DNA of 64,000 nt from Parvibaculum sp. GTDB lineage: Bacteria > Pseudomonadota > Alphaproteobacteria > Parvibaculales > Parvibaculaceae. This document shows, in pieces, positions 1-64,000 of this stretch (position 1 is its first letter; each line of letters opens with the position of its first letter). Position numbers and translations under genes: made by a program. The DNA lies in contig JAEPQD010000002.1 in assembly GCA_017642695.1 (NCBI GenBank), positions 62,001-126,000 of the forward strand, in the 5' to 3' direction. The notes beneath the pieces are model-generated. The model made no database searches and was not told where the DNA came from. It saw only the letters and a list, made by a program, of their open reading frames with translations.

Positions 1-318
1 AAGATCGGCACCGACCTCGACGTGGCGATGGCGGGCGATGCCGTCTACCACCTCGTTACGACCGGCGGCGCCGCCAATCCCTCGGCCTCGGAGTTCACGA
101 TGGGCGTCGATGGCAGCTTCGGCGGCTCGCTCCCCGTTACCTTCACTCAGGACGGCGGCACGGGTGCGGCCTGTCCGAACCCGGCAAGCTGCAATGCGTC
201 GATGAGCGGCCAGACCTTCGGCCAGGGCGGCAAGACGATCGGGATCGGTTACCTGATCGGCTTCGGCGACAGCGGCATCACCGGCAACGGCGTCTTCACG
301 CAGGTTGCCGTTCCCTGA
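1..318 (+). CDS. C-terminal end of a secreted/surface protein (5' partial)
   Basis: The reading frame is open from base 1, so the gene starts before the window; 105 residues are visible, ending at TGA 316-318. The visible part is rich in Gly, Ser, Thr and Asn, has a Cys pair (CPNPASC) and ends in short alternating beta-type stretches. The pattern G-x-F-x-x-G...G-x-x-Y-x-I...I-x-G-x-x-F in the last 35 residues resembles the C-terminal beta-barrel of transferrin-binding-protein-like lipoproteins, but this is only a resemblance. A strong terminator follows 27 bases downstream, so this is the last gene of its transcript. Function not assigned. Confidence 0.6.
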   Translation, partial: KIGTDLDVAMAGDAVYHLVTTGGAANPSASEFTMGVDGSFGGSLPVTFTQDGGTGAACPNPASCNASMSGQTFGQGGKTIGIGYLIGFGDSGITGNGVFTQVAVP

Positions 319-344
319 TCCCTTCCCTCGGGATGAGCTCGACT

Positions 345-376
345 GGGCCGGACGGAAACGTCCGGCCCTTCTTTAT
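345..376 (+). terminator. Rho-independent terminator
   Basis: A perfect 10-bp GC-rich stem (GGGCCGGACG at 345-354, CGTCCGGCCC at 359-368) closes on a GAAA tetraloop and is followed by TTCTTTAT. It terminates the gene ending at 318. Confidence 0.9.
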
Positions 377-410
377 GGAATGATCGCGTCCGCGAAGGAG
401 GAGCGGCGGA

Positions 411-686
411 TCACCGGACCTGCTCCTTCTCCTTCGGTGCCGAAACACGCCGGGGCTTCTTCTCCATCCGGGGTTTCGGCAGCAGGCGGAAGCGGGACTG
501 GCACCACGCGAAATCGACGCCGACATCCAGCAGCGCATCGGAACGCCCGCAGGGACAGGCAAATTCCAGGACGTCGAGAACGCGGTAGGTCTCGCCCGCC
601 TGCAGCGGCACCGGCTGGCCGGTCACATGGTTCGGGGCGGCGTTGACGCAGAGAACAAGGTCGCCCGGTCCGATCGCGTCGCTCAT
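411..686 (-). CDS. Small conserved hypothetical protein, 91 aa
   Basis: The frame is open further upstream, but the ATG at 684-686 is preceded by GGAGGG at a good distance, so I start there. The protein begins with an 'IGPGDLVLCVNAAP' stretch, has 'GETYRVLDVLEF' in the middle and a CPC-type cysteine pair, and ends in a basic tail. This layout (short, one SH3-like or double-psi-like beta fold, a 'key/value' style start) resembles small cytosolic proteins found in alphaproteobacterial genomes and phages; no function is known to me. It is convergent with the gene ending at 318 and separated from it by the terminator. Confidence 0.6.
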   Translation of the reverse strand: MSDAIGPGDLVLCVNAAPNHVTGQPVPLQAGETYRVLDVLEFACPCGRSDALLDVGVDFAWCQSRFRLLPKPRMEKKPRRVSAPKEKEQVR

Positions 687-772
687 GGCTTCCCTCCATC
701 GTCTTGGGGGGAGACTAGACCGCGAGACGCAGCGGCGAAAGACCGCTTTTGGTGCGGGGGCGGCCGTTCCGG

Positions 773-1438
773 TCACTCGCTTTCAGGCCCGTGCGGCCGG
801 ATCGCGCGCCGCAGCGCCAGCAGCATATGCGCCTCGATTTCCTCGCGCCGCGCGGCGCGCTCTTCGCTCGTGCCCGGCGTCACGAGGTAGAGATCGACGA
901 GATTGCCGATCAGCACATTCATGAAGTGAAGCCGCGCCGGGTCGAGCCGCGTCTCCGGCGCGAAGCGTTTCAGGAAAGGCGCGATCCGCTCGCCGATGAT
1001 CGTGACATTGGCGGGGTCCTGTTCTTCCTCCGTGGTGCGGATCGAGCGCATCGCCCGGAGCAGGCCCTTATGCGCCGGGATCGCTTCCGCCTCGTCGAGA
1101 TAGACATGGAGAAGAAGCCGCGCCGCCTCCTCGACATCCGTCTCCGCGCCGAGCTCCGCCAGCCGTTCGACGCTCGCTTGCGCGATCCGCTCGACGGTCG
1201 CGTCATAGGCGGCGAGCAGCAGCGCGTCCCGGTCTCGGAAATAGCGGTAGAGGCTCCCGACCGCGACGCCCGTCCGCTCGGCGACGCTCGTCGTCGTCAC
1301 GGCCTCCGCGCTTTGCTCCGCGACGATTTCCTCGACCGCGGCGAGCAGCGCGGCCTGCGTCCTCAGCGCCCGCGTCTGGACGGGCACGCGCTTCGCGCCT
1401 CTTACGGGAGTTTCGTCTGAAAGCCGCGTCGCCTGCAT
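773..1438 (-). CDS. TetR/AcrR-family transcriptional regulator
   Basis: A 221-aa TetR-type regulator. The N-terminal DNA-binding domain (about residues 20-70) shows the typical helix-turn-helix run 'TTTSVAERTGVAVGSLYRYF' followed by R-D-R-D-A-L-L; the C-terminal two thirds is the variable helical ligand-binding domain. The frame can be extended to a TTG at 1465, but that start would overlap the palindrome at 1464-1488 and has no ribosome site, so the ATG at 1436-1438 is preferred. It is divergent from the beta-helix/cytochrome operon, with an imperfect 25-bp palindrome between them, the classical arrangement of an autoregulated local repressor. The ligand is unknown. Confidence 0.85.
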   Translation of the reverse strand: MQATRLSDETPVRGAKRVPVQTRALRTQAALLAAVEEIVAEQSAEAVTTTSVAERTGVAVGSLYRYFRDRDALLLAAYDATVERIAQASVERLAELGAETDVEEAARLLLHVYLDEAEAIPAHKGLLRAMRSIRTTEEEQDPANVTIIGERIAPFLKRFAPETRLDPARLHFMNVLIGNLVDLYLVTPGTSEERAARREEIEAHMLLALRRAIRPHGPESE

Positions 1439-1463
1439 CTTCGGGTCCGGTGCTCGTTCTCTC

Positions 1464-1494
1464 AAAAAGTGAAACTATTTCATTTTTGTTGACA
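1464..1494. promoter_or_regulatory. Candidate TetR operator overlapping a -35 box
   Basis: The imperfect palindrome AAAAAGTGAAA-CTA-TTTCATTTTTG (1464-1488; 9 of 11 positions symmetric) lies between the divergent tetR-like gene and the beta-helix gene. TTGACA, a consensus -35 hexamer facing the beta-helix gene, begins at 1489 immediately beside it. Binding here would block transcription of the operon and probably of the regulator. Confidence 0.55.
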
Positions 1495-1584
1495 GGACCA
1501 GAGCGGAGGCCGCATTTTGTCATTCGAAGAGTGCCCGGCAGCGTCCTGTCCGGGTGCTCATGCATGGGCATGGGGGAGAAGCAG

Positions 1585-2820
1585 ATGAAACGGAACCTGT
1601 CGGCGGGCGCGCTCGCCCTCACCATCGGTGTCTTCGGCGCGGGGTTCGCCCAGGCCGCCGAGATCCGGCTCGCCCCGGAAGACGGCACGGACAAGCTCAT
1701 CGAGGCCTTCATCATGGTGGAGGAGGGCGACACGATCCTGCTCGGGCCCGGGCGCTGGGACCTCGCCGACGGGCTGGTGCTCGATGCCGACGGCGTGACG
1801 GTCCGCGGCGCGGGCGCGGAAGAGACCGTCCTCTCCTTCAAGGGCCAGACGGGATCGGGCGAGGGGCTTCTTGTCACGTCCGACGACGTCGTGCTCGAAG
1901 ACTTCGCGGTCGAGGACACGAAGGGTGACGGCATCAAGTCGAAGGGCAGCGACGTCATCACCTTCCGCAACCTCCGCGTCGAATGGACGGGCGGCCCCGA
2001 CGAGAAGAACGGCGCCTATGGTGTCTATCCGGTCTCGTCGAGGAACGTGCTGATCGAGGGCGTCACGGTGCGCGGCGCGTCCGATGCCGGCATCTATGTC
2101 GGCCAGAGCCAGGACATCGTCGTCCGCAACAGTCTCGCCGAGTTCAACGTCGCCGGCATCGAGATCGAGAACTGCTACCGCGCCGACGTCTACGGCAACA
2201 TGGCCCGCCACAATACGGGCGGCATCCTGATCTTCGACCTGCCGAACCTGCCGCAGCAGGGCGGCCACGACATCCGCGTCTTCGACAATGATTCTGTGGA
2301 CAACGATACGCCGAACTTCGCGCCGGAAGGCAACATCGTCGGCGGGGTGCCGATGGGCACCGGCATCATGGTGATGGCGAACCGCAACGTGCACATTTTC
2401 GGCAACCGCCTCGCGAACAACGGCACGGTTCATGTCATCGTCGCCGCCTATCCGAACGATTACGACGACGACAATTACATGTTCGTGCCGCGCGGCGTTT
2501 ACATCCACGGCAACACCTATGGCGAGGGCGGTACCGCACCGGACAACGAGATGGGCGAGCTCATCGCCGAGCGCACCGGCACGCCCGTTCCCGACATCGT
2601 CTGGGACGGCGTCACCCGCATTCCCGAATGGCTGACATGGGTCGCGGCGGAGAACCGTCTTTATATAGATGAGGCGGAGGACACCACCTTCGCCAATGCG
2701 AAGATGATCTCGCACATGCTGCTGCCGTGGAGCGTGAGCCCGGACCGCGACATCTCGAATTACGCGGGGAGCCTGCCGGAGCCCGCCCCGGTCGAGCTGC
2801 CGCAAGACGCGGAAGGCTGA
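1585..2820 (+). CDS. Secreted right-handed parallel beta-helix repeat protein
   Basis: A 411-aa exported protein. The ATG at 1585 follows GGGGGAGAA at the right spacing; upstream in-frame ATGs at 1564 and 1570 are weaker. A signal peptide of about 24 residues ends in FAQA-AE. The mature part is a chain of short beta-coils of the type 'NVLIEGVTVRG', 'DIVVRNSLAEFN', 'ADVYGNMARHNTGGI', which is the pectate-lyase-like parallel beta-helix pattern. The pairing with the next gene matches the co-occurring families TIGR03805 (beta-helix) and TIGR03806/SO2930 (diheme cytochrome) as I remember them. It lies 5 bases upstream of the cytochrome gene. Role uncharacterised; a periplasmic binding or polysaccharide-degrading partner is possible. 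Confidence 0.8.
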   Translation: MKRNLSAGALALTIGVFGAGFAQAAEIRLAPEDGTDKLIEAFIMVEEGDTILLGPGRWDLADGLVLDADGVTVRGAGAEETVLSFKGQTGSGEGLLVTSDDVVLEDFAVEDTKGDGIKSKGSDVITFRNLRVEWTGGPDEKNGAYGVYPVSSRNVLIEGVTVRGASDAGIYVGQSQDIVVRNSLAEFNVAGIEIENCYRADVYGNMARHNTGGILIFDLPNLPQQGGHDIRVFDNDSVDNDTPNFAPEGNIVGGVPMGTGIMVMANRNVHIFGNRLANNGTVHVIVAAYPNDYDDDNYMFVPRGVYIHGNTYGEGGTAPDNEMGELIAERTGTPVPDIVWDGVTRIPEWLTWVAAENRLYIDEAEDTTFANAKMISHMLLPWSVSPDRDISNYAGSLPEPAPVELPQDAEG

Positions 2821-2825
2821 CGCTC

Positions 2826-3890
2826 ATGACGGCGCGCTTGTCCCTGTCGTTCCTGAAGCGGGCTCTCCTTGCCGCGCTTCTCCTCGGGGCGACAACCGGG
2901 GCTGCCGCCGCCGTCGACGATGCGGCGATCCTCGCGAAGAAGCCGCCGCGCCTGCTTTCCGCTTTCGGCTTCTTCGCCGATCCCGCGCTTCAGGTGCCGG
3001 CGGCGGGCGTCCTTCCCTTCGCGCCCCGGACGCCGCTCTTCACCGACTTCGCCGAGAAGCGCCGCTTCGTCTATGTGCCGGAGGGGGAGAGTGCTGCCTA
3101 CGATCCGAAAGAGGCCTTCGCCTTCCCGGTCGGTTCCGCCCTCATCAAGACCTTCGCCTATGAGGCGGCGGACCGCCCCGGCGGGCTGAAGCTCGTCGAG
3201 ACCCGCGTGCTGCTCCGGCAGGAGGTAGGCTGGGAGGCCTGGGCCTATGTCTGGAACGAGGCGCAGACGGAAGCCGAACTCAAGATCGCGGGCGCGAAGA
3301 TCCCGATGGAGGTGCCGCTTCCGGGCGGCGGCCTCGAAGCCATCACCTACGCGGTGCCGAACAAGGCGCAGTGCAAGGGCTGCCACGAGGTGTCGGGCGT
3401 GGTGACGCCCATCGGCCCCAAGGCGCGCAACCTCAACTACGACTTCCCTTATGCGGAAGGGCCGGAGAACCAGCTCGCCCGTTGGGCATCGGCGGGCATC
3501 CTCACCGGCCTGCCGGACGCGGGCGGCATCCCCGCCGTTCCGGACTGGCTCGACGAGACCGCGCCGCTCGACGCGCGGGCCCGCGCCTGGCTCGACATCA
3601 ATTGCGCCCATTGCCACCGCGCCGAAGGCCCGGCCAGCAATTCCGGCCTCTTTCTGACGTGGGACGAACAGGACCCGGTCGCGCTCGGGATCGGCAAGCG
3701 CCCGGTCGCGGCGGGCCGGGGTGCCGGTCATCTCAAGGTCGATATCGAGCCGGGCGACCCCGACGCCTCGATCCTCGTCTACCGCGTCGAGAGCGCGGAA
3801 CCCGGCGTCATGATGCCGGAGCTCGGCCGCTCGCTCAGCGAGCCCCGCGCCGTCGCGCTCCTGCGTGAATGGGTCGCCAAGATGGAGTGA
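2826..3890 (+). CDS. SO2930-family diheme c-type cytochrome
   Basis: A 354-aa periplasmic protein. The ATG at 2826 begins a signal peptide (hydrophobic run 'ALLAALLLGATTGAAAA'). Two c-type heme attachment sites are visible, CKGCH (about residue 182) and CAHCH (about residue 260), and an MMPELGR stretch near the C-terminus could supply a methionine heme ligand. Family resemblance is to the SO2930/TIGR03806 diheme cytochromes, whose reaction is unknown. It is co-directional with the beta-helix gene 5 bases upstream and shares its TetR-controlled promoter. The neighbouring gene on the other strand converges, ending 7 bases away. Confidence 0.85.
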   Translation: MTARLSLSFLKRALLAALLLGATTGAAAAVDDAAILAKKPPRLLSAFGFFADPALQVPAAGVLPFAPRTPLFTDFAEKRRFVYVPEGESAAYDPKEAFAFPVGSALIKTFAYEAADRPGGLKLVETRVLLRQEVGWEAWAYVWNEAQTEAELKIAGAKIPMEVPLPGGGLEAITYAVPNKAQCKGCHEVSGVVTPIGPKARNLNYDFPYAEGPENQLARWASAGILTGLPDAGGIPAVPDWLDETAPLDARARAWLDINCAHCHRAEGPASNSGLFLTWDEQDPVALGIGKRPVAAGRGAGHLKVDIEPGDPDASILVYRVESAEPGVMMPELGRSLSEPRAVALLREWVAKME

Positions 3891-3896
3891 CGCCCG

Positions 3897-4571
3897 CTAG
3901 ACCGGGATCACGTCCGTATAGACGAAGCCGTCGCGGGTCACCGTCTCGCCGATTTCCACATCGATTGCCCGGGCAAACATCGGCCCTGCCGTCACGACCG
4001 TGTGGAACTCGCCGTTCTCGCCGCAGGGGTCGGCCTTCTCCGGCAGGGCGGCGAGGAGGTCCCTGTCGAAGCGCCGCCCGGAAAGTTCGGCCGGTACCTG
4101 TTTGGGGTCGACGCAGGCGAGATGGGCGACGAGGCCGCTGTCGATCATGTCGCGGGCGAGCTCATCGGTCTTGCGTCCCCAGAGCGGGAAGAGCCCGGTC
4201 ATGCCGGCTGCCTTCAGCCGCGCCTCCCGGTAGGCGCGAATGTCTTCGAGGAAGAGGTCGCCGAAGACCACATGGGCGATCCCGTCCGCCTTCATCCGCG
4301 CCGTCGCCGCCGCCATCCGCTCTTCGTAGATCTCGTTCGGGCAGGGGAAGGGGATCGGCACCTTGATGAGCGGCAGGCCGGCCGCCTCCGCCTGCAGGTC
4401 GAGCAGCCGCTCGCGCACGCCATGCATCGCGACCCGCTCATGGGTCTCGTTCACGGTGGTGAGCAGGCCCACGATCTCGGCCGCGCCCGTCCGCCTCATC
4501 TCGTGAAGGGCGAAGGCGGCATCCTTGCCCGAGCTCCAGGAGAGGATCGCTTTGGGTTTCGGTGTCGTCAT
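3897..4571 (-). CDS. Diphthine-ammonia ligase-like ATP-binding protein (PF01902 family)
   Basis: A 224-aa ATP-pyrophosphatase-fold protein. The N-terminus 'AILSWSSGKDAAFALHEMR' carries the SGGKD-like P-loop variant SSGKD of N-type ATP pyrophosphatases, followed by 'VGLLTTVNETHERVAMHGV' and 'VFGDLFLEDIRAYRE', which are signatures of the Diphthami_syn_2 family (archaeal/eukaryotic diphthine-ammonia ligase). Bacteria lack diphthamide, so the bacterial substrate is unknown; several bacterial members sit near B12 genes. Here it lies divergent from the cobalamin riboswitch operon, which may be meaningful. The open frame runs far upstream antisense to the next genes, but the ATG at 4571 fits the domain start. 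Confidence 0.85.
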   Translation of the reverse strand: MTTPKPKAILSWSSGKDAAFALHEMRRTGAAEIVGLLTTVNETHERVAMHGVRERLLDLQAEAAGLPLIKVPIPFPCPNEIYEERMAAATARMKADGIAHVVFGDLFLEDIRAYREARLKAAGMTGLFPLWGRKTDELARDMIDSGLVAHLACVDPKQVPAELSGRRFDRDLLAALPEKADPCGENGEFHTVVTAGPMFARAIDVEIGETVTRDGFVYTDVIPV

Positions 4572-4644
4572 GGGCCGCGACCTTAAGGGGAGGGAACCCG
4601 GCTGGCCAGTCCGGCCATGCCTTGACATCGCCGCCCAGATGGTG

Positions 4645-4845
4645 ACCCTCGTCCCCGTCACGGTTCCCCGGCTTCGGCCGGGGTGAAAAGGGAATCCGGG
4701 ACGCCTCTTTATATGAGAGGCGGAAACCGGAGCTGCCCCCGCAACTGTAAGCGGCGAGCCCCGTTCGGCGATGCCACTGGCGCGACAAGCGCCGGGAAGG
4801 CGGAACGAGGGCCGCGACCCGCGAGCCAGGAGACCTGCCGCGACG
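4645..4845 (+). ncRNA. Cobalamin (B12) riboswitch
   Basis: The region shows the ordered core of an AdoCbl-type riboswitch: GGTTCC near 4662, a GC hairpin with a TTCG loop, GGTGAAAAGGGAA near 4680, CCCGCAACTGTAAGCG near 4737, GCCACTG near 4782, GGGAAGGCG near 4795 and the B12 box AGCCAGGAGACCTGCC at 4824-4839. Downstream, GACGAAG (4842-4848) can pair with CTTCGTC (4903-4909), followed by T-rich sequence, a possible expression platform. It controls the membrane-protein gene starting at 4962 and the BtuF-like gene behind it. Confidence 0.93.
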
Positions 4846-4961
4846 AAGACTGGATTTTGGGCGGGGTGGCCCGAAAGCCGTCGGTGGGCGCCGCGCGTCC
4901 GCCTTCGTCTTTGGCCTTCCCCGTCCGCCTTTTCACGAGGCTCATACGAGGGAACAGCCGA

Positions 4962-5522
4962 ATGACCGACCTTGCGACCACCGACCGCCTTCCGTCCCCC
5001 GCGCGCCGCGCGGGCGGTGTCTTCTATCTCGCCGGCGCCGCCGTGCTCTTCAGCCTGGCGCTTGCCTGCGCGACGCCCTTTGCCGCTCTTGCCACTGCCG
5101 CAACATTCGCTTTGCCGCGCCGCGATACCGTCTTTGCCGTGTGTCTTGCCTTCGTGGCAAACCAACTGATCGGCTTCGGCTTCCTCGATTATCCGCGCGA
5201 TGCCGAGACCATCGCCTGGGGGGCCGGGATCGGCCTCGCGGCGCTCGCCTCGCTCGGTGCGGCGATGGCCGCCGCGAGGCCCGCCGCGCGGTTCGGCCGT
5301 CTTGCCGCCTGGGGCTCCTCCTTCGCCGCCGCCTTCGCGGTCTGGCAGCTTGCCCTTTTCGCCGCCGGGCAGGTCATCGGCACGGGAAGTGCGGGCTTTT
5401 CCGCCGAAATCGTCGCCTGGGTGCTGCAGCTCAACGCCGTTGCCCTTGCCGGTTTCGCGGGTCTCTGGGCGCTCGCGCGCCATGCCGGTCTGGTGGGGGC
5501 CGCCGCCCCGAAGGCGGTTTAG
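4962..5522 (+). CDS. B12-riboswitch-controlled integral membrane protein
   Basis: A 186-aa protein with about five to six hydrophobic segments (around residues 19-45, 50-70, 84-105, 115-135, 150-172) and no soluble domain. I do not recognise the family. Its position directly behind a cobalamin riboswitch and 3 bases before a cobalamin-binding-type protein suggests a role in cobalt or corrinoid uptake, as is known for several small riboswitch-linked transporters (Cbt-type). Alanine and phenylalanine are abundant and no His-rich metal motif is visible, which argues slightly for a corrinoid rather than a cobalt substrate. Transporter function is inferred from context only. Confidence 0.7.
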   Translation: MTDLATTDRLPSPARRAGGVFYLAGAAVLFSLALACATPFAALATAATFALPRRDTVFAVCLAFVANQLIGFGFLDYPRDAETIAWGAGIGLAALASLGAAMAAARPAARFGRLAAWGSSFAAAFAVWQLALFAAGQVIGTGSAGFSAEIVAWVLQLNAVALAGFAGLWALARHAGLVGAAAPKAV

Positions 5523-5525
5523 CCC

Positions 5526-6329
5526 ATGTTCCCGCCCGGACGGATCGTCTGCCTCACCGAAGAGACGGTCGAGACCCTCTACCTCCTCGGCGAGCAGGAC
5601 CGGATCGTCGGCGTCTCCGGCTATGCGGTCCGCCCGCCGGAGGTCCGGCGCGAGAAGCCGAGGGTCTCGGCCTTCATCTCGGCCGACGTGCCGAAGATCC
5701 TCGCGCTCGAACCGGACCTCGTCCTGACCTTCTCCGACCTTCAGGCCGAGATCGTCCGCGATCTCGTCCGCTCGGGCGTCGCCGTCCACGCCTTCAACCA
5801 GCGCACCGTCGCGGGCATCCTCGACATGATCCGCACCCTCGGCGCGCTGGTCGGTGCGGACGGCCGTGCGGCGGCGCTCGCCGCCTCGCTCGAGGAGGGG
5901 CTGGAGCGGGTACGCACGGCAAGCGCCGCGCTTCCCATCCGTCCCCGCGTCTATTTCGAGGAATGGGACGAGCCCGCCATCTCGGGCATCGCCTGGGTCT
6001 CGGAGCTCATCGCCATCGCGGGCGGAGAGGACATTTACGGCGAGCTTGCCTCCTGCGCTGCCGCGAAGGACCGGATCGTCGTCCATGAGGAGACCGCGCG
6101 CCGCGCGCCCGATCTCGTCATCGGCTCCTGGTGCGGGAAGAAATTCCGGCCGGAGAAGGTCGCCGCCCGTCCGGCCTTTTCAGGTCTTCCTTGCGTCGAG
6201 GATGGGGCGCTTCACGAAATCAAGTCGTCGATCATCCTTCAGCCCGGTCCCGCCGCGCTTACCGACGGGCTCGAGGCGGTCCGCGCGCTCATCTATGCCC
6301 GCGCTCATGCGCTGGCGGCCGCCGCGTGA
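5526..6329 (+). CDS. BtuF-like cobalamin-binding protein without signal peptide
   Basis: A 267-aa protein of the periplasmic-binding-protein type 2 fold used for vitamin B12 and siderophores (PF01497). It starts directly with the first beta strand 'RIVCLTEETVETLYLLG' and contains 'PKILALEPDLVLTFSDLQ' and 'PRVYFEEWDEPAISGIAWVSELIAIAGG', all typical of BtuF-like proteins. No signal peptide or lipobox precedes this, so export by Sec is not expected. It lies 3 bases after the riboswitch-controlled membrane-protein gene and is probably translationally coupled. No BtuC or BtuD gene is adjacent. A cytoplasmic corrinoid-binding role, or an unusual route to the periplasm, are both possible. Confidence 0.85.
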   Translation: MFPPGRIVCLTEETVETLYLLGEQDRIVGVSGYAVRPPEVRREKPRVSAFISADVPKILALEPDLVLTFSDLQAEIVRDLVRSGVAVHAFNQRTVAGILDMIRTLGALVGADGRAAALAASLEEGLERVRTASAALPIRPRVYFEEWDEPAISGIAWVSELIAIAGGEDIYGELASCAAAKDRIVVHEETARRAPDLVIGSWCGKKFRPEKVAARPAFSGLPCVEDGALHEIKSSIILQPGPAALTDGLEAVRALIYARAHALAAAA

Positions 6330-6612
6330 GCCCCGAAGTAATCGAAGTATTCGCGGCGCCCGAATATTGTTGACGCTGCGTCACATTCATATGTTGCCGA
6401 TATGTTCCGGCGTGGCCCTTAGGTGACGCTGCCGGAATGCCACGCCGTGGCGGCGCGGTCACGGCGGGGACAAGCGCGCTTGATGTGACGTTCTCATGAC
6501 GTTCCGGTGACAGTCCGCGCCCAAGCACGTCAAGGTCGTTCGGCAAGCGGCTGGAATCGAACGGGGAATCGAGGTTGGAGCTGGTTTCGGCGGGGAAGCG
6601 TCACGCTCCCCG
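6330..6612. other. Convergent intergenic region with palindromes and 11-bp repeats
   Basis: 283 bases between the 3' ends of the BtuF-like and kdsD genes with no credible coding frame. It holds the perfect palindrome TGACGCTGCGTCA (6371-6383), an 8-bp inverted repeat GGCGTGGC/GCCACGCC (6409-6416 and 6439-6446), the perfect palindrome CAAGCGCGCTTG (6471-6482) and a three-unit 11-bp repeat (6485-6513, listed separately). No clear terminator with a T-run is seen. Confidence 0.6.
6485..6513 (-). promoter_or_regulatory. PhoB-box-like direct repeats (three units, 11-bp period)
   Basis: Read on the minus strand the sequence is CTGTCAC-N4-ACGTCAT-N4-ACGTCAC. The Pho box consensus is CTGTCAT repeated with 4-bp spacers, giving the same 11-bp period. 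The array sits between convergent genes, so no obvious target gene lies downstream; an antisense or small RNA promoter is possible. A very similar array occurs at 34212-34240. Confidence 0.4.
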
Positions 6613-7623
6613 TCAGACGACGCCGGCCTTCAGGAAATCGTGGATGTGAACGACGCCCACCGGGCGGTCGCCCTCGACGACGAAGAGGCTCGTGATCTTC
6701 TTTTCGTTCAGGAGTTTCACCGCTTCGGAGGCGAGCAGCTCCGGGCTCACCGTCTTCGGGGTCCGGTTCATGATGTCGCCCGCGCGCCGGGTGAGCAGGC
6801 CCTCAGCCCCGGAATTCCGCCGGATATCGCCATCCGTGATCATGCCGACAAGCTTGCCTGCGCCGTCGACGATGCCGACGCAGCCGAGGCTCTTCTGGGA
6901 CATGATGAGGAGCGTTTCCGACATGCTGGTATCGGGGCCGGTGAGCGGCAGTTCGTCCCCCGTATGCATGACCTCGTGGACGTGGCGGAGCATGGCGCCA
7001 AGCTTGCCGCCCGGGTGGAAGACACTGAAATCCTTGGCAGAAAAGCCCTTCTGCTCAAGCAGCGCGATCGCCAGCGCGTCGCCCAGCGCGAGCTGCATGG
7101 TGGTCGAGGTGGTCGGCGCGAGCTTGTTCGGGCAGGCCTCCTCCGCGCGCGGCAGGACGAGGGCGATATCGGCGGCGGTGCCGAGCGCGCTCTTCCCCTC
7201 CGCCGTCATCGCGACAAGGGGGATCGCAAACCGTTTCGCATGAGAAATGATGCTGGAAAGCTCTGCCGTTTCGCCCGACCAGGAGAGCGCGAGGATGACG
7301 TCGCCCGCCGCGATCATGCCGAGATCGCCATGGGAGGCCTCGCCGGGATGGACATATTGGGCGGGCGTGCCGGTCGAGGCGAGGGTTGCCGCCATTTTCC
7401 GCGCGATATGGCCGGATTTGCCCATGCCCGTCACGATGACCCGGCCGGTGGCCTGACCGAGCGCCTCGACGGCCATGGCGAAGGGGCCGTCCAGCGACGT
7501 CATCAGTGCCTTAAGCCCTTCAATCTCCAGTGAAATCGTCCGCTTCGCCGAGGTCAGGTGATCGGCGCTCGCGGCTTTGGGAGCCGGACGGGACGTGTCG
7601 GGATCGGTCGAGGACTTGGACAA
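6613..7623 (-). CDS. kdsD: D-arabinose-5-phosphate isomerase (KpsF/GutQ family)
   Basis: A 336-aa enzyme converting D-ribulose 5-phosphate to D-arabinose 5-phosphate, the first step toward Kdo for lipopolysaccharide and capsule. The SIS domain (about 30-165) has 'VIVTGMGKSGHIARKMAAT' and 'LALSWSGETAEL'; two CBS domains follow (about 215-330), with 'LVGMITDGDIRR' between them. I start at TTG 7621-7623, which is preceded by AGGAG at 6-base spacing and gives the family's usual length; an upstream in-frame ATG at 7701 would add 26 Cys-rich residues that are not conserved to my knowledge. Its position next to the polysaccharide region fits a surface-glycan role. Confidence 0.92.
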   Translation of the reverse strand: MSKSSTDPDTSRPAPKAASADHLTSAKRTISLEIEGLKALMTSLDGPFAMAVEALGQATGRVIVTGMGKSGHIARKMAATLASTGTPAQYVHPGEASHGDLGMIAAGDVILALSWSGETAELSSIISHAKRFAIPLVAMTAEGKSALGTAADIALVLPRAEEACPNKLAPTTSTTMQLALGDALAIALLEQKGFSAKDFSVFHPGGKLGAMLRHVHEVMHTGDELPLTGPDTSMSETLLIMSQKSLGCVGIVDGAGKLVGMITDGDIRRNSGAEGLLTRRAGDIMNRTPKTVSPELLASEAVKLLNEKKITSLFVVEGDRPVGVVHIHDFLKAGVV

Positions 7624-7856
7624 GATGCGCTCCTGCGGGGGCGCGCTCGCGCCCGCATGGGTGATTTGCCTCCTTATACAGCAGGCGGCTTGCTTCTCCA
7701 TACAGCGGACTTAGCATTGAGGGGCGGCGCTCTCGGTCCGGCATGCGGAACGGGGCTGCTCCGGGCGGGCATGTCCTTGTTTATGCAGAGAAATCCACTA
7801 GGGTGGCCGCGGTTTCATCGGGAGCGGGCGGCCTGGCGCCGCGAGAGGTGTTCGGA

Positions 7857-8651
7857 TTGAGCGGACTGGTTGGCCGATTGCGGGCCGCCTTCGGGGGCAA
7901 GACAGAACCGGCAGGGCTCCCTGAGGGCATGCGCATCTATGCGGTGGGCGACATCCACGGCCGCGACGATCTGCTGGACGAGCTCATGGCCCGGATCGAG
8001 CAGGACGCGCGCAGCGCGCCGTTCAATCGTAACATACTGATTTTCCTGGGCGATTACGTCGATCGCGGGTTGCAGTCGAAACAGGTGCTCGACCGGCTGA
8101 CGGCTGCGGGCCCGGCCGGCTTCGAGCGCGTCTTCCTCAAGGGCAATCACGAACAGGCCCTGCTCCAGTTCCTGAGCGATGCCGGCTTCGGCAAGACCTG
8201 GAAATATTACGGCGGCCTCGAGACGCTCCACTCCTACGGCATCACCGAGCTGACGCTGAGCGACGATCCGGCGGATTTCGAGCGCGCCCGGGAGCGTTTC
8301 AACGACATACTGCCCGAAGCCCATCGCCATTTCCTGGAGATGCTGCAGCTTTCGGCAGAGTTCGGCGGCTATTTCTTCGCCCATGCGGGCGTCCGTCCGG
8401 GTGTCCCGCTGCACCGCCAGATCGAGGAGGATCTGCTCTGGATCCGCGAGGATTTCCTCGAGTCTTCAAGCCGTTACGGCAAGGTGGTGGTGCATGGCCA
8501 TACGCCCCGCGAGGAGGTTGTCCTCCGGCCAAACCGGATCGGTGTCGACACAGGCGCCTACATGACCGGGGTGCTCACCGCGCTCGTCCTCGAAGGGGAG
8601 GCAAAGCGCTTCCTGCAGACGGGCGACCTGCCGCTCGCGGTGGCCGGTTAA
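7857..8651 (+). CDS. PPP-type metallophosphoesterase (serine/threonine-protein-phosphatase-like)
   Basis: A 264-aa protein with the full metal-binding set of calcineurin-like phosphoesterases: GDIHGR (31-36), GDYVDRG (near 65), GNHE (near 95) and GHTP near residue 215. It resembles bacterial PrpA/PrpB and phage-lambda-type phosphatases. TTG 7857 preceded by GAGAGG gives the family's usual start 'VGRLRAAF...'; an ATG at 7743 in frame would add 38 residues of low conservation. It is divergent from kdsD and precedes the polysaccharide export genes. It could dephosphorylate the tyrosine autokinase encoded at 11749, since no Wzb- or PHP-type phosphatase is visible, but this is inference. Confidence 0.82.
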   Translation: MSGLVGRLRAAFGGKTEPAGLPEGMRIYAVGDIHGRDDLLDELMARIEQDARSAPFNRNILIFLGDYVDRGLQSKQVLDRLTAAGPAGFERVFLKGNHEQALLQFLSDAGFGKTWKYYGGLETLHSYGITELTLSDDPADFERARERFNDILPEAHRHFLEMLQLSAEFGGYFFAHAGVRPGVPLHRQIEEDLLWIREDFLESSSRYGKVVVHGHTPREEVVLRPNRIGVDTGAYMTGVLTALVLEGEAKRFLQTGDLPLAVAG

Positions 8652-8746
8652 CCAGCCCCTTTAACCAGGAGACGAGAAATTGCGCGGGTCGCTGACGTTT
8701 GCGCTCTTTATCCCACCCGAAATGGTGATAGGAATTGCGGGCACCA

Positions 8747-8763
8747 CGTCCGCCCCGCGGACG
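8747..8763 (+). promoter_or_regulatory. Leader hairpin upstream of the Wza-like gene
   Basis: CGTCCGC-CCC-GCGGACG is a perfect 7-bp stem with a 3-base loop, 23 bases before the ATG at 8787. There is no T-run, so it is not a terminator. It may shape the 5' leader of the export gene or be a protein site. Confidence 0.35.
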
Positions 8764-8786
8764 AACGACGGAAAAAGGGGCTGTTC

Positions 8787-9428
8787 ATGAACGATTCCGC
8801 CGTGCGGGTTCTAGGATTTCGCGCATTCGAAATCCGTAATGTCCTGATCTGCAAGCGTTTTTCCTATCTGATCTTCGGTCTGGCCGCGATCGCGCTGCTG
8901 CTCGCCGGTTGCGGTGGCGGGCCGGCGCCCTCCATGGGCGCTGCCAACGCGGAGCCGCTGGCGGCCGCGGCTGACTATCGTCTGGGCGCTGGTGACCGGC
9001 TTCGGGTCATTGTTTTCGACGAACCCAATCTTTCCGGTGAGTTCGACATCAGCGGCTCCGGCAGGGCGGCGCTGCCGCTGATCGGTCAGGTCGAAGCCCG
9101 GGGTCTTACGCTGAGCGAGTTCGAGGACGCGGTAGAGACCAAACTCAAGAACGGTTATCTGACGAATCCCCGTGTGAGCGCGGAGGTCATCAACTACCGG
9201 CCGTTCTACATCATCGGCGAGGTGACGAAGCCCGGCGAGTATCCCTATACGGATGGCATGACGGTTCTGAATGCCGTAGCGGTTGCCGGGGGTTACACCT
9301 ATCGGGCCGACGACTCGCGTGTCTTCATCACGCGCGAGAATGCGGGCGGCGAACGCGAGGTCGGGCAACTCGATGCGTTGAAGGTGCAGCCCGGGGATGT
9401 CATCCGGGTGCCGGAACGATATTTCTGA
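8787..9428 (+). CDS. Wza-like polysaccharide export lipoprotein
   Basis: A 213-aa outer-membrane export protein. A hydrophobic segment ends in the lipobox LLAGC (Cys at about 42), preceded by an unusually long N-terminal extension of some 25 residues. The Poly_export domain (PF02563, about 57-135) starts with 'YRLGAGDRLRVIVFDEPNLSGEF', and an SLBB domain follows with 'YYIIGEVTKPGEYPY'-like sequence (here 'FYIIGEVTKPGEYPY'). It is shorter than E. coli Wza and lacks the C-terminal transmembrane helix, as is common in alphaproteobacteria. It forms the periplasmic/outer-membrane channel for the polysaccharide made by the following genes. Confidence 0.9.
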   Translation: MNDSAVRVLGFRAFEIRNVLICKRFSYLIFGLAAIALLLAGCGGGPAPSMGAANAEPLAAAADYRLGAGDRLRVIVFDEPNLSGEFDISGSGRAALPLIGQVEARGLTLSEFEDAVETKLKNGYLTNPRVSAEVINYRPFYIIGEVTKPGEYPYTDGMTVLNAVAVAGGYTYRADDSRVFITRENAGGEREVGQLDALKVQPGDVIRVPERYF

Positions 9429-9744
9429 GATCGTTCGTACGGAGATTGTCGGCGAACACGCCGGATCGTCATTCGATCGTCATTTGTTTGTGTACGCTGA
9501 CGCGATGGACACAAATTGTGGGTACTCGGTGAAGAGCCCGCATCTATGGTTAATGAAGAACGTGGCGGCGTTGCCACAAGTTTCAGGATTCTTGGACTGC
9601 AGTGACGACATGCGGGCTCGTTGCGCGCGGCGCAGTTGGGCTACTTTGGCTAATATGCTATTAACAACAGTAGGAATTTCCGCGGCTTGCGTTCCTTTGT
9701 AGCGCCGTAAGTTCGGCAGGCGGATCAACATTCGGGAGTTTGCG
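9429..9744 (+). promoter_or_regulatory. 316-bp intergenic region, likely promoter of the secreted-protein/barrel/autokinase block
   Basis: No credible gene is visible. It contains two 11-bp direct repeats GATCGTCATTC/T (9464-9485, listed separately), the palindrome TAATA-TGC-TATTA (9651-9663) in an AT-rich stretch that could hold a -10 element, and the ribosome site CGGGAG before the ATG at 9745. Confidence 0.5.
9464..9485 (+). promoter_or_regulatory. PhoB-box-like tandem 11-bp repeat
   Basis: GATCGTCATTC is followed immediately by GATCGTCATTT. The core TCGTCAT recurs with an N4 spacer, the same 11-bp period and GTCAT core as the arrays at 6485 and 34212. It points toward the gene at 9745, the correct orientation for a phosphate-starvation activator site, though about 260 bases upstream of its ATG. 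Confidence 0.35.
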
Positions 9745-10212
9745 ATGTTCAGGAACCTTATCTCGCCCGTCATCGGTGTCGCGATGATGGCGTTCGCGGC
9801 GACCTTCACCATGGTGTCGTCTGCTCATGCTGATGTCGCGGCGGATGTGGATGCCGTCTTGGCTGACACGACGCTGACCAACGAGCAGCTTGCTGAAGCG
9901 ATTGCGGATATCGTCGTCAGCGCCGAGGACCCTGGCGCGGCTGCGCAGATCATCGCGGAAAAGGTTGCCGCGATGGATCCGCCGCTGAGCGATGAGCGTC
10001 TTGCGGCTATCGGCAACGGTCTCGGCCTCGCGGTGATCGCGCTCAACGAAACCAACCCCCTGGCGGCTTCCGAGGTCGCGGCTGTGGTGGTCACGATGTC
10101 GGAAGAAGTCCAGACGGCATTCGCGGAAACGGTCGGGCAGACCGCGACGATCGTTGCGAATCGCCGGAACGATCTCTTCACCGACGCGACGGGCGACAAG
10201 AGCGCGAACTGA
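9745..10212 (+). CDS. Small secreted alanine-rich protein of unknown function
   Basis: A 155-aa protein with a clear signal peptide (hydrophobic core about 8-24, cleavage near SSAHA-DV at residue 28). The mature part is acidic, rich in Ala, Val and Glu and predicted to be mostly helical, with repeated 'AAxVVxMSEE' and 'EQLAEAIADIVVSAED' type segments and no cysteine. I do not recognise a family. It lies between the Wza-like gene and the outer-membrane barrel gene, 106 bases before the latter and in the same direction, so it is probably made with the polysaccharide export apparatus and acts in the periplasm or outside. Confidence 0.75.
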   Translation: MFRNLISPVIGVAMMAFAATFTMVSSAHADVAADVDAVLADTTLTNEQLAEAIADIVVSAEDPGAAAQIIAEKVAAMDPPLSDERLAAIGNGLGLAVIALNETNPLAASEVAAVVVTMSEEVQTAFAETVGQTATIVANRRNDLFTDATGDKSAN

Positions 10213-10318
10213 CGACGGCGCGACAGACGCCTTGCACTCCTTTGGAGGAGTGTGGGCACTTCGGTCACACGCTTGCAGCAGTTTTGTGTGCAGCGTATCG
10301 AAAGCATGAGGGATAAAA

Positions 10319-11545
10319 ATGTCGATGGGGAAATACCTGCCGCTTCTGGCAGCTTTGGCGCTGGGCACATCCGTGGTCGCAGCGAATGCACAGGAGGGAG
10401 GACCGGGCGCCGCTTACGAGCCGACCGGTTTGCGGGCGGGGAGCTTCGTCATCCTTCCGTCGACAGAACTCTCGGCGACCTATAGCGACAACATCTTCCG
10501 GACCGACACCAACACGGTCGACGACTTTATTTTCACGATCGAACCGCAGGTCGAAGTGCAGTCCAACTGGGGCCGTCACGCGCTCAATCTGTATGCCGGA
10601 TTGCAGCACAACTTCTATGACGACAACAGCGACGAGGACAACACGAACTGGGTTGTCGGCACCGACGGACGTCTGGATGTCACGGGCAATACGAATATCG
10701 AAGGTGCGCTCAGCTACCGGCGGGCGCATGAAGAGCGCGGCACGCCAGCAGCTCTTACTCTTGCCGCAGAGCCGACGCCCTATGATGCTCTGGAAGCTGC
10801 GGTAACGCTCAACCAGCGGTTCAACCGCATGACGGCCTCTGTCGGCGCTTCCTATACGGATCTCGATTTCGACAGTGTCGACGCCATCGGCGGCGGCACC
10901 ATCAACAATGATGACCGCGACCGCGAAGAATTCGGACAAAAGCTGCGGCTTGGCTACGAGGTATCCCCGGATACCAGCGTCTTTGTCGAGGGCCGCCTCA
11001 ACCAGCGCCGCTACGACCTTCAGCCGCCGGCTACGGCGGTCAACCGCGATTCCGATGGCTATGCCGTCGAGGCGGGTCTTTCCTTTCCGGCGACCCGCCT
11101 GATCCGCGGCGAGATCGGCATCGGGTACCAGGAGCAGAGTTACGACTCCGCCGCATTTGACGATGTGAGCGGTCTGGCCTACCACGCCGACGTCACTTGG
11201 CTGGCGACACCGCTGACCACCGTTAGCTTCGGCGCTGGCGCGGAAGTGGGTGAATCGACCGTCGGTGGCTCGGGCGGATATCTGGCGCAGTATGCTGAGG
11301 TCGGGGTCGATCACGAACTGCTTCGCAACGTTATCCTCGACGCTAATTTCCGCTTCGAGAACGCCGACTACGAAGACGTCAGCCGGAACGATGATTATAT
11401 CGATGCCGGTGCGGGGGTCAGCTATCTCGTGAACCGCTATGCCAGGGTCCGTGTCGGTTACGACTATGCCGAGCGCAGCTCGGATGCCGTTGGGCTGGAC
11501 TATGAGGAGAACCGGGTGGGAATCTCTTTGATCCTGCAGCGGTGA
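10319..11545 (+). CDS. Outer-membrane beta-barrel protein of exopolysaccharide loci (BBP2-like)
   Basis: A 408-aa protein. The signal peptide (about 1-24) ends in ANAQ. The mature part alternates amphipathic beta strands typical of barrels ('SATYSDNIFRTD', 'ALNLYAGLQHNFYDD', 'RVRVGYDYAERSS') and ends in '...VGISLILQR', close to the C-terminal strand signature of outer-membrane proteins. The start 'ELSATYSDNIFRTDTN' is characteristic of the PF10082 barrels found next to Wza and Wzc genes in alphaproteobacteria. Likely role: the outer-membrane passage or secretion aid for the polysaccharide. A terminator follows the gene. Confidence 0.85.
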   Translation: MSMGKYLPLLAALALGTSVVAANAQEGGPGAAYEPTGLRAGSFVILPSTELSATYSDNIFRTDTNTVDDFIFTIEPQVEVQSNWGRHALNLYAGLQHNFYDDNSDEDNTNWVVGTDGRLDVTGNTNIEGALSYRRAHEERGTPAALTLAAEPTPYDALEAAVTLNQRFNRMTASVGASYTDLDFDSVDAIGGGTINNDDRDREEFGQKLRLGYEVSPDTSVFVEGRLNQRRYDLQPPATAVNRDSDGYAVEAGLSFPATRLIRGEIGIGYQEQSYDSAAFDDVSGLAYHADVTWLATPLTTVSFGAGAEVGESTVGGSGGYLAQYAEVGVDHELLRNVILDANFRFENADYEDVSRNDDYIDAGAGVSYLVNRYARVRVGYDYAERSSDAVGLDYEENRVGISLILQR

Positions 11546-11584
11546 AGGACGGAAGTTCCTCTTTTCGATGATTACAAAATTACG

Positions 11585-11620
11585 GGCCGCGAAACCATAA
11601 ACAGGGTTCGCGGCCTTTGA
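11585..11620 (+). terminator. Rho-independent terminator after the barrel gene
   Basis: GGCCGCGAA (11585-11593) pairs with TTCGCGGCC (11607-11615) around a short loop, followed by TTTGATTT. It separates the barrel gene from the autokinase gene, whose own start is 130 bases further on. Confidence 0.85.
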
Positions 11621-11748
11621 TTTCCCGATTTAGGCTGTTGCGGTCCACCCCGGACCAGTAGTCTTCCGGGAGTTCGCATGCGGTGTCCGGCCAGTGTCAG
11701 GGCACCGTTGCCCGGATGCGGGGCAACGGCCGATCTGGAAGAAGTCGA

Positions 11749-13995
11749 ATGAATGTGATGAACGCAAATCGTGATGATGCTGAAGCGGCGCGCCCTTATA
11801 GCGGAGGCCCGATGGAAGATGCCGGCGAGGGCATAGATATCCATGCCTTGATCGCCATGTTCCGGCGCCGGATCTGGCTCGTGTTGGGCATCGCCGCGGT
11901 TCTGTTTGTTTGTGCCTTCCTCGTTCTCCAGACCCTCACGCCGAAGTTCACCGCCTCGACGGTCGTGATGATCGAGACGCGGCGCGAGCAAGTCGTGGAT
12001 ATCGAGTCCGTTCTGTCCGACCTTTCCCCGAAGGGCGGGGTGGTCAATACCCAGGCCGCCCTGATCAAGTCCAAGTCGGTCGTCACCCGCGTTATCGACA
12101 AGCTCGGTCTGGAGGGGGATCCGGAATTCAACCCCATGCTCCGGAGTGAGCAGGGCGGAGTTGGTGGATGGCTCCCGAACTGGCTCACCAATCTGTCCGG
12201 CAGCCCGAAAACCCTTTCCCCGGAAGAAAGGGAAAGGGTCGAGTCGGAGACGGTTTTCCGTTCGGTTCTCGCGGGCCTTGAAACGAATCCGAACAGCTCG
12301 ACGCTTTCAATCGAGATCTCATTTACCTCGACGGATCGGGAAAAGGCGGCGCGGATAGCCAACGCGGTGGCCGAAGCTTATGTACTGGACCAGCTTGAAG
12401 CCAAGTTCGAGGCTACGCGACGGGCCAATGAGTGGCTGACCGAGAGGCTTTCCGAGTTGCGGACGCAGCTTGATGAGGCCGAACGGGCAGTCGAAATATT
12501 CCGGACGGAAAACGATCTTGTCAGCGCGAATACCGATGGCGGCACGCTGAACGAACAGCAACTGTCGGAACTGAACAGCCAGCTCATTCTTGCCCGCGCG
12601 GAGCGTGCCGCCAAACAGGCCCGCTACGACAGGCTGCAGGAAATCATGAAGCGGGGCGGTAATGTCGACGCGATAGGCGAGGTCCTGTCGTCTCCCGTTA
12701 TCACCGGGCTGCGTCAGCAACAGGCGGAACTGGCCCGCCGGCAGGCGGAATTGTCTTCCCGCTACGGCCCCCGGCATCCGGAAATCCTGAAGGTTCAGGC
12801 TGAACAGCGTGACCTCGGGCGCGAGATATCTCAGGAAATCGGCCGCATTGCGGACGGCATGCGAAATGAAGTCGATGTCGCCGCAACCCGCGAGAGATCG
12901 CTTCAAGAGAGCCTTGAGGGGCTGACGAAGCGGGCATCCGGTGACAATCAGGCCTTCGTGCAACTGCGTGCTCTTGAACGCGATGCAACCGCGACGAGGA
13001 CCCTCTACGAGTCGTTCCTGACCCGTTTCCGGCAGACCAGCGAACAACAGGATCTTCTGACCCCGGACGCACGTGTGATTTCGGAAGCGAGCATTCCGAC
13101 GTCGCCAAGCGAACCAAAAATGAATGTCCTGCTTGCGGGGGCTCTCATCGCGGCGCTGGGTGCTGGACTTGGCTGCGCGGTGTTGCTTGAGTTGCTCGAC
13201 GACACCTTTCACACGACGACGCAGATCGAGGAAACACTGGGTGTTGCGAATCTCGGTGTTGTGCCCCTTGTCGATCGCGCGACGGCGGGCCGGGATCAGC
13301 CGCAGGAGTTTCTGCAGAAAAAACCGCTTTCCTCCTATGCCGAAGCTTTCCGCGGCTTGAGGACGGCTCTTGCCCTGTCGAATGTCGACAAGCCGCCGAA
13401 GGTCGTCCTTTTTACCTCTTCTCTGCCGGGCGAAGGAAAAACGACAGCGGCGGCAAGCTTCGCTCTCGCCGCGAGCAAGGCTGGCTCCAAGGTCATTCTC
13501 CTGGATTGTGACCTTCGGCGGCCGAAAGCCGTAGAGGCGCTCAAACTGAAGAAGCCCGAAGCGGGGCTGGTCGAGTACCTTGCCCAGCAGGCGGCGCTGG
13601 ACGACGTTCTCCTGCATCACGAGTCCGGGCTCGACGTTATTCCCATCGTGGCCGGGACCGCGAATCCGACCGAACTTCTCGGGTCCCAGCATATGAAGGA
13701 CCTCATGGCCCATCTCCGCCGGACCTACGATCTGGTGGTAATCGATTCCGCGCCTGTTCTTCCGGTTTCAGATACGCGGCAGCTCGCGAAGCTCGTCGAT
13801 ACCACTCTCTTCGTCGTCCAATGGAACAAGACACCCAAGGCTGCTGCCAAGAATGCCATTCGAGAGTTCTTCACCTTCGGCCTTCCTCTGGCCGGGGTGG
13901 TGCTCGCGCAGGTCGATCTCAGTCAGCAGAAGAAATACGGTTACGGCGACGGCGGCTATTACTACAGTTCCTACAGTTCCTATCACTCGAACTGA
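11749..13995 (+). CDS. Polysaccharide co-polymerase / tyrosine autokinase (Wzc/GumC-ExoP type)
   Basis: A 748-aa inner-membrane protein that controls chain length and export. The ATG at 11749 follows GGAAGAAG. A Wzz domain with a first membrane helix at about 42-62 is followed by a large coiled-coil periplasmic part (about 210-440), a second helix at about 457-482, and a cytosolic BY-kinase domain: Walker A SSLPGEGKTT (about 557), Walker A' LLDCDLRRP (about 584), Walker B LVVIDSAP (about 661). The last 20 residues hold a tyrosine cluster (seven Tyr), the autophosphorylation tail. All modules are in one chain, as in proteobacterial Wzc. It works with the Wza-like protein at 8787. Confidence 0.95.
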   Translation: MNVMNANRDDAEAARPYSGGPMEDAGEGIDIHALIAMFRRRIWLVLGIAAVLFVCAFLVLQTLTPKFTASTVVMIETRREQVVDIESVLSDLSPKGGVVNTQAALIKSKSVVTRVIDKLGLEGDPEFNPMLRSEQGGVGGWLPNWLTNLSGSPKTLSPEERERVESETVFRSVLAGLETNPNSSTLSIEISFTSTDREKAARIANAVAEAYVLDQLEAKFEATRRANEWLTERLSELRTQLDEAERAVEIFRTENDLVSANTDGGTLNEQQLSELNSQLILARAERAAKQARYDRLQEIMKRGGNVDAIGEVLSSPVITGLRQQQAELARRQAELSSRYGPRHPEILKVQAEQRDLGREISQEIGRIADGMRNEVDVAATRERSLQESLEGLTKRASGDNQAFVQLRALERDATATRTLYESFLTRFRQTSEQQDLLTPDARVISEASIPTSPSEPKMNVLLAGALIAALGAGLGCAVLLELLDDTFHTTTQIEETLGVANLGVVPLVDRATAGRDQPQEFLQKKPLSSYAEAFRGLRTALALSNVDKPPKVVLFTSSLPGEGKTTAAASFALAASKAGSKVILLDCDLRRPKAVEALKLKKPEAGLVEYLAQQAALDDVLLHHESGLDVIPIVAGTANPTELLGSQHMKDLMAHLRRTYDLVVIDSAPVLPVSDTRQLAKLVDTTLFVVQWNKTPKAAAKNAIREFFTFGLPLAGVVLAQVDLSQQKKYGYGDGGYYYSSYSSYHSN

Positions 13996-13996
13996 G

Positions 13997-14713
13997 ATGA
14001 ACGGGGAGCTCCGAAAGCGAGCGGCGACGTACCGATTTCGGGAAGCGGTTCTCCTTGCGGGGGCGATAGGGCTGCTTGTGCTCGCGGTTCCCCGTTTGTG
14101 GGCGTACGGGACCGCCCTGCCGGAAGACGGCCAGTACTGGCGACTGGGGCAGGGTGAGCAACTTTCCCGCGGCGAACTGGCCGATCTTCTTTTGGCCTAT
14201 CGGACCGCTGCCGACCGTCTTCCCTCCTCGCCGGAACTTCAGAGCCGGGCGGGTATCGTGTCCACGGATTCCGGGTTGCGGCATCTCAAGGCTGGGCCGA
14301 TCCGTGAAGGGCGGGATCGCCTGGTGTTGGCCGCGTCGAGAGCGCCTTTGCGTACCGACATCTGGTCGAGACTTGCCTATGCGGAATTCGCCGCCGACGG
14401 GATGACGCCTCTTGCCGTCGGCGCACTCAAACTCTCCTGGCTGACGGGTCGTCTGGAACTGCCGGATGCCATGCGGCGCCTTCAGACATACCTTTCCGGC
14501 TGGGATGAGCTGCCGCCGGATGCCCGTAACGATGGTAGAGACCAGGTGATGGTGCTGTGGCGCGCCCGGCACGTGACTTCAGTTGCGGCGTTCTTTGCCA
14601 ATCTCACTCCCGGAGAGCAGGAGTTGCTGCGCACGCTTCTGCCAAATCCGGAAACGGACGGGAGGATGCTCGACTATCGGGTAGACCGGCTGCCGGGGCG
14701 CGATCAGGAATAG
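13997..14713 (+). CDS. Hypothetical membrane-anchored protein linked to the autokinase
   Basis: A 238-aa protein starting one base after the stop of the autokinase gene (TGA-G-ATG), so the two are almost certainly co-translated. One hydrophobic helix (about 17-35) near the N-terminus follows a short basic stretch; the rest is a soluble helical domain with TPR-like spacing ('LLLAYRTAADRLPSSPELQSRAG', 'RDRLVLAASRAPLRTDIWSRLAYAEFAADG'). I do not recognise the family. It resembles the small helical-repeat proteins that sit beside O-antigen ligase genes in exopolysaccharide loci. Its 3' end overlaps the convergent O-antigen-ligase-like gene by 10 bases. A scaffold or regulator of the co-polymerase is plausible. 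Confidence 0.7.
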   Translation: MNGELRKRAATYRFREAVLLAGAIGLLVLAVPRLWAYGTALPEDGQYWRLGQGEQLSRGELADLLLAYRTAADRLPSSPELQSRAGIVSTDSGLRHLKAGPIREGRDRLVLAASRAPLRTDIWSRLAYAEFAADGMTPLAVGALKLSWLTGRLELPDAMRRLQTYLSGWDELPPDARNDGRDQVMVLWRARHVTSVAAFFANLTPGEQELLRTLLPNPETDGRMLDYRVDRLPGRDQE

Positions 14714-16113
14714 CCATTGCTTTCTTCCGGGCTGTACGAGGCTTGCCTGAAAGTCTGGGCGGCGGTAACGCCCATGATGAACGCGTAGGCCGCGGAAATT
14801 GCCGGTATCTGAAGACTGAAATCCACAAGCGAGTGAAGGCCAACAAGCACCGTGGCCGAAACGCCGATGGTCAGGTAGATGCGGCTGCGGCGTCGATCGG
14901 GCATGGCGCGAAATGCTCGCCATGCGATAAGCGCGATAGCGAGATTCAGCGCCATCGCCGCGGGAACGCCGAGTTCGAGCATGTTCTCCAGATAGGTGTT
15001 GTGCGCCTTTTTCCAGCTCGACGGACTGGCGACCGTCAGGTCGCGATGGGCCGCAAAGACTTCCTGAAAGGTGCCGTATCCCGTTCCGAGGAGAGGCGTA
15101 TTCTGGATCGCATGCAGTGTCAGTCTGTACGCCGGTAGCCGGTCCGCCGCGGGCGAGTTTTCATCGATCCGGTCGAGCATCGGGCCGGAGGCGAGCCAGA
15201 AGGTTGCGAGCAACACGAGAACCAGCGGGGCGGCTGCGATCAGGCCATCCCGCCCGCGTCGCCGGCCGCGCAGAAGCGAGATCCCGAGAAGTACAACCAG
15301 CGCAATCAGCGTACTGCCGATGCCGGCACGGGAACCTGTCAGCATGAGCGCGCAGGCGAGCAGCAGGATCACGACGAGAAAGACGAACTTGCGGGAGACG
15401 ATGTCCAATGCGAGAGCCGGCAGGCGGCGCATGGGGAGCGATTGTCTCGGGAGCCTTTGCCGGATGTCTTCGATGAGAAGGCCGACAGCGCACAGCAACC
15501 CGAGTCCCGCATAAGTGGCGTAGGAGTTGCGGTTTACAAAGGTCGATGTCACAGAGCCGAAATAATCCCATTTGTCGAAGAACAGGATCGTTTCGGTACC
15601 GCTGAAGAAAATTGCGAGCCCATACAGCGCATAGCCTGCGCCGATCAGCGCAAAGATCTGGAGAGCGAGACGAGCCCGGGCCGGGTCCCGCGTGGTTGTC
15701 ATGGCCGTCCAGAAGACAGCCAGGTAGCCCAGGAGGTTCATCAGTGTCGACATGGTCGCATCGGGATTGACGGAGATGCGGCCTTGAAGCGGTGAGCCGA
15801 GCACTGCGGCTGCCTGCTGCCAGATCGGATGATGCCAGCTCTCTGGGGTCCATGTGGACCATTGCACCAGCGCCCAGACGACCGGGATGGCCGCCAGAAC
15901 GAGGGGCAAACGCAAGCCGCGATGCAGGGGAGGCGATTCCTTCTGCGCGATGAGATGTCCGGTAGCGAGACAGAGCAGGAGCAAGCCCGAGAGCAGCGCG
16001 AGGAAAGCCATCGCCCATGGGCGGTTGCTGCCCAGGGGAAACGGTGCCCACGCGGTCAGCAGTATCAGGCCCCAGAAGACAATATCGTCGGCGGCTGACG
16101 TTCGTATCCGCAT
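14704..16113 (-). CDS. O-antigen ligase/polymerase family protein (Wzy_C)
   Basis: A 469-aa protein with about eleven to twelve membrane helices. The large periplasmic loop between helices, with 'DRLPAYRLTLHAIQNTPLLGTGYGTFQEVF' followed by 'KKAHNTYLENMLELGVPAA', is the conserved region of the Wzy/WaaL family (PF04932), including the G-x-G-x-x-x-F and H-N-x-x-L-E motifs. It joins polysaccharide repeat units or attaches them to an acceptor. It is on the opposite strand to the autokinase block, overlapping the hypothetical gene at 13997 by 10 bases at the 3' ends, and heads a minus-strand set with the two glycosyltransferases further right. Confidence 0.88.
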   Translation of the reverse strand: MRIRTSAADDIVFWGLILLTAWAPFPLGSNRPWAMAFLALLSGLLLLCLATGHLIAQKESPPLHRGLRLPLVLAAIPVVWALVQWSTWTPESWHHPIWQQAAAVLGSPLQGRISVNPDATMSTLMNLLGYLAVFWTAMTTTRDPARARLALQIFALIGAGYALYGLAIFFSGTETILFFDKWDYFGSVTSTFVNRNSYATYAGLGLLCAVGLLIEDIRQRLPRQSLPMRRLPALALDIVSRKFVFLVVILLLACALMLTGSRAGIGSTLIALVVLLGISLLRGRRRGRDGLIAAAPLVLVLLATFWLASGPMLDRIDENSPAADRLPAYRLTLHAIQNTPLLGTGYGTFQEVFAAHRDLTVASPSSWKKAHNTYLENMLELGVPAAMALNLAIALIAWRAFRAMPDRRRSRIYLTIGVSATVLVGLHSLVDFSLQIPAISAAYAFIMGVTAAQTFRQASYSPEESNGYS

Positions 16114-16166
16114 TTCCGTTCTTCCCCTCGCTGACCGAGGTTCCCCCGATCAAGGCCGCTGGCAGA

Positions 16167-17099
16167 TCAGTCCGGCGACTTTCCGTATATCCTGCGATGG
16201 CTTGCGCCCGTCCAGAAGACCTTGCCCAGCCCCCCTTCAATCTCGATGGCGTGTTCCGTCGCCCGGTCCCGCCTTCCAGAGACGATGGAACAAAGCCACA
16301 GCAACGTGTGCAGCCCCGCCTGAGCGGCCCCGCCCGCCATGAAGACCGGCACCTTCAGCTTTTGCCGCGGCCCGCCGATCGCAAGACCGAAAACCCGCTG
16401 TTGACCCTGCAATCTGCGCCGGGCTTTCAGATAGGACACCGACGCGCGCTCGACGGGAATGTACTCATGAACGATCGCGTGAGGAGCCCAGGCGATCCGC
16501 AGCCCGGCGGCCACGAGTGTGCGGAAGAGCTGAATGTCCTCGCTGCCAAAATGATTGAACCTTTCGTCGACGCGGATACCTCCGCCAAAGCAGCGCGTGC
16601 GGCGGAAGGCGGAATTGCCGCTGCCGACATAGTTCAGAATGTCGCTCACATCGGCGCCGGAAGGCCGCTTGACGTCGCGGCGATAGAAATCCGTCACATA
16701 GGCCGTCATGCGCTCCGGCGCGACCGCGAAATCGGGTTCGATCCAGCCGCAGAGGATATCGGCGCCGCTTGCCTGAAAGGCGCGATCGATCTCGACGAGC
16801 CAGTTTTCGTCGGCATGTTCGTCGTCGTCGAGGAAGAGGAGAACCTCTCCCCGCGCTTCGTCGATGCCGCGATTGCGCGCATGCGCGAGACCGGGGCGCG
16901 GTTCGTGCACATAGCGGATATCACCGAAGCCCATCTCCCGGCAGACCCCGGCGGCGTCGCCGGTGGCGGAATTGTCGACCACCACGATCTCGAGCGCCAC
17001 ACCGTCCGGCCGCCGGGCCGTCATGCAGGACTGGACCGCCTGGCGGAGCAGCGCCGGACGGTGGAAGGTCGGAATGACGATGCTCCAGAGCGCCGTCAT
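16167..17099 (-). CDS. Family 2 glycosyltransferase
   Basis: A 310-aa GT-A-fold enzyme. 'SIVIPTFHRPALLRQAVQS' is the nucleotide-sugar-binding start, 'VVVDNSATGD' follows, and FLDDDEHADE carries the metal-binding D-x-D region; 'GSEDIQLF' is the ED catalytic-base motif. It uses a nucleotide sugar to extend the lipid-linked repeat unit at the cytoplasmic face. The ATG at 17099 overlaps the stop of the upstream glycosyltransferase by 4 bases (ATGA), which fixes the start and indicates translational coupling. An open frame continues further upstream but belongs to the neighbour's shadow. Confidence 0.9.
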   Translation of the reverse strand: MTALWSIVIPTFHRPALLRQAVQSCMTARRPDGVALEIVVVDNSATGDAAGVCREMGFGDIRYVHEPRPGLAHARNRGIDEARGEVLLFLDDDEHADENWLVEIDRAFQASGADILCGWIEPDFAVAPERMTAYVTDFYRRDVKRPSGADVSDILNYVGSGNSAFRRTRCFGGGIRVDERFNHFGSEDIQLFRTLVAAGLRIAWAPHAIVHEYIPVERASVSYLKARRRLQGQQRVFGLAIGGPRQKLKVPVFMAGGAAQAGLHTLLWLCSIVSGRRDRATEHAIEIEGGLGKVFWTGASHRRIYGKSPD

Positions 17100-18103
17100 C
17101 GCCGTTCGCTCCGGTCGTAACCCGCCAGCCAGTCCCGGCGGGCTCTCCAGATGCTGCGCCAGGTCTCGAACTGGCTGCGGTCGGACGGCTTGCTCCGGAT
17201 TGCGGCGGCAAGACGGTAGCCCGCCATCCGCGGCAGCGGAAAAAGCCTGTACAGCAGCGTGCCGAGCGGACGGAGCCAGGACGGCCAGTGATCCCTCATC
17301 AGCGTCACGCGCGCCTTCAGGAGACGGATCATCTTGTCGGCGCGCACCGGCTCCGAGGCGCCGCCGTAGTGGACGATCGCGGCGTCGGGGCAGATCAGCG
17401 GTTCCGCGCCGAGGCGTTTGCCGCGCAGGCACAGATCGGCATCCTCGCCATACATGAAATAGCTGCTGTCGAAGCCGTCGAGCTCTTCCCACAGGGCCCT
17501 TTCGATCAGCAGGAAGCAGCCGGAAACGATGTCGACATGACGGATGCTGTCACGTTTCCAGTCCGGCATGCCTTCCGGGTCCATGAAGCCGGTCCGCGGA
17601 AACAGGGCCTTCAGGCCCGAGGCGAGACAGAAGAGCGACCACGGCGTCATCCGGCCCCAACAGGAGGCGGGGTTCAGCGTCCGGTCCGCAAAGAGCGTCC
17701 GGCCGCCCCAGATGCGGGCCTGCGGATGGGCGCGGGCGAAGGCGACCAGCCGGTCGACCGCGCGCTCGAGCACCACCGTATCGGGATTGAGCAGCAGCAG
17801 ATATTTTCCCCGCGCCATCTTCGCCGCGAGATTGTTGGCGCGGGCGAAGCCGATATTGTCGGCGAGCGCGAGAAGCTTCAGCAACGGAAACTCCGCCGCG
17901 ATCGCATCCGCCGAACCGTCGGCGGAGGCATTGTCCACGACGATCACCTCGAGCGCGGCCATGTCGGTTTCCGCCAGCAGGGAACGCAGAGCCTCGAGCG
18001 TGAGCGCGCGCGTGTTGTAGCTGACGACGATGACCGTGACGGCGGGCGTGGCAGATATCTCCGCGGGCGCTTCGGTGCGCGTCTCGGTTTCACCTGCCGG
18101 CAT
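17096..18103 (-). CDS. Family 2 glycosyltransferase (rhamnosyltransferase-like)
   Basis: A 335-aa GT2 enzyme of the WbbL/GT2-rhamnosyltransferase kind. 'VTVIVVSYNTRALTLEALRS', 'VVDNASADGS', 'NIGFARANNLA', LLNPDTVV and 'MYGEDADLCLR' are its standard motifs in order. Rhamnose is plausible because all rml genes lie in this region, but specificity cannot be read from sequence. A soluble C-terminal basic helical part of about 70 residues follows the catalytic domain. It is translationally coupled to the next gene (ATGA). The 150-base gap to the divergent gene at 18255 should contain both promoters. Confidence 0.9.
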   Translation of the reverse strand: MPAGETETRTEAPAEISATPAVTVIVVSYNTRALTLEALRSLLAETDMAALEVIVVDNASADGSADAIAAEFPLLKLLALADNIGFARANNLAAKMARGKYLLLLNPDTVVLERAVDRLVAFARAHPQARIWGGRTLFADRTLNPASCWGRMTPWSLFCLASGLKALFPRTGFMDPEGMPDWKRDSIRHVDIVSGCFLLIERALWEELDGFDSSYFMYGEDADLCLRGKRLGAEPLICPDAAIVHYGGASEPVRADKMIRLLKARVTLMRDHWPSWLRPLGTLLYRLFPLPRMAGYRLAAAIRSKPSDRSQFETWRSIWRARRDWLAGYDRSERR

Positions 18104-18254
18104 CTCGGGGGAAGCCTTTCATCTGCCTCGTCGTCTCGCAGACGTTAACGATGTTTGGATATGGTGGAAAGGAAGGCGTCATTCGTTATGATTTCATCCG
18201 TATATCCCTTTATAAGTCAGAAATCCCGACCGGCGCGGTGAAAATAAGCAGGAC

Positions 18255-18746
18255 ATGAGTGTGCAGGACTCCACAGCGCAGAGTACCTCGCCGGGCCGGC
18301 CGAAGCGGGTTCTCGCCGTCGCCTCCGGCGGTGGTCACTGGGTCCAGCTGATGCGCCTGCGGCCGGTGTTCGACGCCCATTCGACATTTTATGTGACGAC
18401 CATGCCGGGTCTCGCCGTCATGGCGGGCGTGCCGTCGTCCGCGGTTGTTCGCGATGCCTCGCGCCGTCACCCGTTCTCCGTGTTGATGCTCGTCTTCCAG
18501 CTTCTTGTCCTGTTCGTGAGGGTGCGGCCCGAAGTGGTCGTGTCGACCGGTGCGGCGCCGGGCCTCGTCGCCATGTTCATCGGCTGCTGTTTGCGCTGCC
18601 GGACGGTCTGGATCGACAGCATCGCCAATGCGGAGGAGCTTTCGATGTCGGGACGCGTCGCCGGGCGGGTCGCGAATCTCTGGCTCACGCAATGGCCGCA
18701 TCTTGCGCGCGACGAAGGTCCCTTTTTCCGGGGGAGCGTGCTGTGA
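18255..18746 (+). CDS. Alg14/PssD-like glycosyltransferase subunit
   Basis: A 163-aa protein of the Alg14 family, the membrane-anchoring, acceptor-binding half of a split GT-B enzyme. 'RVLAVASGGGHWVQLMRL' is the conserved glycine-rich start, and a hydrophobic helix near 78-92 plus 'EVVVSTGAAPGLVAMFIG' follow. The last codon overlaps the GTG start of the next gene (GTGA), so the two halves are made together. In rhizobia the equivalent PssD/PssE pair adds glucuronic acid to the exopolysaccharide unit; with ugd present in this window a glucuronyl transfer is an attractive guess. Confidence 0.88.
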   Translation: MSVQDSTAQSTSPGRPKRVLAVASGGGHWVQLMRLRPVFDAHSTFYVTTMPGLAVMAGVPSSAVVRDASRRHPFSVLMLVFQLLVLFVRVRPEVVVSTGAAPGLVAMFIGCCLRCRTVWIDSIANAEELSMSGRVAGRVANLWLTQWPHLARDEGPFFRGSVL

Positions 18747-19222
18747 TCCTGGTGACGGTGGGCACGCAGATGCCGTTCGACCGGCTCGTCGGCGCCATGG
18801 ACCGCTGGGCGGCGTGTCATCCCGAGGTGAAGGTGGTCGCGCAGACGGGCGGCGGCACCTGCCGTCCCGAGGCGCTCGAAGCGTTCGACTTCCTCGCGCC
18901 GGACCGGCTTGACCGGCTGCAGCACGAAGCGGAACTGATCGTCTCGCATGCCGGCATGGGAACGATCCTGAGCGTCGGCATGCTCGGCAAGCCGCTCGTC
19001 ATCATGCCGCGCAGCTTCGCGCGGGGTGAACACCGCAATGACCATCAGGCCGCGACCGCGCGCCGCTTCGAGGGCCGCCCCGGTATCCATGTCGCCCGGG
19101 AGGAGGAGGATCTCCATGCGTTGCTCGACCGGCGCCGTGATCTCGCGGCGTCGAGCGGACTTTCTCCCCATGCCTCGCCGGACCTTCTCGCTGCGCTTGG
19201 CGAATTCATCTCCGGCGGTTGA
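18743..19222 (+). CDS. Alg13/PssE-like glycosyltransferase catalytic subunit
   Basis: A 159-aa protein of the GT28 C-terminal family, the nucleotide-sugar-binding half of the Alg13/Alg14-type enzyme. It starts at GTG 18743 after GGGGAG and opens with 'ILVTVGTQMPFDRLV'; 'ELIVSHAGMGTILSVGMLGKPLVIMPR' contains the H-A-G-x-G-T motif that grips the nucleotide sugar. The gene overlaps the Alg14-like gene by 4 bases. The next gene starts 3 bases after its stop, indicating one operon. Confidence 0.88.
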   Translation: MILVTVGTQMPFDRLVGAMDRWAACHPEVKVVAQTGGGTCRPEALEAFDFLAPDRLDRLQHEAELIVSHAGMGTILSVGMLGKPLVIMPRSFARGEHRNDHQAATARRFEGRPGIHVAREEEDLHALLDRRRDLAASSGLSPHASPDLLAALGEFISGG

Positions 19223-19225
19223 GCG

Positions 19226-20263
19226 ATGGCGGCGAAGCGGCGTCCTGCAGGGCTGGAAAAACTGCGCCGCCGTCTCGCATTGCGGGGCTGGCGGGCCATA
19301 CCGGCCGTGGCGGGCGCAGGCTATCTCGCGCTGGTGGGTTTGTGGTGGCTCCTCGGCGCGTTGAGCGGCGACAGCATCGGCTTCGTTCGTCTTGCGAACT
19401 ACGTCACGCCCTGGATCGGCCTGTCGCTACTGCCGGTGCTTCTGGTTGCGGGTTTCCTGCGTCGTCCGGTGCTCGGTGGCGCAACGTTTTTTCTCGTCCT
19501 TCTCGTTCTGGCTCCCTATGGCGGGCAGATAGGCCGTGGGCTGACGGGTATCGTGAGCGGCGGCGCTTCCGTGCCGCCGGATGGGGTCCACGTCATGAGC
19601 TACAATGTCATGGGGCGCAACAAGGATGTTGATGGGATGGCGGCCGTCATCCTGAAGCAGCGGCCGGACCTTCTGTTACTGCAGGAGGTGAATCATCCAG
19701 ATGAACTACTGGCCCGCCTCCACGGACTCTATGGCTCGGAGCCGTTTCAGGTGGCCAGGAGGGATGGATTGAAGCTCATGGTGGTGAGCCGGTTTCCGCT
19801 CGAAAATGGTCCGCGGGATAGATATGTTCAGCGAGCTGCCGTCCGGTTGCCGGGAGGGCCGGTTTCGCTTCTGAACGCAGATGTGCCGCGAGGTACTTGG
19901 GATGATACCGAACAGCTAAGATTTCTTGGTAGGCTTCTTGACCGCGTTGATGAGGCGACTGGCCCGATCATTGTCGCAGGTGATTTTAATCTTACCGAAA
20001 ATAATGAAGGGTATCGCTGGATGCGTTCCCGCCTCCGCAGCACGCAGGAGGAGGCTGGTCGCTGGTTCGGCTTCACCTTTGCCACGCCGCAGCGCCGGCT
20101 GGGCATTCTCATGCCGTTCATCCGCATCGACCACATATTCGTCGGCGGCGGGATCGAGGTTCTGAGGGCTGGGCGGCTCTCCGATTTCGGGAATTCGGAT
20201 CACTTTCCGATTGATGCTATATTGCGGCTCGACGGACCCGGCGTGCGAGGCGATGCGCCATGA
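19226..20263 (+). CDS. Membrane-anchored endonuclease/exonuclease/phosphatase-fold protein
   Basis: A 345-aa protein. Three hydrophobic helices (about 25-45, 58-78, 83-100) precede an EEP domain with the metal and active-site motifs in order: 'MSYNVM' (Asn), LLLQEVN (Glu), GDFNLT (Asp/Asn), IDHIFV and SDHFPI (Asp-His pairs). Such proteins are common in bacterial surface-glycan clusters; the substrate is not known and is more likely a phosphodiester of a lipid or glycan than DNA. It begins 3 bases after the Alg13-like gene. Confidence 0.85.
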   Translation: MAAKRRPAGLEKLRRRLALRGWRAIPAVAGAGYLALVGLWWLLGALSGDSIGFVRLANYVTPWIGLSLLPVLLVAGFLRRPVLGGATFFLVLLVLAPYGGQIGRGLTGIVSGGASVPPDGVHVMSYNVMGRNKDVDGMAAVILKQRPDLLLLQEVNHPDELLARLHGLYGSEPFQVARRDGLKLMVVSRFPLENGPRDRYVQRAAVRLPGGPVSLLNADVPRGTWDDTEQLRFLGRLLDRVDEATGPIIVAGDFNLTENNEGYRWMRSRLRSTQEEAGRWFGFTFATPQRRLGILMPFIRIDHIFVGGGIEVLRAGRLSDFGNSDHFPIDAILRLDGPGVRGDAP

Positions 20264-20300
20264 GCCGCCACTCGAACGTCTCCTGTGATTGTCGTCCCGC

Positions 20301-20957
20301 ATGCTGAACCGCCGCAAGCTGCAGCTCTATTTCCGCAAGCGCCGCAACGCGGCGCTTGACCGCGTCATTCGCGATCTGCATGCCCGCAAGGGCGCCACGC
20401 TGAAGGTGCTGGATGTCGGTGGCTCACCCTTTTTCTGGGAAACGGTGCCCTCGCGCGCGCTCTGCGAAATCACGCTTTTCAACCAGGACGAGGCGCTGGA
20501 GTCCCGGGACTTCCGAATCAGCGAGATGGATGCCGGCTACAGATTCCAGACGGGAAATGGCTGCGACATGCCCGAAATCGCGGATGCGTCGGTCGATCTC
20601 GTGGTCTGCAACTCGGTCATCGAACATACGGTATTGTGGGCCAACATGCAGGCGATGGCGCGAGAGCTTGTTCGTGTCGGCCGTCATGGCTGGGTCCAGG
20701 TGCCGGCGCACGAGTTTCCAGTCGAGCCGCATTACATGCTGCCGGTCGTTCACTGGCTCTCGGTACCGAACCGGATCGGATTGCTGCGTCTCCTGAGGCG
20801 GGGCACCTTCGGGGACAAGAGTGCCTCCGAAATGCGCAGCCTCATCGAGAAGGTCAATCTTCTGACCGGTCGTGAAATGAAGGCCCTGTTTCCCGGCAAA
20901 ACCTGCTTCCGCGAGAGATTCCTTCTCTTCACGAAGTCGCACATCGTGAACTGGTAA
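20301..20957 (+). CDS. SAM-dependent methyltransferase-like protein
   Basis: A 218-aa class I methyltransferase-fold protein. 'LKVLDVGGSPFFWE' is a variant of motif I (D-x-G-x-x), 'GNGCDMPEIADASVDLVVCNSVIEH' is motif II/post-II, and 'RHGWVQVPAHEFPVEPHYMLPVVHWL' is typical of methyltransferase-like proteins in O-antigen loci. I use the ATG at 20301; a TTG at 20289 in frame is possible, and neither has a strong ribosome site. Likely target: a sugar in the glycan or its lipid-linked precursor. It lies between the EEP gene and a polymerase-like gene in one direction. Confidence 0.8.
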   Translation: MLNRRKLQLYFRKRRNAALDRVIRDLHARKGATLKVLDVGGSPFFWETVPSRALCEITLFNQDEALESRDFRISEMDAGYRFQTGNGCDMPEIADASVDLVVCNSVIEHTVLWANMQAMARELVRVGRHGWVQVPAHEFPVEPHYMLPVVHWLSVPNRIGLLRLLRRGTFGDKSASEMRSLIEKVNLLTGREMKALFPGKTCFRERFLLFTKSHIVNW

Positions 20958-20969
20958 GGGACGGCAGAC

Positions 20970-22310
20970 GTGACGGATACATCCAGGAGCGGCTACGAGC
21001 GCAGAGCGACCCTCCCGGGCGGGGGACGGATGACGGGCCTTGCGCGCGCGTCCAGGTCCAGCCTGCCCTTGCCCGTCATCGCGATCGCGATCGGACTACT
21101 GTTGCCGTCGACGGCGTCCTTCTATCTCGGCAACCTCCGCATCGACGGAACGCGCCTCGTCCTTTTTGCGATCCTGCCGGCGCTGCTGATGCGCGCCATG
21201 TCGGGCCGTTTCAGGTGGCAATATTTCGACTACGCCATTCTCGGTCACGCCATCTACATGGTTCTCGCGATGATGGTGAACCAGGGAGTGTTCGGAGGCC
21301 TCAAGTCGGGCGGCGTCGTTGCCTTCGAGGCGATGGGTGGGTATTTCTGCGCGCGTCTCTGTTTCACCAATATCGGCGCCATCCAGAAGTTTCTGAAGCT
21401 CATGGCGTCGCTCTATGTCGTGATCGTATCGCTTCTCGTCGTCGAGATCGTCACGCAGAAGAACCTCATTCGCGACATCTTCAGCGCCGTGGCCGATGCG
21501 GACTTCAATGTGAATTCGAAGAGCCGTTTCGGTCTGCTGCGCCCGGTCGGTCCGTTCCCTCACTCGATCCATGCCGGTGTATTCTGCAGCGTCTTTTTTG
21601 CCATGTTCTGGGTGGGATTGAGGGGCGGCAGCAGGCTGGTGGGATCGCTCGCGTCGATTGTTGGCGTCGGCGTATCGCTGTCGTCCGGGCCGCTGCTGGC
21701 TCTGGTGATGCAGATCGGCCTGATCGTCTATCGCGCCATCATGAAGACCTTCAAGGGCGTGCGGTACTGGCGCATTTTGGTGATCGCGTTGGTGATTGCG
21801 GGTACATTCATTCAGATAGGCTCCAATCGCGGTGTCGTGCTCTTTGTTATTCAGAACATAACATTTGACGGTTGGACGGCGTTCTACCGGACGCTGATCT
21901 GGGACTTCGGCATGGACAGTGTCATGGCCCATCCGCTCTTCGGCATCGGCTTTTCGGAGTGGGCTCGGCCGGGATGGATGCACAGCTCGGTCGACGCCTT
22001 CTGGTTGCTCACGGCCATGCGCTACGGGCTTCCCTGCCTCATTCTCATGGTCGCCGGTATCGCGCTGATCTATCGCAACGTGGCGATTTCGGCACGCGAG
22101 GTCGCCGATCCGCGCTGGAAAGGCCTTTGTCTTGGCTGGGTGTTCGCGATGACGGCCTTTATGTTCGCCGGTTTTACGGTGCATTTCTGGGCCAATCTCT
22201 ACGTCCTCTTCTTCTTCCTGCTTGGCATGGGCGCCTCGATGAGCGAGATCATGCAAAAAGCGATTAAGAACGGGGCAGAGCCGCAGGCAAAAAGGGGGCG
22301 AAGTGTATAG
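20970..22310 (+). CDS. O-antigen polymerase-like membrane protein
   Basis: A 446-aa protein with ten or more membrane helices. 'SRFGLLRPVGPFPHSIHAGVFC' followed by a long loop and 'MAHPLFGIGFSEWARPGWMHSSVDAFWLLTAMRYGLP' matches the Wzy/O-antigen ligase layout (P-x-G-P-F, then G-x-G, then V-D-x-x-W). It starts at GTG 20970, 12 bases after the methyltransferase; an ATG at 21030 is an alternative. It probably polymerises one of the repeat units made here; a second family member is encoded at 14704, consistent with two polymers or a polymerase plus ligase. Confidence 0.82.
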   Translation: MTDTSRSGYERRATLPGGGRMTGLARASRSSLPLPVIAIAIGLLLPSTASFYLGNLRIDGTRLVLFAILPALLMRAMSGRFRWQYFDYAILGHAIYMVLAMMVNQGVFGGLKSGGVVAFEAMGGYFCARLCFTNIGAIQKFLKLMASLYVVIVSLLVVEIVTQKNLIRDIFSAVADADFNVNSKSRFGLLRPVGPFPHSIHAGVFCSVFFAMFWVGLRGGSRLVGSLASIVGVGVSLSSGPLLALVMQIGLIVYRAIMKTFKGVRYWRILVIALVIAGTFIQIGSNRGVVLFVIQNITFDGWTAFYRTLIWDFGMDSVMAHPLFGIGFSEWARPGWMHSSVDAFWLLTAMRYGLPCLILMVAGIALIYRNVAISAREVADPRWKGLCLGWVFAMTAFMFAGFTVHFWANLYVLFFFLLGMGASMSEIMQKAIKNGAEPQAKRGRSV

Positions 22311-22376
22311 ACGAAGCGCACCTTTATGGAGTGCGACGTGCCGTGCCTTTGGCCCTTGGTAAAGGAGGCTGCAATC

Positions 22377-22454
22377 TTGCGGAAAACGCAATATTGTATA
22401 GACGCCGTCCATTTTACACCTTTTCCGGTCATTCCGTCGCGCAGAGTGCCTTGA
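22377..22454 (+). promoter_or_regulatory. Possible coupled leader ORF ahead of the glycosyltransferase gene
   Basis: AAAGGAGG at 22361-22368 is the best Shine-Dalgarno in this gap, but it serves a TTG (22377) out of frame with the downstream gene. The 25-codon frame ends in TGA at 22452-22454, which shares its A with the ATG at 22454. Translation of the leader could deliver ribosomes to the glycosyltransferase start, which has only a weak site of its own. Confidence 0.35.
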
Positions 22455-23239
22455 TGGCTTCGCTATGTTTAATTGCCGCAGTTAACAATGATGTGGTTCT
22501 GGAGCAGAATCTGGCTTCCTCCGCGCTGGTAAGAAAGAACCCCGACATCCTCACGACCATGCGGAACTATTCGTCCGCCTCGGCCGCCTACAATGCGGGT
22601 CTGGACCGGACCTCAACGGACATCGCTGTCTTCGCCCATCAGGACGTCTACCTCCCGCAAGGCTGGGAAGACGCGTTGCTGCGGAACATTGCCGTCATCG
22701 AAGAGACGGACCCCGGTTGGGGGGTCATCGGCGTCTATGGCGTCAGGGATGATGGGGGGCACGCAGGCCGGGTCTGGTCGTCGGGCCTCAACAGGGAGCT
22801 CGACACGGGTTCGAAGGAACCGGTCAAGGCATCGAGTGTCGACGAATTGCTGATCGTGCTCAGGCGCGGCAGTGGGCTGCGCTTCGACGAAGACCTGCCG
22901 GGGTTTCACATGTACGGCACCGACATCTGTCAGGAGTCGCTCGAGCGGGGTCACGGCGTCTATGTCGTCAATGCCCCTGTCGTGCACAACAGCGTGCCGG
23001 TCTTCTCTCTCGCTGGTGGCTACACGGACGCCTATTGCTACATGAGAAGGAAGTGGCGTCATCGTCTGCCCGTAAAAACGACGGTAACCACGATCACGCC
23101 TCTCTCCCTTTCTTTTTTGTATCTGAAATGGCGTATTGCTGGTTTTAGCGGGCGTCGTGCGCGCTTAAGACGTTCGCAGACGGAGCTTATGCCGCGCGAG
23201 AGTGCCCCCGACATTGCGCAGTTACTTGGGTACGAATAG
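22454..23239 (+). CDS. Glycosyltransferase-like protein (GT2-related)
   Basis: A 261-aa protein. The opening 'CLIAAVNNDVVLEQNLASSALV' with 'SSASAAYNAGLDRTSTDIAVFAHQDVYLPQGW' matches putative glycosyltransferases that carry an H-Q-D-V motif in place of the usual D-x-D; 'YGTDICQESLERG' resembles the catalytic ED region. I start at ATG 22454, where the conserved part begins; the frame is open to 22331, but the extra 41 residues look non-coding. The last part of the gene becomes AT-richer, marking the approach to the island that starts at its end. Confidence 0.75.
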   Translation: MASLCLIAAVNNDVVLEQNLASSALVRKNPDILTTMRNYSSASAAYNAGLDRTSTDIAVFAHQDVYLPQGWEDALLRNIAVIEETDPGWGVIGVYGVRDDGGHAGRVWSSGLNRELDTGSKEPVKASSVDELLIVLRRGSGLRFDEDLPGFHMYGTDICQESLERGHGVYVVNAPVVHNSVPVFSLAGGYTDAYCYMRRKWRHRLPVKTTVTTITPLSLSFLYLKWRIAGFSGRRARLRRSQTELMPRESAPDIAQLLGYE

Positions 23240-23369
23240 GCAGTTTAACAAGAAATTCAAATTCGTTTCAGAGAAGCTTGTGACCTACTTCGCTGTATCT
23301 TTGTTTGAAAACTGAATGTTGATCGCGAGAGCTTGAGCAGTGACCGGGTGACAAGAGGTGGAGACTCCC

Positions 23370-23792
23370 ATGTCAATTGATGATTGCCGGGTAATTGAGC
23401 TACCAAAAATCTCCGACCCTCGGGGTAACTTGACCTTTATCGAAGGCGAGACCCACGTACCATACGACATAAAGCGTGTTTACTATCTCTATGACGTGCC
23501 GGGGGGAGCAGAACGAGGCGGGCATGCACACAAAAATCTTCACCAGCTTATGATTGCCATGTCAGGGAGCTTTGACGTCGTCCTCGACGATGGTAAGCGG
23601 CGTCGATCTGTCCATCTAAACCGGTCTTATCTCGGACTCTATGTGCCCACGATGATATGGCGTGAACTCAATAATTTCTCTTCCGGTGCTGTGTGCATGG
23701 TGCTTGCCTCCGAAAAATATGATGAGGCGGACTACTACCGAGATTACGATGAATTCTGCGAGGTGGTCCGTGATGCAGATTCCTTTTCTTGA
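23370..23792 (+). CDS. fdtA: dTDP-4-oxo-6-deoxyglucose 3,4-ketoisomerase (FdtA/QdtA/WxcM-like cupin)
   Basis: A 140-aa RmlC-type cupin that moves the keto group of dTDP-4-keto-6-deoxyglucose to C3, the step before 3-amination. '[31 protein letters not shown]' and '[18 protein letters not shown]' (His-x-His active-site region) are the family hallmarks, followed by '[40 protein letters not shown]'. The ATG at 23370 follows GGTGGAG; a GTG at 23358 is in frame. FdtA versus QdtA (galacto versus gluco product) cannot be told by eye. It overlaps the aminotransferase gene by 20 bases. Confidence 0.85.
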
Positions 23793-24885
23793 ACTGAAGA
23801 GCGCATATCGTGCGTTAAAAAGCGAGATTGATGAGGCGGTTCATCGGGTTCTTGATTCTGGCTGGTACATTTTGGGAGAGGAAGTTTCCGATTTCGAAAA
23901 CGCCTTTGCTGAATATTGTGGAGCGTCTCACTGTGTGGGCGTCGGCAATGGACTCGATGCGCTTCGTTTAGCTTTAATGGCGATGGGAATCGGACCCGGA
24001 GACGAGGTTATCGTTCCGTCTAATACTTATATTGCTACGTGGCTTGCCGTTACGCAGTGCGGAGCGACTGTTGTTCCGGTTGAGCCATGCGAGAGTACAC
24101 ACACCATCGACCCATCCCGATTGCGCTCGGCGATTACTTCCAGAACCCGGGCCATCTTGCCGGTTCATCTCTATGGTCATCCGGCGGATATGGACAGAAT
24201 CCTCGCGGTGGCGAATGACCATGGAATCAAAGTGTTGGAAGATGGTGCCCAAGCGCATGGCGCTCGGTACAAGGGAGAGCGGTTGGGCGCGCATGGTGAT
24301 GCGGTAGCTTGGAGTTTTTTCCCCGGTAAGAATCTTGGGGCGATGGGTGATGCAGGTGCAGTCACTACGAACGATGCAGGTTTAGCTGAACGCATTCGAT
24401 TGTTGGGCAACTATGGGTCGCGCGAAAAATATGTAAATGCGATAGCCGGGTTTAACAGTCGGCTAGACCCGATTCAGGCTGCTATATTAAAAGTGAAACT
24501 AAAGCACCTGGACAAGTGGAATGAGCATCGGCGAGAACTTGCGAAGCGATATCGAGAAGCTTTTTTCGATCATGGGTTGATTGTGCCAAGCGAGGCAGAA
24601 TGGGCCGAAAGCGTTTGGCATTTATTTGTCGTTAGAACTTCACTGAGAGGCCGCTTGCAGGAACATTTGGCCGATGCCGGGATTGGGACGCTGATTCATT
24701 ATCCGATCCCTCCGCATCTTCAGGCTGCTTATGCGGGGCTCGGGTTTTCCGGCGGCACGTTTCCGATCGCTGAAAAACTTGCGCGCGAGGTTCTTAGCTT
24801 GCCGTTGTTTCCTAATCTAGCGCTCAGTCAACAAGATATTGTCATTGCCGAAGTTTTTCGATTTCTGAATGACCTGGGAGATTAG
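23773..24885 (+). CDS. fdtB: DegT/DnrJ/EryC1-type sugar aminotransferase (FdtB/QdtB-like)
   Basis: A 370-aa PLP enzyme. It opens with '[36 protein letters not shown]', has '[14 protein letters not shown]', '[13 protein letters not shown]' and the PLP lysine in [18 protein letters not shown], then 'NYGSREKY' and '[13 protein letters not shown]'. These are standard for the family that aminates dTDP-3-keto-6-deoxyhexoses with glutamate. Paired with the ketoisomerase upstream, it should make dTDP-3-amino-3,6-dideoxyhexose (Fuc3N or Qui3N). The start lies inside the ketoisomerase gene, after AGGTGG. Confidence 0.9.
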
Positions 24886-24886
24886 C

Positions 24887-25816
24887 TTGCGATCAAAACA
24901 GGACCGTCTCGGACTAATTTTCGTAGGCGGTACTCCGCGATCTGGTACTACCTTGGTACAACGTATTCTAGGAGCTCATCCAGCAATATATGCTGGCCCG
25001 GAATTTGATTTCGTACCTAGTATAGTGTCCTTGCGAAATTTGATGAGCGAAAGTGTTCGGAAGGGGCGCATATCAGCGTTCGTGAACGAACGCGATGTAG
25101 ATGACGCGACCAACAAGTTTATCTTCGATTTGCTAACAGCGAGAGCAGTCCGTCATGAGCATGAGTTCTTGTGTGAGAAGACGCCGTCGAACGCGCTTGT
25201 TTTCGAAGAGTTGATCGATTTGTTTCCTGAAGCCAAATTTATTTTTGTGGTGCGAGATCCCCGGGATGTTGTGGCTTCTATGAAGACTGTCAAGCAAAGG
25301 TACAGGATGAATGGCGAAGTTGAGCCTGCATTCTGCCGCGACGCGTATGCCAGCGCTCAGACAATCAGGAGCTACTTGGACAAAGGTTACTCGGCCTCTA
25401 ACAAAAGTGACCGTGTATTGGTTGTGCATTACGAGGATGTGGTGCGCGAGCCGGAAACGACGTTGCGCAATGTGTGTGCATTTCTCAATATAGAATTTGA
25501 CCCAAAGATGCTCAGGATTGAGGAGAGCAAGTTTGATAGCGCCGACACAAAGTCAATAAAGCATTGGTATGACCAAATGGCTCTGCGACTGCCGATAGTC
25601 GCCTCGAAAGAGCCGAAGCATCAAGGGGTGCTGACTGCCATTGAGGTGTCGATGGTCTCCTACATGCTATCAGGCTCGCCCTACGTTGACAGGTACGGTC
25701 TTAACTCGGGCCAAAGAAGTTTGCTTTTTGGCTGGATCGGCTTCAACTACCACCATGCTTGCAAAGCAGCTTTGAATGGTCTGCGCAATGCGGGTAGAGC
25801 ATTGCTCAGACAGTGA
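24887..25816 (+). CDS. Sulfotransferase
   Basis: A 309-aa PAPS-dependent sulfotransferase. The 5'-phosphosulfate loop GGTPRSGTTLVQR is at the N-terminus and the 3'-phosphate site VVRDPRDVVASM lies near residue 125; 'EKTPSNALVFEEL' and 'YEDVVREPETTLRNVCAFLNIEF' complete the Sulfotransfer_3 pattern. TTG 24887 comes one base after the aminotransferase stop with GGGAG ahead of it; an ATG at 24869 overlapping the previous gene is an alternative. It probably sulfates the repeat unit; no PAPS-making genes are in the window. Confidence 0.88.
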   Translation: MRSKQDRLGLIFVGGTPRSGTTLVQRILGAHPAIYAGPEFDFVPSIVSLRNLMSESVRKGRISAFVNERDVDDATNKFIFDLLTARAVRHEHEFLCEKTPSNALVFEELIDLFPEAKFIFVVRDPRDVVASMKTVKQRYRMNGEVEPAFCRDAYASAQTIRSYLDKGYSASNKSDRVLVVHYEDVVREPETTLRNVCAFLNIEFDPKMLRIEESKFDSADTKSIKHWYDQMALRLPIVASKEPKHQGVLTAIEVSMVSYMLSGSPYVDRYGLNSGQRSLLFGWIGFNYHHACKAALNGLRNAGRALLRQ

Positions 25817-25848
25817 GTGCATACGATGATTGAAATTCGGCCATCGAT

Positions 25849-27363
25849 GTGACTGATCCACAAGATTCATATAGCCGAATGATACGATCCGTTAGGATCG
25901 TGGGGTCCGCGGCTATCGTCAACATCGTACTCGGTATCATTCGTCTAAAGATCTTTGCAATATTGTTGGGGCCAGCCGGCGTGGGGTTGGCAGGTCTCTA
26001 TACAAATCTCATGGCATTGTCTTCGACTGTGTCAGGGCTTGGCATGGGGTCGAGTGGTGTGCGCCAAGTGGCCCGCTCGAACAATGATGAGTTGCGCCGC
26101 TCCGTCGTGTTGAAAGCGCTGTGGTTGTCGGGATTGGGACTTGGTGTCCTCGGCGGTGGAACAACCTATTTCTTACGGGAGGCATTAGCGGAATACGTTA
26201 TGGGAGACCTGCAGTACGCTGCGGGTGTTGGGTGGTTGGGATTAGGAGTCGCTGCCTCCGTTGCGGGTATCATATTTAGTGCGATTCCCCAGGGACTTCA
26301 GCGTCTTGGGGACTTTGCGCGAATTAATGTCGTCGGAAACTCGCTGGGAAGTGTCGTGGCGGTCGGTATTATCTGGCAATTTGGTGCCAGCGGAATTCCG
26401 TATGCTGTGATCTGTCTTCCAATCGGGGTGGCGGCAGTAGCGGCTGTGACAGTTAGTCGGCTAGAGAGCTCCAGAAAATCTCGCTCAGATGAAAGCATTC
26501 GCAGTGCGTTCGCTGAAATGTTGAGATTCGGGGGAGTTATGCTTTTCACGTCCATACTGACTGTCGGCACAATGATGGCCGTTCGCTCGGCGATTGCGCA
26601 GCGTATGGGACTTGATGTTGCCGGATATTTTCATGCCGCGTGGTTAATGTCTGCTACCTACATAAGCTTTCTGCTCAGCTCTATGGCAGCGGATTTCTAT
26701 CCTCGTATTACTGCTGCGGTGGCCAATGGAGCAGATCCCGGTCCGATCATTCAAGACCAGATGCACTTTGGAATTGTGCTGGCGGGCCCGCTTGTGGTGG
26801 GAATTATTGCCTTTGCGGGCCCAATTATATTGCTTCTTTACTCTACAGAATTCCATTCTGCTGCCATGATACTCCATGTCCAAGTTCTTGGAGACCTGCT
26901 GAAAGTTTTGTCGTTTCCGCTGGGGTTTACATTGCTCGCATTAGGTGAGTCGTGGAAATATATGACTGTTCAGCTTGTGTGGAATCTTCTCTACTTCGGC
27001 ATAGTTTTGTCAGGCCTTGAACAATTCGGCGTAGTGATCGTTGGAGTTGCATATCTCGCGAGCTACGCCGTTAGTCTTACCCTCACATTCTTCATGGTGC
27101 GGGGTTCAATCGATTTTCGTCCCGGTTGTAAGTTGAAACTGACAGCGGCGGCTACGGTGGGGCTCGCTACGGTCGTTTCTATGTTGGCGCTTATAGCGTC
27201 GGCTATTGTCGGATATGTAGCAGGCGCTGTTGCTATCGCTCTCCTTGGCGCCTACGCGTTGCACGTGGTCTCTAGCATCCCCGAGGTCGCAACTCGACGG
27301 CACATAAGGCGATTGATGCAGATTGCGAAAGCGCTTCGTTCCAAGATTCTCAATGACAAATAG
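25849..27363 (+). CDS. Wzx-type O-antigen/polysaccharide flippase
   Basis: A 504-aa protein with about twelve membrane helices of the MOP/PST exporter superfamily. The N-terminus 'VRIVGSAAIVNIVLGIIRLKIFAILLGPAGVGLAGLYTNLM' and 'GSSGVRQVA' resemble WzxE-like O-antigen translocases, and 'GVMLFTSILTVGTMMAVRSAIAQRMG' marks the second bundle. It moves undecaprenyl-linked units across the inner membrane. It starts at GTG 25849; an adjacent upstream ATG is not in frame. It is the only recognisable Wzx in the window, so if two polymers are made they share it or the second is elsewhere. Confidence 0.88.
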   Translation: MTDPQDSYSRMIRSVRIVGSAAIVNIVLGIIRLKIFAILLGPAGVGLAGLYTNLMALSSTVSGLGMGSSGVRQVARSNNDELRRSVVLKALWLSGLGLGVLGGGTTYFLREALAEYVMGDLQYAAGVGWLGLGVAASVAGIIFSAIPQGLQRLGDFARINVVGNSLGSVVAVGIIWQFGASGIPYAVICLPIGVAAVAAVTVSRLESSRKSRSDESIRSAFAEMLRFGGVMLFTSILTVGTMMAVRSAIAQRMGLDVAGYFHAAWLMSATYISFLLSSMAADFYPRITAAVANGADPGPIIQDQMHFGIVLAGPLVVGIIAFAGPIILLLYSTEFHSAAMILHVQVLGDLLKVLSFPLGFTLLALGESWKYMTVQLVWNLLYFGIVLSGLEQFGVVIVGVAYLASYAVSLTLTFFMVRGSIDFRPGCKLKLTAAATVGLATVVSMLALIASAIVGYVAGAVAIALLGAYALHVVSSIPEVATRRHIRRLMQIAKALRSKILNDK

Positions 27364-27375
27364 TTGGATATAGAC

Positions 27376-28830
27376 CTAGTTTTTCCGGCGGTTGACTGTG
27401 TTGGCTATGGCTCGCTGTGCATATGGCGGAAGGATTTTTTTTACCTTCTTCCAGATAAATCGCAGCGCAATTGTGCGCTCCTTTTCATGATCTAGATAAG
27501 TGGGCAAGAGGTGTTCGACAGTGTCCTCGATAAAGCCGGAGACTTTGAACAATTCTTGTTCTGTCAAGGAGTGTGGTTCCTCCGGAAGCTCCAGTTCGCG
27601 CGCTGGGCCGTGGTCGGTGCGTATCTCTCTTAAGACTACTGTTTGTGTGTATCTATCCGACCCCTGCACCTTGCTTTCTAGAGAAAACTTGCGACTGCCA
27701 GGTCTGTCGTTCGCTTCGTCATGCGGGCGAAATAACGAAGATTCAACGAGGCGATTGAAATGCTCGTTCAATGTCGAGGTTTTGAGTCGCAAGGTAGGTC
27801 GTCGCATATCTCCCCAAGGGTAGCTTCCTTCATCTCCAGCGAACATTGTGAAATACTTCCGATATAGCTCATTACACAGATACACATCTGGAAGAGTTGT
27901 CCCAAGATCGTCCTGTGTTGTGATTTCTTCTGCAATTAGATGCTCTAACCAAACTAGCGCGACGTGTTGAAGTGCTTGATGAGAGGGTCGGCGAGACGAA
28001 AAAAGGATGCTATCGACGCATTCCTTGATGAAGCCAGGTCTTCTGGCGCCGTCTATTGCGGAGAGGAATGCATCCATCTCGGGAGACAGCAAGAAGCGTG
28101 TCATTAGTGCGTTCACCTCGTGCGAAACTTGGCGGCGTCTCCTCATAGAAAAAGATAGATTCTCGCTCTGACGTCCAGACAAATTAGCGTCGTGGCGACG
28201 ATAAGCAGCTAGTGCTTGGGGCGCGAAACCAAAGGTACCTCTCAAAGACAGCTTGAGCCAAAGCTCATAATCTTGAAGTAGTTCATTGTTTACTCCAAAG
28301 TCGAATGTGCGGGTTGCTGACTTTCTGAAGGCGGAAGCCGATGCGCAGAGGAAATTTCCCCGCAACAGTTCGCAGAGCAGGTCGTTCTTAGAGAGGCTGG
28401 CCAAGTGTGAATGACGGAAGAGATTTCGGTCAGCGGTATGGCCCGAGGCCTCAATGACGTCCACGCTTCCAAAGACTGCGACAGCATGTTCGCTTTTGTC
28501 GAGAGCCTCTATCATGTGGCTCATGTATCCTGGACGCCATACGTCATCGTGCCCGAGTTGGAATATGTATTCGCCGGCGCAGAACTGAAGAGCATCTTGG
28601 ATGGAGTTCCAGACTCCCTTGTTTTTCTCATGGCGAACTATCCGGATAACATCCGGGTATCGGTCGCAAAAAGATTTGATTATGTCATAGCTTCCGTCAG
28701 TTGACGCATCATCGCAGATGATGATCTCAAAATCGGTTCGAGCTTGCGCTAGGGCGCTCTCAATTGTCTCGCCGACAAACTTTTCGCCATTGTAGACGGG
28801 AAGTATAACTGACGCTCGAATTTCTTGCAT
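27376..28830 (-). CDS. Family 2 glycosyltransferase with long C-terminal extension
   Basis: A 484-aa protein. The first 230 residues are a GT2 domain: 'RASVILPVYNGEKFVGETIESALAQ', 'IIICDDASTDGS', 'HEKNKGVWNSIQDAL' and 'FQLGHDDVW' (D-D metal site), with 'LLQDYELWLKLSLRG' as the ED motif region. About 250 residues of unrecognised, mostly helical sequence follow, with a basic C-terminal tail. It is convergent with the flippase gene (12 bases between stops) and AT-rich like its neighbours. Confidence 0.85.
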   Translation of the reverse strand: MQEIRASVILPVYNGEKFVGETIESALAQARTDFEIIICDDASTDGSYDIIKSFCDRYPDVIRIVRHEKNKGVWNSIQDALQFCAGEYIFQLGHDDVWRPGYMSHMIEALDKSEHAVAVFGSVDVIEASGHTADRNLFRHSHLASLSKNDLLCELLRGNFLCASASAFRKSATRTFDFGVNNELLQDYELWLKLSLRGTFGFAPQALAAYRRHDANLSGRQSENLSFSMRRRRQVSHEVNALMTRFLLSPEMDAFLSAIDGARRPGFIKECVDSILFSSRRPSHQALQHVALVWLEHLIAEEITTQDDLGTTLPDVYLCNELYRKYFTMFAGDEGSYPWGDMRRPTLRLKTSTLNEHFNRLVESSLFRPHDEANDRPGSRKFSLESKVQGSDRYTQTVVLREIRTDHGPARELELPEEPHSLTEQELFKVSGFIEDTVEHLLPTYLDHEKERTIALRFIWKKVKKILPPYAQRAIANTVNRRKN

Positions 28831-28889
28831 GCAACCCTACCAAACAATTTCAAATCTGAACCTGTGGCGGCACATCGAAATGTGGTCTG

Positions 28890-29438
28890 TCATGCGGAGA
28901 GAAAGTTCGAGGCGTGGCGAACAAGCAGATGTTGAAAATCCTCTGCGCTCAGAGAGAAGTATACATTTGTATCGTCCTCGCCTATTTCAGTTGCGCCAAA
29001 GCGGCGGTGGAACGCGATCGTATGCACGTTACCCTTCATGACATCGAATTTGGCGGTTTTTAATCGCAACCCTTCGAATGCGAATTTATATACGAGGCAT
29101 GCGGACGATAGAGCGCCTTTTGCTGGCTTGTCGCTGGTTAAAATCCAGCTTCCCCAAGTAAAACTATCTTCCGAGATATTATAGACTCGGACACAACCAC
29201 AGTCTGTGTTTGTGGTTTCGTTCATAATGATAAAATAAAATTCTTTCTCAGATCTTTCTCTCTCCTTGTAGGTACGTATCCAGTTTAGTTGTTGTTGTGA
29301 ATCGCCGGTTACGGTGGACAAATATCGACTTATCGTTGGATCAACCCGCAATCCCCAAAGAAATTCTGCGTCTCGTTCTTCGACAAGTCTCAAACGGCAA
29401 CTTCCCAATCGAAGAGATGTCAAAATATGATCGTGCAT
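28890..29438 (-). CDS. GNAT-family N-acetyltransferase
   Basis: A 182-aa protein of the RimJ/RimL-like GNAT group: 'LRLVEERDAEFLWGLRVDPTISRYL' at the N-terminus, 'GCVRVYNISEDSFTWGSWILTSDKPAKGALSSACLVYKFAFEGLRLKTAKFDV' holding the acetyl-CoA site, and 'GNVHTIAFHRRFGATEIGEDD' after it. Located in the island with the ketoisomerase/aminotransferase pair, it may acetylate the 3-amino group of the dTDP-amino sugar, in place of the left-handed beta-helix acetyltransferase (FdtC) used elsewhere. This substrate is inferred from context. Confidence 0.78.
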   Translation of the reverse strand: MHDHILTSLRLGSCRLRLVEERDAEFLWGLRVDPTISRYLSTVTGDSQQQLNWIRTYKERERSEKEFYFIIMNETTNTDCGCVRVYNISEDSFTWGSWILTSDKPAKGALSSACLVYKFAFEGLRLKTAKFDVMKGNVHTIAFHRRFGATEIGEDDTNVYFSLSAEDFQHLLVRHASNFLSA

Positions 29439-29505
29439 TGACCACCACCATGAGGATTCGAGACCATCAACGTCGTTATAGATCTACCCGATGAACACAG
29501 TTGGC

Positions 29506-31479
29506 CTATTGATGGTCTTCAAAGTATCGGGACGCACCCAAGTCATCTTCATTTCCTAGGATGGCATCTTCAAGTGCCGAGCGGGCGACAAACTCAGACG
29601 CTATCGGTGTTAGATGTCCATAGTCCCAGCTTGTTATGCCGTCTTGAAAGTTGTTATCTCCGATATAGGTCAAGCAACCCTCCTGATTGCATAGTGAGCT
29701 TAGTACGCTCACATATTCAACACCGCTTTCCTCCAGTTGAGCCAGAGCTGCCTTCATTCCTTTGTCATACGCAAAAGACCCTGGATCAATTCCCTGCCAG
29801 GTGCGCACCGGTATTTTTCCCCAGTTTCTAACCATTATCCAAGGCAACTCGGTGCTCCATCTCGGTGAGGGACCCATAACTAGAATCCGCCCCACTCCCA
29901 TATTTTTCAGAGATGAGATTATTCGTTTGAGTTCCGCCAGCTTCCACTGATCGGCTTGACTTAGAACAACTACGTTAGGCTTGCTTTCTCGGATGGCTGC
30001 GAGAGCTAGTGTATTGGATTTCCGACAGGATAAACTACGAGATCGCTCCGGTTCCAAGCTGGGTGCGCAAGCGGAACTCGCAACTTGGAGGATTTGCCAA
30101 TCGGAAGGAAGGACTTCCTTCAGACCAAAGTAGTACATCTGTGCGTGACTATCGCCCCATAGAAAGATTACTTTTTCCGCATTAGAGTTACGAATATAAC
30201 AAGACTTGGGGATTTCTGACTTTGCCTGACCTTCGAATTCACCATGCATGTAGAAATTGCACTCATCTCTATATGCCGAATACATATTTGTCCGGATGAA
30301 AAACTGCCTTGCGGGCGGTTCGTTGTCGAAGTGATTTAGAAATGACCGGGCGAATGCAAACCGCCACTCAGCGCCTTGCGACAAATGCCCATAGATTCCC
30401 AGTGCAACAAAGAGTGCTCCGAAGGTGGCGCTTGCTGCAAAGATACTGCGACGAGATGGTAATAAGGGAGGCCCTGCGCGTTTGCGAAATGGCTGTTCGA
30501 CGAACCGCCAAGTCAAGTACGCTAGCCCAAGCGATGCGGTCGCAAGCAGCAGCATCATCCATTCAGTAGGCGGCGCAATAGCGCGAATACGAGCAAATGC
30601 GAATAGCGGCTGATGCCACAAGTATGCGCTGTAGCTTATTAGGCCGATCCCAACAAAACCTCGCATACTCAAAAGTCGCGCAACCCAAGTTCCATTTCCC
30701 GCAAACAGCAGAATCAACGATGTGCCCCCTACCGGAGCGAGTGCATAAAGACTGGGAAATGGAGTTGTGGAGTCAAAATGCAAAATTGCAAAGACGATTA
30801 GAGATAACCCCGCTGTGCTGAGCGCGTTGTTCGAGCGATACGCTCGGCCAGCTGCCAAGAACGCACAAATCGAACCCGCTAATAATTCCCACGCGCGCGT
30901 AGGTGCGAGATAGAAATTTGCGTGAGGTTCGTTCCGCCAACCCCATTCGCAGATTAGTAAGCTGATTGCTGCAATAATAACGATCGCCCAAAATAGACGA
31001 TTGCGACCAAAGCGCCACGTTAGCAAAAGGAACAATGGAAATAGTAAATAGTACTGCTCCTCAACCGCCAAACTCCACGTATGCAGGAGGGGGTTGAGTT
31101 CAGCAGAGGCGGCAAAATACCCTTCTTCGCGCCAAAAGAGTACGTTGGATACAAAGAATACGACAGCGATGAGACTTTGTGCAAAATCCTTAAATTGCGA
31201 AGGCAGCATCCACATCCATGCGAATGGAACGCAGAGGGTCATTACGACGAAAAGCGCTGGAAGAATGCGCCGTGCTCTGTTCTCGTAGAACTGAACGATA
31301 GAAAATTTTCCGTCATCAAGACTTTTGATCAAAATTCCGGTAATTAAATAACCACTAATGACAAAAAAAACGTCTACCCCGACAAAACCGCCGCTGAATA
31401 CTTCGAAGCCGGCGTGAAAGAGGATTACTGGTATGACTGCCACCGCGCGCAGACCGTCTATCTCATGTCTGTAGTTCAT
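29506..31479 (-). CDS. OafA/YrhL-type acyltransferase with SGNH domain
   Basis: A 657-aa O-acyltransferase. About ten membrane helices (residues 5-370) form the acyltransferase-3 domain, starting 'YRHEIDGLRAVAVIPVILFHAG' (catalytic His in FHAG). A periplasmic SGNH domain follows (about 400-657) with 'FLWGDSHAQMYY' (block I, Ser), and 'YGHLTPIASEFVARS' (block V, Asp/His region). It acetylates sugars of the surface glycan in the periplasm. The ATG at 31479 follows GGGGA; the frame extends 10 codons further upstream. It is the last gene of the AT-rich island. Confidence 0.9.
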   Translation of the reverse strand: MNYRHEIDGLRAVAVIPVILFHAGFEVFSGGFVGVDVFFVISGYLITGILIKSLDDGKFSIVQFYENRARRILPALFVVMTLCVPFAWMWMLPSQFKDFAQSLIAVVFFVSNVLFWREEGYFAASAELNPLLHTWSLAVEEQYYLLFPLFLLLTWRFGRNRLFWAIVIIAAISLLICEWGWRNEPHANFYLAPTRAWELLAGSICAFLAAGRAYRSNNALSTAGLSLIVFAILHFDSTTPFPSLYALAPVGGTSLILLFAGNGTWVARLLSMRGFVGIGLISYSAYLWHQPLFAFARIRAIAPPTEWMMLLLATASLGLAYLTWRFVEQPFRKRAGPPLLPSRRSIFAASATFGALFVALGIYGHLSQGAEWRFAFARSFLNHFDNEPPARQFFIRTNMYSAYRDECNFYMHGEFEGQAKSEIPKSCYIRNSNAEKVIFLWGDSHAQMYYFGLKEVLPSDWQILQVASSACAPSLEPERSRSLSCRKSNTLALAAIRESKPNVVVLSQADQWKLAELKRIISSLKNMGVGRILVMGPSPRWSTELPWIMVRNWGKIPVRTWQGIDPGSFAYDKGMKAALAQLEESGVEYVSVLSSLCNQEGCLTYIGDNNFQDGITSWDYGHLTPIASEFVARSALEDAILGNEDDLGASRYFEDHQ

Positions 31480-31590
31480 ACGATTTGGTCCCCAGCTCTG
31501 CTCCAGCAATTCATAATCTCTGTTGTGTGGGTCTGACTAGTGTCGTTGTGAGAGTTTCGTTCGGGAACCATAGAGAATCGAGCCGCTTTC

Positions 31591-32769
31591 TTGATCAGCA
31601 AACCCCTTCGCATCGGCTTGTTGTGGCATACGCTGCGTAGCGGCAATCTCGGCTGCGGCGCGTTGACCATCGCCAATATGAGCCTCATCGAGGAGGCGGC
31701 GCGGGCGGCGGGCCGCGAAGTGGAGTTTCACCTGTTCGAGTTTGCGAGCGATGCGGACTACAGATCTTCCGTGTCGTATCCGGTCGTCGAGCACCGTTTC
31801 TCCGTGAAGAAGTCGCTGATGCCCGGCTCGCCGCTGGCGCGCGCCATGGCGGAATGCGATCTCGCCGTCGATATCGGCTCGGGCGACAGTTTCGCGGATA
31901 TCTATGGATGGCGACGCTTCCTCCATCTGGCCTGGTCCAAATACCTCGCCTTGCGAGCATCCGTCCCGCTGCTTCTCAGTCCGCAGACCATCGGCCCTTT
32001 CGACGGGCCTGGCTACCGGTTCGCTGCCGCCATGCTCATGCGGCGCGCCTTGCGCGTCTATACGCGCGACCGGCAATCGACGGCCTGCATGACGGAGCTC
32101 GGCCTTGAAGACAGGACCCGCGAGTCGATCGACGTTGCCTTCCGGCTGCCCTTCGAGTGGCGTGAGAAATTCAATGTCGATGGCAAGGTTCATTACGGCA
32201 TCAATATTTCGGCGCTTCTCTATCGGCCGGAACATGGCAGCCGGGCACGCTTTTCCCTCACCTGCGAGAATGCCGAGCTGGTCGACGCGCTCATCGAAAC
32301 TCTGCTCGCGCGGCCGGAGGCGCGGGTGCATCTCGTTGCGCATGTACTGTCGAATGATGTGCGTCATGACGACTACGTTCTGTGCCGGGAACTGCATGAA
32401 CGCTATCCGCAGACGGTCTTGATGCCGTGCTTCTCCTCGCCGAGCGAGGCAAAGAGTGAAATCTCGCGTCTCGATTTTCTCGCCGGTTCCAGAATGCATG
32501 CGACGATCGCTGCCTTCTCGTCCGGTGTTCCCGTCGTGCCGCTCGGCTACAGCCGCAAATTCGTAGGTCTCTACGAGACGCTTGGTTATCCGCTTGTCGG
32601 CGACTGTTCGCGGCAGACGAAGGACGAACTCGTCGCCCTCGTCCTGTCCGCCGTGGAGCAGAAGGAAAGCCTGCTGGCGGCGCTTGAAAAAGGCAACGCC
32701 CTCGCCCTCAGCCGTCTCGATGCCTATCGCGCCGATCTGACGGAAATCATCGCCGGGCTCCCGAGATGA
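31591..32769 (+). CDS. Polysaccharide pyruvyl transferase family protein
   Basis: A 392-aa protein of PF04230. 'RIGLLWHTLRSGNLGCGALTIANMSLIEEA' is the N-terminal region, 'CDLAVDIGSGDSFADIYGWRRF' and 'LLLSPQTIGPFD' lie in the middle, and 'RLDFLAGSRMHATIAAFSSGVPVVPLGYSRKF' carries the conserved R-x-H-x-x-I-x-A motif. Family members add pyruvate ketals from PEP to exopolysaccharide sugars. The only matching start is TTG 31591 right at the GC-content boundary. Its stop overlaps the next gene by 4 bases (ATGA). Confidence 0.88.
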   Translation: MISKPLRIGLLWHTLRSGNLGCGALTIANMSLIEEAARAAGREVEFHLFEFASDADYRSSVSYPVVEHRFSVKKSLMPGSPLARAMAECDLAVDIGSGDSFADIYGWRRFLHLAWSKYLALRASVPLLLSPQTIGPFDGPGYRFAAAMLMRRALRVYTRDRQSTACMTELGLEDRTRESIDVAFRLPFEWREKFNVDGKVHYGINISALLYRPEHGSRARFSLTCENAELVDALIETLLARPEARVHLVAHVLSNDVRHDDYVLCRELHERYPQTVLMPCFSSPSEAKSEISRLDFLAGSRMHATIAAFSSGVPVVPLGYSRKFVGLYETLGYPLVGDCSRQTKDELVALVLSAVEQKESLLAALEKGNALALSRLDAYRADLTEIIAGLPR

Positions 32770-34019
32770 GGCATCCGGCCGATCTCCGCACCATTCTGTC
32801 CGGCGATCTGTGTTCGGGCTGCGGCCTCTGCGCGTCCCTCGCCGGTGACGGGAAGATCGACATGGAGATGGCCGGGCCGGGTTATCTGAGGCCGGCGGTC
32901 AGGCGCGCGCTCACGGCGGAGGAAGATCGCGCCATTGTCGATGTCTGTCCCGGCGCTCGCATAGAGGGATATGGAGCCCGCGGGAATACCGCCTACCATC
33001 CCGTCTGGGGCAACGTGGTCGAGGTGAGAGCCGGTTATTCGACTGATCCGGAAGTCCGGCAGGTCGGCTCGTCGGGGGGCGTCCTGTCGGCGCTTCTGCT
33101 CTATCTTCTCGAACGGGGAGAGGTCGACGACGTGCTGCAGAACGCACCCGACCCGGACAACCCCATCGGCAACATCACGCAGAAGAGCCGCAACCGTGCG
33201 GACGTTCTCCATGCGGCGGGCTCGCGTTATGCGCCCTCTGCGCCGCTTGCACGCATTCTCGATGAAATGGGCGGGGACGGCGCGCGGCACGGCTTCGTCG
33301 GCAAACCCTGCGATGTTGCGGGTCTGCGCAGTCTGCTGGGCCGCAACCCGGCACTGAAGGACCGCGTGCCTTATGTCCTTTCCTTCATGTGCGCCGGCAT
33401 GCCGAGCGAGAACGGCAGCCGCGAAGTGCTTCGGCGGATGGATGCGCTCGACAACGAAGTCGAAAGCTTCCGCTACCGGGGCAATGGCTGGCCGGGTTTC
33501 GCGACCGCGACGCTTGCGGACGGCACCACGCGGCAAATGGACTATCAGAGTTCATGGGGCGGTGTTCTCAGCAAGCATCTCCAGTTCCGGTGCAAGATCT
33601 GTCCCGACGGCACCGGCGAGTTCGCGGATGTGACCTGCGCGGATGCCTGGTATCCCGGCGAGGACGGCTATCCGAGCTTTCAGGAGCAGGAGGGCCGCTC
33701 TCTCATCATTACACGGACGGAAAGGGGAGAGGCGCTCGTCGCGGCGGCGGCGGAAGCCGGCTATATCGTTCTCGAACCGCTGCCCGTCGCCGACATCGCG
33801 CGCATGCAGCCACATCAGGCGCGGCGAAAGGGGCAGGTGCCCGCGCGCCTGCTGGCGATGCTGCTCACGGGACGGCGCCTTCCGGTCTATCGCGATCTCG
33901 GTCTCGGCGCGGTGGCGCGGACGCAGTCGCCCCGACAGCATGCCCGGAATTTCGCCGGCACGATGTACCGGCTGCTGCGGACGGCCTTTCGCCGTTCGCG
34001 GAGGAGGTCGAGTATCTGA
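32766..34019 (+). CDS. F420 hydrogenase beta-subunit-like iron-sulfur flavoprotein of polysaccharide loci
   Basis: A 417-aa protein. The N-terminus has a ferredoxin-type cluster motif (C-S-G-C-G-L-C near 16-22, then V-C-P-G near 60). The F420H2-dehydrogenase/hydrogenase beta subunit N and C domains follow: 'VGSSGGVLSALLLYLLERGEVDDVL', 'GSRYAPSAPL', 'HGFVGKPCDVAGLR' and 'QFRCKICPDGTGEFADVTCADAWYP' (further Cys). Such proteins are repeatedly paired with polysaccharide pyruvyl transferases, as here (ATGA overlap), and need not use F420. Reaction unknown; a redox step on a sugar or the transferred group is possible. Confidence 0.85.
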   Translation: MRHPADLRTILSGDLCSGCGLCASLAGDGKIDMEMAGPGYLRPAVRRALTAEEDRAIVDVCPGARIEGYGARGNTAYHPVWGNVVEVRAGYSTDPEVRQVGSSGGVLSALLLYLLERGEVDDVLQNAPDPDNPIGNITQKSRNRADVLHAAGSRYAPSAPLARILDEMGGDGARHGFVGKPCDVAGLRSLLGRNPALKDRVPYVLSFMCAGMPSENGSREVLRRMDALDNEVESFRYRGNGWPGFATATLADGTTRQMDYQSSWGGVLSKHLQFRCKICPDGTGEFADVTCADAWYPGEDGYPSFQEQEGRSLIITRTERGEALVAAAAEAGYIVLEPLPVADIARMQPHQARRKGQVPARLLAMLLTGRRLPVYRDLGLGAVARTQSPRQHARNFAGTMYRLLRTAFRRSRRRSSI

Positions 34020-34240
34020 TGCGCCGGAGAGCGTCTTCCTTCCGGTCCGTCCCGCGGCAAGACGTCTGCGGCGGGGGTATTTTCCGGGGACAAGTTTTTT
34101 TCGGCCGCCTGTCTCGTCCGCTTGTCCCCTGCACTTGTCCCCGTTCTGACGAGTCGTGAGGAGGGGATAACTCCTCTTCTGTCCGCATACGGAGTAACTG
34201 AAAGGGTGTTTGTGACGTTTTTGTGACAGTTCGATGACAG
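34020..34240. other. Convergent intergenic region with inverted repeats
   Basis: 221 bases without a credible gene. It contains GGGGACAAG (34086-34094) followed by a T-run and two inverted copies CTTGTCCCC (34121-34129 and 34134-34142), a small hairpin GAGGAG/CTCCTC (34158-34176), GGGGATAACT (34163-34172), which is repeated inverted at 34279-34288 inside the next gene, and the PhoB-box-like array at its right edge. Confidence 0.6.
34212..34240 (-). promoter_or_regulatory. PhoB-box-like direct repeats (three units, 11-bp period)
   Basis: On the minus strand the sequence reads CTGTCAT-N4-CTGTCAC-N4-ACGTCAC. The first unit matches the Pho box repeat exactly and the second at six of seven positions. 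It abuts the stop codon of the truncated methyltransferase and lies in a convergent gap, so its natural target is not evident. Confidence 0.5.
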
Positions 34241-35032
34241 TCAGGCGGTCGCGGGTGCGATCGCTGTCTCAGCGCCCAAGTTATCCCCGCCCCTTTCGGT
34301 CCTGAATAAACTGCTCCCGATGCGCGGCAGAATGTCGAGATATTCGGTCAGAACATCGCCTTGCGGGCGAATGACGTGAGAGCTGTCGATAAAGAGGATG
34401 TCGTTCGGGCCGAGTTCCGTGAACAGTTCGATCGGGCAGTCTTCGACCTTTTTCCGTATGAGCTCGACGTCGAGTTTCTCGAGCCATGGCTGTTCAAACG
34501 GTTCGATGCATGTTTGGCGGCATTCGTACGACCCATCTTCTTGGGCGTTTCTGGAGATCGCCAGCTGCATCAGTTTCGTTGACTGGCCGCAGCCGATCTC
34601 CACGATGCGTCTTGGTTTGAACTTGCGAATGACATTGTAGAGAAGTTCGGCATCACCGCTTTCGTAGGCGTCGTTGTTGTATCCGAACGCGGTCTCGTTC
34701 GCCGGTTCCATCGGAATGCCGAGAAGCTCGTCGCGATAGTTGAATTCGCCGATCAGTTCCAGTTGCCGTGCAAGATTGAGATCGACGCCGGGCAAGTCAC
34801 GTATCTCGTCGAGCGGCTTCTTGATTTCAACGGGAACGACGGCCGGTGAGTAGTAGTGATGCCGGAGTACGGTAACGCCCACGGCGTCAAGTCTCTCGCG
34901 AGTGCGACGAAACAAGGCCGGGTTCCTGGTCAGAAGACGCAGAAATGGTGTCGCGAGGAGCGCGGCGACGGACAGGAGATAATCCGCCACGGGGCCTGCT
35001 GTGTCTTTCAGTCGTCGCCCAGAACGATTCAT
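34241..35032 (-). CDS. SAM-dependent methyltransferase, C-terminally truncated
   Basis: A 263-aa protein. After an N-terminal hydrophobic stretch (about 17-35), 'RRIVEIGCGQSTKLMQLAI' is motif I of a class I methyltransferase (PF13578 type), 'CIEPFEQPWLEKLD' follows and 'NDILFIDSSHVIRPQGDVLTEYLDILPRIGS' is the conserved late region. From memory, family members continue with a 'G-x-x-V-H-V-H-D-I-F' segment and about 60 further residues; here the frame instead runs into about 30 unrelated residues and stops. The break falls near 34310, next to the odd repeats at 34211-34288. It is probably inactive or altered; treat as a possible pseudogene. Confidence 0.7.
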   Translation of the reverse strand: MNRSGRRLKDTAGPVADYLLSVAALLATPFLRLLTRNPALFRRTRERLDAVGVTVLRHHYYSPAVVPVEIKKPLDEIRDLPGVDLNLARQLELIGEFNYRDELLGIPMEPANETAFGYNNDAYESGDAELLYNVIRKFKPRRIVEIGCGQSTKLMQLAISRNAQEDGSYECRQTCIEPFEQPWLEKLDVELIRKKVEDCPIELFTELGPNDILFIDSSHVIRPQGDVLTEYLDILPRIGSSLFRTERGGDNLGAETAIAPATA

Positions 35033-35159
35033 TGTTTGTTGTTCCTCGCCGCCGCCGCACCGGTGCCTGTAGATGTTCGCCGGCTCAGGATAGCACCGGC
35101 GGACCGGGGTGTGCCGAGAGCCGAAACCGGAGCGGTTCCTGTTTTTCCCGAGGAGAGTT

Positions 35160-36497
35160 TCATCCGGTTGCGCCGTCCGTCGTTTTGGGTGCTGCCGTTT
35201 CCCTGCCCACCGAGTGATATGTGAACCCTGCTTCCGCCATCTCCGCCGGACGGTAGATGTTGCGCAGGTCGACGATAAGCGGCTCTTTCAGCTCACGCCG
35301 TATGTGATCAAGATCCAGAACACGAAACTCGTTCCATTCGGTGAGGATGAGGAGTGCGTCGGCACCGGGCATCACGCCATAGGCATCTTCCGTCCATTCG
35401 ATATCCGATAGATATTTGCGCGCTTCGCCCATACCTTCCGGATCATAGGCCCTGATCCTGGCCCCGGCCTTCTGCAGAAGAGGAAGGATGTCGAGACTCG
35501 GTGCGTCGCGCATGTCGTCGGTATTCGGTTTGAAAGTGACGCCAAGGACGCCGATTGTCTTTCCGGCGACGTCTCCGTTGCAGGCATCGATGATCTTTCC
35601 GGCCATGCGGCGCTTGCGCTCGTCATTGGCTGCCATGACGGCCTCGACGATCTTTGTCGGACGGCCGACTTTGCGGGCCGTGCCGGTAAGCGCCAACGTG
35701 TCCTTCGGGAAGCAGGATCCGCCGAAGCCTGCGCCTGCCTGGAGAAACTTGGTGCCAATACGGCTGTCGAGTCCGATACCGCGAGAAACGTCCTGGACGT
35801 CCGCTCCCACGCGCTCGCAGATGTCCGCAATCTCATTGATGAACGTCACCTTCATGGCGAGGAACGCGTTCGCAGCATATTTTGTCAGCTCCGCGGTGGC
35901 GCGGCCGGTATAGAGGATCGGCATTTCGTTCAATGTCAGCGGACGATACAGCGCTTGCATGACGGCGCGGGCCCGAGGTCCATCGACGCCGATAACCACG
36001 CGATCCGGCTTCATGAAGTCGTCAATTGCATTGCCTTCCCGCAGGAATTCGGGATTCGAGGCAACATCGAAATCCGCATCCGGATTCATTTTCTGAATGA
36101 TCGCTGTCACTTCGTCGCCGGTGCCGACGGGAACGGTCGACTTGTCCACGACAACCGTGTACCCCCTCAAATTGGGTGCGATGTCCCTGGCAGCTGCATA
36201 GACATAGGAAAGATCGGCGTCGCCATCCTCGCGCGGCGGTGTGCCGACGCAAATGAATACGGCGTCGCTTTCCGGCACCGCCTCCGCGGCCTTTGCGGTG
36301 AAGGAAATCCTTCCGGCATCGACGTTGCGCGCGACCATGTCCTCGAGGCCGGGTTCGTAGATCGGGATTTCGCCGGCCTGGAGCCTTGCGAGTTTTCGCT
36401 CGTCGATTTCGACGCAAGCGACCTCGTGGCCGAGATCGGCGAAGCAGGCACCGGTGACGAGACCGACATAACCCGTCCCGATCATGGTTACTTTCAT
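35160..36497 (-). CDS. ugd: UDP-glucose 6-dehydrogenase
   Basis: A 445-aa enzyme oxidising UDP-glucose to UDP-glucuronate with NAD. 'MKVTMIGTGYVGLVTGACFADLGHEV' is the Rossmann start, 'ELTKYAANAFLAMKVTFINEIA' holds the catalytic lysines and GFGGSCFPKD the catalytic cysteine; the C-terminal UDP-binding domain ends near 'LTEWNEFR'. Length is normal. Its substrate comes from GalU (44361). It provides glucuronate for the polymer, possibly used by the Alg14/Alg13-like pair, and lies 57 bases downstream of rmlA in the same direction. Confidence 0.96.
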   Translation of the reverse strand: MKVTMIGTGYVGLVTGACFADLGHEVACVEIDERKLARLQAGEIPIYEPGLEDMVARNVDAGRISFTAKAAEAVPESDAVFICVGTPPREDGDADLSYVYAAARDIAPNLRGYTVVVDKSTVPVGTGDEVTAIIQKMNPDADFDVASNPEFLREGNAIDDFMKPDRVVIGVDGPRARAVMQALYRPLTLNEMPILYTGRATAELTKYAANAFLAMKVTFINEIADICERVGADVQDVSRGIGLDSRIGTKFLQAGAGFGGSCFPKDTLALTGTARKVGRPTKIVEAVMAANDERKRRMAGKIIDACNGDVAGKTIGVLGVTFKPNTDDMRDAPSLDILPLLQKAGARIRAYDPEGMGEARKYLSDIEWTEDAYGVMPGADALLILTEWNEFRVLDLDHIRRELKEPLIVDLRNIYRPAEMAEAGFTYHSVGRETAAPKTTDGATG

Positions 36498-36554
36498 ATT
36501 CTCACTCCTGGCGCTTTCAGGTCTTGATCCGCTGTCTCAGGCGATATCCGTTCG

Positions 36555-37430
36555 CTATTTCCGCTGTTCCCGAACCAGCGCCCGCAAGTAATCAGCGTAG
36601 CTGCTCTTGCCGATGTCGTGGGCAATCCGCTGCAGCTGTTCGGCATCGATATATCCCATACGGAAGGCAACCTCGTCCGGGCTCCCGATCTTGAGGTTCT
36701 GCCGTTCCTCGATCGTTTCCACGAAGGCGCCAGCCTGCAACAGGGACTGGTGCGTGCCGGTGTCGAGCCAGGTGAAGCCCCGGCCGAGCATTTCGACGGT
36801 CAGGGCCCCGTCTTCCAGATACATCTCGTTCAGGGTCGTGATTTCGAGTTCGCCGCGCGCCGAAGGCCGGACCTCGGCGGCAAGATCGCTTACCCTGGAA
36901 TCGTAGAAATAAAGGCCGGTCACGGCATAGTTTGATTTCGGCTTCTTCGGCTTTTCCTCGATGGAAATGGCGTTTCCTTCTTCGTCGAATTCGACGACGC
37001 CGTAGCGTTCGGGATCGCGCACCCAGTAACCGAATACGGTCGCGCCCTTTTTCCGCCGTGCGGTGCGCTGGAGGATTCCGGACAGGCCGCTGCCGTAGAA
37101 TATGTTGTCGCCCAGTACGAGCGCGCAGCGGCCGCCGCCGATGAAATCCCGGCCAATGATGAAGGCTTGGGCCAATCCCTCGGGTTTTGGCTGGACGGCA
37201 TAGGAGATGGAAATGCCCCAGTCGCTGCCATCACCCAGCAGATGCTCGAAGGAGGCGGCGTCGTGCGGGGTGGTGATGATGAGGATGTCGCGGATGCCCG
37301 CGAGCATCAGCGTCGTCAGCGGGTAGTAGATCATCGGTTTGTCGTAGACAGGCAAGAGCTGCTTCGAAATGGCCTTGGTCACGGGATAAAGTCGGGTACC
37401 GCTGCCGCCCGCGAGAATGATGCCCTTCAT
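36555..37430 (-). CDS. rmlA: Glucose-1-phosphate thymidylyltransferase
   Basis: A 291-aa enzyme making dTDP-glucose from dTTP and glucose 1-phosphate. '[46 protein letters not shown]' is the complete nucleotidyltransferase signature (G-G-x-G-T-R-L), '[12 protein letters not shown]' and '[20 protein letters not shown]' follow, all at usual positions. It is part of a minus-strand run rmlC, rmlB, rmlD, rmlA, ugd. Its product feeds both dTDP-L-rhamnose and the dTDP-3-amino sugar of the island. Confidence 0.97.
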
Positions 37431-37460
37431 GCCAGTAAGCCTTTCGCTCTTTCGTGCCGC

Positions 37461-38378
37461 TTATACGCGGGGCCCGACAAGCTGGTCCAGAACATCATCA
37501 AGTGCAAACTCCCAAGGCCGGGGTTCGATGCCGAAAACCGTCTTCAGTTTGTCACAATCGAGCGCCGAGTTGGCGGGTCTTTTCGCAGGGGTCGGGTATT
37601 CCGCGGTTGTAATCGGCGTTACCGGTACGGAAGGACCGCCCCGAAGCGAAGAGCCTTTCATGATGGCGCGGGCAAAGCCGCACCAGCTTGTCACTCCGGC
37701 ATTGCAGAAATGATATGTCCCCCAGGGGGGAGTTTCTCCGACCATCATTCGGTCGATGCTGGTGGAAGCCAGCTGCAGCAATGTCCGGGCGATGTCCGTG
37801 GCTGAGGTCGGGTTGCCGGACTGATCGTCCACGACGGAAAGCCGGTCTCGCTCGGCGGCGAGCCGCAACATGGTCTTGACGAAGTTGCCGCCGTGCGCGC
37901 TGAATATCCATGCCGTCCGGAGAATGATGTGGCAGGGCGTGGCCTGCCGCAGCGCCGCTTCTCCCTCGGCCTTGCTGCGGCCATAAACGCCAAGCGGGTT
38001 TACGGGATCGTCCTCCCGCCAGGCGCGTGCGGCGCTTCCATCGAAAACATAATCGGTCGAGATATGAAAAAGCGGAATTTGGGCAGCGTCGCAGGCCAAA
38101 CCGAGCAAGCCGGGCCCGCGCGCGTTCACGGCGTTTGCAAGCTCGGCTTCGCTCTCCGCCTTGTCGACGGCCGTATAGGCGGCGGCGTTGATCACGATGT
38201 CCGGCTTGTGCGCCGCAATCGCTCCCGCAATTGCATCCGCGTCGGTAATATCGAGCAGGTTTCGTGAGAGCGCCGTGACCGACAACCCATGAGCGCCGTT
38301 CGCTGCCGTCAGTTCCGTACCGACCTGGCCATCGGCTCCAGTGACGAGCACATGTCTGGAAGCTCTCGTTCGCGTCAT
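37461..38378 (-). CDS. rmlD: dTDP-4-dehydrorhamnose reductase
   Basis: A 305-aa short-chain dehydrogenase-type enzyme that completes dTDP-L-rhamnose. 'HVLVTGADGQVGTELTAA' is the NADPH site, 'ALSRNLLDITDADAI' is the typical second strand, 'HISTDYVFDG' and 'GVYGRSKAEGE' carry the catalytic T/Y-x-x-x-K set, 'ILRTAWIFSAHGGNFVKTML' and 'VVDDQSGNPTSATDIA' complete the family pattern. The ATG at 38378 overlaps no gene; rmlB ends 10 bases away. Confidence 0.95.
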   Translation of the reverse strand: MTRTRASRHVLVTGADGQVGTELTAANGAHGLSVTALSRNLLDITDADAIAGAIAAHKPDIVINAAAYTAVDKAESEAELANAVNARGPGLLGLACDAAQIPLFHISTDYVFDGSAARAWREDDPVNPLGVYGRSKAEGEAALRQATPCHIILRTAWIFSAHGGNFVKTMLRLAAERDRLSVVDDQSGNPTSATDIARTLLQLASTSIDRMMVGETPPWGTYHFCNAGVTSWCGFARAIMKGSSLRGGPSVPVTPITTAEYPTPAKRPANSALDCDKLKTVFGIEPRPWEFALDDVLDQLVGPRV

Positions 38379-38388
38379 GGAGCGGCGC

Positions 38389-39450
38389 TTATCCGGTCGT
38401 CGCGAGGCCGAGGCGTTCACCCCGGTAGAGGCCGGAACGCACGCGCTCCCACCACTCGCGGTTCTCGAGATACCATCGGACTGTCTTGCGCAATCCGCTC
38501 TCGAAATTCTCTTGCGGGTGCCATCCGAGATCGCGAGCGATCTTCGATGCATCGATCGCATAGCGCTTGTCGTGGCCGGGCCTGTCGGCAACGAAGGTGA
38601 TGAGGTCTTCATGCGGACAATGGAGTGATCCGCTGCACAGATCATCGAGGATACGGCAGATCGTGCGGACCACATCGATGTTCGTGTGCTCGGCGTTGCC
38701 GCCGACATTGTAGGTTTCACCGATGGTGCCACGGGTTGCGATGGTAATCAGGGCACGTGCGTGGTCGTCGACATGCAGCCAGTCGCGTATCTGGGTGCCT
38801 GCGCCGTAGACCGGGAGAGGCTTTCCCTCGAGCGCATTGAGTGTAACGAGCGGGATCAGCTTTTCGGGAAACTGGTAGGGACCATAATTGTTCGAGCAAT
38901 TGCTGGTGATGGTCGGCAGGCCGTAGGTTTCGCGCCATGCCCGCACCAGATGGTCGGAGCCCGCTTTCGAGGCGGAGTAGGGGGAATTCGGCGCATAAGG
39001 CGTTTCTTCCGTGAAGGCGCCGGTCTCCCCGAGCGAACCGAATACCTCGTCGGTCGATATATGGTGGAGGCGGAACCCGGCCTTCGCGGCTGCGCCAAGA
39101 TTTTCCCAGTAGCTACGTGCGACCTCCAGGAGATTGGCCGTGCCGACAAGATTGGTCTCGATGAAAGCCGCCGGTCCGTCGATCGATCTGTCGACATGTG
39201 TTTCGGCCGCAAGATGCATGATGATGTCCGGCGCAAAGCTCACAACGGTTTCCCGAAGAGCAGCAAGATCGCGGATGTCCGTTTGGGAGAAAGCGTAGCG
39301 GTTATTGTCGGAAACGACGCTGAGCGAGTCCAGATTGCCTGCATAGGTAAGACAGTCGACGTTCAGCACATGATGATCGGTTTCTCCAATCAGCATGCGG
39401 ATCACGGCAGATCCGATGAAACCTGCCCCGCCGGTTACCATGATGCGCAT
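38389..39450 (-). CDS. rmlB: dTDP-glucose 4,6-dehydratase
   Basis: A 353-aa extended-SDR enzyme converting dTDP-glucose to dTDP-4-keto-6-deoxyglucose. '[20 protein letters not shown]' (NAD site), '[10 protein letters not shown]', '[11 protein letters not shown]', '[12 protein letters not shown]' (catalytic T-D-E), '[15 protein letters not shown]' (Y-x-x-x-K) and '[18 protein letters not shown]' are all intact. Its product is shared by RmlC/RmlD (rhamnose) and the FdtA/FdtB-like enzymes encoded in the AT-rich island. Confidence 0.97.
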
Positions 39451-39476
39451 CGAACGTTCCCCGGTAGCTTGCGTTT

Positions 39477-40046
39477 TCAGGAGGCCGAATAGTCAAAAGG
39501 ACTGTCGAAGTCCGAGAAGCGCGGCAAGCGGGCATCCTTTTCCGACAAGGTTACTTCGGCTGAGGTTACCGGCCACTCGATTGCCAGATCGGGATCATTC
39601 CAGATCAGACCCGCGTCGAGCTCTGCCGAATAGTAGGCGTCAACTTTGTAAAAGACGCGTGTATCGGGTGCAAGCGTGCAGAAACCGTGGGCAAATCCCT
39701 TTGGAACGAGAAACTGTCGCCCGTCGTCGGCATTCAGTGTGACGCCGACGTGACGGCCATAGCTCGGTGAGCCCCGTCTGAGATCGATAGCGACATCGAA
39801 TATCGAACCAGACAGAACACGCACCAGTTTCGCCTGGGCGGCGTCGGGCTTCTGAAAATGAAGGCCTCGGATGGTTCCCGGGGACGCAGAGAGGGATTCG
39901 TTGTCCTGTATGGCGTCGAATTCAATACCCGCCTCCGCGAGAGCCTGCTTGTTGTAGGTCTCGGAGAAATAGCCCCGGGCATCGCCGAAACGTTTCGGCC
40001 GAATGATCTTGACGTCGGGGATTGCGGTTTCTTCAAGCTCGATCAT
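39477..40046 (-). CDS. rmlC: dTDP-4-dehydrorhamnose 3,5-epimerase
   Basis: A 189-aa cupin. '[22 protein letters not shown]', '[19 protein letters not shown]' (catalytic His), '[24 protein letters not shown]' and '[41 protein letters not shown]' are the family motifs in order. I start at ATG 40046; a TTG at 40064 in frame has a slightly longer leader. It is the first gene of the rml/ugd minus-strand run and is divergent from gmd. Confidence 0.95.
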
Positions 40047-40150
40047 GTGGGTCGCTATCTTCAATGGCTGAGGCGGCTAATCGTATAGCCGGAAAAGGAG
40101 CGCGACAAACGCGGTAGCGGCAGCATAAGGGATCGGCGACCTCCAGGTGA

Positions 40151-40190
40151 GGTGCCTCCGCTCCCGACAAGGTGCCTTTCTCCCGGGAGA
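40151..40190. promoter_or_regulatory. Direct repeat plus palindrome in the rmlC-gmd divergent promoter region
   Basis: GGTGCCT occurs at 40151-40157 and again at 40171-40177 (20-bp spacing, two helical turns), each followed after two or three bases by CTCCCG. The second copy runs into the perfect 12-bp palindrome TCTCCCGGGAGA (40179-40190). The region separates the rml operon from gmd and may hold a shared operator. Confidence 0.35.
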
Positions 40191-40281
40191 GTTAACAGGC
40201 TTGCATGGACGGACAAAAAACGCTCAATTCCCCTGAACTTGGGATCCATGCCCCGCCCGGTTGTCCTTTTGAGGAGCGAAT

Positions 40282-41361
40282 GTGACGGCGTCGACATCGA
40301 AAAGAGCCCTTATTACCGGCATTACCGGTCAGGATGGAGCCTGGCTTGCCCGGTTGCTGCTCGACAAGGGTTATATCGTACATGGCGTCAAGCGCCGTTC
40401 GTCCTCCTTCAATACGGGCCGGATCGACGATCTGTATCAAGATCCCCACCTCGACTGCGTGCGTCTCTTTCTTCACTATGGAGATCTGACGGATGCGACA
40501 AACCTCATACGGATCGTCCAGGAAACGCAGCCGGACGAAATCTACAATCTCGCTGCGCAAAGCCATGTGCATGTGAGCTTCGAGACGCCGGAGTACACGG
40601 CAAATGCCGACGCTATAGGCACGCTGCGCCTCCTGGAAGCAATTCGCATTCTCGGTATGTCGGAGAGTGTCCGGTTCTATCAGGCATCCACGTCCGAGCT
40701 CTACGGCAAGGCGCAGGAAACCCCACAGAACGAACGCACCCCTTTCTATCCCCGCAGCCCCTATGCGGTTGCGAAGCTTTATGCGTTCTGGACCACGGTG
40801 AACTACCGCGAGGCCTACGGTATGCATGCCTCGAACGGCATCCTCTTTAACCATGAGGGGCCGACCCGGGGTGAAACCTTTGTCACGCGCAAGATCACGC
40901 GTGCTGTCGCTGCAATCGAACTCGGTGTGCAGGATGTTCTCTATCTCGGCAATATCGACGCGCGCCGGGATTGGGGGCATTCGCGTGACTATGTCGAGGG
41001 GATGTGGCGCATCGTACAGCAAGACGAACCAGACGATTATGTGCTGGCGACCGGCGAAACGCATTCGGTGCGCGAGTTCGTGGAGCTTGCCTTTCTGGAA
41101 GTCGGCCGGCATATCGCGTGGAAAGGAGCCGGTGCAGATGAAGTCGGGATCGATGAGGTCAGCGGAAAGGTTCTGGTCCGTATCGATCCGCGCTATTTCA
41201 GACCAACGGAGGTCGATATCCTTCTGGGCGACGCGAGCAAGGCGCACCAGAAGCTGGGGTGGCGTCACGAAACGTGCTTCCGCGACCTCGTGGCTGAAAT
41301 GGTAGCCGCCGATCTCAAAACCGTCGCGCGAGAGGCAAATCGGGTCAGCCGTCACGACTAA
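40282..41361 (+). CDS. gmd: GDP-mannose 4,6-dehydratase
   Basis: A 359-aa extended SDR making GDP-4-keto-6-deoxymannose. The start is GTG 40282 after GAGGAG. '[47 protein letters not shown]' includes the R-R-S-S-x-x-N-T-x-R-I stretch that binds NADP and the neighbouring subunit in Gmd tetramers; '[37 protein letters not shown]' holds the catalytic T, E, Y and K. It uses GDP-mannose from ManC (45525). No recognisable GDP-fucose synthase or classical Rmd is in the window, so the next step may be performed by the paralog directly downstream. Confidence 0.95.
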
Positions 41362-41423
41362 CTGTCGTCAACATTGTGGATTTGACGCTTGCAGATACCG
41401 AGGCATTCCATCGTGGGTCCGAC

Positions 41424-42482
41424 ATGCCTGTTGCCCTGATAACCGGCATCACCGGCCAGGACGGGGGATATCTCACCGAACTGCTCCTGGGAAAAGGCTA
41501 TGTAGTTCACGGGCTCTCGCGTATGGCGGAAAGCCTTGACCGGGAAAGATTTCAGGACGTCGCCGATATCGAGAATCGTCTTCATCTTTACAACTGCGAT
41601 CTGCGAGACGGTGACACCGTATTCCGGCTCGTCGAAGGGATACGGCCTGCCGAAATCTACAATCTTGCAGCTCAGACTCATGTTCAGGCGAGCTACGGGG
41701 AACCGGGTATCACGGCGGATGTAAATGCGGCCGGGGCGGATCGATTGCTGAAAGCTCTTGAAAGGATTTTCCCGTCTCGTGATGTGCGCTTCTTTCAGGC
41801 ATCGACCTCGGAGATGTTCGGAGACGCCCCCGGCGTTCTCTTGAATGAAGAGACGCCGCTTCGTCCCTTGAGTCCCTACGCCGTTTCAAAAAGGCAGGCT
41901 TTCGAGGCGACTGTGAAGTTTCGAGAAGCGTTGGGATTTTTCGCCTCGAACGGTATTCTTTTCAATCACGAGAGTCCGTACCGGGGTCTTTCTTTCGTTA
42001 CGCGGAAGATCTCGTCCGCCGTCGCCGCTCGCCACCTGGGAGACAAACAACCCCTCCGGCTAGGAAACCTGGATGTTCGTCGGGACTGGGGACATGCGCG
42101 AGACTACGCCGAAGCCATGTGGCTAATGTTGCAGCATGGATCTCCCGGCGACTATGTGTTGGCAACGGGTGAAAATCACTCGGTGCGTGAGTTCGTTGAA
42201 GTCGCTTTTGCAGAGACCGGACGAGAGATCGAATGGCAAGGCACGGGGATGGACGAACGAGGACTTGATGCGCAGACGCGCGAAGTGCTGGTCGAGATCG
42301 ATCCGGCCTTTTTCCGGCATGTGGACGTCGTTGCGACCCTCGGTGATGCTTCGAAAGCGAGGGCGGAGCTGGGCTGGAGCCCGCGCGTGAGTTTTCGTGC
42401 TCTTGTTGGCGAGATGGTTGCAGGTGACATACATCGGCTGTCCAAACTGGCTCTTTTTGGTACATCAGATGGGCGAGCTTGA
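41424..42482 (+). CDS. Diverged Gmd-like paralog (NDP-sugar dehydratase/reductase)
   Basis: A 352-aa protein clearly related to the Gmd encoded immediately upstream: same '[11 protein letters not shown]' start, 'YNLAAQTHVQASYGEPGITADVNAAG', 'QASTSEMFGDAPGVLLNEETPLRPLSPYAVSKRQAF' (T, E, Y-x-x-x-K kept) and '[22 protein letters not shown]'. It lacks the R-R-S-S-x-x-N-T-x-R-I segment, having S-R-M-A-E-S-L-D-R-E-R-F instead, so cofactor contacts and oligomer form probably differ. ATG 41424 is chosen because the conserved part starts there (GTG 41376 also possible). It may act on another GDP sugar or as the 4-keto reductase. Confidence 0.85.
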   Translation: MPVALITGITGQDGGYLTELLLGKGYVVHGLSRMAESLDRERFQDVADIENRLHLYNCDLRDGDTVFRLVEGIRPAEIYNLAAQTHVQASYGEPGITADVNAAGADRLLKALERIFPSRDVRFFQASTSEMFGDAPGVLLNEETPLRPLSPYAVSKRQAFEATVKFREALGFFASNGILFNHESPYRGLSFVTRKISSAVAARHLGDKQPLRLGNLDVRRDWGHARDYAEAMWLMLQHGSPGDYVLATGENHSVREFVEVAFAETGREIEWQGTGMDERGLDAQTREVLVEIDPAFFRHVDVVATLGDASKARAELGWSPRVSFRALVGEMVAGDIHRLSKLALFGTSDGRA

Positions 42483-42813
42483 GGCCGATGGCCGCATGGG
42501 AGTTTTGACTGTTTTCGTTAAGCACGACAGATACCGGGAAGCGTCGGTTGGTGCCCCAAGTTGTTGAGGAGTCAAACAGGGTACCTACTTTATATAGAAG
42601 GCCTCCAGCTTCCTTGTTCCGGGGCGGCAAGTTGAGAATTTGAAGCCGGGTGTCTTCGGCAGGTTTTGTGACCTTGGGAGAGAGGATAGACTTCTGTCCG
42701 ACAGAAGGGTTATCTGCCCTGGTTTCGAGAGTAAAACAGGCTGGCCGGCCATATGTGGGGTTTGCGTACGGCAGAAGCTGGTTCTGTTCGTGTGATCTTT
42801 TGGGGGTTCACCG
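42483..42813 (+). promoter_or_regulatory. 331-bp intergenic region with a 17-bp palindrome, likely promoter of the WcaJ-like gene
   Basis: Somewhat AT-richer than its flanks and without a credible gene. CTTCTGTC-C-GACAGAAG (42691-42707) is a perfect 8+1+8 palindrome, about 107 bases before the ATG at 42814. An AT-rich TTTATATAG (42590-42598) could be a -10 region. GGGGG stands before the downstream start. No promoter can be fixed with certainty. Confidence 0.5.
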
Positions 42814-44340
42814 ATGCGGAGGTTTGGGGAGAGACCGGACGACGATGTCGTCTTCGGGGCTTCCGTACACTCACGTGAAGGGGTCTCCGCCGACGCGGCA
42901 AAGGCGCCGCCCGGAGACAACGCGACGCGGCAGGGAAGTGGCGAGCAAGCACTGATTTCCAAGCGTGTGATCGCCGACCTCATGATGTGCGTAGATGGTG
43001 CGGTGATCTTCGGTGCGGCCGTGCTCGCGAAGTGGGGTTATATCAATCTCCATCTCGGTGCTCCGGTCGGCTCTGCGCCCTACGCTGTGGTGGCGGTCGT
43101 TGGCGCGGTCGTCAGTGTCGTGATGTTGCGATATCGCGGGCTATACCAGTTTCACGTGCTGAGCCATGCCCGGGGCCAGGCCGGGCGTGTTGTTTTTGGC
43201 CTTTTTGCGACCGCTCTTGCACTGATGGCCGCCGGCTATCTTCTCAAGATCTCGGAAGACTATTCGCGTGTCTGGTTCGCGCTCTGGTTTGCACTTTCGA
43301 CGGTTGCTGTTCTGACCCTGCATCTGGTGGGCGCGCGCATCCTGCAGTGGTGGGGAGCGCTTGGATGGTTCTCCCGGCACGTTGTCGTTTACGGAAGCGG
43401 GGAAATCGCCGAGAAGCTGATACGAAAGGTCGGCTCGACCTCTATGAACCTTCGCGTCGTTGGCGTCTTCGATGACCTGAGAAACGGGGAGAGTCCCGAG
43501 GTGCCGGTACGCGGTGGGCTTTCCGATCTCATCGCGTTCGGCCAGAGGCATCGTGTCGACGAAGTGCTGATCGCCATGCCTCTCACGGACGAATTGCGAA
43601 TTGCGAACCTTGTGGAACAGCTGTCGCTTCTGCCGTCGGATATCAGGATCTGTCCGAGCTCGACGAGCTTTCGAATTCCTCCCAAGGGTTTGCTCAACTA
43701 TCAGGGCCTGACAGTTCTGGAGCTCGAGCGGCGTCCGCTGGATGACTGGGCGCCCATCATGAAGAATATCGAGGACCGTGTGCTTGGCGCCTTGCTGCTG
43801 GTCGGCCTTGCTCCCCTTCTTCTCCTAATCGCTGTTGCTATCAAGCTGGACAGCAGGGGCCCGGTCATCTTCAAGCAACGGCGGCATGGTTTCAATCACG
43901 AGGTTTTCAACGTCTACAAGTTTCGAACGATGTATGTGTGTGAGGATGGCGAGACGACCCTGAAACAGGCGACACGTCACGATCCTCGCGTTACCAGGGT
44001 CGGACGGTTTCTTCGCAAGACAAGCCTCGACGAGTTGCCACAACTCGTCAACGTCCTCAAAGGCGATATGTCGCTTGTCGGTCCACGGCCGCATGCGCTT
44101 TCGCACAACGAGTATTATTCAAGTGTTCTCGCTCGGTATGCGAACCGTCACAAGGTAAAACCCGGTATGACTGGCTGGGCGCAGGTGAACGGCTATCGCG
44201 GCGAAACGGGCACGCCAGAGAAGATGCGCCATCGGGTTGAGCACGACCTTTACTATATCGAGCACTGGTCGGTCTGGTTCGATCTGAAGGTTCTCGCGAT
44301 GACGCCGTTCTATGGGTTTATCGGACGCAATGCATTTTGA
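42814..44340 (+). CDS. Undecaprenyl-phosphate glucose phosphotransferase (WcaJ/GumD type)
   Basis: A 508-aa initiating transferase that puts the first sugar phosphate (usually glucose 1-phosphate) onto undecaprenyl phosphate. Four N-terminal membrane helices (about 55-75, 88-105, 122-142, 152-170), a Rossmann-like middle domain ('[20 protein letters not shown]') and one more helix at about 325 lead to the catalytic domain with '[23 protein letters not shown]', '[23 protein letters not shown]' and '[17 protein letters not shown]'. All catalytic motifs are intact. A second, WbaP-like initiator is encoded at 49231. Confidence 0.92.
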
Positions 44341-44360
44341 TGTTTCGCCGCTTCTTTAAT

Positions 44361-45251
44361 CTAAGCGCGAATTAGTTTTTCAAGAACGGGGCGGAACTTC
44401 GGTTCGATATCGGACCGGCTGAGTGCGATCGCCACGTTGGCGGCGAGATAGCCGATCTTGTCGCCACAATCGTAAGTGGTGCCCTCGAAACGATACGAGA
44501 AGAAGTCCTGCTCTGCGAGCAGGGCGATCATCGCGTCGGTCAGCTGTATCTCTCCCCCGGCCCCCGGCTTCTGCGTCTCCAGTTTTGCAAATATTTCCGG
44601 CTGCAGGATGTAGCGTCCTGAGATGATGAGGTTTGAAGGTGCATCCTCGATCTTCGGCTTTTCCACCATGCCGGTGATCCGGTGCGTTTGATTCCCCAGA
44701 TCTTCTGTGAGGGCGAGGACGCCGTAGCGGTTTACGTGTTCGTGCGGGACTTCCTCGGCCGCAATTATATTGCCGCCATGCTTGCTGTAGGTGTCAATCA
44801 TCTGCGCGAAACAGCCGCGTTTTCCGTGGATGAGCATGTCGGGAAGAGCGAGGGCAAAGGGTTCGTCGCCGACGATATCGCGTGCGCACCAGACGGCATG
44901 GCCGAGGCCCAGCGGCTCCTGCTGGCGAACGAAGCTGGCAGCGCCCGCCGCCGGGCGGCTTGCTTTCAGCATTTCGAATTCGGCCGTTTTTCCTCTCGCC
45001 TTCAGAGTCGCTTCAAGCTCGTAGGCTAGATCGAAGTGGTCCTCGATGGCGCCCTTTCCCCGGCCGGTGACAAACACGAAATGCTCTATTCCCGCCTCGA
45101 TCGCTTCGTCAACGGCATATTGAATGACCGGCTTGTCCACGACGGTCAGCATTTCCTTGGGGATGACCTTGGTGGCCGGAAGGAAACGGGTGCCGAGGCC
45201 GGCTACGGGAAAAACGGCTTTGCGGACTTTCTTGGCGGATGCGGTATTCAT
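44361..45251 (-). CDS. galU: UTP-glucose-1-phosphate uridylyltransferase
   Basis: A 296-aa enzyme making UDP-glucose. 'KAVFPVAGLGTRFLPATKVIPKEMLTVVDKPVIQYAVDEAIEAGI' is the full GalU start, 'QQEPLGLGHAVWCAR' and 'VEKPKIEDAPSNLIISGRYIL' follow, then 'GGEIQLTDAM'. The ATG at 45251 is chosen; the frame is open to 45503 but without conservation. It supplies Ugd and UDP-sugar glycosyltransferases. It is convergent with the WcaJ-like gene and divergent from manC. Confidence 0.96.
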   Translation of the reverse strand: MNTASAKKVRKAVFPVAGLGTRFLPATKVIPKEMLTVVDKPVIQYAVDEAIEAGIEHFVFVTGRGKGAIEDHFDLAYELEATLKARGKTAEFEMLKASRPAAGAASFVRQQEPLGLGHAVWCARDIVGDEPFALALPDMLIHGKRGCFAQMIDTYSKHGGNIIAAEEVPHEHVNRYGVLALTEDLGNQTHRITGMVEKPKIEDAPSNLIISGRYILQPEIFAKLETQKPGAGGEIQLTDAMIALLAEQDFFSYRFEGTTYDCGDKIGYLAANVAIALSRSDIEPKFRPVLEKLIRA

Positions 45252-45524
45252 GAGATTGAGGTGCTCTTGGCAAGGCATGTCGACAACGCATGACGATAGG
45301 TCAGGTTTCGCATTTCTGGTCCATTGCAGCAAGATGAGGTCCCGGCCGAATTCCGGATTCTTCGGGGCCTTGCGGTTGCCCTCCGGGATTGGCGAATCTC
45401 GCCGGAATCCGGGCCCGGTTAACCCAAATCCGGCCTGCGGGGTGAAAACCCCAGGGCGTTCCTTTAATATCGGATACAAGCCGCTTTGAAGGCGGCGGTA
45501 CATGACAAGGGTTCAAGGGCGCGC

Positions 45525-46958
45525 ATGATCTATCCGGTCATTCTTTCCGGCGGTGTGGGGTCGAGACTCTGGCCGACCTCCCGGGCGCTCTATCCAAAGC
45601 AGTTGCTGCCGCTCGTGTCGGAACGCACCATGCTGCTCGAAACGGCGCTCCGGGTGTCGGGCGGCGAGCGGTTTGCCGATCCCATCATCGTGTCCAATGA
45701 CGAGCATCGCTTCATCATTGCTCAGCAAATGCGCGATGCTGGAATTACCCCCCTTGCTCATATCCTGGAACCGCAAGGCCGCAATACGGCACCCGCTGCT
45801 GCCGCTGCTGCCGCTTTTGTTCGGGCCCATGATCCGGAAGGCGTTCTGCTCGTTCTGCCCGCCGATCATCACATCGCCGACATCGAAGCGTTTCGTGATG
45901 CGGTCTCCCGGGGGGCTGCGCTCGCGGAAGCGGGCAAGCTGGTGACATTCGGGATCCTGCCGTCGGGCCCCGAGACCGGATATGGATATGTGAAGCGAGG
46001 TACAGAGCTTGGTGGTGGCAATGCCTTCGTCGTGGAACGCTTTGTCGAAAAGCCCGATCTCGAAACCGCGCAATCCTATCTCGCCGAAGGCGGCTATGAC
46101 TGGAACGCCGGTATTTTCATGTTCCGGGCGGATGTGATCCTCGAGGAAATGCAAACCCATTGCCCGGAGATTGCCGCCTGTGCGAGCGAAGCCGTCGTGA
46201 AAGGTGCCCGCGATCTCGATTTTCTGAGACTCGACCCGGATGCCTTTGCCGCCTGCCCGTCGGATTCCATCGACTATGCAGTCATGGAGCACGTTTCAAG
46301 TGCGGTCGTCGTGCCGGTGGATATGGGCTGGAGCGACATCGGCTCATGGTCGGCGCTTTGGGAAATCGGCGAGAAGGATGAACAGGGCAATGTTCTCGCG
46401 GGTGATGTCCTGGCGGAAGACACGCATGATTGTTTTATCCGCGCGGAAGCCGGTCTGGTTGCGGCCGTGGGACTTGAAAACATGATCATTGTCGAGACGG
46501 GCGATGCGCTTCTCGTTGCAGCGCGGGATCGCGTCCAGGATGTGAAGAAAGTCGTCGAGCGGCTTGCAGCAGCCGGGAGATCGGAGCATCAGGCGCATAG
46601 CCGGGTTTATCGGCCATGGGGCTTCTACGAGAGCCTCGACTCCGGTGACCGGCACCAGGTGAAGCACCTGATGGTTTATCCAGGGGCGGCACTGTCCCTG
46701 CAGATGCACCGGCATCGCGCAGAACATTGGGTCGTCGTGAAGGGCTGTGCCGAAGTGACCATCGGCGACACGGTGAAGAACCTGCAAGAAAATGAGTCCA
46801 CATATATCCCCATCGGTACCAGGCACAGGCTCGCCAATCCGGGTAGCGAACCCTTGAGCATTATCGAGGTACAGTCCGGTTCCTATCTCGGTGAGGACGA
46901 TATCGTGCGCTTCGACGATGTATACGGGCGTGACGTAAAAAAACCTGCGGCGGAATAG
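45525..46958 (+). CDS. manC: Mannose-1-phosphate guanylyltransferase / mannose-6-phosphate isomerase
   Basis: A 477-aa bifunctional enzyme. 'IYPVILSGGVGSRLWPTSRALYPKQ' is the guanylyltransferase signature, 'TFGILPSGPETGYGYVKRG' and 'VERFVEKPDLETAQSYLAEGGYDWNAGIFMF' follow, and the C-terminal type II isomerase cupin has 'RPWGFYESLDSGDRHQVKHLMVYPGAALSLQMHRHRAEHWVVVKG' and 'YIPIGTRHRLANPG'. ATG 45525 follows AAGGG. Makes GDP-mannose for Gmd and mannosyl transfer. Confidence 0.96.
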   Translation: MIYPVILSGGVGSRLWPTSRALYPKQLLPLVSERTMLLETALRVSGGERFADPIIVSNDEHRFIIAQQMRDAGITPLAHILEPQGRNTAPAAAAAAAFVRAHDPEGVLLVLPADHHIADIEAFRDAVSRGAALAEAGKLVTFGILPSGPETGYGYVKRGTELGGGNAFVVERFVEKPDLETAQSYLAEGGYDWNAGIFMFRADVILEEMQTHCPEIAACASEAVVKGARDLDFLRLDPDAFAACPSDSIDYAVMEHVSSAVVVPVDMGWSDIGSWSALWEIGEKDEQGNVLAGDVLAEDTHDCFIRAEAGLVAAVGLENMIIVETGDALLVAARDRVQDVKKVVERLAAAGRSEHQAHSRVYRPWGFYESLDSGDRHQVKHLMVYPGAALSLQMHRHRAEHWVVVKGCAEVTIGDTVKNLQENESTYIPIGTRHRLANPGSEPLSIIEVQSGSYLGEDDIVRFDDVYGRDVKKPAAE

Positions 46959-47096
46959 TTCCCCGCTCCTGAAGTATCAGTTCTGTTTTCGCCCTTTCTC
47001 TCTCCATCTCGGAGGTTGATGGGATGGGAGAAGAGCCCCGCATGGTGTGGCCGTCGTCAAGCCGGTGCGGGAGAGAGATGATATACGGAGATACCG

Positions 47097-47864
47097 GTGA
47101 AAATCGCGGAGCGATGGTTCGAGCACAAGGATATGGGCGACGGCGTCACGCTTTTGTGGGAGCCGCATATCCATCCCTTCATCCGCTGCAACATCTGGCA
47201 TGTCGCCGGACGCGACCGCGATCTGCTGATCGACACAGGGACCGGTGTCGCCTCGCTCAAAACGGAAGTCGCGCAGCTCACGGAAAAGCCGCTGACCGCG
47301 CTTGCTACGCATATCCATTACGACCATGTCGGGTCGCTGCATGAGTTCGACACACGCCTCATGCACCCGATCGAGGCACCGGGCATGGAGGATTACAGCG
47401 AATTCGCGACGCTCGACGTTTCAGGGTTTCCACGGGAGTTGCGCGATGCCCTTGCAGGGTACGGGCTCGCGGAGGGGAATGCGAAGCTGATAGACGCATT
47501 GCCCTATGAAGGCTACGACATCGAGACCTACGAAGTCCGTTCTGTTGCGGTAACCGGTACCGTCGGCGAGGGCGACGTGATCGATCTGGGCGACCGGCAT
47601 TTCTCGGTCTTTCATCTGCCGGGCCACTCACCGGGGTCGATCGGTCTGTTCGAGGCCGCCACGAAAACCCTCTTCTCAGGCGATGCGATCTATGACGGAC
47701 CTCTGCTCGACGAGTTGCCAGGCTCCGATATCGCGGTCTATCGCGAAACGATCAAACGACTGCGCGACCTCGACGTGACTATCGTCCATGGCGGTCACGA
47801 TCCGAGCTTTGGGCGCGAGCGGATGATCGAAATCTGCGACGCCTATCTCGCGCTTCGTGGGTGA
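47097..47864 (+). CDS. MBL-fold metallo-hydrolase
   Basis: A 255-aa metallo-beta-lactamase-fold protein. The zinc motif T-H-I-H-Y-D-H-V-G (72-79), 'VFHLPGHSPGSIGLF', 'FSGDAIYDG' and the final 'VHGGHDPSFGRERM' give a complete metal set. The start GTG 47097 follows GGAGA. Substrate unknown; it looks like a housekeeping thioesterase or lactonase-type hydrolase and is unlikely to be part of glycan synthesis. It converges with the next gene, 3 bases between stops. Confidence 0.88.
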   Translation: MKIAERWFEHKDMGDGVTLLWEPHIHPFIRCNIWHVAGRDRDLLIDTGTGVASLKTEVAQLTEKPLTALATHIHYDHVGSLHEFDTRLMHPIEAPGMEDYSEFATLDVSGFPRELRDALAGYGLAEGNAKLIDALPYEGYDIETYEVRSVAVTGTVGEGDVIDLGDRHFSVFHLPGHSPGSIGLFEAATKTLFSGDAIYDGPLLDELPGSDIAVYRETIKRLRDLDVTIVHGGHDPSFGRERMIEICDAYLALRG

Positions 47865-47867
47865 GGC

Positions 47868-48749
47868 TCAGGCCGCGGTCGCGGCGTGCGCAGGTTCTTC
47901 GCCATGCTCCGCCTTCCATTCGGCCACCAGCTCGCGATTGTCGTGCTGCCAGGGATGGAAGCTGGGCTTGAACCAGTCCAGGTAGGCGGGAATCGATTTC
48001 CGCAACGGCCCAGGATTGATCCAAAGGTAGTGAGCCAGCCGGCCCCAGGCGCGCGGGCTCCACTGCATGCGCTCGACCGCCAGAAGGTTGCGGATATGCA
48101 GGAACAGATTGATGTTGAAGAAGATCGTTGCCATCAGCAATGAGCGTACGCGCAGGAAGTAGAATGTACCAGGTCTGGTGACGGCCTTCAGTACATCGAA
48201 GGCGACCGCCTTGTGCTCGGTTTCCTCCACCGCGTGCCACATCCAGAGTTCGTACTCCTCCGGTGAGGCGTGTTCTGCGAAGGTCTCGCGCTCGCGCAGC
48301 AGGTGATCGGCGAGGACGGCGGTGAAATGCTCAAGCGCGACCGTCTGGCCGAGCTGCGCCTTTTTCGGCATCAGAAAACGCGCGAGCTTCTGCATGCGCG
48401 CCGAACGGCGTTCGAGTTTCCACATCGGGTAGCCCTGCGCGGCGATGCGGTCGTTATAGGCCTGGTGCTCGCGCGAATGGATTGCTTCCTGTCCCAGAAA
48501 CTCCCGGATTTCGCCTTGCAGCTTCGGATCGGTGATCTTGTGTTTCTGATAGCGCACTGTGTCGCAGAAGAAGCGCTCGCCCACCGGGAACATCGCCGAG
48601 AGGGCGTTGAAATAGGCAGTTACCACCGGATCGCCATTGTACCAGTGGCGGCGTTCGCCTGCCCGGAACTGGCGATTGCGTGTGGTGAAGGCCAGTTCGC
48701 TGCCACTCTGGCTCGATGCGGCGCGGTCGATTTCGTGGGCGACAGACAT
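47868..48749 (-). CDS. PF10118-type 'metal-dependent hydrolase' (ferritin-like di-iron candidate)
   Basis: A 293-aa protein of the COG3687 family. 'RRHWYNGDPVVTAYFNALSAMFPVGERFFCDTVRYQK' is the family start; 'FLGQEAIHSREHQAYN' and 'WHAVEETEHKAVAFDVLKAV' contain the paired E-x-x-H motifs expected of a four-helix di-iron site. Annotated in databases as a predicted hydrolase, it looks rather like a ferritin-like oxygenase or oxidase; the reaction is unknown. Such genes are frequent in hydrocarbon-using alphaproteobacteria. Confidence 0.85.
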   Translation of the reverse strand: MSVAHEIDRAASSQSGSELAFTTRNRQFRAGERRHWYNGDPVVTAYFNALSAMFPVGERFFCDTVRYQKHKITDPKLQGEIREFLGQEAIHSREHQAYNDRIAAQGYPMWKLERRSARMQKLARFLMPKKAQLGQTVALEHFTAVLADHLLRERETFAEHASPEEYELWMWHAVEETEHKAVAFDVLKAVTRPGTFYFLRVRSLLMATIFFNINLFLHIRNLLAVERMQWSPRAWGRLAHYLWINPGPLRKSIPAYLDWFKPSFHPWQHDNRELVAEWKAEHGEEPAHAATAA

Positions 48750-48930
48750 GGGGCACTCCTTTTCCCTGCGGCTTCCCCCTACATTTTTGTCAGTTGAGCC
48801 TCATCTTCAATGGCAGGCCACAAAATCTCACAATTCAACGCCGGAACCTGGGCTCTTGGTTCGTATCTATGTTTCCGGTGGGCACAGACGCTCCGGGCAC
48901 CGGAATTATGAAAAAAGGCGAACGGCGCTC

Positions 48931-49227
48931 ATGAAAATCAAGGTGGGACGGTACCGCATCCCCGTCCCGAAAAGCCGGACAGGCCGTATCGGTGCCGGGG
49001 TCGTCCTGGTCGTTCTGGGGTGTATCCCGGGGCCGCCGGGGCCTGCCGCCATTCCGGTCGGCCTTACGATTCTCACCCTCGACCATCCACGCGGCCGACG
49101 CTGGCGGCGCATCGTCGTCGTTCGGGTGGGCCGCCGCTGGCAGGCGATACAGGCTAAAAGAGAGGTGCGCCGCGCAATGAAGCGCGACGCAGCTGTAATC
49201 AAACCGGACCTTGAAGCCGAGGGGTGA
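48931..49227 (+). CDS. Small PGPGW-like membrane protein
   Basis: A 98-aa protein. One hydrophobic segment (about 20-50) contains G-C-I-P-G-P-P-G-P, close to the PGPGW motif (PF09656) of small putative membrane proteins, followed by a strongly basic helical tail. The ATG at 48931 starts the conserved part; the frame is open further upstream. Function unknown. It converges with the WbaP-like gene (3 bases between stops). Confidence 0.65.
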   Translation: MKIKVGRYRIPVPKSRTGRIGAGVVLVVLGCIPGPPGPAAIPVGLTILTLDHPRGRRWRRIVVVRVGRRWQAIQAKREVRRAMKRDAAVIKPDLEAEG

Positions 49228-49230
49228 GCC

Positions 49231-50793
49231 TCAGCAGGCGCCGCGGCGCAGCAGCACGGCGGGCAAGGTCTTGAACATGATCGCGATGTCCTGCCAGAGC
49301 GACCAGTTCTTCACATACCAGGCGTCGAGCTCCACACGGCGCATATAGGTCGTGTCGTTGCGGCCGCTCACCTGCCAGAGACCGGTGATGCCGGGTTTGG
49401 CGGAGAGATAGTATTCCGCGTCCTCGCCATATCGCAGCACTTCCGTGTAGGTGACGGGACGGGGGCCGACCAGGCTCATCTCGCCGCGGATCACATTGAT
49501 GAGCTGCGGCAGCTCGTCGAGGCTCGTCTTGCGCAGGAAAGCGCCAACGGCCGTTACGCGCGGATCGTTCCGCAACTTCTGGTCGCGTGCCCATTCAGCG
49601 GCGGCTTGCGGATCGTTTTCCAGCACGTCCTTCAGGATAGCGTCGCTGTCGACGTGCATTGTGCGGAACTTGCGGCAGAGGAATTCGCGACCCTTCTCGC
49701 CGACGCGGCGATGGGCGAAGAAGGCGGCGCCGCCATCACGGCGGATAAGCGCGGAAACGGCCCAGAAGAAGGGCATAAGAGCGAACAGCGCAGCGCTTGC
49801 GACCACGAGATCGAAGCTGCGCTTCAGAATGCGCGCCATCGGCCGGTTCAGATTGTCGGCCAGCGTCAGCATCACGAGGTCGTGGCTGAAGAAGTTGCCG
49901 GCCTCAAGCGCCATCACGCCAATGCCCTTCACGGGCGGCACAATGGAAAAGGCGATGCGGGCACGGTGCAGGGCGCGCAGGATGTGGTCGAGGCTCGCCA
50001 TTTCCTCAGGCGAGGGGGCGAGGACCACGAAGCGCGCGTCGTAGCGCTCGCAGGCGAGCTTCAACGCTGCCGAAAGCTGGCCGCCCGCCTGATAGAGAAG
50101 GCTGTTCGGATTGGACGCGTTGCGCTCGGAGGCGAGGTCGGCCAGGTCGATCGCACCGGCGACCTCGTAGCCGAGATAGGGCTCGTCCTCAAGCACCTGG
50201 GCGGCTTCATCCGTGTTCTCTTTCGAGCCAATCAGGAGAACGGGCGCGGTCCAGCTTCCGTACCGCTTCAGGACATGTCTCATCGCGATACGGGTAACGG
50301 GCACGAACGCCAGTGCCCAGATCCAGGCCTGGAGCATCCAGAGACGGGAGAAATAGTCCTTGGTCAGATACTGGAGAAAGCCGTCAACAAGCGCGACAAG
50401 GGCGATGCCCTTCACGATTTCCTTGGTTTCGGCCCAGAAGGGGGTGCGCTTGGAATAATGGCCCTTCGCCGCCCACCACAGGATCGGCAGCATGAGCAGG
50501 AAGCCGATACGGACAAGCCGGCTCGTCAGTTCGCCGGCCTCAAGTGCCGCGAATTCCGTATTGAGAACCTGCACATTGATGCCGAGAGCGATGGAACCCG
50601 CGATGATTTGCGCCAGTGCCAGTGCTCCGAGGTCGCCGACCAGCAACATGAAGCGGTCTGCGAGGGGCGTCAGCCGTGTGCCGGCGCCGGTTTCCTCCCG
50701 GTAGGTGCTCTCGTAGCCTTCGAGGGGAGCGGCAACGGGGGTTGCGGTGCCAAAGGCCGGGATGTGTTTTTCGAGTGCGGTCACGATACTCAC
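49231..50793 (-). CDS. WbaP-type undecaprenyl-phosphate sugar phosphotransferase
   Basis: A 520-aa initiating transferase of the WbaP subgroup. Four or five N-terminal membrane helices, a middle nucleotide-fold domain ('[34 protein letters not shown]') and the catalytic domain: '[26 protein letters not shown]', '[24 protein letters not shown]', '[15 protein letters not shown]', ending '...[22 protein letters not shown]'. WbaP itself loads galactose 1-phosphate. It is sequence-distinct from the WcaJ-like protein at 42814, so the region encodes two initiation routes. Confidence 0.92.
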
Positions 50794-50936
50794 GCCAACT
50801 TGTGTCCGAATGCGACAGTTGGTTCGTGAGGTCGCAAGTTGTGCGCCAGCCGGTTTCGTCCCGTTTTGGGCGAGTGAACAGGGTAAACGCCGTCTTAAAA
50901 TCCGGAAGCGTTCAGCGTGGCGACGGCCGTATCATC

Positions 50937-51602
50937 TCACCCGAAGATGCCGCGGATATCCGCGCGCACGATCTGGCCGAGCGCGGCGAATATCCGCATG
51001 TTCGCCCGGAGGCGCCGGTCGAAACGCGGTGCATCCTGCCGTCGTGTGCCGCGCACGGGAAGCTGGCGAAAGGTCGTGCCTCTGCGAAGCGAGTTGATTG
51101 CGAGTTCCGTGCCGATGGAGTCCGTGTGGTCGAAGCCCCCGTTTTCCGCGACGAGCTGCAGGTCGTAGCCCTTCATGCCGCAGAGAATGTCGTGCACGCC
51201 GAAGCGGATACGTACGTAAAGCCCCATCACGACTTCCGCGAAGCGCTGCTTGTGCGGGCGAACGCCGAGAACGAGGGGCACGCCTTCGTCAGCGAGCAGG
51301 GCGCTGAATTTCGCGACGAGTGCGGGGTCGTGTTCGCCGTCGGCATCCATCGTGATTGCAAAAGCGAAACCCCGCGCGAGGGCTTCCTCGAAGGCGCGGT
51401 TCAGTGTGCCGTCATAGCCGAGATTGGTCTTGTTGCGAATGACGATGGCACCTGCGCCTGCGGCTTCTGTACCGGTTTCGTCCGGCGAGGCGTCGTCCAC
51501 CACGATCACTTCCGCATATTCGCGCGCCGCCTTCACGACGCTGCCAATTGTCGCCGCCTCGCGGAAAGCCGGAATGAGGATGGCTAAGCGAGGTCGGTCC
51601 AT
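50937..51602 (-). CDS. Family 2 glycosyltransferase (DPM1/polyprenyl-type)
   Basis: A 221-aa soluble GT2 domain. 'RLAILIPAFREAATIGSVVKAA', 'VIVVDDASPDETGTEAAGAGAIV', 'NLGYDGTLNRAFEEALARG' and 'ITMDADGEHDP' (D-A-D metal site) are the family motifs. The arrangement and the absence of C-terminal helices resemble dolichyl/polyprenyl-phosphate mannose synthases. It is the last gene of the minus-strand nonulosonate-like block and overlaps the synthase gene by 19 bases. Confidence 0.88.
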   Translation of the reverse strand: MDRPRLAILIPAFREAATIGSVVKAAREYAEVIVVDDASPDETGTEAAGAGAIVIRNKTNLGYDGTLNRAFEEALARGFAFAITMDADGEHDPALVAKFSALLADEGVPLVLGVRPHKQRFAEVVMGLYVRIRFGVHDILCGMKGYDLQLVAENGGFDHTDSIGTELAINSLRRGTTFRQLPVRGTRRQDAPRFDRRLRANMRIFAALGQIVRADIRGIFG

Positions 51603-52660
51603 AGCAGTTCCTTCCCGGCCTCCTTTGCCGAAGCGAGTCGTTTGCCGATGATGTTCGAAAGAGCATCCGGCGATACTGCTCCCTCAGGGCAGGGACGGAG
51701 TGCCTCGAGGTGATCCTGCGTCAGCGTTGTCCCGGCATCGAGCGCGGTCTTGAGGCGGAGTGCGCGCCGTTGGATAACAACCGTCTCCGTCTCGTTTTTC
51801 TCGATCCGCTTCACGCCGTCGCCGAGTGCGGCTTCGAGCTCGCGCGTGGCATCGACCATCGCCCGCCATGTCACCGGATTGAGTGCGAAGGAATGGTCCG
51901 GTCCTTCGCGGGAATTGTCGTCCGTAAAGTGCTTCTCGACCACGCGCGCGCCGAGCGCCACTGCGCCGAGGACGGCGGAATGTCCGGGCGTATGATCCGA
52001 GAAGCCGAGCACCATGCCGGGCCAGCGCGCCGCGAATGTCTGCAGCACGCGCAGATTCACATATCTGAAATTTTCGAGACTGCCCGTGTAGTTCGTATTG
52101 CATTGCATGAGGCAGAGCTGGCGGTTGTGACGCAGAATGAGTTCGGCCGCGGCCTCGACCTCCGCCATCGACGCTGCGCCAGTCGCAAGCAGAACGGGCT
52201 TTCCTGTCCTTGCTATGTGCTCGATTTCTTCGTGAAAGGTTATGTCCCCCGAACCGATCTTGAAGGCGGGAACGATGTCGCAAAACATGTCCACAGCCTC
52301 GATGTCGTAAGGCGTGGTCATGAAATGGATGTCGGCCTTTCGGCAGGTCTCGACCAGTTCATCCGTCCAGTCGCGGCGCGTATGATACTGATCGTAGACT
52401 TCGACAACGGACTTCTTCCACTTCGCCTGATGCGAGATCTGTCCTTTCGGCCCCTCGAATCCGACCTTGCTCACGATCCTGTCTGCAATGAAGTGCTGGA
52501 ACTTGGCGCAGTCTGCGCCAGCTTCCTTTGACTTCCAGATCAGGTCCTTCGCGCGCTCGAGATCGCCGTCATGATTGGCGGCGATGTCGGCGATGAAATA
52601 GCTTGGAACATCAAGCGCGATTTCACGCGTTCCGATGCGGAGCGAGCTGTCGTAGGTCAT
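51584..52660 (-). CDS. NeuB/SpsE-like nonulosonic acid synthase
   Basis: A 358-aa protein. The NeuB domain (about 20-270) shows 'YFIADIAANHDGDLERAKDLIWKSKEAGADCAKFQ', 'TTPYDIEAVDMF', 'FKIGSGDITF', 'LATGAASMAEVEAA', 'MQCNTNYTG' and 'LGFSDHTPGHSAVLGAVALGARVVEKHFTDD', all typical of enzymes that condense PEP with a hexosamine to make a nine-carbon sialic-acid-like sugar. A SAF domain (about 295-355) follows. Substrate unclear: the usual UDP-sugar epimerase/hydrolase partners are absent here. ATG 52660 overlaps the reductase gene by 38 bases. Confidence 0.88.
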   Translation of the reverse strand: MTYDSSLRIGTREIALDVPSYFIADIAANHDGDLERAKDLIWKSKEAGADCAKFQHFIADRIVSKVGFEGPKGQISHQAKWKKSVVEVYDQYHTRRDWTDELVETCRKADIHFMTTPYDIEAVDMFCDIVPAFKIGSGDITFHEEIEHIARTGKPVLLATGAASMAEVEAAAELILRHNRQLCLMQCNTNYTGSLENFRYVNLRVLQTFAARWPGMVLGFSDHTPGHSAVLGAVALGARVVEKHFTDDNSREGPDHSFALNPVTWRAMVDATRELEAALGDGVKRIEKNETETVVIQRRALRLKTALDAGTTLTQDHLEALRPCPEGAVSPDALSNIIGKRLASAKEAGKELLWTDLA

Positions 52661-53525
52661 GGGCCGATATCTCGTTGTAGCGGTGAAGAACGGATGCAAC
52701 CACTTCGGGGAGTTCAGGCAGTTCTCGACCGAGAAGCGTTTCGGCGCGGGTTACGTCGAGGCCGAGGCAGTGGGCACGCGTCGTGGCGAGACCACGCACG
52801 GAACCGGATGTTGCAGTAGTGAGCTTGAGATCGAGCTGCCGGGCGATCTCGCGCACAAAATCTTCCTTTGTATACACCTCGCCTGCGGCAAGGTTGTAGA
52901 GGCCGGTTGCATCTGCCCCCGCCATGTCGAAGGCGGCGCGCGCGAAGTTTCCGACATCGATCGAAGACGACCACGCATCGGCGAAGAGCTGGGCGGGCCG
53001 GTCGTTCAGAACCACATCGATTGCCCATTCGGCAAGGGTCTGCTTCTCCCAGCCGCGAATGCCGACAATGCTGGTGCGCAGCACAAGGGCATTCGCCGCT
53101 GTCAGGGCGAATGCCTCGCCCGCAAATTTCGTTCGGGCATATTCGTTGACCAGAGAGACGGACGTCATTTCGTCATGCGCTTCTCCGTCACCTTCCGTGA
53201 AATACTGATCCGTCGAGACATGAATGAGTTTGCCGCCGCTTTCGCGCGCCCAGGTCGCGAGAAAGGCGAGGGGGCGTGCGTTCATGCGCCAGGCATCGAG
53301 AGGATTGCGCTCGCAGGCTTCGATGTCCGTGAGAGCAGCGCAGTTGAAAATCATGTCGGGATTCTCGGTGGCAAGCACCTGTCGCAACGCCTTCTCGTCG
53401 GCAATGTCGAGCGCTATCTCTGCGTTTCGCCGGGCCGCTTCCCGCAATGCATGACCCCGCTGCCGCGCTTCTTCCGCGACCGCCCGGCCAAGCAACCCGG
53501 TGCTGCCCAACAGAAGAAGCTTCAT
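52623..53525 (-). CDS. RmlD-like NAD(P)-dependent sugar reductase
   Basis: A 300-aa SDR. 'KLLLLGSTGLLGRAVAEEA' is the cofactor site, 'DMIFNCAALTDIEACERNPLDAWRMN', 'HVSTDQYF' and 'NEYARTKFAGE' (Y-x-x-x-K) carry catalysis, and 'VLRTSIVGIRGWEKQTLAEWAID' follows. It resembles RmlD but differs from the window's true RmlD, so it probably reduces a different 4-keto sugar, perhaps the product of the PseB-like dehydratase two genes upstream. Overlaps with both neighbours mark a single operon. Confidence 0.85.
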   Translation of the reverse strand: MKLLLLGSTGLLGRAVAEEARQRGHALREAARRNAEIALDIADEKALRQVLATENPDMIFNCAALTDIEACERNPLDAWRMNARPLAFLATWARESGGKLIHVSTDQYFTEGDGEAHDEMTSVSLVNEYARTKFAGEAFALTAANALVLRTSIVGIRGWEKQTLAEWAIDVVLNDRPAQLFADAWSSSIDVGNFARAAFDMAGADATGLYNLAAGEVYTKEDFVREIARQLDLKLTTATSGSVRGLATTRAHCLGLDVTRAETLLGRELPELPEVVASVLHRYNEISAHDLRQLAPHRNA

Positions 53526-54572
53526 TCAGCTGCGCCTTTCGAACTGGAGAAGCATATGCACCTCGGAGGAGAGGTGTTTCCGGTCCAACGCTTCCTGCAT
53601 GGCGTCTATCGCAGGCTTCATCATGCCTGTCCAGAGCTCTGCGGCGCCCGTTGTCTTGTCTGAAGCAGACAGCCGGACCAGGATACTCCGGTAGAGATCC
53701 ATCATGTCGCCACCGAACCACCATTCCGCTACCCGGTTCATGCCGAATTCCCGGCAGGTCCAGTCTAGCGAGGATTCCGAATAGAGGTGAGTATGTCCAC
53801 CGGAGAGATGCCGCTGCATCACGTCCTGGAAGGCCGCTTCTATGAAGACGCTCGGGCTGAAAAGCGGAACGGAGATATAGAGATAAGAAACGGCCTTATT
53901 GTCCCTCAGCGCGGCGAGAAGTTCGCGTGGCCGCTGCAGGTGCTCAAGTACGCCGATCAATGAGACGACCTTCGCCTCCACCTCGCCCGCGAGCGAAACC
54001 GTATCGCCCAGAGCATGGGTGCAGACGACCGCTTCCCCCACCATCTCGTTGGCGAGGGCAGCTTGCGTTTCCGAAACCTCGAAACCGCGAATATCGGTGA
54101 GCCCGGTGGCGCGAAGCGCGGAAACGAAATAGCCGGAGCCTGCGCCGAAGTCAGCATAGGAAAGCGTAGCGGGGTTTTCGCCTTTTGCAGCAAGGGCATC
54201 GACGAGAAAGCGCGCCTTCGGCACGTAGATGTCGTCCGTGCGCTTGCGATAGGCCTCCCGGTCGGCAGAGCTGTAGTCGCGCGCATAGGCGGCGCCGCCT
54301 GCTTCGACATAGAGTTCCGAGCAGAAGGCGTCGCTGTCCTCGAATGCACCATTGAGGTGGCCGCAGCGCGGACAGACGAGATAGTCGACGCCAAGTTTCG
54401 AGAAGCTGATCTCGCTTATCGGGCCGTCGCAGGCCTTGCAGCGCACACGCTTCGGCTGTTCGGTATAAAGCGCCGCCAGTCCAATCTGGCGCTGCAGAAG
54501 CGCTGCGTTCTCGTCGAAGAAGTGCGTCTTGTGAGAAAGCAGAGGTGCGCTCGGCTTGCCGTATTTCTGCAT
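53526..54572 (-). CDS. SAM-dependent methyltransferase with N-terminal zinc ribbon
   Basis: A 348-aa protein. Four cysteines (C-K-A-C near 45 and C-P-R-C near 67) form a zinc-ribbon-like start as in sugar C-methyltransferases, then a class I domain with 'LSYADFGAGSGYFVSALRATG' (motif I), 'DIRGFEVSETQAALANEMVG' and 'VVSLIGVLEHLQRP'; 'HTHLYSESSLDW' follows. Its stop directly abuts the next gene. It may methylate the nonulosonate-like sugar or its carrier-linked form. Confidence 0.85.
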   Translation of the reverse strand: MQKYGKPSAPLLSHKTHFFDENAALLQRQIGLAALYTEQPKRVRCKACDGPISEISFSKLGVDYLVCPRCGHLNGAFEDSDAFCSELYVEAGGAAYARDYSSADREAYRKRTDDIYVPKARFLVDALAAKGENPATLSYADFGAGSGYFVSALRATGLTDIRGFEVSETQAALANEMVGEAVVCTHALGDTVSLAGEVEAKVVSLIGVLEHLQRPRELLAALRDNKAVSYLYISVPLFSPSVFIEAAFQDVMQRHLSGGHTHLYSESSLDWTCREFGMNRVAEWWFGGDMMDLYRSILVRLSASDKTTGAAELWTGMMKPAIDAMQEALDRKHLSSEVHMLLQFERRS

Positions 54573-54603
54573 GATGGACCTCCCCAGCCCAGCGAAGCCC
54601 GTG

Positions 54604-55320
54604 TCAGCGCTGACGCCGCACGGCGTTCAGCTCCTGAAGGTGCTTGTTCTCCTCACAGATCTTCAGCGTCTCCGTCCATGGTGGAATGCCGTCACCGAGC
54701 AGAGGAAAGAGCGCGCGGCAGAATTGAAGATCTTCGGGATAATCCAGCGTCCAGCGCAGCTTGCCGAGGTCGTCGCTCGGGCCCTCCAGTGACACGCGCT
54801 TGATCTCCGGCGCGCGCCGCAGCCAGGGGGTCACATGTTCACGGTCGTAGGGCTCGTGAGCTTCCTTCCAGTCGCGTTCCATCGCCGTCCAGGTGAAGGC
54901 TTCGCAGTCGAGCCCGTGCGGATAGCGGTGGACAAAATTATTGGCGGCATAGTCGACGGAAACGTCTCCGGTAACGGCGGAGAGAACCTCGCCGCAGAGG
55001 CCGGGGTCGATCAGCGGGCAATCGCTCGTTACGCGCATGATGACGTCCGCGCCGAGATCGCGCGCAGCGGTGTAGTAGCGGTCGAGTACATCATGTTCCG
55101 AGCCGCGTGCCACGGTGGCGCCGCATGCCTCGGCTTCCCGCGCAACGGGCTCCTGCTCCGGTCCTTCCGGCACGGCGCAACAGACGATGTCGATGCCGGG
55201 AATGGCGGCACAGCGTGTCAGCACATGCCACAGCACGCTTCTTCCCGCCACATCTTCCAGCACCTTGCCGGGCAGGCGTGTCGAGGTCATGCGTGCCTGA
55301 ACGATGACGACATTTGTCAT
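54604..55320 (-). CDS. SpsF/NeuA-like cytidylyltransferase-domain protein
   Basis: A 238-aa nucleotidyltransferase of the spore-coat SpsF type. 'VVIVQARMTSTRLPGKVLEDVAGRSVLWHVLTRC' is the family start; 'ARGSEHDVLDRYYTAARDLGADVIMRVTSDCPLIDPGL' and 'HRYPHGLDCEAFTWTAMERDWKEAHEPYDREHVTPWLRR' complete it. It should activate a sugar acid with CTP, as needed after the NeuB-like step. The ATG at 55320 is chosen; the frame is open upstream. One operon with the genes on both sides. Confidence 0.87.
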   Translation of the reverse strand: MTNVVIVQARMTSTRLPGKVLEDVAGRSVLWHVLTRCAAIPGIDIVCCAVPEGPEQEPVAREAEACGATVARGSEHDVLDRYYTAARDLGADVIMRVTSDCPLIDPGLCGEVLSAVTGDVSVDYAANNFVHRYPHGLDCEAFTWTAMERDWKEAHEPYDREHVTPWLRRAPEIKRVSLEGPSDDLGKLRWTLDYPEDLQFCRALFPLLGDGIPPWTETLKICEENKHLQELNAVRRQR

Positions 55321-55345
55321 GTCCGTTACCGCCTTGCGGAGACGC

Positions 55346-56395
<1,050 letters not shown>

Positions 56396-56414
56396 CTAAC
56401 GGGCCCTTAACCAT
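56396..56414. promoter_or_regulatory. Candidate CtrA site upstream of the pseB-like operon
   Basis: CTAA-N7-TTAACCAT: one mismatch to the full site TTAA-N7-TTAAC and an exact half site TTAACCAT. It sits 49 bases before the pseB-like ATG (56347), a fitting promoter position. The plus-strand orientation of TTAACCAT is opposite to the gene. Confidence 0.4.
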
Positions 56415-56470
56415 GATAGCGCCGGATCGGTGATTCGCGGGGACTGCTGCGGTCTTTTGGAGAGGCCCGT

Positions 56471-58039
56471 TCAGGCGGTGGCGCGGGTGGCCTCCGGCAG
56501 GGCGACGATCCGCTCGACGGGGAAGGTCAATGTGACCGTGGTGCCCCGGCCTGGCTCGCTTTCGATGTCGAGCGTACCGCCATGATGTTCCATCAGGCAG
56601 AGCGAGAGCGGCAGGCCAAGCCCGGTGCCCTCGTACTTCCGCGACAGGTCGGAATCGATCTGCCCGAAGCGCTCCAGCGCCAGGGGGATGTCCTCCTTCG
56701 CGATGCCGATGCCGTTATCCGCGACCGTCACCACAAATCCTTCGGGGCCGGCCGTCGCCCCGATGGTCACCTGACCGCCGTCCGGCGTGAACTTGACGGC
56801 ATTGGACAGGACGTTGAGCAGAATCTGGCGTACGCGGCGGTGATCGGCGCGGATAGGGGGCAGGGCTGAGGCGAATCCCGTGCGGATCTCGATCCTCTGC
56901 GTGGCAGCCTGCGTCTCGATCATTCTGATCGCGTCAGCCGCTACCTCCTCGATGTCGACGTCTTCTTCGTGGATATGGAGCTCGCCCGCATCGGCCCGCG
57001 TGAAGTCCAGTACGTCATTGATGAGAGCGAGCAGATGCTTTCCGCTTCGAAAGATGTCCTGCGAATAGTCCTTGTAGCGCGGGTTGCCGAGCGGGCCGAA
57101 GGTTTCCGCCGTCATGATTTCGGAAAAACCCAGAATGGCATTCAGCGGGGTGCGAAGCTCATGGCTCATGGTGGCGAGGAACTGCGACTTCGCGTTGTCC
57201 GCGGCGGAAGCGGTTTTCAGTGCGACCAGCAGGTCGGCCGATGTCGCCTCCAGCTTCTTCTTCGTGTCCTCGAGTTCGAGGACATGTGCGCGAAGGCGTC
57301 TGGCTTCCTGAACCGCGCGACCCGCGAGATGGCGGTCCACCGCGATGCCGGCATAGGCGAGGATCACGATCAGGAGCGTTACGGCGGCGACGGCGATGGC
57401 GAGCGGAACGGAGTCGACGGCGTTGCTCGCGACCTCGACGCTCGAATCGCCGGTAATCGTCACCGCCGCCATGCCGGTGAAATGGAGTCCGCAGATCGCA
57501 ATCGTCGCCAGTATCCAGCAGGCGTGAATGCGCCATGGGCCCTTGAGCGAGAAAGCCGCTTCGGACGCGGCAGCGGCGAAGAGCGTGCCGATCACGATGG
57601 AGGCCGCGACGAAATCCCGGTCCCAGGTGATGTATCCGTGCACGCTGATGGCCGACATGCCGACATAGTGCATCGCGCCGATGGCGAGCCCGATGATGGC
57701 ACCGCCGATACCCGCCGGACGGAATCGCGTGGTGACGCTAAAACCGATGCTTGCAAAGACGATGGCGATGACGAAGGAAAGGAAGGTTATGCCCGGGTCA
57801 TAGCTGACGGGCGTTTCCGGACGGAAGGCCAGCATGGCGATGAAATGCGTCGCCCAGATGCCGCAACCCGCGACGGTGCCTGCCGCCAGAATCCAGATCG
57901 AACGCCGCTGTTCGCCCTCTTCCGTGGAGCGCACGAGAAGGTGGGTCGCCGAGAAGGTAGCGAACATACAAATGAGTCCCGCCAGAACGACGAGGCGCAG
58001 ATCGTGTTCGACAGCGATGCAGTTGTAGACTGTCAGCAT
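56471..58039 (-). CDS. MHYT-domain sensor histidine kinase
   Basis: A 522-aa membrane kinase. Seven hydrophobic helices (residues 1-235) form an MHYT sensor with its three signature copies, W-A-T-H-F-I-A-M (62-69), A-M-H-Y-V-G-M (122-128) and G-L-H-F-T-G-M (184-190), thought to bind copper and sense gases such as NO or O2. A short coiled coil leads to the HisKA domain (phospho-acceptor H293 in SHELRTPLN) and the HATPase with 'NVLSNAVKF', 'VADNGIGIA' and 'GTGLGLPLS'. No receiver is fused and no response regulator is adjacent, so the partner is elsewhere. A perfect TTAA-N7-TTAA stands just upstream. Confidence 0.93.
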   Translation of the reverse strand: MLTVYNCIAVEHDLRLVVLAGLICMFATFSATHLLVRSTEEGEQRRSIWILAAGTVAGCGIWATHFIAMLAFRPETPVSYDPGITFLSFVIAIVFASIGFSVTTRFRPAGIGGAIIGLAIGAMHYVGMSAISVHGYITWDRDFVAASIVIGTLFAAAASEAAFSLKGPWRIHACWILATIAICGLHFTGMAAVTITGDSSVEVASNAVDSVPLAIAVAAVTLLIVILAYAGIAVDRHLAGRAVQEARRLRAHVLELEDTKKKLEATSADLLVALKTASAADNAKSQFLATMSHELRTPLNAILGFSEIMTAETFGPLGNPRYKDYSQDIFRSGKHLLALINDVLDFTRADAGELHIHEEDVDIEEVAADAIRMIETQAATQRIEIRTGFASALPPIRADHRRVRQILLNVLSNAVKFTPDGGQVTIGATAGPEGFVVTVADNGIGIAKEDIPLALERFGQIDSDLSRKYEGTGLGLPLSLCLMEHHGGTLDIESEPGRGTTVTLTFPVERIVALPEATRATA

Positions 58040-58063
58040 GCTTGGAATGAAGCATGGCAGCGC

Positions 58064-58078
58064 TTAAGCCTTCATTAA
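58064..58078. promoter_or_regulatory. Candidate CtrA site upstream of the MHYT kinase
   Basis: TTAA-GCCTTCA-TTAA, an exact TTAA-N7-TTAA, 25 bases before the kinase ATG at 58039. The short distance leaves little room for a leader, so it may repress or overlap a near-leaderless promoter. Confidence 0.45.
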
Positions 58079-58136
58079 GGGAAACTGTTATGGCGCTTTC
58101 ACCAAGGCTTTCGACGCCGGCGTCCGAGCGCGTGCG

Positions 58137-59828
58137 TCAACTTTCATTCGGCTGCTGCGCGAGCCTGTCGAGAAAGCGATAGAGCGCGATGCCGGCAAGG
58201 ATCGCGACGATCCCCATGACGACCGTCCCGTCGATATTCAAGGGAATGAAGGGGTCGGCGGAGACCAGCTTCGCCTTGCCGTGGATCATCTCGTACTGGC
58301 GGTCCTTGAATGGCCAGACGGCGAGCAGCGATCCGCAGAGAACGCCGATCACGGTGAGCATGGTGCGGCGGTAGTAGCGTTCGAGCACCCATGAGATGGC
58401 ACGCGAAAAGATCAGCGCGCCGGTCACGACCCCGCCCGCAAGCGGCAGCAGGAACGACATGTCGAGGCGGCCCAGCGCGTCGATCGCGTCGGTATACTTG
58501 CCGAGAACAAGGAGAACGAAGGAGCCGGAGATTCCCGGCACCAGCATGGCGGCAATGGCGGCCATGCCGCAGAGAAAAACGAACCAGGCGGCGTCCGGCG
58601 TGTCGACCGGGACGAGAATGGCGGCGAGGAGTCCGAGGCAGGTGCCGAACGCGATCCAGCCTGCCCCTCGCGCGCCGCCTGTTTCGACATGGCCGAGAAG
58701 CCCCACGATGGAAGCTGCGATGAGGCCGAAGAAGAAGCCGAAGGTCATTTCCGGGAAGCCCGTGACGAGCAGGGAGAGCGGCACGACGCGGCTGAAGATG
58801 ATGAGAGAGAGCAGCGCGCCCACCCCGATCGGGAGGACGAAGAGGAGGTCGATATGGCGCGCGGCGGCTGCGAATTCGAACCGTCTCAGATTGCCGAGCA
58901 ATTCCCGGTCGAAATGTGCAATGGCGGAGATCAGGCGTTTGTAGACGCCGAGGATCAGCGCCATCGTGCCGCCGCTGACGCCGGGCACGAGATCGGCGGC
59001 GCCGATGCACATGCCGCGCAGCGTCTGTTTCGCCGGATGATAGTTCTCGCGGCCCTCGACGCTCAGCCGCTCGGTCAGGCCTTCCCAGCGGGCGAGGATA
59101 CCGTCGACGGGCAGGCGCGCCAGACGGTAGAGCCGGAAGACGGCCGGCGTTCCCGTCGCGAGCGCCAGCGTTGCGAGTGCGGCCACGCCGCCGCCGGCGA
59201 TCGTGTCTGTCGTCCATTCCGTGCCCGTGGCGATGCGAGGCAAAGCGAGAAGCACGGTGAATGCCAGCGCGGCAAGACCGAGGCGGGGCCCAAAGCCCAT
59301 CCAGAGAAGGACCGTCAGGGAGCCGGTCAGCACCGCATGGCCCGCCGGGTAAGGAGACAACGGGTTCAGGCCCGCATCCGACCAGGGCAGGAAGGTGGAT
59401 ATGGCATTGTGTCCGGGCAGCGACGCCGAGGGCGAGGGACGATGAATGTCCGGCAGGGCGATATGCAGGACGAACAGCACCACGGAAACGGCGAGCACGC
59501 TCAGCCCCAGGGCCATGTCGTGGCGGAAGCCTTGTCCCTTTTCATGACCAAGGCGAACGAGGAAGATCGCGAGGAGGGTCAGCGCCAGGAAGGCAGCGAA
59601 TCGAGGCTCGCATCCGATTGCCCATAGGGCCGCCGCTCCGCTGCTTTGCGGGATGGTACCGTTCAGCAGGCGGAAGATGGCGCTGTCCGCCGCGTCCCAC
59701 ATCCGGGCGAGCGGCGAAACGCTCCATGAGGCGGCAAGCGCCAGCGCGGCGGCGAGCCAAAGCGCAAGCCGGCCGGGGCGCCAGACCGCCGACATCGGGA
59801 ACATGCCGGGTTCCCCTTGCCTTTCCAT
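58137..59828 (-). CDS. PAP2-like domain fused to DUF368 (polyprenyl-phosphate translocase family)
   Basis: A 563-aa membrane protein of two modules. Residues about 20-235 form a PAP2-like phosphatase fold with P-A-G-H (161-164, motif 2) but degenerate motifs 1 (H-R-P at 129-131 without the upstream Lys) and 3 (R198-x5-E204-x3-D208, Glu where the nucleophilic His is expected). Residues about 268-550 are a complete DUF368 domain with its inverted-repeat signatures V-P-G-V-S-G-G (281-287) and P-G-I-S-G (431-435). DUF368 (PopT) proteins were shown to translocate undecaprenyl phosphate. ATG 59828 follows GGAG; the frame extends to 59885. The fusion suggests a combined lipid-carrier recycling device. 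Confidence 0.85.
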   Translation of the reverse strand: MERQGEPGMFPMSAVWRPGRLALWLAAALALAASWSVSPLARMWDAADSAIFRLLNGTIPQSSGAAALWAIGCEPRFAAFLALTLLAIFLVRLGHEKGQGFRHDMALGLSVLAVSVVLFVLHIALPDIHRPSPSASLPGHNAISTFLPWSDAGLNPLSPYPAGHAVLTGSLTVLLWMGFGPRLGLAALAFTVLLALPRIATGTEWTTDTIAGGGVAALATLALATGTPAVFRLYRLARLPVDGILARWEGLTERLSVEGRENYHPAKQTLRGMCIGAADLVPGVSGGTMALILGVYKRLISAIAHFDRELLGNLRRFEFAAAARHIDLLFVLPIGVGALLSLIIFSRVVPLSLLVTGFPEMTFGFFFGLIAASIVGLLGHVETGGARGAGWIAFGTCLGLLAAILVPVDTPDAAWFVFLCGMAAIAAMLVPGISGSFVLLVLGKYTDAIDALGRLDMSFLLPLAGGVVTGALIFSRAISWVLERYYRRTMLTVIGVLCGSLLAVWPFKDRQYEMIHGKAKLVSADPFIPLNIDGTVVMGIVAILAGIALYRFLDRLAQQPNES

Positions 59829-60070
59829 CGATGTCTCCAGCCGCTGCCGTCCCTCGGGAATCGCATGGGAGTCTAGGGTTTGCACGGCGGGAATGACACC
59901 GGAATTCGCCTCGCGGGCCGCGGCGCGCCGACATCTCGCCTCATTTCACCGTCAGAGTCGGGACGTCGAACGGCGATTAACCGACACAACAAAAGGGCGG
60001 ATGTGCCATCTGCGAATTTGAAGAAGGGCGTGATAGCGTCTCGCCCATGATGTCATCCGGAGAGCATTCG

Positions 60071-61345
60071 ATGTCCGCCTTCCGTTGGTCCCGCCCTGTC
60101 CGGGCGCGGCGCCTTGTCTTGCCCGCTTTCGTTTTTCTTGCGCTCGCCGTCACCGGTTGCGCGGCGGATGCCGCGCCCGAGGCGGCGGTGCCGCTTCCCT
60201 CGCCGGCGACCGAAAACGCCGCCTTCGCCGACTGGCTTACCGCCTTCCGGGCGGATGCGCTCAAGGCGGGGGTAACGGGCGAGACTTTCGACCGCTCGCT
60301 CGCGGGCGTGCGGATCGACAGGGATGTGATCGAAGCGAACGAGAGCCAGCCGGAGTTCACGAAACCCGTCTGGGAATATCTTGAAGGTGCCCTTTCCGAT
60401 ACGCGCGTCGCCAGGGGCAGGGCGCTGCTCGCCGAGAACGAGGCGCTGCTTGGCCGGATCGAGGCGCGGTATGGCGTCGACCGGCATGTGCTCGTCGCGA
60501 TCTGGGGGCTCGAGTCCAACTACGGCTCCTTTCAGGGCACGATGAGCGTTGTGCGGTCGCTCGCCACGCTCGGCTTCGAGGGGCGGCGGACCGAATATGG
60601 GCGAACGCAGCTCATCGCAGCCCTGAAGATCATCCAGCACGGCGACATCGCTCCGGCCAGCATGACCGGTTCATGGGCGGGCGCCATGGGCCAGACGCAG
60701 TTCATCCCGACCACCTACAACGTCCATGCCGTCGACTTCGATGGCGACGGACGGCGCGACATCTGGAATTCTCACGCCGATGCGCTCGCGTCGGCCGCGC
60801 ATTATCTTTCCCAGTCCGGATGGACGACAGGCGCGACCTGGGGCTACGAGGTGAAGCTGCCGCAGGGCTTCGACCACGCGAGTGCCGACATGTCGGTCTC
60901 GAAGACGGTCGGCGAATGGTCCGCCGCGGGTGTCGCGCGCATCGACGGACGTCCCTTTCCGCAAGGCGAGGCGGATGAAAAAGCATCGATCTTCCTGCCC
61001 GCCGGTCATCGCGGCCCTGCCTTCCTCGTCATGAGCAACTTCCGCACCGTGCTCGCCTACAACGCCTCCACCTCCTATTCGCTGGCGGTGAACCTGCTTG
61101 CCGACCGGTTCAGGGGCCGGGGCGAGATTGCCGGCACATGGCCGCGCGGCGACCGGCCGCTCGGGCGGCAGGAGCGTCACGAGCTGCAGCGGCTTCTCAC
61201 GGAGAACGGCTTCGACACGGGCGGCGTCGACGGGATCATCGGTTACAACACGCGCAAGGCGATCCGGGCATTTCAGCAAGGCGCCGGGCTGCCTGCGGAC
61301 GGCTATCCGACGCCCGATCTGCTGGAGAAACTGCGGCGCCGGTGA
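60071..61345 (+). CDS. Lytic murein transglycosylase (MltB-like lipoprotein)
   Basis: A 424-aa lipoprotein. The signal sequence ends in the lipobox L-A-V-T-G-C (Cys30). The SLT_2 domain (about 50-340) has 'VLVAIWGLESNYGSFQG' with catalytic E148, 'SWAGAMGQTQFIPTTYNVHAVDFDGDGRRDIW' and 'SAAHYLSQSGW'; a PG_binding_1 domain closes the protein (about 360-420, 'LLTENGFDTGGVDGIIGYNTRKAIRAFQ'). It cuts peptidoglycan glycan strands. ATG 60071 follows GGAGAG; the frame extends to 60047. Divergent from the DUF368 fusion. Confidence 0.93.
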   Translation: MSAFRWSRPVRARRLVLPAFVFLALAVTGCAADAAPEAAVPLPSPATENAAFADWLTAFRADALKAGVTGETFDRSLAGVRIDRDVIEANESQPEFTKPVWEYLEGALSDTRVARGRALLAENEALLGRIEARYGVDRHVLVAIWGLESNYGSFQGTMSVVRSLATLGFEGRRTEYGRTQLIAALKIIQHGDIAPASMTGSWAGAMGQTQFIPTTYNVHAVDFDGDGRRDIWNSHADALASAAHYLSQSGWTTGATWGYEVKLPQGFDHASADMSVSKTVGEWSAAGVARIDGRPFPQGEADEKASIFLPAGHRGPAFLVMSNFRTVLAYNASTSYSLAVNLLADRFRGRGEIAGTWPRGDRPLGRQERHELQRLLTENGFDTGGVDGIIGYNTRKAIRAFQQGAGLPADGYPTPDLLEKLRRR

Positions 61346-61402
61346 GCGGCTAACTGCCTCTTTTCGCGGCGTTCGCCTGCGGGAGAGGCGGGAATCTGGT
61401 CA

Positions 61403-61438
61403 GGATTCCGGCTTTTTCTGGAGCAAAAACCCGAATCC
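61403..61438 (+). other. Imperfect hairpin between the transglycosylase and ATP-grasp genes
   Basis: GGATTC (61403-61408) pairs with GAATCC (61433-61438); inner GG-TTTTT/AAAAA-CC pairs extend the stem with mismatches. No T-run follows, so a rho-independent terminator is doubtful; an mRNA-processing or attenuation structure is possible. Confidence 0.35.
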
Positions 61439-61520
61439 ATGCGTTTCACCTCATGGCATCGCTTTTGCTCACCCTCTAAGCTCATAAAGCGAAAGAAACG
61501 CGACACTGTCAGGAGACTCG

Positions 61521-62939
61521 ATGGCGCAGGCCATCTTCGATGAAATGGGCGCGCCCGGCGGCGAAATCCGCCAGGCTTACAAGACCTTGCAGGCATGGCT
61601 CGGCGAGACGCCGCCTGAAATACTGACGCTCAGGCGCGAGGAGGCCGAAACCTTCTTCCGCCGCATCGGCATCACCTTCGCCGTCTATGGCGAGGGCGGC
61701 GATCCGGAGCGCATCATCCCCTTCGACATCATTCCGCGCATTCTCGAAGCGGCGGAGTGGCAACAGATATCCGACGGGCTTGTGCAGCGGGTCCGGGCGC
61801 TCAATGCCTTCATCGCCGATGTCTACGGCGCCCAGGAAATCCTCAAGGCCGGTATCGTGCCGCGCGACCAGGTGATCCTGAACGACACCTATCGCTACCA
61901 GATGCAGGGTGTTTCCGTTCCCCACAACGTCTTCACGCATATTGCGGGCATCGACATGGTGCGTGTCGGGCCGGAAGAATTCTACGTGCTGGAAGACAAT
62001 TGCCGTACGCCGTCGGGTGTCTCCTACATGCTGGAGAACCGCGAGATCACGATGCGGCTCTTCCCCGATCTCTTCTCCCGCTACAACGTCGCTCCGGTGG
62101 ACCACTATTGCGACGAGCTGATGCGCACGCTCACCTCCGTGGCGCCGCGCAATTGCCAGGGCGAACCGACCGTCGCCGTGCTCACGCCCGGCATCTACAA
62201 CAGTGCCTATTACGAACATTCCTTCCTCGCCGACCAGATGGGCGTCGAGCTCGTCGAGGGGCCGGACCTCTATGTCATGGACGACATCGTCTACATGCGC
62301 ACGACGCAGGGACCGAAGCGCGTCGATGTGATCTATCGCCGCGTCGACGACGAATTTCTCGATCCGCTGAGCTTCCGTCCGGATTCGGCGCTCGGCGTGG
62401 CGGGTCTGATGAGCGCCTACAGGGCCGGCAATGTGAACCTCACCAACGCCGTCGGTGCCGGCATCGCGGACGACAAGGCGATCTACACCTATGTTCCCGA
62501 GATGGTGAAGTTCTATCTCGGTGAAACGCCGATCCTGAAGAACGTGCCGACATGGCGCTGCAGCGAAAAGGATGACGCGCAATATGTCATCGAACACCTG
62601 CCGGAACTGGTCGTGAAGGAAGTTCACGGTTCCGGCGGCTATGGCATGCTGGTCGGCCCCAAGGCCACGAAGGAGGAGATCGAGGCGTTCGGTGCCCGTG
62701 TGAAGGCGGCACCGGAGAAGTACATCGCGCAACCGACGCTTGCGCTGTCCACCTGTCCGACCTTCGTCAACGAAGGCGTTGCCCCGCGCCATGTCGATCT
62801 CCGTCCTTTCATCCTGTCGGGCCGCGACATCAAGGTCGTGCCGGGCGGGCTCACCCGCGTTGCCATGCGCGAAGGGTCTCTCGTCGTCAATTCGAGCCAG
62901 GGTGGCGGCACGAAAGACACCTGGGTCTTGAAGGACTGA
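61521..62939 (+). CDS. Circularly permuted type 2 ATP-grasp protein
   Basis: A 472-aa protein of the DUF404/DUF407 ATP-grasp family. 'RIIPFDIIPRILEAAEWQQISDGLVQRVRALNAFIADVYG', 'HIAGIDMVRVGPEEFYVLEDNCRTPSGVSYMLENREI' and 'LVVKEVHGSGGYGMLVGP' (ATP-binding) are its hallmarks. It is the first gene of a conserved bacterial operon (ATP-grasp, alpha-E, transglutaminase, often the proteasome-like Anbu peptidase) thought to make and process an unknown peptide. The next gene starts 5 bases after its stop. Confidence 0.93.
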   Translation: MAQAIFDEMGAPGGEIRQAYKTLQAWLGETPPEILTLRREEAETFFRRIGITFAVYGEGGDPERIIPFDIIPRILEAAEWQQISDGLVQRVRALNAFIADVYGAQEILKAGIVPRDQVILNDTYRYQMQGVSVPHNVFTHIAGIDMVRVGPEEFYVLEDNCRTPSGVSYMLENREITMRLFPDLFSRYNVAPVDHYCDELMRTLTSVAPRNCQGEPTVAVLTPGIYNSAYYEHSFLADQMGVELVEGPDLYVMDDIVYMRTTQGPKRVDVIYRRVDDEFLDPLSFRPDSALGVAGLMSAYRAGNVNLTNAVGAGIADDKAIYTYVPEMVKFYLGETPILKNVPTWRCSEKDDAQYVIEHLPELVVKEVHGSGGYGMLVGPKATKEEIEAFGARVKAAPEKYIAQPTLALSTCPTFVNEGVAPRHVDLRPFILSGRDIKVVPGGLTRVAMREGSLVVNSSQGGGTKDTWVLKD

Positions 62940-62944
62940 CGGCC

Positions 62945-63892
62945 ATGATGCTCGCCCGTACAGCCGACAGCCTCTACTGGATCGCCCGCTACATGGAACG
63001 GGCGGAAAATCTCGCGCGAACGCTGCGCGTCACGGACCGTCTTTCCCTGATGCCGTCGATCGCCGATGCGGACGGATCGGAATGGCATTCGACGGTCGTC
63101 GTTTCCGGCAGCGAAAACGACTTCTACGAAAAGCACGAGGAAGCGACACCCGAGAACGTCATTTCCTATCTTGCCTTCGATCCGGAAAATCCCTCCAGCA
63201 TTCGCTCCTGCATCGAGACGGCGCGGCGCAATGCCCGTGCCGTGCGTACCGCGCTCACGACCGAGCAATGGGAATGTCTCAACTCCGCCTGGCTCGAGTT
63301 GCCCGGGTGGAACGAAGCCCGCGTGCGCGGCAGCGGGCTGCACCGCTTTCTCGACTGGGTGAAGGACTGCTCGCTGCTGTTCACCGGCGGTACCGTCGCC
63401 ACGATGCTCCGGCGCGACAGCTACTATTTCACGCGGCTCGGCACCTTCATCGAACGCAACGACAACACGGCCCGCATTCTCGACGTGAAGTATCACGTGC
63501 TCCTGCCGGAACATGCGGAAGTGGGCGGCGGCATCGATTACTACCAATGGGCCTCGATCCTGCGCGCGGTCTCGGGCTATCGCAGTTACAATGCCGTCTA
63601 TCGCGAGGGCCTGAAGCCCTGGCTGATCGCCGAGTTCCTCATCATGCGCGAGGAGATGCCGCGCTCGCTCATCAGCTGTTCGGCCGAGATAAAGGACTGC
63701 CTCGACAAGCTTGGCGAGGAATACGGCCAGAGGCACGAATGCCACCGGATCGCGGGCCAGCTCTATTCGCGGCTTCGCTTCGGCAAGGTCGAGGATGTGT
63801 TCCGGCAGGGCCTGCACGAGTTCCTGAGCGACCATATCGATCAGAACAACAGGCTCGGAATGGAGATCAGCCGCAGCTACCTTTTGGGGTAG
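62945..63892 (+). CDS. Alpha-E domain-containing protein (DUF403)
   Basis: A 315-aa helical protein. 'MMLARTADSLYWIARYMERAENLARTLRVTDRL' is the unmistakable family start; 'FTRLGTFIERNDNTARILDVKYHVLLP' repeats a Glu-rich helix typical of the alpha-E fold. Catalysis is unproven; the family always accompanies the ATP-grasp protein. It begins 5 bases after the ATP-grasp stop. Confidence 0.93.
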   Translation: MMLARTADSLYWIARYMERAENLARTLRVTDRLSLMPSIADADGSEWHSTVVVSGSENDFYEKHEEATPENVISYLAFDPENPSSIRSCIETARRNARAVRTALTTEQWECLNSAWLELPGWNEARVRGSGLHRFLDWVKDCSLLFTGGTVATMLRRDSYYFTRLGTFIERNDNTARILDVKYHVLLPEHAEVGGGIDYYQWASILRAVSGYRSYNAVYREGLKPWLIAEFLIMREEMPRSLISCSAEIKDCLDKLGEEYGQRHECHRIAGQLYSRLRFGKVEDVFRQGLHEFLSDHIDQNNRLGMEISRSYLLG

Positions 63893-63901
63893 AGTGACTC
63901 C

Positions 63902-64000
63902 ATGAAAATCCAGATCCGCCAGCAGACAACCTATCGCTACGACACGCCCGCAAACTACTCGATGCAGGTGCTGCGCGTGCGCCCGCTCAGCAGCGACGGC
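63902..64000 (+). CDS. Transglutaminase-family protein, N-terminal part (3' partial)
   Basis: The gene opens at ATG 63902 and runs off the window after 33 codons. 'KIQIRQQTTYRYDTPANYSMQVLRVRP' is the Bact_transglu_N (PF08379) start that precedes transglutaminase-like cysteine peptidase cores. It lies 9 bases after the alpha-E gene and is the expected third gene of this operon. Confidence 0.85.
   Translation, partial: MKIQIRQQTTYRYDTPANYSMQVLRVRPLSSDG

Follow-up and report, generated by a model that had tools for sequence, protein, structure and literature searches.

A protein of Parvibaculum in which a PAP2 domain is fused to a DUF368 domain is probably an active transporter with a dead phosphatase half, and the PAP2 fold seems to be kept mainly as a membrane scaffold; this is how its conserved and lost residues read against those of its relatives. 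The gene lies in the window (the whole stretch of DNA analysed, 64,000 nucleotides) as a stop-free frame on the minus strand, with the N-terminal PAP2 part in frame with the C-terminal DUF368 part and a GGAG just 5' of the ATG. Its features are the following:

58137..59828, minus strand: whole gene of the PAP2-DUF368 fusion, 563 amino acids, ATG at 59828 and stop at 58137-58139
59133..59780, minus strand: LpxT-like PAP2 domain (by profile, Foldseek, motifs and LpxT homology), residues 17-232, presumably catalytically dead
59436..59462, minus strand: remnant of motif 1, IALPDIHRP, with Arg130-Pro131 kept and Ile123 where most intact relatives have Arg and the fusion L129 has Lys
59367..59372, minus strand: residues 153-154 of the AK[ED] loop, Gly-Leu here and Lys-Glu in intact relatives
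59337..59348, minus strand: motif 2, PAGH, with His164 kept (sequence comparison)
59205..59237, minus strand: motif 3, RIATGTEWTTD, with Arg198 and Asp208 kept and His204 replaced by Glu (codon 59217-59219)
58281..59006, minus strand: transporter domain DUF368 (PF04018), which spans residues 275-516 and scores 238.1 bits where the cut-off is 26
58965..58994, minus strand: first DUF368 signature, DLVPGVSGGT, intact (sequence comparison)
58518..58547, minus strand: second DUF368 signature, MLVPGISGSF, intact except for one Leu-to-Val change at residue 430 (sequence comparison)

The sequence-only reading had placed a PAP2-DUF368 fusion at this locus, without naming its strand, and had mentioned a frameshift or an assembly error as its possible source. 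The fusion is real, and such an error is ruled out, since all 23 DUF368 copies of the genus are fusions. The survey of homologues which that reading had proposed, for the fusion and for the His-to-Glu change, covered 27 genomes of the genus including the window's own, several of them incomplete. DUF368 is present in 16 of these genomes, every one of the 23 copies stands in a PAP2 fusion frame without internal stops (0/23), and Glu replaces the His in five proteins (L001-L005, the Glu group). One genome (G008) holds a copy of the window's gene with 91% identity. The fusions form the clade of the window's protein (L001-L016) and a paralogue clade (L017-L023).

In a sample of 385 genomes of the class, two score above the DUF368 cut-off and belong to this genus, and a third match stays below it. 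The phylum sample (398 genomes) and that of another class of the same phylum (the class of G582, 369 genomes), which overlap partly with the other samples and in which at most three candidates per genome were scored, gave 82 and 57 genomes that match the fusion profile somewhere; among the matches tabulated, both halves were found only in the window's own genome in the former, and the full fusion only in G863 (L129) in the latter. Longer DUF368 frames occur elsewhere with the profile match restricted to DUF368, for instance in G981 (687 aa), G1083 (442 aa) and G865 (432 aa). The 576-aa frame L115 was rejected as a fusion, because by eye its DUF368 starts with its own Met and the preceding stretch is unlike PAP2. 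Two loci considered as split PAP2-DUF368 operons (L130 and L132) were also rejected, as the PAP2 query had no match there and a different gene lies upstream.

The architecture has been described before, although the sequence-only reading knew of no description. According to excerpts of Sit et al. 2022 (PMC9876793), DUF368-PAP2, PAP2-DUF368 or DUF368-BacA proteins are encoded by several microorganisms, and the window's protein, with PAP2 followed by DUF368 in one open frame, has this dual-domain architecture in the same domain order as the PAP2-DUF368 proteins mentioned there. These excerpts make no mention of a loss of catalytic residues or of reciprocal decay, and none of the open-licence literature listings and excerpts searched describes a decayed PAP2 half in a DUF368 fusion. 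The DedA-PAP2 fusions (PA4011, excerpts of PMC12893004; also Sit et al.) likewise unite a transporter and PAP2 in one chain; they differ in the transporter family, and in PA4011 the order of the domains is opposite.

The assignment of the C-terminal half to DUF368 is unambiguous by sequence comparison. According to excerpts of PMC9876793 and PMC12826051, DUF368 proteins carry undecaprenyl phosphate back from the outer leaflet to the inner one. Like the DUF368/PopT/VCA0040 translocases, the window's protein has a full-length domain and both PG-S-G signatures; it differs from them by the additional N-terminal PAP2 domain and by scores below the NCBIfam equivalog cut-offs for PopT and VIBCH (NF052564 and NF052563, with scores of 205.1 and 101.1 bits where each model asks for 400). 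The DUF368 core, defined as the 63 positions conserved to at least 90% in 29 other DUF368 proteins, is matched by the window's protein at 51 positions, and at ten of the 12 misses the whole clade of 16 differs. Taken over all proteins, 808/1008 core cells are matched in the window's clade versus 262/441 in the paralogue clade. No solved structure related to DUF368 was found by sequence profile, and Foldseek gave no confident match for this half.

All seven proteins of the paralogue clade keep both PAP2 His; in the DUF368 core all seven have Gln for Asp279 and Ala for Gly435, and have lost Thr288 and Lys508. L129 has seven of the eight DUF368 core residues checked, the exception being 508; since Gln stands there too, the loss of Lys508 in the paralogue clade is not polarised.

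The PAP2 half is more divergent from its family profile. The PF01569 match at residues 130-224 scores 19.6 bits, and 25.2 bits in the genome search, both below the Pfam gathering cut-off of 27.2. The relatives L015 (36.6 bits), L017 and L025 exceed this cut-off, and the putatively dead relatives L004, L005 and L012 gave no PAP2 match at E 0.01. In an AlphaFold2 model that drew on 22 relatives besides the window's protein (mean pLDDT 81.3, pTM 0.75), the ten-residue blocks of the PAP2 half have pLDDT values of 81-94. A Foldseek search with the window's protein gave nothing at E < 0.001, the best match by E-value being a MATE transporter (probability 0.16), and the PAP2 half was matched to LpxE (6ebu; probability 1.00, E 0.074, target TM-score 0.49) and PgpB (5jki; probability 0.98, E 0.080). 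The model, these matches and the homology to LpxT described below indicate that the PAP2 fold is present, a fold alone being no proof of function.

Among the PAP2 families compared, alignment places this half with LpxT. The LpxT homologue L123 is 31% identical to it over 208 aligned positions (E 6e-20, two-sequence comparison) and 32% identical to L015, which has both His, over 215 positions. About half the length of L123 matches 5374 of 5426 E. coli genomes in a nucleotide search, and in the three E. coli records listed the matched DNA is annotated lpxT. The NCBIfam model for undecaprenyl-diphosphate phosphatase gave weak matches only, for L123 as well. LpxT (YeiU) is an undecaprenyl-pyrophosphate:lipid A phosphotransferase, according to excerpts of the literature. 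L123 and the intact fusion relatives share the motifs AK[ED]xSxxSFPGDH and PRxxAGAHWxTD. The window's protein, unlike LpxT, is without the loop Lys-Glu and the motif-3 His, and is fused to DUF368.

Motif 3 of PAP2 proteins reads Arg-x5-His-x3-Asp. In the window's protein Glu204 takes the place of this His, as the sequence-only reading had noticed, and the same reading was right that P-A-G-H is kept, with His164; the residues retained in this half are Arg130, His164, Arg198 and Asp208. The motif-1 Lys, whose absence had also been pointed out, is indeed missing in IALPDIHRP, which has no basic residue at that position, but it is not the best yardstick, since intact relatives mostly have Arg there. 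Among the six proteins of the same clade with both His, the position holds Arg in five and Tyr in L009, and by eye L123 has neither Lys nor Arg. In these alignments the loss of Lys-Glu in the AK[ED] loop is more telling.

A working bifunctional phosphatase-flippase, for which this reading of the motifs would be misleading, is very improbable. It could draw on the good confidence of the modelled fold and on the several motif residues that are kept. However, the motif-3 His is present in 30/30 other PAP2 loci fetched in the genus (out of a longer hit list), in L129 and in all 16 PAP2 sequences of the fusion type that have both His, and the PAP2 family score is below the cut-off.

By residue comparison, the loss of catalytic His is specific to lineages. 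Both His are found in six of the 16 proteins of the window's clade, and one or both are missing in the other ten; both are kept in the whole paralogue clade (7/7) and in the three adjacent stand-alone PAP2 genes. His164 is substituted by Ala, Tyr, Trp or Arg across the fusions, and His204 by Glu only, so that position 204 is His or Glu in all 23. The sequence-only reading had held that close homologues with the full motif set and simple phosphatase activity would count against it, and the homologues go half of this way: the His pair stands in the six proteins mentioned and the whole set in L129 (Lys123, Arg130, Lys153, His164, Arg198, His204 and Asp208), but one of the six, L009, has lost the motif-3 Arg198. 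On the DUF368-only tree the minimum number of changes is four for the dead or intact label, six for His164, three for His204 and four for Arg198; if the Glu group is treated as a single clade, which it is in the full-length tree, three losses are counted by eye. A back-up paralogue was tried as an explanation for PAP2 loss and showed no association (4/7 genomes with the paralogue vs 6/9 without).

Altered chemistry had been offered by the sequence-only reading and is scarcely to be expected; the PAP2 half would then still cleave, and either Glu204 or His164 would be its nucleophile. Glu204, Arg198, His164 and Asp208 are all present in the window's protein, which is what such a chemistry could use, but among the five Glu204 proteins the motif-2 His is missing in three and the motif-3 Asp in two; the loop Lys-Glu is gone and the constraint is relaxed.

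The decay is read as a general loosening of the putative substrate side of PAP2 that spares the membrane core. The 16 both-His sequences have 65 invariant positions, of which 42 are altered somewhere in the Glu group. A targeted loss of catalytic positions was considered and rejected, as 4/5 of them versus 38/60 other positions changed (Fisher p 0.65), and the absence of preferential loss points to general loosening and not to a marked loss of catalysis. Pairwise identity over residues 125-162 is 0.31 in three representatives of the Glu group versus 0.65 in ten intact ones. On the other hand, the helices at 163-179 (0.63 and 0.64) and 181-200 (0.57 and 0.57) are unchanged. The motif-3 block PRIATGTEW ranks first of 208 nine-residue windows in the same three representatives and second in the ten intact ones.

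These patterns bear on the possibility, unlikely though with some merit, that the PAP2 half acts without catalysis as a sensor or gate, which would bind a lipid phosphate or pack on the transporter and control it, a fixed Arg198-Glu204 ion pair replacing the phosphate-bound active site. Position 204 is restricted to His or Glu and position 164 is variable; Glu204 is accompanied by Arg198 in 5/5 proteins, and Arg198 is gone in all five proteins that lack His164 but have His204. The first rank of the motif-3 block and a PAP2 omega well under 1 fit as well. However, the Glu group shows erosion of motif 1, of the AK[ED] loop and of the greater part of residues 125-162, the block is nearly as conserved in intact proteins and may be plainly inherited, L009 is without Arg198 although it has both His, and the pairing of Arg and Glu rests on few lineages. 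The sequence-only reading had proposed binding without cleavage by a receptor or gate. A half that binds or has a structural part but does not cleave is the likeliest reading, and a retained non-catalytic role is favoured because omega is well below 1 and the motif-3 Glu block is best conserved; a specific pyrophosphate receptor is disfavoured, because the conservation between motifs 1 and 2 is mostly gone. The preferred reading is still that of a non-cleaving domain which would serve mainly as scaffold.

Maximum-likelihood omega, with ranges from 24 codon resamplings each, shows that the constraint on PAP2 is relaxed yet not gone and that DUF368 is still constrained. In the Glu group omega is 0.156 (0.099-0.231) for PAP2 and 0.059 for DUF368, and in L008, L010 and L011 it is 0.200 (0.115-0.280) and 0.057. 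The six both-His proteins of the same clade have 0.081 (0.063-0.102) for PAP2 and 0.055 for DUF368 (0.031-0.084, the DUF368 range of the window's clade). The respective values are 0.089 (0.059-0.123) and 0.088 (0.063-0.109) in the paralogue clade, 0.085 and 0.048 in L013-L016 alone, and 0.122 and 0.058 in a mixed group (L006 and L012 with L007 and L009); the three stand-alone PAP2 genes have 0.100. The PAP2 ranges of the Glu and the both-His groups just touch, and the DUF368 ranges of the two clades overlap. The pairwise comparison of the window's gene with that of G008 gives 0.265 for PAP2 and 0.114 for DUF368. Among eight pairs with a putatively dead PAP2 half, L003-L005 is reversed (PAP2 0.104, below DUF368 at 0.138), and L010-L011 has too few changes for a pairwise omega to be read.

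An omega so far below 1 means that the PAP2 domain cannot decay freely. A pseudogene in decay, or an artefact of assembly, to which the fast evolution of the PAP2 half might point, deserves next to no credence: there are no stops in the 23 fusions, DUF368 omega is about 0.06, and the neighbours are conserved.

The two clades seem to have decayed in opposite halves, the sister paralogue appearing as a mirror image with PAP2 intact and the DUF368 core eroded. With one tree fixed throughout, 0.901 changes per site in PAP2 and 0.087 in DUF368 fall on the stem that leads to the Glu group; for the stem of the paralogue clade the respective numbers are 0.143 and 0.732. The Glu group has a support of 100 in the full-length tree and of 60 in the DUF368-only tree without outgroup, and the window's clade has 42 in the full-length tree rooted with L129, a distant outgroup (end branch 1.76 on the DUF368 tree). 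Neither the window's clade nor the Glu group is recovered in the rooted DUF368-only tree, where the respective constraints are not rejected (p 0.125 and 0.263). It is conceivable, and rather doubtful, that a duplicated bifunctional phosphatase-flippase gave one transporter regulated by a pseudophosphatase through the Arg198-Glu204 motif-3 block and one phosphatase with a pseudo-transporter half.

The preferred reading, of an active transporter with a pseudophosphatase scaffold, would have the following course. A PAP2 phosphatase of the LpxT-like kind would have fused with an undecaprenyl-phosphate transporter of the DUF368 family into a bifunctional ancestor. An intact fusion would probably first act on the periplasmic side, where it would remove (or transfer) the outer phosphate of undecaprenyl pyrophosphate, and would next return the undecaprenyl monophosphate to the cytoplasmic side. 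The fusion gene would have been duplicated in Parvibaculum, and the copy at the window's locus would have kept its transporter half intact and lost catalytic residues of the phosphatase half in several lineages. The window's protein would now most likely be an undecaprenyl-phosphate importer with a non-cleaving pseudophosphatase domain.

The link between undecaprenyl pyrophosphate hydrolysis and carrier return is an open question in the field, and a pair with opposite decay, if true, is a natural one for asking how the two are coupled. A genus with both-His, dead-phosphatase and eroded-transporter fusions offers natural variants for testing coupling by channelling, and the same variants could test whether the PAP2 fold has a job beyond catalysis. 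They are also a warning that domain hits alone do not justify naming such proteins phosphatases.

In the window, a divergent lytic murein transglycosylase lies upstream of the fusion gene, and an MHYT-type histidine kinase and PseB lie downstream, PseB being two genes away. Of the 16 genomes that carry this clade, 15 have a homologue of the transglycosylase within 4 kb of the fusion on the same contig, the exception being G024 with its 5-kb contig, and the kinase or PseB adjoins the fusion in several of the genomes. By these shared neighbours the fusions of the clade are taken as orthologues at one locus.

The surface-glycan region at 41376-56383, in which ten frames were scanned, includes a GDP-mannose dehydratase, a ManC-like protein, NeuB and a cytidylyltransferase, and also two Bac_transf sugar transferases within about 17 kb of the fusion; PseB belongs to this region too. 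The Bac_transf family loads sugars onto undecaprenyl phosphate. Two DedA-family genes, two further PAP2 genes and one BacA that exceeds the cut-off lie elsewhere in the genome, and for this reason the cell may do without the PAP2 half of the fusion. In the same genome, at L165:428-2590, a frame of 720 aa ends C-terminally in a DedA/VTT domain, and its N-terminal part is phospholipase D-like by eye.

Stand-alone LpxT-like PAP2 genes with both His are located about 150 bp 3' of a paralogue-clade fusion on the same strand in G010, G012 and G022 (L021-L026). Nine genomes without the fusion have a full match to the transglycosylase; in two of them (L157 and L158, of G015 and G020) the transglycosylase adjoins an MHYT kinase (39% identical), and the fusion gene is absent between the two. 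A circularly permuted ATP-grasp protein is encoded 3' of the transglycosylase at 61521-62939 of the window, and a match to it adjoins all 15 transglycosylase loci of fusion-carrying genomes (L135-L149).
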